From positions 1-24,347 of the IMG/VR virus record IMGVR_UViG_3300041955_000237: DNA of 24,347 bases. One strand, given 5' to 3'. The DNA is from a virus. Below the pieces are notes generated by a model. It worked only from the letters and a program-made list of their open reading frames with translations. It did no database searches and had not been told where the DNA came from. Of this stretch, positions 1 to 24,347 are shown in pieces. The position numbers were made by a program, and so were the translations under genes. Every line of letters starts with the position of its first letter. Within the stretch, counting starts at the first letter, position 1.

Positions 1-171
1 ATGGTACAAGCAGTAAAAGCAGTGATGGACGCCCGAGACAAGATAGACTCCGCTCGCTTTCATCTCATCAATGCGAAGTACAAAGAGAATGCCGACGAAG
101 CAACTCTGGCCGCACTCCGAATAAAGGTAAATGAAGCCTATGCCGCTTATGAGGCTTTGGGGAAGGAATAA
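1..171 (+). CDS. small hypothetical protein, possibly 5'-truncated
   Basis: A 56-residue reading frame begins with ATG at the first base and ends in TAA. The upstream region is outside the window, so a longer form cannot be excluded. The product is charged, alanine-rich and probably all-helical (ARDKIDSARFHLINAKYKEN...AAYEALGKE). I see no signal peptide, membrane segment or known motif and do not recognise the family. Its stop overlaps the ATG of the next frame by one base (TAATG at 169-173), the same coupling used by many genes on the other strand, which supports it being a real gene in a plus-strand operon. Confidence 0.55.
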   Translation: MVQAVKAVMDARDKIDSARFHLINAKYKENADEATLAALRIKVNEAYAAYEALGKE

Positions 172-305
172 TGGATACGCCAGAGTTCATCGCATTCCTC
201 AAAACGTGATTAAAACCCCCTCCCAAGATACTGGATTATAAGGCTATACGAAGAGCCCGTAGGCGTCATTTGATTGGGAGCCAACCAGATGGCAACCGTA
301 GCTGA
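171..305 (+). pseudogene. small reading frame interrupted by in-frame TGA
   Basis: An ATG at 171 overlaps the preceding TAA. It encodes MDTPEFIAFLKT, then TGA at 207-209. In the same frame coding-like sequence continues (LKPPPKILDYKAIRRARRRH...) to a TGA at 303-305, inside the start of the HNH gene. The text across the first TGA reads naturally if TGA replaces a TGG (Trp) codon. Either a small gene carries a nonsense mutation and has lost its end beside the HNH insertion, or only a 12-residue peptide is made, or the continuity is chance. I see no domain in it. Confidence 0.35.
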
Positions 306-1176
306 ACTAAAAGAAAGATTTGTAGCTTATTTCAAGTATTGCGAGGGTCCTGCTTGCTTCTATTGTGGGCAGCCGGCAGCGACGATAGATCATGTTCCTC
401 CTCGATCGGTAAGAAGACTGATGCGATCTGATCCAAAGGCTTTCGGTAAATATTCATTCCATGAAGTCGATTGCTGTACGGAGTGTAACTGTCTTTTAGG
501 TAAGAAGTTCTGGACATTAGTGGAACGTAAAGCCTATATAGCAAAGACTTTACCGAGAAGATATGCTTATTTCTTGAAGTTTCCAGATTGGAGTGACGAG
601 GAAATCAAGGGACATCCCTTTGAGCGCGACATAAAACTGTCCTTGGAAATACGCCGGATAACCAAGCTAAGGATGAAATGGGCAGGCAGTAAGACAAGAA
701 TACCAAGGATCTCTAATAACGAACTCGATTCCTGCTATAAGAAAGTAGACCTAATCCCTTTGGTTTGTGATGTTTGTGGGAAGCCATTTAAGGGGTATAG
801 ATCAAACAAGAGATGCTCAGGAACTTGTATAAGAGTAGCCGGTCTAATCAATGCATGGGCAGGTCAGCCTGGTAGAAGGGGGATGTATCCTACATTCAAA
901 AAACGCCGGTCTGCGTATCTCGCTAGGATGGGTCAAAACACGGGTTCCCAGCCTTGTAGAGCCACGATCTCTGAAAAGACGACCCAGAAGTCATACGTGT
1001 CGTCTATCCACCCAGAAACGCCTAAAATCCCTACTTTTTATGCTGAGGTGTTCCTTCCTAGGCATTTCTGTGAGCATATAAACAGCACGAGAACCAGATG
1101 TTCAGATCCTACGGAAACTATGATTGATGGGCATTATGTCTGTGAAAAGCATAAGTCCAATCCCTGCTTCATTTAG
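289..1176 (+). CDS. HNH-like endonuclease with additional zinc-binding clusters
   Basis: This is a 295-residue protein, probably a nuclease of the HNH fold. The N-terminal part has C23-x2-C26, then D34-H35 (ATIDHVPP) and C63-x2-C66-N67 (CTECN), the usual order of an HNH zinc core with its catalytic DH. A second cluster (C160-x2-C163 ... C176-x3-C180) resembles a zinc ribbon, and a third Cys/His cluster lies at about 261-288 near the C-terminus. I chose ATG 289 over an upstream in-frame TTG at 274 because GGGAG at 276-280 sits eight bases before that ATG. It is the only gene here ending in TAG and lies opposite to the virion block, consistent with independent acquisition. It is followed directly by a hairpin terminator. 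A homing or selfish nuclease is most likely; a packaging-associated HNH is possible. Confidence 0.7.
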   Translation: MATVAELKERFVAYFKYCEGPACFYCGQPAATIDHVPPRSVRRLMRSDPKAFGKYSFHEVDCCTECNCLLGKKFWTLVERKAYIAKTLPRRYAYFLKFPDWSDEEIKGHPFERDIKLSLEIRRITKLRMKWAGSKTRIPRISNNELDSCYKKVDLIPLVCDVCGKPFKGYRSNKRCSGTCIRVAGLINAWAGQPGRRGMYPTFKKRRSAYLARMGQNTGSQPCRATISEKTTQKSYVSSIHPETPKIPTFYAEVFLPRHFCEHINSTRTRCSDPTETMIDGHYVCEKHKSNPCFI

Positions 1177-1210
1177 AGGACTTGCTCATTTCTGCTAAGT
1201 CCTTTGTTTT
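1177..1210 (+). terminator. intrinsic terminator immediately after the HNH stop codon
   Basis: AGGACTT (1177-1183) pairs perfectly with AAGTCCT (1197-1203) around a 13-base loop, followed by TTTGTTTT. The arm starts on the base after the TAG stop, the expected layout for rho-independent termination of the plus-strand transcript. Confidence 0.6.
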
Positions 1211-1305
1211 CAGTGGAGGTGGGCAAAGCAAGCCTCCTACTACCATCCTGCCGTAAAATGGCTGAAATCGTCTCTAATAGCGTCCCAGACCATACACACA
1301 AAGAT

Positions 1306-1338
1306 GCCCCACTCTCTTTACGAGGGTGGGGCTTCTTT
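1306..1338. terminator. strong hairpin between converging transcription units
   Basis: GCCCCACTCTC (1306-1316) pairs over 11 bp, with one G-U, with GAGGGTGGGGC (1322-1332) around the loop TTTAC. TTCTTT follows on the plus strand and ATCTTTG on the minus strand, so it could stop transcription from both sides. It lies between the end of the plus-strand HNH gene and the end of the minus-strand virion block at 1393. Confidence 0.75.
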
Positions 1339-1392
1339 GCTGTCCAAAATATCCTGCTGACGCCGTTCGGCCGCATTAGTAGGACATCGTCT

Positions 1393-1743
1393 TTATACTT
1401 GGGTCTTCGGCCGGGTCAGCTCATAGCGGATAACCGCCAGATCCTGATTGCCTGCGGTCGTCACTTCGGTCAACTTCTCGATACCTTTTGCAGTTCTTTC
1501 CATCGACTCCGCCAGGTGGGCGAGATGATTGGTCTGGATGGTCTCCAGAACTTTCTTGTTTGCTTCGGTTGTTATAAGCACAGCGTCCTGCTTCTTTCGG
1601 TCTTCTTCTCGCTCTTTCTTGTCGTTGGCACGAGCGGCAGCAACAACCCAAATAAGGGCTCCTACACCTCCGATGATGAAGATGTTGAAAAGCAATAGAA
1701 GGGTGTGGCCGACTTCTGGTTGAGTTGCTGCTTGGAATAACAT
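1393..1743 (-). CDS. single-pass membrane protein with charged coiled-coil tail
   Basis: This is a 116-residue protein. Residues about 13-37 (hydrophobic, LLLLFNIFIIGGVGALIWVV) form one membrane helix. A very charged stretch (NDKKEREEDRKK) and a probable coiled coil to the C-terminus follow. The positive residues directly after the helix favour an outside N-terminus and a cytoplasmic tail, which argues against a classical inner-membrane spanin. AAGGA lies six bases before the ATG. It is the last gene of the minus-strand block, the position where T7-like phages carry lysis genes, so a holin-type or other lysis role is possible. DUF2730-like phage proteins have a similar plan. Function is not established. 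Confidence 0.6.
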   Translation of the reverse strand: MLFQAATQPEVGHTLLLLFNIFIIGGVGALIWVVAAARANDKKEREEDRKKQDAVLITTEANKKVLETIQTNHLAHLAESMERTAKGIEKLTEVTTAGNQDLAVIRYELTRPKTQV

Positions 1744-1764
1744 ATGGGTTCCTTGGAAATGCCT

Positions 1765-1792
1765 TTGGCTAAGACAGCCGAAGGTGTATAAT
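1765..1792 (+). promoter_or_regulatory. candidate sigma70 promoter for the 25-aa peptide
   Basis: A perfect -10 box TATAAT lies at 1787-1792. Sixteen bases upstream is TTGGCT (1765-1770), matching four of six -35 consensus positions. It points along the plus strand at the small frame at 1819, within the gap between two minus-strand genes. It is the clearest host-type promoter I see in the window. Confidence 0.5.
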
Positions 1793-1818
1793 GGGATTTA
1801 GAAAGGTTGGAGGATCAA

Positions 1819-1896
1819 ATGTGGGTACTGGTTCTTATAGGATTGTTCTTGCTTTATATGTGGATATGCAGCACAGATCGTCACTATCACGACTGA
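1819..1896 (+). CDS. 25-residue membrane peptide
   Basis: This small frame starts MWVLVLIGLFLLYMW and ends ICSTDRHYHD, with a TGA stop. The first 17-18 residues form one hydrophobic membrane helix, followed by a short polar, histidine-rich tail. GGAGG at 1809-1813 lies five bases before the ATG, an excellent ribosome-binding site, and a TATAAT promoter lies about 27 bases upstream of the ATG. It fits exactly in the gap between the minus-strand genes ending at 1899 and starting at 1743 and runs against them. Small one-helix phage peptides often act in lysis, superinfection exclusion or membrane-protein inhibition, but nothing here shows which. It is too short for homology to be judged by eye. 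Confidence 0.5.
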   Translation: MWVLVLIGLFLLYMWICSTDRHYHD

Positions 1897-1898
1897 GC

Positions 1899-3353
1899 TT
1901 ATTCCCCGCCTAGGATGTGCCGCAGTATTTCCTTGCCGCCAATCACACCACCAGCAACACCACCAGCAACAGGGACAGCAATCTTTGCTACCTTTTTAGC
2001 CACATCGGCCAGGTTCCGAGCACGCTCGGCTTGATAAGAGAGTCTTGCTTGGATCTCATTGCCGAGGTGAGGGAACTTCTTTTCAAGTATGTCCTGAAGC
2101 TTGATGGCACGAGAGATCTCTTTATTGAGGATCTCTGACATAGGTTCAGCTTTGCTGACCAAGTCACGCAATGTAGAACGTGCTTTGAGATAGGCTTCTT
2201 GTCTCACCTTTTGGACTGTATCCAAAGTGTCAGGTGAGGCGAAGTTATGGATCTCATCATCGATTATGCGAATAAGGTTATTCACAGCAGCTGGGTGCGT
2301 TGGGTGGTCTCCTAGACCTGTATCCTCAACGATGCGGTCGTGGACATCGTGAATAGCCTCCACGAGCTTCTGCTTATTGCCGCTGACACCGTGTTCAATC
2401 CTTTGGGTTATGTCATAGAATGCACTGGTTAGGGCACTCTTGGCATCCACAACACTGCCTTCGGACTTCTGGAGGATCTCATCCAGTCCTTTATTCCACT
2501 CTTCAAGTTGTGCTTCCACGTCGGGCTTGATGAGCTTCAGTTCGTTCTCGATGGTGGAGAATGAGGCTTTCTTGTCGAAGAACTCCATTGCCTTCCCGAC
2601 AACATCCCCGTCAGCCTTGGGACCCAGGGCTTTCTTTATCTCATCCACTATGCCTGCTTCCTTGGTCAGCTTCGAAGGCAGGACGAGCTCTTTCAGTCGG
2701 GCAGCATCGCCAGGAATCTCGGCAAGCTTGCCTGGCACTTCCGGTGCCTTCTCAATCGTTCTGGCCAATGCAACATCAGCCGCTGTCTTGCCGAGAGGAG
2801 TTGCCAAGTCTCCACCCTTACGGCTGCCTTCTGCAAACTCAGCAATACGATTGCCTTCGCCTGGCGGAGTTACACCAACCAGCTCGTTGGAATGACCAAT
2901 CGCAGCACCTGTATCCGCCAAAGCATCACGGTACTTCCCTTCGTGGAAGTCGTGTATGGCAGCGAGCAGGCTATTAGCTGTCTCTCTGAACTCTTCTGGC
3001 TTGGCCTTGAAGGTGCTTTCAGCAGCCTCCACGACGTGCTTGGCAAGCCGATAGACAGGAAGTCCATCAGGACCCCCAACGATGTTGATGATGTGTTCCT
3101 TGGCGTCTTTAGGCTCTTCAGCAAAGGCGTGATATACTCCCTTTGCCATATCGACAAGAGGCTCTATGCCTTCCTGATAGACACCTGAAGCGAAGCGAGA
3201 CACAACTCCAGGACGTTCTGGAGTGACTACATCTCCATAGCCAGCAGGCGGTTGGACATTAGGTGCTGATTCAGCAGCTACTTCAGTAGCCGTGTTGGGC
3301 TGTACGATATCCCCATAGCCTGGAGGGGCTTGGATTTGAGGTGTGTTTCCCAT
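1899..3353 (-). CDS. probable internal virion (ejection) protein with tandem PPGYGD motifs
   Basis: This is a 484-residue protein of unknown family. The N-terminus carries two copies of a short motif, QAPPGYGDIVQP (residues 8-19) and QPPAGYGDVVTP (34-45). The middle is long, charged and mostly helical, rich in Lys, Glu, Asp and Ala. The last 30 or so residues contain a glycine-rich hydrophobic stretch (VAKIAVPVAGGVAGGVIGG) that could insert in a membrane. The ATG directly follows the TAA of the upstream 590-aa gene (TAAATG), so the two are translationally coupled. Its position after two other ejection-type genes, where T7 carries genes 15 and 16, suggests a protein delivered with the DNA. No transglycosylase motif is visible. 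Confidence 0.6.
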   Translation of the reverse strand: MGNTPQIQAPPGYGDIVQPNTATEVAAESAPNVQPPAGYGDVVTPERPGVVSRFASGVYQEGIEPLVDMAKGVYHAFAEEPKDAKEHIINIVGGPDGLPVYRLAKHVVEAAESTFKAKPEEFRETANSLLAAIHDFHEGKYRDALADTGAAIGHSNELVGVTPPGEGNRIAEFAEGSRKGGDLATPLGKTAADVALARTIEKAPEVPGKLAEIPGDAARLKELVLPSKLTKEAGIVDEIKKALGPKADGDVVGKAMEFFDKKASFSTIENELKLIKPDVEAQLEEWNKGLDEILQKSEGSVVDAKSALTSAFYDITQRIEHGVSGNKQKLVEAIHDVHDRIVEDTGLGDHPTHPAAVNNLIRIIDDEIHNFASPDTLDTVQKVRQEAYLKARSTLRDLVSKAEPMSEILNKEISRAIKLQDILEKKFPHLGNEIQARLSYQAERARNLADVAKKVAKIAVPVAGGVAGGVIGGKEILRHILGGE

Positions 3354-5126
3354 TTACTTCCCCTTGATTATATCGCCTGTCTCGTTGAACCAAGTAATAC
3401 CATCGTCAGACATAGCACTGCCATTTGGTCCGCCGGCAGTGTGATATTTGAAATCTGATTTGTTTGCGTGAAGCTTGGCAGCATCCCCTCGGGTTGCGGG
3501 ACCTTGTCCTGCTTGCCACTTACGATCGGCTTCCTCTTCTGCTGCCAAGGTGCTGGGCTGGCCATTGATGTCCATTACCTTCATCTTGCTGCGATCGGCC
3601 TTGGAGTCAGTAGGAATCTGCTGTTCAATGGCGGATATAGTCTTGTGGCGTGCCTCAACCTTGAGGATTCCGACCACCTTGGACATTGCGGCCGCAGTAT
3701 CCTTGTCGATCTTGCCCGTTCCACCTTTGACGAAGTATTCGATAGTTCTTTGTGCTACGCTGGCAGGCACTCCGGCTTCAACGAGCTGCTTGTTCAAGCG
3801 GGCAAGTCCTGCCTGGTTATTGATGCCCATAGCGAGCATCGTGGGAGCCAAGGAAGCAGACACATTCCCGACATCAGCACCTTCTCTGATGACAGACTGT
3901 GCGGCGTCAAGTTGGGTCAGGACGTTGTTGTAACTTCCCTTCCCTCCTGTCTTGGGATCTCCTGCGACGATAAGGTTCACGTTCTCATTCTGTTTCTTGG
4001 TCAAGCCTCCGCCTTCGCCGGCTTCGGCTCTTGCCTTCTCGGCTTCAGCTCTTGCTCTTTCAGCTTCGGCTCTCTGGAGGTCGTTCTTGATTAGAGAGTC
4101 TCGGAGATCCATACGCTGCTTGTTCTCGGCCGTGAGTTGCTTGTCCATATCCCCGACCGTCTGGCCGTGCATAGTTTGAGGATCCCCCTCCACGATCCTG
4201 TCTTGTCCCGTCTTGGGATCGGTTTCAACGTGGATGTTGGGGTGGATAGTGTAGTCGGGAGCGATGGAGTTGACGGTGGAGAGCTCATAAACATCCACTC
4301 CGCCATCGGGATTGGGAAGCAAACGAGCCTTCCCCACCATCACATCGTGAGCGATGTCTTTATTGTTGGTCAGGAAGCGTTGCATAGCTGCCTGGGTAGA
4401 TTCGCCCTGGTTGGCGTCAAAGTGAAGAGTGGGAGAGCCATAAGCGTCTCTGATCGTCTTCACGTTGGACATAATCGCTTCATCGGCATCTGACACGGAC
4501 TTGCGTGTATCTGCCTGGAGCTTGGTCAGAAGATAAGGCTCTTCCAACTTTGCGTGGGCGACTTCCTGTGCGATCTGGAGACTGCGGGCATTGTTCATCC
4601 CGATCTCTGCCATTGAACGGGCGTGCTCATCGGTAGCCTTGTTGGCTTCGATGCGGTTCTTGAACTGTTGCTGGGCGACTTCAGCACGCTTTGCTTCTGT
4701 CTCTTCCGTGACTTCACGCTCTGACTTCACGCCGGCACCGAAGGCTTCACCGAAACCCTGCCCTCTCTTGACTGATTCCAAGCCGTGGAGTGCTCCGCCA
4801 AGCATATTGGCCATAAGGGCACCGAAGTCTCCCTTGGTTGTGGGAGTGAAGGCTGGAGTGGCATTGATGAAGTTGCCTTGGGCATCTGTTCCAACTTGCG
4901 GGCCTTGACGGCCACGGGCAAAGCCCTGACCGAAGGTTTCCTTCGCAGGTTGTGGCGGATTAGGATTCACAGGACCCACAGGCTGACCTGGTATTGGCGG
5001 AGCCCCACCAAGAGTGGTAGCAAGGGTGTCAGCACCCAGATCGGGAGCTTCGCCAGCCGGAGGATTGTTCACCGGCACGACAGGAGCAGTGTTATTTGTC
5101 CAGCTTGGACCGAGTTGTGTATTCAT
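3354..5126 (-). CDS. probable internal virion protein with N-terminal GPSWTN tag and coiled coil
   Basis: This is a 590-residue protein. I chose ATG 5126 over the in-frame GTG at 5135 because GGTGA lies five bases before it and the upstream gene's TAA is one base away (TAAAATG). It begins MNTQLGPSWTN, the motif also found on the capsid protein and the 228-aa protein. Next comes a Pro/Asn/Gly-rich linker (to about 60), a Gly/Phe-rich segment, long charged helices (about 130-225), an Ala-Glu-Arg coiled coil made of repeats (about 350-370), and a C-terminal region with GSAMSDDGITWFNETG. It lacks enzyme motifs. Size, helical character and place between the 228-aa and 484-aa proteins suggest a T7 gp15-like ejection protein; I cannot assign a family. 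Confidence 0.6.
   Translation of the reverse strand: MNTQLGPSWTNNTAPVVPVNNPPAGEAPDLGADTLATTLGGAPPIPGQPVGPVNPNPPQPAKETFGQGFARGRQGPQVGTDAQGNFINATPAFTPTTKGDFGALMANMLGGALHGLESVKRGQGFGEAFGAGVKSEREVTEETEAKRAEVAQQQFKNRIEANKATDEHARSMAEIGMNNARSLQIAQEVAHAKLEEPYLLTKLQADTRKSVSDADEAIMSNVKTIRDAYGSPTLHFDANQGESTQAAMQRFLTNNKDIAHDVMVGKARLLPNPDGGVDVYELSTVNSIAPDYTIHPNIHVETDPKTGQDRIVEGDPQTMHGQTVGDMDKQLTAENKQRMDLRDSLIKNDLQRAEAERARAEAEKARAEAGEGGGLTKKQNENVNLIVAGDPKTGGKGSYNNVLTQLDAAQSVIREGADVGNVSASLAPTMLAMGINNQAGLARLNKQLVEAGVPASVAQRTIEYFVKGGTGKIDKDTAAAMSKVVGILKVEARHKTISAIEQQIPTDSKADRSKMKVMDINGQPSTLAAEEEADRKWQAGQGPATRGDAAKLHANKSDFKYHTAGGPNGSAMSDDGITWFNETGDIIKGK
4020..4073 (-). repeat. in-frame short repeat encoding an Ala-Glu-Arg coiled coil
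   Basis: About two and a half imperfect 21-base units encode RAEAERARAEAEKARAEA inside the 590-aa protein. The unit is seven codons, one coiled-coil heptad, so slippage would lengthen or shorten the rod without changing frame. Confidence 0.6.
5094..5111 (-). other. GPSWTN peptide tag, copy in the 590-aa protein
   Basis: Residues 6-11 of the protein, encoded GGT CCA AGC TGG ACA AAT. Compared with the other two copies, the Pro, Ser, Thr and Asn codons differ while the peptide is identical. Confidence 0.8.
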
Positions 5127-5127
5127 T

Positions 5128-5511
5128 TTATTCACCGAGGAAAAAGCCGAGGGGTGTGAGTTCGCTCACTTCTTCAAATCCCTTTATGTGTTTCAGGAAA
5201 CGGAGCACTGGCAAGCAAGGAGAAGTCCCAGCATAACCATAACAACCAATCAGATCCTTCAATGTGCTCTGGGGAGTCAACTTCGAGTTGGACTTGCCAG
5301 AGCATTTGATTTCTAGATCCATTACACCAGCATCCAAGCCAGAAGATACCGACTTGAAAACTCGATAGCCGTGCTCATCCTTCTCGTGTCGTACACTGAA
5401 GCACTTCAGGAGAAGAGGGTTCTTGATCTTGAAAGCCAGACTCAAGGGATCGTCAAATCCGCCATTCATTTTAGAGATTGCTAACGCCAACGCTATGATT
5501 CTGTCAGCCAT
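5128..5511 (-). CDS. small muramidase/transglycosylase-like virion protein, catalytic Glu not evident
   Basis: This is a 127-residue protein. Its pattern (AISKMNGGF near residue 12, a central KNP at 30-32, then HGYRVFKSVSSGLDA and a later TLKDLIGCYG) resembles small phage muramidases of the PRD1 P5/P7 type, whose core reads roughly AI..EG....NNPGNL....G...F.s...G..AL....L..li..Y. In those proteins a Glu in the EG position is catalytic; here the site reads KMNGG, so the enzyme may be inactive or the resemblance misleading. The start has AGGTG four to five bases upstream. It sits between two ejection-type proteins, consistent with a virion-associated peptidoglycan-opening role. A capsid-neck or unrelated structural protein is the alternative. 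Confidence 0.4.
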   Translation of the reverse strand: MADRIIALALAISKMNGGFDDPLSLAFKIKNPLLLKCFSVRHEKDEHGYRVFKSVSSGLDAGVMDLEIKCSGKSNSKLTPQSTLKDLIGCYGYAGTSPCLPVLRFLKHIKGFEEVSELTPLGFFLGE

Positions 5512-5521
5512 AAATCACCTT

Positions 5522-6208
5522 TTACCAACCGAAGTCGCCTGATCCAATATTCGAGACTACTGTCCCAAGTCCGCCAGTCAAACCACCTACGACGGATTGA
5601 GTGACTCCGCCCAGGATAGAGCCAAGGATGTTGGTGCGTTCGCTATCCACCTGCTGAATAGCAGAGGTAGCGTTCTTGCCGGCTCCTGTGGCAGCATTGG
5701 ATTCACCGATGGGATTGAGGATCTGTTGTTCCCCAGTGATGGCAGAAGATGCCTGCTCAAAGTTGGCTTGGCCTTGTTCAAAGCCAGCAACCTTTTCATT
5801 CTGGAGGGCCGTGGCTTCAGCCTGGCCGCCGAGCACATTCTGAATAGCAAGTAGTTGCTCTTCTGCTCCCGTGGGCAGGTTGGTCTTTCCGCCACCGGAT
5901 TGAGCGAGACCCAGCTCGGTCGCATTCGTAGCCGCAGCCGTAGCGTTGGCAGATGTGTTGATAATCTCACCACGCAGGGCAGCATCCTCGGCCGGAGAGA
6001 AGCCATACTGATTAGGACCAGCTTGGAAGATAGGACCCCAAGTAGCTATCAGTTCGTTATAAGCAGACTGCGACTCTGCATAGGTTTGACTTGCCTGTTG
6101 CGTCACTTCATTGAAATAAGTGGTCTGGGCAGCCTCGTTTGCTTCGGAAGCAGCAGATGGCCCGCCGTTAGTCCAGGAGGGACCGAGTTGTACGATGTTA
6201 TTTATCAT
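5522..6208 (-). CDS. probable internal virion protein B-like, with N-terminal GPSWTN tag
   Basis: This is a 228-residue protein rich in Ala, Gln, Asn, Gly and Ser. It begins MINNIVQLGPSWTNGG, sharing the tag with the major capsid and 590-aa proteins. The centre is amphipathic helix (EANEAAQTTYFNEVTQQASQTY; EQLLAIQNVLGGQAEATALQNE) and the C-terminus is Gly/Val-rich (GSILGGVTQSVVGGLTGGLG), able to associate with membrane. This composition and its place after the acetyltransferase-like gene match T7 gp14-type ejection proteins, so I infer it enters the cell envelope at injection. It overlaps the upstream gene by 11 bases; its ribosome site is weak (AGAAG), so coupling is likely. Confidence 0.55.
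   Translation of the reverse strand: MINNIVQLGPSWTNGGPSAASEANEAAQTTYFNEVTQQASQTYAESQSAYNELIATWGPIFQAGPNQYGFSPAEDAALRGEIINTSANATAAATNATELGLAQSGGGKTNLPTGAEEQLLAIQNVLGGQAEATALQNEKVAGFEQGQANFEQASSAITGEQQILNPIGESNAATGAGKNATSAIQQVDSERTNILGSILGGVTQSVVGGLTGGLGTVVSNIGSGDFGW
6167..6184 (-). other. GPSWTN peptide tag, copy in the 228-aa protein
   Basis: Residues 9-14, encoded GGT CCC TCC TGG ACT AAC. The preceding codons (CAA CTC) match those in the 590-aa protein, giving QLGPSWTN in both. Confidence 0.8.
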
Positions 6209-6662
6209 TGGGTTTCTTCTCTAGGTCATTCAGGTTCAATACGTAGACAGGACGATCAACCTTGCGGTAGTGTCCATTCAGTTCAGCGAACTCTCCCAGT
6301 CCGCCCTCTCCACCGATAAAGGCCATTTCCAGAGCTCCTGCTTCTCTCACCCTGTCTTCAAGGACGTGATGAAGGGCTACGAAGCATTCGGCAGCTACTC
6401 CGTTGGTCATCTCGGGATTGGGAGCGACGGAATCAAGGATGAGAGCCTCCCGCACAGGGAGGAACATCAAAGGACCAGTCTCATCGAAAGCCACGAAGAT
6501 CTTGGAGATCTTTATTAGCTCGGGATCAAAGTGATTGATCTCTCTGTTGTCATAGAGCCACTTGACAAAGAGGGGCTTTTCTTCTTCTCGCATCCTGCGA
6601 ACGTGAACTTGATGATGTGTGTGTGCCATATTATTTACGATGAGCTGCTGACATCGAACCAT
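6198..6662 (-). CDS. GNAT-like acetyltransferase fold protein, T7 gp13-like position
   Basis: This is a 154-residue protein. After VHVRRMREEEKPLFVKWLYDN come strand-helix elements typical of GNAT proteins (ISKIFVAFDETGPLMFLPVREALILDSVAPNP), a helix (ECFVALHHVLEDRVREAG) and a late ALEMAFIGGEGGLGEFAELNGHYRKVDRPVYVL, where acetyltransferases have their final strand. T7 gene 13 (an internal virion protein) and related podovirus proteins have this fold and lie at this position between tail and ejection genes. The acetyl-CoA-binding R/Q-x-x-G-x-G/A loop is not clear, so catalysis is uncertain. I used ATG 6662, which has AGGG five bases upstream; ATG 6629 (MAHTHH...) is an alternative without a ribosome site. 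Confidence 0.55.
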   Translation of the reverse strand: MVRCQQLIVNNMAHTHHQVHVRRMREEEKPLFVKWLYDNREINHFDPELIKISKIFVAFDETGPLMFLPVREALILDSVAPNPEMTNGVAAECFVALHHVLEDRVREAGALEMAFIGGEGGLGEFAELNGHYRKVDRPVYVLNLNDLEKKPNDK

Positions 6663-6686
6663 TTGTGCCCTGAAGCAACCATTGCG

Positions 6687-6902
6687 TTATTTTACGGGAT
6701 TTTTCTTCCGCCATTGCAGCTTTGCCTCGTGCAGCTTTTCCACACGGTCGCAGTGAGCCTTGAGCGAGGCGTCCAAGTCGGGGGCGTCCACAGCAGCCGT
6801 ATGCCACGAGTCTGTCATTGGCTCGCCGCAGCAACGAACGCGATAAGCTACTTGCGTGTCGTTGATTTCCTTGATTTCGACTATTTCTGTTGTGTGTGCC
6901 AT
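6687..6902 (-). CDS. small hypothetical protein between fibre and acetyltransferase-like genes
   Basis: This is a 71-residue protein, unrecognised. Residues 1-20 look like beta strands (TTEIVEIKEINDTQVAYRVRCCGEP) with an adjacent Cys pair; the rest is a charged helix ending LQWRKKNPVK. AAGGA lies five bases before ATG, a good ribosome site. Its first four codons (ATGGCACACACA) are identical in DNA to those at an internal ATG of the next gene. It is co-directional with the virion block, with 11 bases to the fibre stop-side gap at 6902-6914 and 24 bases to the following gene. Confidence 0.6.
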   Translation of the reverse strand: MAHTTEIVEIKEINDTQVAYRVRCCGEPMTDSWHTAAVDAPDLDASLKAHCDRVEKLHEAKLQWRKKNPVK

Positions 6903-6913
6903 AGATGTCCTTA

Positions 6914-9778
6914 TTAACCTATCTTGACGTTATGGGCTGTGTGCCCGTTCTCAAGAATGTAGTGCTGGTCTTCTGGGTTGTCGGAGCGGACGTGAAGGTT
7001 ATAGAGTTTGCCAGCATACTCGCGCGCATCAGTGAAGAGTTCACTTGCTGGAACCCAAAGATCGCCCTGCTTCATCAAATGGTTGCCGGTCACGAACTCA
7101 AAGCCGCCCATGTCAAACATCTTGCAGACCACATCATCGTGGACAATCAGGTCTGCGGTATGAGTGCCTGTGACGTTCAGGATTTCTACCACGGCTGGGA
7201 GTTCATCAAATCTCTTCCAGCCTTCGGTTGTTTGGATCCGCGTGTTGCCAGAGAAACAGAAGTGAGGTCCACCGCCACCACCGCCACCGCTTCCACCACC
7301 TCCACCGGCTGTTGTGATAGCACCAATGGAAATGTAGGAGTCGTTGGAAGTTGTGTTGTATCCAACTGCTGTATAGAGGAATGAGACAGTCCCACCAGTA
7401 TAGGTAGGATCGCTGAAATAGATGACGTATGTTCCATAAGACCCGGGATTACAGGAGCCGCTGTTGTAGCTCACTGTTCCGAATCCATACTGGATGGTGA
7501 AAGCCGCCACATTGATGGTTGTGCTCGTCCCGCTCTGGCTCAGGATTGCTCCGGATGCCGTGTTCGAGCCAGTGTTGCACAGCGGGTTCATCGTGTGGGA
7601 GTCAACCACTTTGAGGACGCGAATAGCGTCAAACTCATGCGTCCCGCCACTTGCTCCGAATGAATAACATTCAACAACGCCTACCGTCGCGCCTGAGCCA
7701 ACGACGCCTTGGGCAGTCAAATAAGACCAGCTCGAAGAGGTACTGGATATACCTGCGTAACCGTCTGTATTTTCCGTGCCGCGCGCCGGCAGGAACCGCA
7801 GCAATGCATAAGCTGCGTTCGTCCCATCGGACTTGATGGCACCACTGATCTGATAGATCTCTCCGGGAGTAACGGGGAACGACTGGATCGAAGTAACGCC
7901 AGCAGCTTGCGCTGTTGCGACTATCTTCAACGACTGCGAACCAGAGTATTGCGTCGTGGTGTCGTAGGAGAGCGTGCAGCTCGATCCTATGTAGGCGTCG
8001 CCGCCAAGCTGCCAGCCCGGAGGCGGCAAGACCGTAGAGCTTGCCTCAAAATCGGAGTTCGTCACCATCACGGGGCTGCCCGAGTTGATCGGGTCCATCA
8101 CATACACCGAGCCGTTTATGATCGCATCGGCTGAAGTAGGCCCAGCGCAAACCCAGTGCGAGGTTCCAGCGGGAGCGGGCGTCTGCCCGGTTCCCCCCAA
8201 CTGGCAAACATAGTAATTTCCGCCGTAGGAAACTTCGTTTCCCTGAACATAGGCTGTCCCCGCATTGTATGCGCCCTTGTAGACATACGGGACTCCGCTG
8301 CTCAAGCTGCTAAGCGTTACTTTCCCGTAGGTGACGCCATCGGCGATGGAGTCAATGTTCTCGGGGCCGACAAGCTGCCAGTATGTTCCGTTTGGCGGGG
8401 CGTTGCCTGTCGTGGCAGCGATACAGGAATAGACGTTGCCGTCTGTGCCGACCGCTTCCATCCCGATTGTATAAGCGATGCCCGCACTGTAGGCTGCCAG
8501 AGCGATGGCTGATGTGCCTGTATTGAGCCAGTAAGAAGAGCCAGGAGCAGGCGTGTTTCCCGCTGGCACAGAAGAAATAGCAACCCAGAAGGAGCCATTC
8601 TGCGTCACCATTGAGCCGGCCGAATAGACCTGGGAGCTGTTGTAGGCTCCGATGAAGTTCACAGTGGCAGTCAGAAGTTGCCAATAGCCTGTGGTAGAAG
8701 TCGGGTTCTCGTTGGTGCTGGCCGCTATGGCAATGTAAAGAGCACCGCTGACAGAGACAGTCTGACCGATTTGATAAGTTAGAGTGCCTGACCAAACTCC
8801 CACATAGGATGCGTTGTTTATAGGCATCCAGTAGGTTGCGTTCGGCGGGGTCTCATTCGTGTTGCCGGCGATACAAAGATAGATGGTGCCCGAGAGCGAG
8901 ACTTCAGCTCCTGCGGTGTAAGCTACCGTGGAACTCCAAGGTCCCGAGAAGCCAAAAACTATGCTCTGGACTACTCCACTCTGTGCTGATGTGGCTGCAC
9001 TTTCGTTCCCGTAGACATCCACGGAGGTCACGAAATAGTAGTAGGTCAGCGAGCCTTGATTGACGGCATCCTGGAAGACATAGCTGCCCAAAGCTGTCAG
9101 GTCTTGAGGGACGGTGCGGATCTTCGTGGAGCCGGCGAACGTGTTGGCGGAAGTGTTCCGATAGACGTTATAGCCAGTGATGATTGTGCCTACAACGCCA
9201 GATAGATAATCAAAGGTGAACTGATAGCCGCCAGAATATGCCGTCAGAGAGCCTGAAACAGTGGGAGCCGGAGGAGCAGAAGAGACGCCATTCAGCACGA
9301 TCGCTGTGGCTGGTGCTCCACTAAAAGGAGCCGAGATGCCAGTAGCATTGAAAGCTACGGCTGTGACGGTGACGGTTTCCCCTGTGGTGTCGGCAAGGAA
9401 AGAAACTGGTGATGTCTGGCCGCTGGCCACAAGCACCGGATTAGCGTTGCCGTGATATCCGGATAGCCAAATATCAGCCCCAACTCCCGAGGGATGAGAG
9501 AAGGTGACCGAGACCAAGATATACATCACGTTATTGGTCTTGTAGGGCTCCTGGGTGACAACCAGGCCAGAAAGCTGCCCAGGAACACTCGTAGATGTGC
9601 TGGTGGGCGTAGAAACAGAAGATGAAGCCGCAATCCCGGGCTTGCCAACCTCTATCGGGGTAATGATAGGCAGAGGTTGAGCTCCGGTACGCTTAACACC
9701 AATGAGGGTGTTATCTACCGTGTCTGCCTGGTAGGCAATGTCTGCTGGAAATGTTCCACGATTAGGAAGAGCTGTCAT
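6914..9778 (-). CDS. large modular tail fibre/adhesin with CBM5/12-like repeats and C-terminal Hint domain
   Basis: This is a 954-residue protein, probably the receptor-binding tail protein. Order: a short N-terminal segment likely anchoring to the tail (1-45); Ser/Thr linker (50-66); FN3-like domain (about 70-165); second FN3-like domain (about 168-270); five tandem repeats resembling CBM5/12 chitin-binding modules (about 279-546), each with an aromatic start, a Y..G..V centre and an ending YW; a jelly-roll carbohydrate-binding-like domain (about 570-727); a beta-rich stretch; a glycine linker (825-837); then a Hint domain (841-950). Its ATG overlaps the TAA of the nozzle gene by one base. 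I infer that it binds surface glycans and may be processed by the Hint domain. The lack of a recognisable trimerisation or chaperone domain other than Hint is unusual. Confidence 0.8.
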   Translation of the reverse strand: MTALPNRGTFPADIAYQADTVDNTLIGVKRTGAQPLPIITPIEVGKPGIAASSSVSTPTSTSTSVPGQLSGLVVTQEPYKTNNVMYILVSVTFSHPSGVGADIWLSGYHGNANPVLVASGQTSPVSFLADTTGETVTVTAVAFNATGISAPFSGAPATAIVLNGVSSAPPAPTVSGSLTAYSGGYQFTFDYLSGVVGTIITGYNVYRNTSANTFAGSTKIRTVPQDLTALGSYVFQDAVNQGSLTYYYFVTSVDVYGNESAATSAQSGVVQSIVFGFSGPWSSTVAYTAGAEVSLSGTIYLCIAGNTNETPPNATYWMPINNASYVGVWSGTLTYQIGQTVSVSGALYIAIAASTNENPTSTTGYWQLLTATVNFIGAYNSSQVYSAGSMVTQNGSFWVAISSVPAGNTPAPGSSYWLNTGTSAIALAAYSAGIAYTIGMEAVGTDGNVYSCIAATTGNAPPNGTYWQLVGPENIDSIADGVTYGKVTLSSLSSGVPYVYKGAYNAGTAYVQGNEVSYGGNYYVCQLGGTGQTPAPAGTSHWVCAGPTSADAIINGSVYVMDPINSGSPVMVTNSDFEASSTVLPPPGWQLGGDAYIGSSCTLSYDTTTQYSGSQSLKIVATAQAAGVTSIQSFPVTPGEIYQISGAIKSDGTNAAYALLRFLPARGTENTDGYAGISSTSSSWSYLTAQGVVGSGATVGVVECYSFGASGGTHEFDAIRVLKVVDSHTMNPLCNTGSNTASGAILSQSGTSTTINVAAFTIQYGFGTVSYNSGSCNPGSYGTYVIYFSDPTYTGGTVSFLYTAVGYNTTSNDSYISIGAITTAGGGGGSGGGGGGGPHFCFSGNTRIQTTEGWKRFDELPAVVEILNVTGTHTADLIVHDDVVCKMFDMGGFEFVTGNHLMKQGDLWVPASELFTDAREYAGKLYNLHVRSDNPEDQHYILENGHTAHNVKIG
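6929..7258 (-). other. Hint (intein-like) autoprocessing domain
   Basis: Residues 841-950 of the fibre. Block A begins at Cys841 (CFSGNTRIQTTEGWKRFDEL); block B has T897-G-N-H900, the TxxH signature; the end has LYNLHV ... HYILENG ... AHN, with the penultimate His949 and Asn950. Only four residues (VKIG) follow, and the +1 residue is Val, not Ser, Thr or Cys. At 110 residues it has no endonuclease insert. This is the pattern of cleaving (bacterial intein-like) rather than splicing domains. Confidence 0.85.
7268..7306 (-). repeat. GGN-codon tract encoding the glycine linker before Hint
   Basis: Thirteen codons encode twelve glycines and one serine (GGGGGSGGGGGGG). On the plus strand the tract is a run of CCACC/GCC triplets. 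Slippage in units of three would change linker length but not frame. Confidence 0.8.
8141..8944 (-). repeat. five tandem CBM5/12-like modules in the fibre
   Basis: Modules start at about residues 279 (GPWSSTVAYTAG), 326 (GVWSGTLTYQIG), 377 (GAYNSSQVYSAG), 427 (AAYSAGIAYTIG) and 502 (GAYNAGTAYVQG). Each continues with a V..G..Y/W.....N/G.PP/AP pattern and ends YW or HW. CBM5/12 domains bind chitin and related glycans through such aromatics. Confidence 0.75.
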
Positions 9779-12348
9779 TACTGTTCCTCATTGTCAACCT
9801 TCCCACGGATGGTGAAGGAGAGGACTTCATCCTTTGTATTGGCGGCCGCCCCGCTCAAAAGGATCTGCATAAAGCTGCAAAGAGGAGCCTTGCCTTGGGC
9901 TACTTCATAACGATAAGAGTTCAAGGTAGTAGAAGCTGCCAGCTGTGGAGGCTCGTTGAGGTAATTTGTGAGAGTCGTGAAGGAGCCAGAGATTTCATTC
10001 AGCAATACGCCAACAGTGGGTATTCCGCCAGCCGCATAGCTCTGGACAGAGACACTATCCACATTGGCCAGTGTGCCGGCCGAAGACAGCAGCAAGCAGC
10101 CAATCTGGGCACTCCAAGTGTAAGATGTGACGTTATCCACGAAAGAGGTCAGGCTGCGAGCGAGCACAGGACCTGTGACAGTTCCGCCCACGAGAAGTTG
10201 ATGAACCCCGTAGGAAGTCTCCACAGAAGCGATTGCTCCACATCCGCCAACGATTGTGGCGAACGGAGACCAAACAGGAGTGGCTACTCCATCCGAAGAG
10301 TTAGCACCTACTTGGTTCGGATTGCCGCGATACCATCCGGTAGAGCCATCACCGAGCAGGATACAGTTATCTTGTGAGCCGGAGACGTGACGAACGACTT
10401 GTGCCTTGGTCGGGTCAACATTCAGTTCAAACGAGTCTCCCACAGGGAAACCAATCTCGAATGTGCCGGAGGAAGGAGCCATCACCAGGAACTGGCGATC
10501 GGCCGTATAGAGGTACATATTGGAGCCATCGAGATCCAGGGCTTTGTAGTTGCGTAGTCCGAGGTTGGCGAACAGAGGAGCTGGGAAGAAGGATGCTAGA
10601 GTGGTTCCTGTCACTGCCCAGCAGCCGCCCGTCATAAAGACCACCAAGCAGTTCTGCTGTGGCACGATGCGAGTAATAGGCATTGGCAAAGGCAGGACGT
10701 TCGATGGCGACCAACATTCAGCACTTACACCATTGAAGGTGATGTTCACGAGCGAAGCGTTGTCTGCTCCAGTGCTGAAATAGAGGTCTTGACCGACAAA
10801 ACCCCAATAGCGACCAGCCCAGAACTCGATCCCCTTCATTCCTGTCGGGGGCGGGTTGTTCAGCTGCACTATTGGGGCGTAGATTTCCGTGTTAAGTGAG
10901 GTATCCTGAAGCACGTCTACATAAGAAGCCGTGCCAGAAGGCGGATTAGAAACTGTGGCCAGGCGGTAGTAATAAGGTCCGCCGTCTGTGTTGCGATAGA
11001 AATCGATCAGATCCACAGAAGGATTTGGGGAATAATCAGCTGTAAGAGTTGCTGATTGCCCCACAAGAACGCCACTGTTCGCCGAGATTGGTGAAGCAGA
11101 GGAAGAGTTAGATGTCAGGGAAGAACGATAGGCGTAGTACCAAGTATAGCCATTCAGCGGGTTCAGTCCGTTGGGTCCGCCATTTGTCCAAGTGACGTGA
11201 TTATCGGTTGTTGTGGTGCCTTGGATAACCGCCCATTTCGGGGCTGTAGCTCCGCTCTTATCATCGCCAGTGACACCAGTTACGGTCTGGAGGTTTCCAT
11301 TGCTGTCCGTGATCGTGTTTGTGAGCGTGTAAGCGTGAGAAGCCTGCCAAGCGTTGCCGTAGGCAGAGAAAAAAAGCGTGGGAGCTGTGACAGGAGCCAC
11401 AATCCCGATCGGATACAAGCCTTGTGGAAGGTTTGTGGTTGCTTGATAGTTTGTTGCTGTGCCCCCGGGTTCCAACTGGGCATCCCAGACAACATAGTTG
11501 CCTGTCGCTGACGGAGTATTGACGCTGAAAGTCAGCGATGTGGAACCAGCACCCGAGGATGCGGTGACGGAATAACGAGCCCAAGCAGCAGAGAGTGTAA
11601 CGGTCTTGTCTTGTAGGACGCCCGATTGGTCGCTGATTGTCAGGTGGATGGTCGGAGTTCCTGACGGAGCATTGATGTAGATTGAGCCAGTGAAAGTAGT
11701 GCTGGCAACCGGGCTATAAGGAGGTGTCTGGGTCTGCGTGAAGTAGCCACTCGTGTTGGAGAAGGCTGCCTGTGAAGCAGTCAGAGTGCCGCTTGGGTCT
11801 GTCTGGCCGACTGTGAAGACGACGTTGGATTTCACCCAAATAGCATTCGTGAATGTGTCCGAATAAGTGAGAAGGTTCGGACCTACGAACTTCATCGCAT
11901 CCACACCATCGTACATATAGAGTGTGTCATTCAGGGTGGCGAAGTTCGTTAGTCCAGAGCCAGCACTCTTCTTCATCAGGATGCCGGCGGAAGTCGGGGT
12001 GTAGAGATAGACAGCCGAAGCTGTATCTACAACGAGCTGAAGGGAGGGCGGTGTGTCTTGCTCCCAAGCATAGAAATCGAGAGGTGCGGGGATGCTTGCC
12101 GTGCTCCACGCCGGGTTGCCCGGGCGACGTTGAAGCGTCAACTTGTTCGAGATCTCGCAGTTGCTCCCCGCAAGCAGCGTATCCGTCTTGTTGCCAAGAA
12201 AGCGTTTGCTGTAGCGGGAGTCAATGGAGATGAACGGAGAACGTTGAGTCGCAAGTCCACCAATGAACTGACCTGTATAGATAGGAGTATACTTCGACTC
12301 CTTCTCCGGTCGTCCACCAGCAGATTCGAGGATGGCAGCATCAGGCAT
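9778..12348 (-). CDS. nozzle-like tail protein with inserted lectin modules
   Basis: This is an 856-residue protein. The N-terminal part (about 25-78: GQFIGGLATQRSPF ... LLAGSNCEISNKLTLQRRPGN) has the pattern seen at the start of T7 gp12/P22 gp10-type tail nozzle proteins, and the C-terminal half is beta-rich with propeller-like repeats. Between them lie a carbohydrate-binding jelly-roll module (about 157-303, NLLTYSDTFTNAIW ... WDAQLEPGGTATNY) and a smaller W-x-A-S module (about 333-394). The coding start overlaps the adaptor stop (TAATG), with GGAGG six bases before ATG. Role inferred: lower tail tube that closes the DNA channel, here decorated with glycan-binding domains. It is well above the usual nozzle size because of the inserts. 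Confidence 0.65.
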   Translation of the reverse strand: MPDAAILESAGGRPEKESKYTPIYTGQFIGGLATQRSPFISIDSRYSKRFLGNKTDTLLAGSNCEISNKLTLQRRPGNPAWSTASIPAPLDFYAWEQDTPPSLQLVVDTASAVYLYTPTSAGILMKKSAGSGLTNFATLNDTLYMYDGVDAMKFVGPNLLTYSDTFTNAIWVKSNVVFTVGQTDPSGTLTASQAAFSNTSGYFTQTQTPPYSPVASTTFTGSIYINAPSGTPTIHLTISDQSGVLQDKTVTLSAAWARYSVTASSGAGSTSLTFSVNTPSATGNYVVWDAQLEPGGTATNYQATTNLPQGLYPIGIVAPVTAPTLFFSAYGNAWQASHAYTLTNTITDSNGNLQTVTGVTGDDKSGATAPKWAVIQGTTTTDNHVTWTNGGPNGLNPLNGYTWYYAYRSSLTSNSSSASPISANSGVLVGQSATLTADYSPNPSVDLIDFYRNTDGGPYYYRLATVSNPPSGTASYVDVLQDTSLNTEIYAPIVQLNNPPPTGMKGIEFWAGRYWGFVGQDLYFSTGADNASLVNITFNGVSAECWSPSNVLPLPMPITRIVPQQNCLVVFMTGGCWAVTGTTLASFFPAPLFANLGLRNYKALDLDGSNMYLYTADRQFLVMAPSSGTFEIGFPVGDSFELNVDPTKAQVVRHVSGSQDNCILLGDGSTGWYRGNPNQVGANSSDGVATPVWSPFATIVGGCGAIASVETSYGVHQLLVGGTVTGPVLARSLTSFVDNVTSYTWSAQIGCLLLSSAGTLANVDSVSVQSYAAGGIPTVGVLLNEISGSFTTLTNYLNEPPQLAASTTLNSYRYEVAQGKAPLCSFMQILLSGAAANTKDEVLSFTIRGKVDNEEQ

Positions 12349-13328
12349 TAGTGACCTCCGCTATACCACCAGCAACCACCAGAAGCGGGTTGAGGACCGT
12401 CACTCTGGATTGCTTCTGCGGGTGCGAAACCAAACTCTTGCTCTTCTCTGTCCGAGGAGCCGGCCGCACGCTTGATAGCGGCTTGGAACTCTAGGAACTG
12501 TTGTGTGAAGTCTGCCTTTCCTGCGTGCTTCGTCAGGTAGGTCAAGAAGCCCTTGCGGATGAGCCAGCTGAACTCATCTGGGATTGGGGCGAATGTCTGT
12601 GCCAGTCCAGTAATAGACGGCATCTTTTGCTGATAATCGACACGGATTTGATAGACCGTGCTGCTGTTGGTGGCCATAGCATCCAGACGGAAAGTAACCC
12701 CGTTTGGATCCACGACCGTCCAAGTGACGCTGCCATCGGTAAAAGTAGCCCCTGCCACCGCATTTGCGGCCGCACTAGGAGCAGTCAGTCCCGAAGTCCC
12801 ATAACCAGTAACGACCCAGATGTTCCCATTGACATCCGTGTAGGAGCACACAGGGTTGGTTCCAGGTCCGCCACCATTGGCGACCAGCGGATCTTGATAC
12901 AGAGTGCTTGCTTGCCAGGTTCCAGTCTGTGCCAGACGATTAGGAATGAAGCAGATCTTGTGGGGAACGTCGCAGATAGAAGTTGGCATCAACATCTTGA
13001 CGCAGCGAAGCGGAGCCGAAGGCATAGGCTTCGATGTGTTATTGATGTCCCAAACCGTGGCATATTCCAGCCAGCCGACAGAGTTGAAGGACAAGGAAGT
13101 CGGATAGTCCTGCTGGTAGGGCTGAAGATTGAAAGGAGTGATGGAATAGCTGTTCCATTTCCACGGGACGCCTTCCGCCATAATCTCTTGTGCCAAGTCG
13201 TTGGCAATCTGAAGCGAAGGTGTCGTTTCATACCCGACAAGGCCCAGTGTTTCAACTGTCCAAGGATAAGCACGAGCCCAGTCGATAAGGAGTTGCGGAG
13301 TGAGTGTACTTGTAACTGTATTAGCCAT
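12348..13328 (-). CDS. tail adaptor protein (paralogue 2, with inserted module)
   Basis: This is a 326-residue protein resembling portal-to-tail adaptors (T7 gp11/P22 gp4 role). Helical N-terminal part (ANDLAQEIMAEGVPWKWNSYSIT), beta region, and a C-terminal helical part after FAPIPDEFSWLIRKGFLTYLTKH. The C-terminal 90 residues align with the next upstream gene product (FRxMA ... TYQKAAPLMSALTSTWAPIPDKYAYLYERIFLAH), so the two are paralogues. Unlike that paralogue it carries an insert at about 137-210 ending VTWTVVDPNG, also found in the nozzle protein. It ends with an odd Trp/Gly tail (GGCWWYSGGH). The ATG overlaps the previous TAA by one base, with GGGAGG just before. Confidence 0.65.
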   Translation of the reverse strand: MANTVTSTLTPQLLIDWARAYPWTVETLGLVGYETTPSLQIANDLAQEIMAEGVPWKWNSYSITPFNLQPYQQDYPTSLSFNSVGWLEYATVWDINNTSKPMPSAPLRCVKMLMPTSICDVPHKICFIPNRLAQTGTWQASTLYQDPLVANGGGPGTNPVCSYTDVNGNIWVVTGYGTSGLTAPSAAANAVAGATFTDGSVTWTVVDPNGVTFRLDAMATNSSTVYQIRVDYQQKMPSITGLAQTFAPIPDEFSWLIRKGFLTYLTKHAGKADFTQQFLEFQAAIKRAAGSSDREEQEFGFAPAEAIQSDGPQPASGGCWWYSGGH

Positions 13329-14020
13329 TAGACCCTCCCACCGACCTTCTGACTCTGGCGGGCGTTACGCAGGAACTGCTCTAGGAAGATGTTCTTGGCT
13401 GCGTCATCCAGACCTGTCTGGAGAGCCATAGCCTGACGCAATCCAAGTTCAAGCTCCTGAAGATATTTGTTGTAATCGAATGTGGCGTACATATGAGCCA
13501 GGAAGATACGCTCATAGAGATAGGCGTACTTGTCTGGGATAGGTGCCCAAGTGCTCGTTAGAGCAGACATAAGCGGAGCTGCCTTCTGGTAGGTCACTAT
13601 TGCGGTATAGACCACATCAGGCAGAGCCATAAAGCGGAAGGTAATGTTCCCAGAGTTGTCATCTACCTGGACGGCTACCTTGGATGGGCGGGCAGCTTGT
13701 GTGCTCTGACCAAGAACGGGAGCAATGTCCAGCTCATAGGCCTTTCCATTCGGGTCGGTGATGACGCACTTTTCGATGTATCCCCAATCAGAGACTGCCT
13801 TTGTGTAGTCTGTGTGGGTGATGTCCATCGTGATGCTGACCGTGTTTCTGTTCCACGGCCAGACGAAGGGAGCACCAAGCAGGAGTTGATAGGTTAGATT
13901 AGCACTGGTGAGTGCCGGCTCGTTCGTGGCCCCATTCCAGTTGGAAAGGACACGGCCGAGACAGAAAGCCGAACACCAAGACAGAGTGTTATTGATTGTT
14001 AGGGTGCTGTTTGATGCCAT
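13328..14020 (-). CDS. tail adaptor protein (paralogue 1)
   Basis: This is a 230-residue protein, first gene of the four-gene tail cluster. Its N-terminal NLTYQLLLGAPFVWPWNRN and C-terminal APIPDKYAYLYERIFLAHMYATFDYNKYLQEL parallel the following gene product. Proteins of this size and plan form a dodecameric ring beneath the portal. Two related adaptors in tandem could form successive rings, or one may have a new role; the sequence does not decide. GGAG lies seven bases before ATG and sits in a hairpin arm (14028-14043). The gene lies just past a terminator, so it may have reduced or separately controlled expression. Confidence 0.65.
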   Translation of the reverse strand: MASNSTLTINNTLSWCSAFCLGRVLSNWNGATNEPALTSANLTYQLLLGAPFVWPWNRNTVSITMDITHTDYTKAVSDWGYIEKCVITDPNGKAYELDIAPVLGQSTQAARPSKVAVQVDDNSGNITFRFMALPDVVYTAIVTYQKAAPLMSALTSTWAPIPDKYAYLYERIFLAHMYATFDYNKYLQELELGLRQAMALQTGLDDAAKNIFLEQFLRNARQSQKVGGRV

Positions 14021-14027
14021 TTATCTA

Positions 14028-14043
14028 CTCCTGGTACTAGGAG
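14028..14043 (-). promoter_or_regulatory. hairpin covering the adaptor ribosome-binding site
   Basis: In the minus-strand RNA, CUCCUAGUACCAGGAG forms a 5-bp stem (CUCCU/AGGAG) with a 6-base loop. The right arm is the Shine-Dalgarno of the 230-aa adaptor gene, so the structure could limit initiation or mark an RNase cleavage site. Confidence 0.4.
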
Positions 14044-14068
14044 GCTAAGAGCCCAAAATGGTGTTTAT

Positions 14069-14105
14069 AACCCCTTATGTTTCAGTAACATTAGAGGGGG
14101 TTTTT
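14069..14105. terminator. hairpin terminator between capsid-side and tail gene clusters
   Basis: AACCCC (14069-14074) pairs with GGGGTT (14097-14102), and an inner ATGTT/AACAT stem is capped by TCAGT. TTTTTAT follows on the plus strand; on the minus strand the tail is only TTATAAA, so termination of the virion transcript would be partial. T7 has a leaky terminator in the comparable place after its capsid gene. Confidence 0.5.
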
Positions 14106-14121
14106 ATCACGCCTGGGATGC

Positions 14122-14559
14122 TTATCCTTGGGGGTTGCGAGCATGGACGCCAGCACGAGCCATACGGCGGACTGCCTTGGGATCGGCACGGAGCAAAGCC
14201 AAATCCTCGGGCTTGCGTGCGTCAAACTGCGACAAGCATTCGCCACAAACTCCCATAATGATGCCGTTGGAATGTTCGTGCCACGAGATGTTCAGGGTGT
14301 TGTCATAAGGACGGCGGTGAGGGCAGTTCTTCTTCAACCACTCCTTCTTACGCTGGTCCTTTTCCATCAAGGCACGCAGTTCAGCACGATCCTTTGCTTT
14401 CTGTGCTTCTACTGCTGGGTCCTTGTAAGGCTTGCGGCTTTCGAGGATGGCTTCCGCCAACTTCAAAATAGCCTCGGCTTGGGCATTGTTCCCAGCCTTG
14501 ACTTCCGCAATCACCTTCTGCACATCTGTCTGTTCTACTGCTGGTTTTTCATTACTCAT
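14122..14559 (-). CDS. small protein with Cys/His zinc-type cluster
   Basis: This is a 145-residue protein. The N-terminal 75 residues are charged helix, probably coiled coil (VQKVIAEVKAGNNAQAEAILKLAEAILESRK; KAKDRAELRALMEKDQRKKEW). Then C79-P-H81, H94-E-H96 and C105-x2-C108 form a probable zinc site, followed by a basic tail (RRMARAGVHARNP). I do not recognise the family. A structural or assembly role is inferred only from its position between capsid-side and tail genes. GGAGAGG lies just before ATG. Confidence 0.55.
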   Translation of the reverse strand: MSNEKPAVEQTDVQKVIAEVKAGNNAQAEAILKLAEAILESRKPYKDPAVEAQKAKDRAELRALMEKDQRKKEWLKKNCPHRRPYDNTLNISWHEHSNGIIMGVCGECLSQFDARKPEDLALLRADPKAVRRMARAGVHARNPQG

Positions 14560-14593
14560 TGTCCTCTCCTACCAATCCAGATATTCTGGAGGA

Positions 14594-15250
14594 TTACTGC
14601 AAGTTGTTTCTATAAGCGTGGAGTTGAGCACGATAGTTAGTCGCTGTCTCGTATCCTCCGCTTGGGTCGCCGAACTCATTCAATACTTCTTCTTCTGTCA
14701 GCACAGGGCGTCCTGTGTCTTCGTCAGGGGAAATCTGGAGGCGGAGAAGAATGGTTCTATATCCTCTTCTCTGTCCGCAAGGTTCTCCGAACTCATTGAC
14801 AAGGTTAATCTCGTACTCGGGCATATAGCCCATTTCTATCCAGCCGACGAACTTCACATAGTTGTGGCTGTCGTCGCCTGCCAGCTTGTTCATCACTCGG
14901 TAGAGTGAGAGGCGGTCAAGTTGCTCGGCATCGGTAACAATCAAGGAAGGGACTAGCTTCCGAAGCCGGCTAATAAACTCTGAATGGTGCATCACTTTGC
15001 CCATTCGTCTTTTGGTATCAAGGAAGATCTCCCATCCATCTGGGATGTGGGAGTCTCTGACCCTATCTAGCTGACTTTGTCGCCACTCGATGTTCTCCTT
15101 GTAAGGCATCAGTGGGGCTATTTTGAGAGGGTCGGTCTCATCAGGGAAGTTATCGTCACCGATGAGCTTATTTATCTGTTCGGTCTGCTCGAAGAGCTTG
15201 ATCTCTTCTGGGGTATATTTGGAACCTTTTACTATGAGGTCGATGGGCAT
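14594..15250 (-). CDS. hypothetical protein downstream of the capsid gene
   Basis: This is a 218-residue soluble protein, not recognised. It is acidic and helical at the N-terminus (YTPEEIKLFEQTEQINKL), has a basic central part (DTKRRMGKVMHHSEFISRLRKL), then strand-rich sequence (NYVKFVGWIEMGYMPEYEINLVNEFG) and a C-terminal helix. No catalytic motif stands out. GGAG lies three bases before ATG. Phages commonly carry a head-completion or decoration protein here, but the sequence does not show that. Confidence 0.55.
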   Translation of the reverse strand: MPIDLIVKGSKYTPEEIKLFEQTEQINKLIGDDNFPDETDPLKIAPLMPYKENIEWRQSQLDRVRDSHIPDGWEIFLDTKRRMGKVMHHSEFISRLRKLVPSLIVTDAEQLDRLSLYRVMNKLAGDDSHNYVKFVGWIEMGYMPEYEINLVNEFGEPCGQRRGYRTILLRLQISPDEDTGRPVLTEEEVLNEFGDPSGGYETATNYRAQLHAYRNNLQ

Positions 15251-15261
15251 TGTCTCCTTTC

Positions 15262-15310
15262 TCCCAACAGAAAGTCGGGTGGAGTGGATGGTTGGGCACC
15301 CACTCCTCCC
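15262..15310 (-). terminator. hairpin after the major capsid gene
   Basis: On the minus strand GGGAGGAGTGG (15310-15300) pairs with CCACTCCACCC (15287-15277) over 11 positions with one A-A mismatch and a 12-base loop, followed by GACTTTCTGTT. It separates the capsid gene from downstream genes and may keep capsid mRNA levels high. Confidence 0.55.
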
Positions 15311-15366
15311 ACTTAATCGCTTTTAAGGATTTAACGATCGAACCTGAAGGTACTTCTAGGTAGCGG

Positions 15367-16425
15367 TTAAGCTACGGCTGTTTCGCTCTTGATGCGACGG
15401 AACGGCATAGTCGTTCCAGGACGGGGCGTGGCCACAAACTTGAAGTTATAGGACACGGCTCCGGCGATTTCGCCACCAGGATCGAAAGCACTCGGTTCAA
15501 ACTGGTAGATAGAAGCGTGGAAGTTATTCTGGTCAGGAACATCTTCGAAGCCACCCAATCCGATACTGAAGATTGTGTCTTCAGCAGAGATATAGGTGCA
15601 CCACGAGGACTTGCCTGTAGTTGGAGAGTTGCTCAGCAACGGGACGTTAGTCGTCGTTACGAAGTCAACACCGGCAACAGGAATAACCTTGTTGGCACGT
15701 ACCAACCCGGCTTCAATCCACTCTTGACCTTCACGGGTGTGCTTCTCAACATCGAGAACGCCATTATTTGTAATGTCGTTCGCAACGTCGGATAGAACAT
15801 ACGGGTGGATTAGACCACGCATATTCCCACCCTCGAAAGGTAGACCGTTCTTGCCACGGATAGTGGCAACGGCAACGTTGATGACTGCACGGGTCATATA
15901 GTTCCCGTCAGCCACCTGTTGGTCGCACGTACCATCAGTTACGATGGCTGCGTCAAAGGACTGTTGAATAAGCGTGTCCACAACGAGGCGGCCACGATAT
16001 CCAAGCAGCTCGGACAACATTTCGAGCGGTTTCCCAATATCAACCGCTTCGGCGAAGTCGGAAATGTTGGTGTAGTCTACGTACTGACCAAGCACAGCAG
16101 TGATGCTAGCTTCAGTCGGCGTGATAGGTGTTCCAACAGTTCCTTCTGATGCCGTACTTGGAGCTGTGTCAGCTGCGTTAGCAACGACACCGCTTGTATA
16201 CGGGCCGAGGTTAGGTGTATAGATCTGAGTCGTGCGGCCGGACTTCATTGGGATCTGGCGTTCAGATGTGAGATCCTGAAAACCAAGATGGGCAAAGAGA
16301 GCACGGACGGCGAGACGGTCATAATACACTGCCTGGGTTGAAGGTAGAGATGAACCGATGACGTATGAAGCAGAGCTATTGCTGTAGTTGGTCCAGGAAG
16401 GACCGAACGCAGTATAGTTATTCAT
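15367..16425 (-). CDS. major capsid protein, N4gp56 family
   Basis: This is a 352-residue HK97-fold coat protein. The stretch RQIPMKSGRTTQIYTPNLGPY, then PITPTEASITAVLGQYVDYTNISDFAE and IGKPLEMLSELLGYRGRLVVDTL are typical of the N4gp56 family of major capsid proteins. It begins MNNYTAFGPSWTNYSN, with the tag shared by two other proteins. AGGTGA lies four to five bases before ATG, and a strong stem-loop lies in the short leader behind the scaffold gene. Scaffold gene upstream and hairpin terminator downstream fit high expression. The phage head is assembled from this subunit. Confidence 0.9.
   Translation of the reverse strand: MNNYTAFGPSWTNYSNSSASYVIGSSLPSTQAVYYDRLAVRALFAHLGFQDLTSERQIPMKSGRTTQIYTPNLGPYTSGVVANAADTAPSTASEGTVGTPITPTEASITAVLGQYVDYTNISDFAEAVDIGKPLEMLSELLGYRGRLVVDTLIQQSFDAAIVTDGTCDQQVADGNYMTRAVINVAVATIRGKNGLPFEGGNMRGLIHPYVLSDVANDITNNGVLDVEKHTREGQEWIEAGLVRANKVIPVAGVDFVTTTNVPLLSNSPTTGKSSWCTYISAEDTIFSIGLGGFEDVPDQNNFHASIYQFEPSAFDPGGEIAGAVSYNFKFVATPRPGTTMPFRRIKSETAVA
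16387..16404 (-). other. GPSWTN peptide tag, copy in the major capsid protein
   Basis: Residues 8-13, encoded GGT CCT TCC TGG ACC AAC, preceded by Phe instead of Leu. Confidence 0.8.
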
Positions 16426-16447
16426 ATATCACCTGTCTTGCGGAGAT

Positions 16448-16466
16448 ACGAGAGTGAAACTCTCGT
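16448..16466 (-). promoter_or_regulatory. stem-loop between scaffold and capsid genes
   Basis: ACGAGAGT (16448-16455) and ACTCTCGT (16459-16466) form a perfect 8-bp stem with a 3-base loop, starting on the base after the scaffold TAA. No U-run follows on the minus strand, so it is more likely a processing or mRNA-stabilising element for the capsid message than a terminator. Confidence 0.55.
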
Positions 16467-17474
16467 TTATCTGCGGTTTGCTCGTGCCGTTGTTCGTTCC
16501 TGGATAACAATCCGTTTCAGGTCTTTCATCGGCATTTTTCTCAAATCAGCGTCTGAGGGTTTCTTCTGATCTCCAGTCACTCCATCGGCACCCGAAGATG
16601 CGTTGGAGGGCTTCAGACCAGACTGCCCCCTCGGTCTCACAGTAGGTTTGCCAGAATCCTCTGACTTCCCTGCTGCCGGCTTGCCGGCCCCATTGGATTG
16701 GGGAGAGACCCTTATTTCATTTGCTTCTACATCGGCAAGGTCGAGCAATCCGTCGTCCTTGGCTTCATAGAAGGCAATCTCTAGGTTGCGTGTAGAGCCC
16801 ATATAGAGCTTACGTGCTTCCAGAATCTTCTTTAGTTCTGCCCAGTTCTCCGGAGTCACTTTGTACTCGGGGTGGGCATCTCGGAAGGCTACCGATGCTT
16901 GGATCAACTGAGCCTTTTCGGCTGCATTACGTGTAGCTTCGTCCTTGATGTGCGAGAGGTTGGGAGCCTGTTCAGGCTCTTCTGTCTTCACTCGCTCACG
17001 GCGGACAGCTTCCTTCACTCGTAGAGTGGCATTGCCTTTGCCTTCGAGGAGCTTCAACACCAGCTCATCTTTGGTCTTGGCTTTGAATGTCTCTGTTCCG
17101 CTGCCATTCTTGTAGATGACTTCGCCGACCCAGCCATCGGATGTTTCACGATACTCGGCAATGAACTTGGGAGTTTCGGTGCGAAATACCTTGGGCTCCT
17201 TGGGAGGAGTTTCTTTCTTCTCTACAGGCGGGGTTTCTTCAACAGGAGGTGTTTCTCCCTCTTCAGGGGGAATCTCTCCTTCCCTTTCCAGTATCTGGTC
17301 AGCCAAGTTCTCTACAGGTCTGACTGCACCGGGTGATTTCGGCTTGATCGCAACTGGTTTCTGTTCAACCGTGGAAGCGGGATCTGTAATCCCTTTTGGT
17401 GCTTCCCCAGCTTCAAACATCTTCTTTCGGGCTTCGAGCACGAAAGAGTCATCTACTTTGTGTCCTATCGGCAT
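16467..17474 (-). CDS. scaffold-like protein
   Basis: This is a 335-residue, very charged protein between portal and major capsid genes, the standard place for a head scaffold. There is a disordered Pro/Glu-rich stretch (about 66-95, EGETPPVEETPPVEKKETPP), a possible small beta domain (YRETSDGWVGEVIYKNGSGTETFKAKTKDELVLKLL, about 108-143), a helical part with KVTPENWAELKKILEARKLY, a Gly/Ser/Pro linker, and a basic C-terminus (MPMKDLKRIVIQERTTARANRR) like the capsid-binding tails of scaffolds. GGGGAG lies six bases before ATG. No protease motif is visible. Function inferred mainly from position and composition. Confidence 0.7.
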   Translation of the reverse strand: MPIGHKVDDSFVLEARKKMFEAGEAPKGITDPASTVEQKPVAIKPKSPGAVRPVENLADQILEREGEIPPEEGETPPVEETPPVEKKETPPKEPKVFRTETPKFIAEYRETSDGWVGEVIYKNGSGTETFKAKTKDELVLKLLEGKGNATLRVKEAVRRERVKTEEPEQAPNLSHIKDEATRNAAEKAQLIQASVAFRDAHPEYKVTPENWAELKKILEARKLYMGSTRNLEIAFYEAKDDGLLDLADVEANEIRVSPQSNGAGKPAAGKSEDSGKPTVRPRGQSGLKPSNASSGADGVTGDQKKPSDADLRKMPMKDLKRIVIQERTTARANRR

Positions 17475-17503
17475 ACTATTCTCCCCATTAAATCAATCCG
17501 GAT

Positions 17504-17908
17504 TTATTCCGAAGAGTTGCCAACTTCTTTCTGTTCGTGTCGTTTGATCCAGTTACAGTTGGCACAGAGCAACTGGTACAAACCTAAAACATCGTTCAAG
17601 ACCTTCAAGTAATAAGCACGGCGGGATAGTTTCTTTAGCTCTTGCTTGCCGCCACCATTGATGTGATCCACTTGTAAGCAACGCTCATCAGTGCAGCCAC
17701 GAGTTCCATCAGCATTCAGCCACTGACAAGCGGGATTAGAACACTTTCCACCGAGCTTCTTCAGGACAAGAACCCTCAAATCTTTAGCAGATTGGTTATG
17801 TCGAGTTACATCTCTTTTGTGATATGCCCTGACACGAGGCAGTCCTAGACTTAGACGACGAGCCTCTCGCCAACTACGCTGATATTCCGGAGATGAGTGG
17901 GAAGCCAT
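17504..17908 (-). CDS. HNH endonuclease, free-standing
   Basis: This is a 134-residue protein with a basic N-terminus (SWREARRLSLGLPRVRAYHKR) and a clear HNH core: C56-x4-C61, LQVDHINGGG with D81-H82, and YQLLCANCNWIK with C115-x2-C118-N119. HNH enzymes of this type cut DNA at long sites and often spread as homing endonucleases between phage genes. It lies between the scaffold gene and the 102-aa gene. No good ribosome site precedes the ATG (CCTTTCAGAATG), suggesting weak or coupled expression. It is intact, unlike the HNH next to the portal gene. Confidence 0.85.
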   Translation of the reverse strand: MASHSSPEYQRSWREARRLSLGLPRVRAYHKRDVTRHNQSAKDLRVLVLKKLGGKCSNPACQWLNADGTRGCTDERCLQVDHINGGGKQELKKLSRRAYYLKVLNDVLGLYQLLCANCNWIKRHEQKEVGNSSE

Positions 17909-17920
17909 TCTGAAAGGGGT

Positions 17921-18229
17921 TTATTCACTGCGTTGGGAAATGGCAGTCGCAATCTCTTGCTCCAGCCACTTCTTAATCTCTCGGCCCGCTTGGGCCTTCA
18001 CCTGAAAGCGGAGAAGCTTGTCTCCCGTTTCCGTGGTCTCCATAGCGTCATTGACGTATTCAGTGACCTTGTCATCGAGGAGTTGCTTGATATAGCCCCA
18101 ACCCTCGCTATGGACGGTGTTATAAATCTCTCTGCCTTTGACGCCGGCGGCTGGATCGAAAGGAACGCTCTCCTCCACACCACCGGCATAGATATCTTCA
18201 GCATCAAGCACTACAGGTTCATTGCTCAT
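17921..18229 (-). CDS. small hypothetical protein after portal
   Basis: This is a 102-residue acidic helical protein (EGWGYIKQLLDDKVTEYVNDAMETTE; LLRFQVKAQAGREIKKWLEQEI). AGGTGA lies four bases before ATG and only eight bases separate it from the portal stop, so it belongs with the portal gene. Family not recognised; small proteins here in other phages are structural or assembly factors. Confidence 0.6.
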   Translation of the reverse strand: MSNEPVVLDAEDIYAGGVEESVPFDPAAGVKGREIYNTVHSEGWGYIKQLLDDKVTEYVNDAMETTETGDKLLRFQVKAQAGREIKKWLEQEIATAISQRSE

Positions 18230-18237
18230 TCGTCACC

Positions 18238-20301
18238 TTATTGGCCGATACCACCAGCCACTTCTGGCATTTCTGAGTTCACTGCTGTTCTTTCAAGGAC
18301 TCTGTCAAGAGTCTTCTGACCAAGCCCAGCGATGCCTTGGGCATCGATTTCACCGAGCTTGTTGTCGTGAATCTGGGCGAGACGAGCGGCAGTTGCCTTC
18401 ATACCCATCACGTTCGGGTTCTGCAAAGTGGCACGCTGCTTGTCTTCGTCATTCATATCGACGACCACACCTTCTTCGTCCGAGTCGTTCCAACCCGCAG
18501 TTTGTTCAAGACGCTTGCACATCTTGACCCAGTCGATTTTCTTCCCTTGGAGAGAAAGACCTTGCTGGACGGCTGGTTGGGCGAATGTCTGGAACTCAAT
18601 CGGGAGTGCCTGTGCCATAGCACGGCGGGCTTGTAGCTTGGAGGCTGCCAAGCACTGGAACTGACCCTCGGCATTGAACAGGTCTAGGATCTGGAATGAT
18701 TCGGCGTAAGCAGGGCCAAGGATCTTTCTGATTTCCTTGATGGGCAGCTTCTCCTTGGCTATTTCCAAGAAGGCATTGCACAAAGGAATGAGCTGTTGTT
18801 CTGCGATGACTTCCACAAACTCTTGAATACGAGCACCAGAGCCGGAAGCGATAAGGTTGGCACCAGCAGCTGTGCGGCCCATAGAAGAGCGGCCTTGCTG
18901 TGGCATAGAACCTTGAATGATGAGCTCGTTGGCTCCTGTGGTCTTCTCAGCGTCAGCCAGAAGGACTTCCTCTTCCTTATAAGCCTCGGGCAGGATCGGC
19001 TGCTTCACGAGAGGCTTCAAATCCTCCATATTGTCCACGGTGTAGCAGGCACCAGGATAAGACTTGATAGGCTGGGCAGCGATGGAAGAGCCACGCTTTT
19101 TCAACCACATATTCTGTAGGTTGAGGGCAATGTCATCCATACGGGAGTTGCGGAGACCTTGGAGATGTCTCTGGGCACTTCCCAGCTGGCGGGCGATACC
19201 ATAGCCATAGAAACTGCCAGGGATGTCGTCCCAGAAGGAGTTCAGGAAGGGGATCTTTCCCCACTCGTTGGACTCATTGCGAATAATCTTTTTACGCTGG
19301 AGGACGCAGGTTACATTGTTACGCGTCCACATCTCGAAGAGTTCCAGCTTATGATCAAGAGGATCTTCGCTGGAATCCAAATAACGAGGCATAGCTCTGT
19401 GGCCCTGTGTCGCTACGAGGGCGGATTCGCTCTCCATAGGACGGGAAAGAGCTTCTTCAGCTGGCGGCTTGGCCAGTTCAATCAGTTCCTCACGGGAAGG
19501 AATGTTCCAGCCTTCATAGCCACGGAGGCGGTCCAAATCGCGGAGGGTTGGATAAAGAATGTGAATGACGTATCCGCAACCTTCATCTTGAAGGTCGGGA
19601 ACACGAAGACCTGGATCTACCAGCAGGTGCTGGATCTCGACGCGGCAGGCAAAGGGACGAGAAACCATCTCTTCCCATTCCTGAACCTTATAGGACTCTT
19701 CGCTCTCAACTGATTCGACTTCCTGGTCAGGAACACCTGGCAGGTTCGACTTGATGACAGGAGGCTTGACTTCCTGGACGTACTTGTGACGCTTGACTGG
19801 ATACTGCTCGTGGCCGTACTTGATGAAATCAGTGCCGAAGAGGAGACCATCCTTGATGGCCAGGCGGAAGGTTTTCTTCACGCCGGCTTTCAGGAGCAGA
19901 TCCCAAACCAAAGTAGTGGTGGCTCTGGCTGCCTTCTCCGATGTTCCAGGATCGGGCTTGAACATCATAGCGGGGTTATCGATGAACAGAGACTGCATCA
20001 CCTGGGGCAGGATGGAGCGAATATGCTGCTGGATTAGGGGAACTGTCAGGGATGAGCGGCGGACATTCGTGTCCTTCCAATACTTGATGCTGACAGGTGC
20101 TTCATACAGGATCTTGGCAGCACGCCATTCCGTGATCCAGAGGCGGCTTGTAAGATACTTCTCTGCCTTCTCGAAGTTCTGAATGACCAAGGCGAGAGCT
20201 TGTTCATCATTGGCGGGTGCGTCGAATGAAAAGGCTTCTACTTGCCCTGGTTGGTTCAGCGGAATGTTAGGTGAAAGTTGCGGCTCTGGGATTAGTGACA
20301 T
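18238..20301 (-). CDS. portal protein
   Basis: This is a 687-residue protein. The N-terminal RLWITEWRAAKILYE ... WKDTNVRRSSLTVPLIQQHIRSILPQVMQSLF, the middle KTFRLAIKDGLLFGTDFIKYG and GKIPFLNSFWDDIPGSFYGYGIARQLGSAQRHLQGLRNSRMDD segments, and a long helical C-terminal region are characteristic of podovirus portal proteins. It would form the dodecameric ring through which DNA enters and leaves the head. Length is near that of P22-type portals. It lies one gene after the large terminase with only an HNH between them, as expected. The start overlaps the end of the HNH 3' fragment by ten bases. Confidence 0.85.
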   Translation of the reverse strand: MSLIPEPQLSPNIPLNQPGQVEAFSFDAPANDEQALALVIQNFEKAEKYLTSRLWITEWRAAKILYEAPVSIKYWKDTNVRRSSLTVPLIQQHIRSILPQVMQSLFIDNPAMMFKPDPGTSEKAARATTTLVWDLLLKAGVKKTFRLAIKDGLLFGTDFIKYGHEQYPVKRHKYVQEVKPPVIKSNLPGVPDQEVESVESEESYKVQEWEEMVSRPFACRVEIQHLLVDPGLRVPDLQDEGCGYVIHILYPTLRDLDRLRGYEGWNIPSREELIELAKPPAEEALSRPMESESALVATQGHRAMPRYLDSSEDPLDHKLELFEMWTRNNVTCVLQRKKIIRNESNEWGKIPFLNSFWDDIPGSFYGYGIARQLGSAQRHLQGLRNSRMDDIALNLQNMWLKKRGSSIAAQPIKSYPGACYTVDNMEDLKPLVKQPILPEAYKEEEVLLADAEKTTGANELIIQGSMPQQGRSSMGRTAAGANLIASGSGARIQEFVEVIAEQQLIPLCNAFLEIAKEKLPIKEIRKILGPAYAESFQILDLFNAEGQFQCLAASKLQARRAMAQALPIEFQTFAQPAVQQGLSLQGKKIDWVKMCKRLEQTAGWNDSDEEGVVVDMNDEDKQRATLQNPNVMGMKATAARLAQIHDNKLGEIDAQGIAGLGQKTLDRVLERTAVNSEMPEVAGGIGQ

Positions 20302-20734
20302 ATGACGCCTGCCTTATGGGCTTTTTGATTTCCTTTATTCGCCTCGCCAATCTTGCGGCGACGGACTTGTTCTGCTTCTAGGGATAAAGGTGTGGGACGT
20401 TTCCTTACGAGGTGCTTGTATCCAAGGTTTTTTGCTCTGATCTTTTCCGCAATCACAGGATTTCCAGCTGTCCGAATGCGATGGCAGTTAGAACAAACCA
20501 AATCGCATTTATCTACTTCCATCAGGATTTCTTCGTAGGTTCCATCAGGATTTCTTCGTAGGAGTGACCTATGGGATTAGAAATAGCGAAAAGCTTCTCG
20601 TTTGGATCTCTGTGGTCAAAGTCATAACAAACATCGGGAAATGAATGCCCACAATCCTGGCACTTGCCACCTTTATAAAGGACGAGCTTGTGCTTTCGTT
20701 CCTGTCTTGTAATCGTGGTTGTTTCTGTACCCAC
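20292..20734 (-). pseudogene. HNH endonuclease split by a 23-bp tandem duplication
   Basis: Two adjacent frames are halves of one HNH protein. The first (20734-20522, GTG start with AAGGA six bases upstream) has YKGGKCQDCGHSFPDVCYDFDHRDP and SYEEILME, then a frameshifted PTKKS and TGA. The second (20522-20292) starts MEVDKCDLVCSNCHRIRTAGN. Deleting one copy of the duplication joins them without loss as SYEEILMEVDKCDLVCSNC, giving 139 residues with C25-x2-C28, D40-H41 and C73-x2-C76-H77. The halves meet as TGATG, so both might be made by reinitiation, but the metal site would be divided. It lies between large terminase and portal, a typical site for homing HNH genes. A sequencing or assembly error is possible. 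Confidence 0.85.
20517..20562. repeat. perfect 23-bp tandem duplication
   Basis: Bases 20517-20539 and 20540-20562 are identical and adjacent. Each begins TTCCATCAGG and ends TTCGTAGG. Because 23 is not a multiple of three, the second copy shifts the frame of the HNH gene. Confidence 0.95.
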
Positions 20735-20748
20735 TTCCTTTCCTTGGT

Positions 20749-22434
20749 TTAGCCGAAAAGTCCTTCACTCAAAACATTCGGCAACCCGTCGATACACTCT
20801 TCTTCCGTGTTTTTGATTTCCACTCTATCGTCTGAGCGGAGGTGAGAATCCCGGGTGCGGAAGATGAACAACTCCTCGGGATCGGGCTGCATCTCCAAAA
20901 TAGATATGGAATAGACCTTGTCTTTGAAGTATTCCCAAAGCTGGGCTAGACAATCGGCTTCATCGTCGTGCCGGCGGCCGGAGTAGTTAGGGTGATGCAT
21001 CAACTGCTCGAAGAGCACGTCTATGTAAGGCAAGCCAGCTAGGAACTTGATCTTATTGGTCTTCAATCCAGGCTCCAACAAGGAGATGCGGTTGATCTTT
21101 GCGTTCTTTTCCTTGACGGGCGGGACCCAGATGATGGGAACGTTGACCTTCTCTCGTTTGGCGATCGCTATGATCGTTGGTTCGAGATTGCGAGCCCCAA
21201 GGGACTCTTCAATGCGGATCTTGACTGGCTTCCATTGCTTGGCCAGCATCACGATCGCTGTGGCAAGCTCGGTAGGGGTGGAGAAACGTTCAGAGACGCA
21301 ATCCACAGCGAACATCTCGCCCAGATCGTCAAAGAAGACGTTGTATCCGACTGATTTATCTACGCCTGGCTTGTTGGATGTGCCGGCGAGATCCCAGTTC
21401 TGGAACGACCAGCAACGATGGGGTTGAGGAAGTTCGGAGGCTGGACGGATCTGTCTTTGTAGCATTGCCAGATTGAAGGATTTGACTTCGCTTGGCAGCA
21501 CTTCCATCAGGTACTGGCGGCTAAACTTGTGGGGATTGGCTCTAGCTTGCTTAATAAGGTTGCCGAGGTTCAGCTTTTCCCAGATGACCCACTCGATATC
21601 TTCTTCCTTGACCTTTTTCAGCTCTACGCCGGGCTTTAGCTTCCACACCGGCTGCTTGACGATGAGCATTTCGGGATCGTGGCCTTCGGCGATCCACTTG
21701 GCATTACGCTTGATGAGCTCGCAGTAGAGGTCATCATCTTCACCCCAGAGGGTGCCGAGGACATCTACATAGCCGCCCGGCTCAACCACAGGGTCAAGGT
21801 CATCAAAGTCATCTATACGGGCTTGGCGGAGATCCTGGGTGGCTGTATTCTTCTCGTTCTCGAAGTCATCCAGCTTTACCACTTCTCCGTGGGCACCGGC
21901 CCAGCCTGATTCGGTTGAACCGATGGCGATTGTGGAGCCTCTCTGGACGATTCCAGGGGTTCTGGCGGGGCATTCAAACTTGTCAGAGGGCAGCTTTTCG
22001 TGTATGTCGGGGCAATAAAGAGGGAAAAGGAAGCGTAGGAGCTCGTTTTCCTGGAACCACTTGATTACTAGCCCCACCATTTCTTTCGCGTGGTCTAGTT
22101 TCCCTGAAAGGATGACGATGCGAATATCTGGGAAGCAGAGGATCCATTGGACACAATCTGCTCCGTCTAGGGTTGTTTTCAGGGTGCCGCGAGCAGAGAG
22201 ATAAAGCCGAAGCTTGATATTTGACTGCTGCTCGATCGTCTTTGCGGGGTCTTTCTTGACGAAGTTATTGATGATCGGCCGATGACAGGTTTCAGAGAGG
22301 GGTAGTTCTCTTTTGTTCTTGGGGTTGCGGAGGATATTGTCATAAAGAAACCACAAGTCGGTCTTACAGGCATAGCGGACCTGTTCGAGCTGCACAGGAG
22401 TAAGCTTTTTCAGATCTGCGATTGTGATTGACAT
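20749..22434 (-). CDS. terL: terminase large subunit
   Basis: This is a 561-residue DNA-packaging ATPase/nuclease. ATPase half: Walker A-like SARGTLKTT (80-88), Walker B VVKLDDFE (185-192) with the catalytic acid, coupling-type GTLWG near 227. Nuclease half: NWDLAG with D348, RIEES around E409/E410, and HDDEADCLAQ with D490-D494, the RNase H-like acid set. It cuts and translocates DNA into the portal. The Walker A lacks the usual GxxxxGK spacing, as in many phage terminases. Its ATG overlaps the TAA of the 53-aa gene upstream. Confidence 0.95.
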   Translation of the reverse strand: MSITIADLKKLTPVQLEQVRYACKTDLWFLYDNILRNPKNKRELPLSETCHRPIINNFVKKDPAKTIEQQSNIKLRLYLSARGTLKTTLDGADCVQWILCFPDIRIVILSGKLDHAKEMVGLVIKWFQENELLRFLFPLYCPDIHEKLPSDKFECPARTPGIVQRGSTIAIGSTESGWAGAHGEVVKLDDFENEKNTATQDLRQARIDDFDDLDPVVEPGGYVDVLGTLWGEDDDLYCELIKRNAKWIAEGHDPEMLIVKQPVWKLKPGVELKKVKEEDIEWVIWEKLNLGNLIKQARANPHKFSRQYLMEVLPSEVKSFNLAMLQRQIRPASELPQPHRCWSFQNWDLAGTSNKPGVDKSVGYNVFFDDLGEMFAVDCVSERFSTPTELATAIVMLAKQWKPVKIRIEESLGARNLEPTIIAIAKREKVNVPIIWVPPVKEKNAKINRISLLEPGLKTNKIKFLAGLPYIDVLFEQLMHHPNYSGRRHDDEADCLAQLWEYFKDKVYSISILEMQPDPEELFIFRTRDSHLRSDDRVEIKNTEEECIDGLPNVLSEGLFG

Positions 22435-22595
22435 TACGAAGCACGTTGTCCACGCTTTCTTGTAGTCACCTTGGCAGGCAGACTACCTTTTGGAGTGGCT
22501 TCATCCCATTCAGACACAGCTTTCTTTCCACCGAGGGCTTTGACGCCAGCGGGAGAATGACCCCAAGCTGCTTGTGCTTTAGACTTCCAAGGCAT
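22434..22595 (-). CDS. 53-aa basic protein coupled to large terminase
   Basis: The frame starts MPWKSKAQAAWGHSPAGVKA and continues LGGKKAVSEWDEATPKGSLP, ending in a basic KRGQRAS. The TAA overlaps the large-terminase ATG by one base, and the ATG lies five bases after the preceding gene's stop, so it is clearly embedded in the operon. Short basic proteins with this WKSKAQ..WGH...G.KALGGK..V.EWD pattern occur near phage terminase genes as I recall; function is unknown. No canonical small terminase is visible, so DNA binding during packaging is possible but not shown. Confidence 0.75.
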   Translation of the reverse strand: MPWKSKAQAAWGHSPAGVKALGGKKAVSEWDEATPKGSLPAKVTTRKRGQRAS

Positions 22596-22600
22596 AACTA

Positions 22601-22801
22601 TTACCCGAACTTCTCGCTGTTCTTGGCAAACTGCCCCATCTTGGCGACGTGTGGATTGTTGGAAGCAGCAGCCTCGTCCTTAAACTTCTCTGGGAGAGGA
22701 TCGCTATCACTTCCCTTCCATCCCTTTGTGCGAGCCCACTGATGCAGACCGCCCTTATGGAGATGAAAGACCACGCGATAGTGTGAGTTGCGTCCAGCCA
22801 C
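22601..22801 (-). CDS. small basic hypothetical protein
   Basis: This is a 66-residue product if started at GTG 22801 (VAGRNSHYRVVFHLHKGG...), which lies one base after the upstream TAA (TAACGTG); an ATG at 22831 would add ten residues but overlap the upstream coding end. It contains KGWKGSDSDPLPEKFKDEAA and ends AKMGQFAKNSEKFG, basic with no membrane segment. Unrecognised. Being packed between two small genes ahead of large terminase suggests a head or packaging accessory. Confidence 0.55.
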   Translation of the reverse strand: MAGRNSHYRVVFHLHKGGLHQWARTKGWKGSDSDPLPEKFKDEAAASNNPHVAKMGQFAKNSEKFG

Positions 22802-22802
22802 G

Positions 22803-23105
22803 TTACTTCTTCCCTGCCAATGCTGGCTCAACTACCGATGCCCCTTTGGACAGCTCGGCTTCGCCTTCATTTGGCTCGCCACAATGCTCTTCAAGACCAT
22901 CGTGAACGCCATCGAGATCTGGAACGGCATAAGAGACATCCTTTCCAGGCTCCATACTCTCGTGCTCGTGCTTCACGGTGTGAGAACCATTGTCGTGATG
23001 CTCGATCACTGTACGGTGGAATGGATGCTTCTTGGCACCCTTCTTGGGTTCCTTCTCTTCTTTCTTGGCCTTGGGCTTGCCGCCCAGGACTGTATCGATA
23101 TTCAT
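22803..23105 (-). CDS. His/Lys/Glu-rich small protein upstream of terminase
   Basis: This is a 100-residue protein. Very basic N-terminus (GGKPKAKKEEKEPKKGAKKH), a strand-like histidine-rich centre (RTVIEHHDNGSHTVKHEHE), and a later conserved-looking DLDGVHDGLEEHCGEPNEGE. GGAG lies nine bases before ATG. Family function unknown to me. The histidines could bind metal. It is the first gene after the lectin-like protein and runs into the terminase operon. Confidence 0.6.
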   Translation of the reverse strand: MNIDTVLGGKPKAKKEEKEPKKGAKKHPFHRTVIEHHDNGSHTVKHEHESMEPGKDVSYAVPDLDGVHDGLEEHCGEPNEGEAELSKGASVVEPALAGKK

Positions 23106-23122
23106 TTGACTTACTCCTGTTG

Positions 23123-24347
23123 TTATCTGAAGTTCCTTGCTGTCAGGCTGACTGACAAGAAAGAATCCGTGCTGTTGGTTGCAGACGCGATATTTGAGTT
23201 CGCAAGTCCTGTCGCAACTGCCAGGACCTTGATGACTTGTCCCACAGTAAGAGCAACAGGAACTGTATAGTGAGTGGATCCTGTTGTAGGTGTCGTCCCA
23301 TTGGTCGTGTAATACATAGCGAAGCCAAGGGAAGTAGAGTCCGTATCCGTTACCGTCGCAGTTCCTGCCACGATAGCAATAGTAGGTGTGGCAACTTGGA
23401 ATTGAGTTGCGGTGAAGTTAACTCCAGTGATGGCTGAACTGACGACAGTTTCATTTGCGAGCGATGGCGAGAATGAGTAGACCTTTGAGGTCGGAATGAC
23501 GGTGTAGTTCCCAGGTTGTACGCCTGAGAATGTGTAGTTCCCGCTTCCATCAGCGGCCGTATAAGCCGTGCTTCCATTACCCGCAGACCAAGAACTGACG
23601 CGAGTATCTGGATAGTCGGTTGGACCTGTGTAGAAGGCTTGACCGCATATACCTGGCACGCCGGCCGCGAGAGGAGAAACATCCGTCCACGTAATCTTTG
23701 CTACCCCATTCACGTAACCTGTGAGGGTTCCGTTGTTGTAGTTCAGCGTGAGGACATCGCCAGGGTTCCCTGAGTACGATGCACTCTGATAGCTCGTGAC
23801 AACATCATTGACGACACGAGTGAGATACAGCGTAGTCAGCGTCTGGCACTGATAGAAGCCGTAGTAGGAAACAGTGGCACCAGAGCCGGTGATATTCACG
23901 GCAGGGCCGATGGAGTCATAATCCTCATCCACGCAATAGATGAGCATCGTCACCGATGCAGATTGGTTTTGTGTCCAGCCTGCTTGGTTGGAAGCAAGAA
24001 CCGCACGATGGTCGCTGCCTGCTGAAGTCAAGACCGCAAGGGACGGGACAGCAGGATAGCCTGTGATCCCAGTCAGAAGACCCCAAGTTCCCAATGCGTT
24101 TGTAAAGTTAGCTGAGAGCGAGGACTCGAAGAGGAAGTTCTCCATCACCGAGGGTTGAGACGTGAGGGTAAGAGCTGCACTCGCAAGTCCCGCATTGCCG
24201 GAGATAGAGTTTTCCGCCAGTGATCCAGTGAAGTTGACGCCCGTGATGTCCGCGCCGCTGACCGTTTCGCTTGCGTTGGTGGGCGAGAAGGTATAGCCAG
24301 TTTTAGACGGAGTAATAATGTAGCTGCCATTCGCCAGCGGACCTGTG
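23123..24347 (-). CDS. lectin-like adhesin, 3' part (5' end outside window)
   Basis: The frame stays open to the window edge, so about 407 C-terminal residues are visible and the true start lies beyond 24347. Visible order: a carboxypeptidase-regulatory/SpaA-like repeat (about 1-45, GSYIITPSKTGYTFSP ... DITGVNFTG), a concanavalin/LamG-like domain (about 70-260), a second regulatory-like repeat (about 265-314, GNYTVIPTSKVYSFSP ... AITGVNFTAT), and a chitobiase-C-like domain (about 318-395, MYYTTNGTTPTTGST ... VLAVATGLANS). All are extracellular binding modules. It is upstream of the small terminase-region genes, suggesting a second receptor-binding or head-decoration protein. Confidence 0.7.
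   Translation of the reverse strand, partial: TGPLANGSYIITPSKTGYTFSPTNASETVSGADITGVNFTGSLAENSISGNAGLASAALTLTSQPSVMENFLFESSLSANFTNALGTWGLLTGITGYPAVPSLAVLTSAGSDHRAVLASNQAGWTQNQSASVTMLIYCVDEDYDSIGPAVNITGSGATVSYYGFYQCQTLTTLYLTRVVNDVVTSYQSASYSGNPGDVLTLNYNNGTLTGYVNGVAKITWTDVSPLAAGVPGICGQAFYTGPTDYPDTRVSSWSAGNGSTAYTAADGSGNYTFSGVQPGNYTVIPTSKVYSFSPSLANETVVSSAITGVNFTATQFQVATPTIAIVAGTATVTDTDSTSLGFAMYYTTNGTTPTTGSTHYTVPVALTVGQVIKVLAVATGLANSNIASATNSTDSFLSVSLTARNFR

Follow-up and report, generated by a model that had tools for sequence, protein, structure and literature searches.

A common N-terminal hexapeptide on the major capsid protein and two probable ejection proteins of a podovirus-like phage

The hexapeptide GPSWTN is encoded exactly three times in a virus record of 24,347 bases (the window, that is, the whole stretch of DNA analysed), each time near the N-terminus of a protein. 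It occupies residues 8-13 of the major capsid protein (MCP; tag at 16387..16404, minus strand, GGTCCTTCCTGGACCAAC), residues 9-14 of a 228-residue protein, g228 (6167..6184, minus strand, GGTCCCTCCTGGACTAAC), and residues 6-11 of a 590-residue protein, g590 (5094..5111, minus strand, GGTCCAAGCTGGACAAAT), the last counted from an ATG at 5126 that comes after the stop of the upstream gene. These sites, residue positions and codons are as the first-pass annotation had described them, and no fourth copy occurs in any frame of the window. The triple tag is real and unusual, while the mechanism behind it is a matter of hypothesis. The best explanation, which we hold tentatively and with somewhat less than even confidence, is a lineage-specific docking motif or assembly address through which the coat protein and two probable ejection proteins would reach one partner. 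The tag appears private to this phage, with coat and probable cargo sharing the same N-terminal peptide.

The window corresponds to the packaging and structural region of a podovirus-like phage genome, with all of its structural genes on the minus strand in the order terminase, portal, probable scaffold, MCP, tail genes, tail fibre, g228, g127, g590 and g484. The terminase large subunit (20749..22434, minus strand) matches PHROG 38 (E 9.7e-47) and the SU10-type portal protein (18238..20301, minus strand) matches Pfam PF23899 (E 2.6e-21). The probable scaffolding protein (335 aa; 16467..17474, minus strand) belongs to no family in Pfam or PHROGs and is named from its composition and its position directly before the MCP; the tail fibre lies at 6914..9778 on the same strand. 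The MCP (352 aa; 15367..16425, minus strand) combines the two features by which its class was assigned, a sequence match to a major head protein family (PHROG 1357, E 4.6e-8) and an HK97 fold, its AlphaFold2 model resembling the capsid proteins of cyanophage Pan3, N4 and GP4 (Foldseek E about 1e-11 to 1e-9). The model has a mean pLDDT of 67 and was used for the fold class only; residues 1-32 are predicted to be disordered.

The two other tagged proteins had been called probable ejection proteins, an assignment that stands on gene order and helical architecture and that no family, fold or sequence match has strengthened. The smaller, g228 (5522..6208, minus strand), is, judging from gene order, probably a small ejection protein internal to the virion; it is predicted to be mostly helical, has a homologue in Tunturiibacter phage Tunturi_3 (gp23), and gave no match to Pfam, PHROGs or in the fold search, nor any sequence or fold match to T7 gp14-16, P22 gp7/16/20 or similar proteins. 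The larger, g590 (3354..5126, minus strand), is a probable ejection or internal virion protein with a homologue in contig G002 and without a match in Pfam or PHROGs. The next protein downstream, g484 (1899..3353, minus strand), is without GPSWTN and carries a motif of its own at the N-terminus in two copies, PPGYGDIV/PAGYGDVV.

Chance is a poor explanation for three copies of the tag. When the 21 N-termini of the window were shuffled 20,000 times, a 6-mer common to three proteins was never obtained (0/20,000) and one common to two proteins was obtained 294 times. Among 27,339 ORF pairs from related loci, no second trio with a common N-terminal 6-mer was found, nor any other unrelated virion proteins with a common 6-mer this near the start; the matches that did occur, sorted by eye, were apparently homologous neighbours, signal peptides, misread frames and isolated chance cases. 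Pattern scans of IMG/VR viral contigs (ATGA plus GPSWTN, and the nucleotide consensus of the tag) found no other N-terminally tagged protein besides that of contig L001, the remaining matches being read as chance frames. L001 comes from the same phage, with 100% identity across 9,872 bp (window positions 14476-24347), so that it replicates the MCP tag only, and the g228 and g590 tags are known from the window alone. No mention of GPSWTN was found in the literature searched.

Comparison with relatives indicates that the tag is a lineage-specific gain. Scans with the MCP and tail proteins yielded more than 150 related loci, with nothing useful in cellular genomes, and the homologues of MCP, g228 and g590 in these relatives are without GPSWTN, which does not agree with a conserved assembly motif of the group. 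The nearest cultured relative, Tunturi_3 (PP885686), is a podovirus of Acidobacteriota (PMC11924767) that is collinear with the window at approximately 23-35% identity in the proteins compared; it likewise has MCP and g228 homologues, along with a protein in the position of g590, but the GPSWTN pattern occurs nowhere in its genome. In the MCP sister group (71-74% identity to the window MCP, 82-97% among themselves) the proteins start M-[AP]-SNS.ASFVIG and align with the window MCP from residue 15, just after the tag; the tag and the residues preceding it make up a leader of 12-13 residues that relatives lack. The tag is likewise absent from a group with 45% MCP identity, whose members start MSLAASAVTN or MALTATAISN. 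The g590 homologue in G002 (L255:15252) starts MPDPIVQPNNP without a tag, where the window protein starts MNTQLGPSWTN-NTAPVVPVNNP.

In MCP and g590 the tag thus precedes the start of homology to relatives, and in g228 it does so with respect to the short-form relatives only. Close g228 homologues in contigs G009 and G013 start M-GGPSAESKANE, as compared with MINNIVQLGPSWTN-GGPSAASEANE in the window, while the homologue in G002 has a different, longer and hairpin-like N-terminal segment ending ...DGPVLLFGGPSAES. Since other members of the g228 family read ...DGIVAQCCGASS (Tunturi_3), the INNIVQL part of the window g228 may be a remnant of the longer family form rather than a new sequence. The simplest reading of these alignments is that a leader of approximately 10-13 residues was added at the N-terminus of each of three unrelated proteins on one branch; loss in all relatives would take many events. 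As the relatives encode the same proteins untagged, the tag would be a lineage-specific gain not generally needed by this capsid. A search for tags common to the MCP, g228, g590 and g484 homologues of six relatives gave nothing above chance 3-4-mers. Some g228 homologues have a hairpin-like N-terminus, which was found on no other protein of the relatives.

Such gains could have come about without any binding role for the peptide, if a leader aiding translation initiation had been copied between genes by recombination. The first-pass annotation had placed the three genes over 10 kb apart, with otherwise different N-termini. This is correct for the MCP, but g228 and g590 are 1.1 kb apart and have eight residues in common (QLGPSWTN) as well as 12 identical nucleotides, ACAACTCGGTCC. 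Copying of N-termini is also known in the clade, an unrelated ORF and the g856 homologue of contig L209 having identical first 12 residues. Against such a spread, synonymous codon matches among the three tags are at the level expected by chance given the codon use of the phage (5 of 15 comparisons, 4.57 expected, P 0.47), and copies old enough to have been synonymously randomised have nonetheless kept all six residues, which makes selection on the peptide likelier than a recent DNA copy; compared by eye, the regions upstream of these genes look unrelated to one another. We regard neutral or expression-related spread as improbable, although it survives better than the other alternatives.

It has also been considered whether GPSWTN marks a processing site, a phage prohead protease cutting at or just after it so that a leader of 11-14 residues is lost and the mature proteins start much as in untagged relatives. 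The sequence following the tag is indeed similar to relatives' N-termini (YSNSSAS against PSNSQAS in MCP, GGPSAAS against GGPSAES in g228), and short motifs common to coat and internal proteins typify prohead protease sites, such as the AXE sites of SPN3US (PMC10052503), where one short motif likewise occurs on several head proteins including the portal and ejection proteins. AXE sites, however, end in Glu and mostly release long propeptides, whereas neither GPSWTN nor the leaders before it contain an acidic residue that could serve as P1. No protease was recognised among the window proteins scanned against Pfam and PHROGs, although most proteins of the window are unassigned and the genome is incomplete. 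Three genes would each have had to acquire the site, while their relatives require no cut there. Processing at the tag is unlikely.

A further possibility is that selection acts on the nucleic acid, with the peptide as a by-product. The repeat GTCC-N5-GGAC lies 14-23 nt after each start and could act as a translational operator or protein-binding site; in the window such sites occur at the three tags and nowhere else, and the 4-bp GTCC/GGAC stem is present in all three minimum-energy folds. The tag Gly is GGT in all three genes, which would occur by chance in about 1.6% of cases given that GGT makes up 25% of Gly codons, and the wobble base of the tag Ser is C in all three, so that the inverted repeat is kept. 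Nevertheless, the remainder of the stem is dictated by the codons for G-P-x-W-T; the reading frame of the tag is the same in all three genes (1 in 9 if frame were irrelevant); and Ser has been retained although two bases of its codon, in the loop, switch from TC to AG (TCC/AGC), with Asn, outside the stem, also kept. Total folding around the tags is unremarkable (z -0.50, 0.23 and 0.33), the relatives checked showed no repeat of this type close to the corresponding starts, and an Rfam search gave no match. The common frame, the Ser retained across the codon switch and the chance-level codon matches favour selection on the peptide, as had been proposed initially, although the dismissal of RNA was then too quick. 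An RNA or DNA element as the primary target of selection is doubtful, with a low probability. Least probable of all is a partner outside assembly (a host chaperone, a host envelope protein at ejection or a particle decoration factor), for which nothing specific speaks beyond the report that T4 propeptides recruit chaperonins and target proteins (PMC10052503). A shared role outside the cell or at ejection would fit poorly with a tag found on the coat as well as on internal proteins if the N-arm is not exposed.

The preferred explanation, a docking motif, draws on the exact triple occurrence beyond chance, on the absence of the tag in relatives, on the unchanged peptide and frame despite randomised codons, on the predicted disorder of the MCP N-terminus, on the precedent of short N-terminal signals that bring proteins into the heads of T4 and P1, on analogy with the scaffold of P22 as one partner for coat and ejection proteins, and on the repeated motifs that open the largest downstream protein in this phage group. 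The tag would sit inside the procapsid, bound to a single partner for which the scaffolding protein (16467-17474) is the most plausible candidate, with the ejection proteins using the dock of the coat protein and co-assembling with the scaffold; docking to the portal, or contact between tags, are less likely variants. In P22 the coat N-arm is contacted by the hook of the scaffold, whose column has been proposed as the dock for co-assembling ejection proteins (PMC12005531). No report was found of a peptide common to coat and ejection proteins in P22, and the hook contact is electrostatic, in contrast to the uncharged GPSWTN. Several points count against docking. Relatives make do with untagged forms of these proteins. 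The case comprises one phage and a 24-kb fragment of its genome, and an mRNA hairpin co-varies with the tag. In addition, alignment of the scaffold reveals no dedicated receptor: its C-terminal LRKMPMKDLKRI is kept in tagged and untagged phages alike, and the window scaffold has no extra domain relative to untagged relatives. Another candidate for a partner restricted to this lineage, g102, was rejected because positional counterparts exist in relatives. A common docking or incorporation signal, the suggestion made at first, thus persists as the best guess, but not as a conserved signal; absence of the motif from related phages had been named in advance as evidence against it, and this absence is what is seen for MCP, g228 and g590.

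Among known N-terminal signals, the closest resemblance is to the capsid-targeting sequence of T4, a packaging address of approximately 10 N-terminal residues on unrelated internal head proteins. The T4 proteins IPII and IPIII carry a short N-terminal packaging signal that is conserved there and not in other core proteins (PMC9958956). GPSWTN is likewise a short sequence within the first ~15 residues of unrelated proteins, two of which (g228 and g590) we infer to be internal. The T4 signal is limited to internal cargo, however, while the window tag is also found on the coat, and no prohead protease of the kind that removes the T4 signal was recognised in the window fragment of this incomplete genome (Pfam, PHROGs). 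Because the coat carries it, the tag is filed as one that may work like a capsid-targeting sequence without being a member of that class. The DarB protein of P1, which is delivered from the capsid, also has a short N-terminal packaging signal, with no consensus common to other Dar proteins (PMC9024508); unlike the tag, that signal occurs on a single protein and not on the coat.

Rapidly changing N-terminal motifs on probable internal proteins appear to be the general picture in this phage group. In many related loci the largest protein downstream of g228, which is probably internal, opens with 2-4 copies of a motif that varies from phage to phage (DPFAAFGG, LPPGFVVQ, VDLSSIWG, GDIFDQAA, YKSPEELGL and PPGMTGTPI), the window's counterpart being the PPGYGDIV/PAGYGDVV pair. 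Self-repeats at a comparable level occur in 4.7% of long-ORF N-termini as compared with 0.4% of internal stretches, a ratio that is approximate, as the two samples were de-duplicated differently. The repeated motifs are almost always limited to that one downstream protein, and a motif common to the coat and other proteins was found in the window only. Two consecutive proteins of contig G002 bear a related PPxGFxP[VL] motif. A more speculative proposal, in our estimation rather unlikely as a whole, is that these sequences form private address codes. The window phage would use one docking peptide on coat and ejection proteins, with cargo and shell competing for or sharing one scaffold site, and its relatives would achieve the same with other rapidly changing motifs on their internal proteins, whether these are single or repeated.

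Little is understood of how podovirus procapsids take in their ejection proteins. Here the coat and the probable cargo have evidently acquired one six-residue motif in parallel, and close relatives that lack the tag offer natural controls, which would make this question directly testable; GPSWTN could also find use as a small loading tag. The repeated N-terminal motifs, which differ from one relative to the next, suggest that addresses of this kind are quick to change.

The N-terminus of the g228 family, whose member in the window is a probable small ejection protein of 228 residues (5522-6208) with homologues in the related loci L311, L312, L316, L318, L319, L326, L327, L331 and L089, is a swappable module with three alternative forms. 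These are a short M-C-GGPS form, a segment of about 38 residues (MRITT..YIWSDRQ.RYIL....WTG.VALCKG) and, in the window, the GPSWTN leader. In the window, g484 (1899-3353), with its homologues elsewhere (e.g., L267:7201-, L326:12962, L319:12691, L314:11385, L325:13076 and L116:16959), is the largest of the downstream proteins and probably internal; these proteins begin with two to four near-identical copies of a short motif, which varies in sequence from phage to phage and is almost never found on any other protein.

In several close relatives (L265, and also L183-L187, L262-L264 and L257), the major capsid protein gene is matched in separated pieces, as at 8163-8762, 9432-9734, 10403-10498 and 10720-10800 of L265, and in some of them the g856 gene is likewise matched piecewise, as though introns, inteins or endonuclease insertions had split the genes. 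Three window ORFs (274-1176, plus strand; 17504-17908 and 20522-20734, minus strand) look HNH-endonuclease-like by eye, with zinc-binding Cys and His motifs. The tail fibre g954 (6914-9778) carries a carbohydrate-binding module (CBM_5_12, E 6e-15), and its C-terminal stretch, from CFSGNTRIQTTEGW on, resembles by eye a Hint/intein-type domain.

In L209, two unrelated adjacent ORFs (L209:18520 and L209:19010) have their first 12 residues, MSQIAANGGQPQ, in common, which is an instance, in a relative, of N-terminal copying.

Follow-up and report, generated by a model that had tools for sequence, protein, structure and literature searches.

The tail fibre of a soil phage ends in a Hint domain, and 18 more domains of this kind recur in 17 other records, which derive from phages of environmental and faecal origin and, in one case, from a bacterial genome. 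The fibre is encoded in a virus record of 24,347 bases, analysed over its full length and referred to here as the window. Known Hint domains comprise the inteins within phage enzymes, the BIL domains and the Hint of Hedgehog. The fold and the chemistry of the domain are known; its place at the end of a tail protein is new. In full-text searches, phage Hints were described as inteins of proteins such as terminase, helicase and reductase, and the databases contain viral proteins named merely 'Hint'. The literature searched, which covered a minority of subscription papers, contained no description of a Hint as the last domain of a phage tail protein. The explanation we prefer, at about even chances from residues and position, is a BIL-like domain that would cleave itself away during fibre maturation, having first served as a temporary cap or as an aid to folding. 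If true, this would be a new self-processing route in fibre maturation, independent of Ser-Lys chaperone domains, and the predicted fibre lengths and tips would be wrong in many phages. In addition, natural Hints this small (about 105-125 aa), if they cleave on the N side, could be of use for protein release or thioester chemistry.

The 954-aa fibre has four CBM_5_12 matches and one C-terminal Vint match, the only Pfam families found in it (Table 1). The CBM_5_12 repeats suggest glycan binding. The preliminary description had identified the first cysteine, the TGNH motif, the closing His-Asn, the VKIG tail and the preceding glycine linker; a script and the translation reproduced these residues exactly. 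The span 6929-7306 named there runs from Gly825 to Asn950.

Table 1 Features of the fibre gene and its neighbours in the window.
Feature	Position	Strand	Basis
Tail fibre gene, 954 aa: four CBM_5_12 repeats, beta domain, glycine linker, terminal Hint	6914..9778	-	
Beta domain, about residues 753-824, common to some 30 other fibres	7307..7522	-	
Glycine linker GGGGGSGGGGGGG, 13 residues, 825-837	7268..7306	-	
Pro-His-Phe 838-840; expected N-side scissile bond Phe840-Cys841	7259..7267	-	Expected from Hint chemistry
Hint domain, Cys841 to Asn950, 110 aa	6929..7258	-	Pfam Vint, AlphaFold2 model, PDB matches
Block B TGNH, residues 897-900	7079..7090	-	Motif position and alignment
Closing His949-Asn950 (block G)	6929..6934	-	Motif position and alignment
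VKIG, residues 951-954, after Asn950, then stop TAA	6917..6928	-	
71-aa gene with conserved Cys-Cys (RCCG), adjoining beta-domain fibres with and without Hint	6687..6902	-	
Proteins with shared N-terminal peptide	15367-16425, 5522-6208, 3354-5135	-	

Structural modelling assigns the fibre end to the horseshoe Hint fold with high confidence. The C-terminal 130 aa matched Pfam Vint, a Hint family, with an E-value of 3.2e-5 and 24.2-24.4 bits, below the curated gathering cut-off of 27 bits, which the related fibre L028 exceeds (41.7 bits). An AlphaFold2 model, built from ten natural sequences, reached a pLDDT of 92.1 and a pTM of 0.84. Foldseek returned 23 PDB matches at E < 0.001, all of them inteins, BIL domains or Vint, and the best 44 PDB matches were all Hint. 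With VIA-align, the Vint structure 8r2c scored Z 12.8 (2.1 Å over 110 residues), tied within 1 with the BIL 2lwy (12.7), the NpuDnaE intein (12.5) and the BIL2 6y75 (12.4); Hedgehog 1at0 followed with 10.8. By this model and its matches, the fold is complete at 110 residues. Cys841 and TGNH supply the position 1 residue (Cys/Ser/Thr) and the block B Thr-x-x-His of the Hint superfamily. The +1 Cys/Ser/Thr and C-extein of class 1 inteins are replaced by Val951 and four residues to the stop. His949-Asn950-Val951 corresponds to the signature of A-type BIL domains, a closing His-Asn without +1 nucleophile (PMC7765530, PMC7664689). By this signature, and by the structural closeness to 2lwy and 6y75, the A-type BIL domains are the closest kin in chemistry. 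Thus fold model and residue conservation both uphold the earlier view of a complete Hint with all catalytic residues.

Among the bearers, besides the window fibre, are tip proteins resembling lambda gpJ and a minor tail protein resembling gpL. Counting the window, the Hint forms the protein end in 17 of 18 records. We scanned with the beta domain that precedes the linker, excluding the Hint from the query, and obtained 33 loci, among which L024, L026, L027, L028, L034, L036, L038 (= L010) and L044 end in a glycine linker and a Hint. L008, which matches the window fibre over beta domain and Hint (5e-25), and L059 are two additional carriers of this layout, and L079, a human faecal phage, has it in a gpJ-like protein. 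The search for homologous fibres proposed in the preliminary description therefore yielded the same order of beta domain, linker and Hint in eleven other records. L010, L036 and L079 are lambda-gpJ-like tip proteins (Phage-tail_3). In L007, a gpL-like minor tail protein carries a Hint extension; its Roseobacter and Salmonella phage relatives end where this extension starts, which indicates an add-on and not an insertion. L083 and L086 have one terminal Hint each, as does L075, in a bacterial genome from the same order as the Acidobacteriaceae genome bin discussed below. Among 298 genomes of one order there was one high score, on the already known phage contig, and three weak matches, including L075. 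The terminal Hint is a recurrent, mobile module. It is not a one-off.

The four type-2 domains (L024, L026, L027, L034) are probable Hints. Their model was poor (pLDDT 63), its PDB matches were nearly all Hint folds, and the profile comparison of type 1 with type 2 was weak (81.7%, a single 36-column stretch). Searched alone against viral_contigs, the window Hint retrieved ordinary inteins only (L001-L004). A tblastn search of INPHARED gave no match at E 0.01, and at E about 4 only inteins and scattered weak matches; an approximate consensus of Hint-like marine fibre ends, used as query, had no match. Rows 2 and 3 of seed alignment A1 are invented variants, made for widening search patterns only, and are not data.

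Three further arrangements were observed. On a 463-kb phage contig, two tandem Hints with KAAV between them end one protein (L062:4647-5375). In L085 (4248-9866), a TIG domain, a nine-Gly run and a Hint lie in the early part of a structural protein of 1,873 aa, whose later part matches the large structural protein of L008. The +1 residue of this Hint is Ile. Finally, in cultured Gordonia phages, for example Gordonia phage SchottB (L023), a head-morphogenesis/minor capsid protein contains a Hint-like match (E 6e-3).

The catalytic residues were compared across 18 records and 19 domains, the window included and near-copies counted once. Cys1 and the closing His-Asn were present in all 19. The +1 residue was V, L, A, M, I, K, Q or N, and never C, S or T. 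Without a +1 nucleophile ordinary splicing is not expected, as had already been proposed from Val951 of the window. In an alignment of 10 type-1 domains, to which the window Hint is 28-42% identical, 10 columns were invariant and included all five expected catalytic residues (C1, T57, H60, H109 and N110 in domain numbering), an overlap with a chance of about 2e-6 if catalytic positions were random. As a caveat, CFSGN-type motifs were part of the patterns by which some members of this set were found. In the Hint-blind beta-domain scan, Cys1 and His-Asn occurred in 8/8 of the Hint ends found, six of them new, while 6 of 579 other ORFs have His-Asn within the last 10 residues. The block B Thr-x-x-His is intact in every type-1 domain, in L024 and in L079, and altered in L027; its His is missing in L026, L034 and L075, which retain Cys1. 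After the last Asn follow 1-8 residues in 16 of the 17 terminal records and 28 in L007. These tails have no common sequence, and the tail of L024 is a single Lys. By published definitions, the combination of Cys1, closing His-Asn and no +1 nucleophile is the signature of cleaving, not splicing, domains.

Relatives without a Hint are informative as well. About 20 beta-domain fibres (near-copies and one cut end not counted) terminate within or directly behind a glycine-rich stretch, with an end of Gly plus a few residues. These natural ends coincide with the point where N-side cleavage would leave the window fibre, in agreement with the earlier suggestion that a cut at Cys841 would produce a glycine-linker end. 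On the beta-domain tree, the Hint state changed at least seven times (bootstrap 6-8), with at least four changes forced by well supported branches, so that many gains or losses took place. Between L008 and L059, dN and dS were 0.231 and 1.911 for the Hint, and 0.232 and 2.194 for the fibre body; with dS near saturation, the dN/dS ratio of about 0.12 is approximate. The Hint is under purifying selection, with a constraint equal to that of the fibre body.

The window also encodes a terminase, a portal and a major head protein. The only cultured phage with a terminase match over at least 80% of the length was Tunturiibacter phage Tunturi_3 (25% identical). An Acidobacteriaceae genome bin contains a contig (L012) identical to L008, which makes an acidobacterial host plausible for the group, rather than showing the host of the window itself. 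The Cys-Cys protein comes next after the fibre, both in the window and wherever a beta-domain fibre with a Hint was examined, and many Hint-less ones have it too. Its family adjoins beta-domain fibres in diverse phages and matches no known family. As an acceptor for the Hint it was ruled out, because it also accompanies Hint-less fibres; it is part of the fibre neighbourhood and not a Hint-specific partner. In L044, in the frame after position 5615, the Cys-Cys protein has an inserted CxxC-rich, zinc-finger-like stretch, CSGCAGSGCPACGGKG. Three window proteins, the major head protein included, share an N-terminal peptide (MNNYTAFGPSWTN, MINNIVQLGPSWTN and MNTQLGPSWTN). Its synonymous codons differ, which indicates conservation as protein, and it is possibly a common N-terminal signal. 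It was absent from every relative fetched.

In the self-cleavage mechanism that we propose, Cys841 would take the carbonyl of Phe840 in an N-to-S acyl shift, helped by Thr897 and His900, and the resulting thioester would be hydrolysed. Asn950 would cyclise with the assistance of His949 and free VKIG. This would leave a mature fibre that ends in its glycine linker, like the Hint-less relatives, and the Hint would have been a temporary C-terminal cap, removed once the fibre is made. Its role may be analogous to that of the C-terminal chaperone domains by which other phage fibres and spikes cleave themselves, although its fold is a different one. BIL domains have no +1 nucleophile and for the most part cleave (PMC7664689). 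Furthermore, phage tailspikes are known to carry chaperone domains that cleave themselves off (ICA), and it has been proposed that fibres may bear transient caps (PMC8326128, PMC10579305). We favour a self-removing terminal domain because the natural ends of the Hint-less relatives resemble the N-side cleavage product. The universal Cys1 and His-Asn, the terminal position and the +1 residues also point to self-cleavage. Three observations argue against it. The loss of the block B His in L026, L034 and L075 should weaken N-cleavage there, the closing Asn is conserved although few residues follow, and the internal Hint of L085 is a misfit to the simple model, since about 1,500 residues come after it and cleavage would sever the protein. 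The catalytic residues may be kept for the fold rather than for catalysis.

A broader idea, which we regard as possible yet rather doubtful, is a widespread, hitherto unrecognised class of phage tail-tip proteins with a swappable terminal Hint. Its reactive thioester at the tip would serve to cap receptor-binding proteins, to trim them or to attach them covalently, and one slot would be occupied by very different Hint types and by tandem copies.

The lost block B His and the internal L085 copy would suit a structural role, in which the Hint fold forms a stable knob or binding domain that is retained on the fibre and either does not cleave or does so only slowly. Residues can be conserved by fold-stabilising roles, too. 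Yet Cys1 and Asn are found in every copy across highly diverged types in which much else is variable, and we consider such a structural tip unlikely. A reactive fibre is less probable still. Here the Cys841 thioester would be resolved by a nucleophile, supplied by another virion protein, by the cell surface or by a small molecule, leading to covalent attachment as with Hedgehog and cholesterol. The terminal position, the flexible linker and the conserved Cys1 agree with this, receptor-binding proteins are frequent among the bearers, and Hedgehog needs the first acyl shift only (PMC7664689). However, the 1-8 residues after the Hint leave no acceptor-binding region, the closing Asn is retained throughout while being dispensable for attachment, and the adjacent Cys-Cys gene, found beside Hint-less fibres as well, is not a dedicated acceptor.

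We think it improbable that the domain has kept the splicing activity of a mini-intein or BIL and ligates the linker to the few residues behind it. BILs lacking a +1 nucleophile have been reported to splice (J Biol Chem 2004, ref. 69 of PMC7765530), and the Gly-plus-few-residues ends of Hint-less fibres would fit its product, but the lack of C, S or T at +1, the unrelated tails and the single Lys of L024 speak against it. A selfish passenger that does nothing for the fibre, as the patchy distribution and the quite different Hint types at the same end might suggest, is very improbable given the lack of a homing endonuclease, the nearly constant site at an end behind a linker, and a selective constraint equal to that on the rest of the fibre.

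Self-cleavage, our preferred reading, has its counterpart in position and proposed role in the ICA ends of tailspikes and fibres, which are also C-terminal, self-removing domains. They differ in fold and chemistry, as ICA uses a Ser-Lys dyad (PMC8326128), and the C end of the window fibre has no ICA-type Pfam match. Mini-inteins (gp41-1, NpuDnaE, MchDnaB) have the fold and catalytic blocks in common with the window Hint, which, unlike them, lacks a +1 nucleophile, has practically no C-extein and does not sit in a conserved enzyme site. The Hog-Hint of Hedgehog is likewise terminal and processes the preceding part; in the window, by contrast, His-Asn is kept and only four residues follow, with no sterol-recognition region. 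Vint (PF14623; T. thermophila 8r2c) is the best Pfam match, although below the profile cut-off, and among the best structural matches. It was defined in eukaryotic VWA proteins (PMC2362128), whereas the 954-aa fibre has no VWA domain. The A-type BIL domains of C. thermocellum (2lwy) and of T. thermophila BUBL1 (BIL2, 6y75) share with the window Hint the fold, Cys1, the block B Thr/His, the closing His-Asn and the absence of a +1 nucleophile. They are larger, with about 138-150 aa against 110, and A-type BILs occur in variable bacterial proteins, whereas the window Hint ends a phage tail protein behind a glycine linker.
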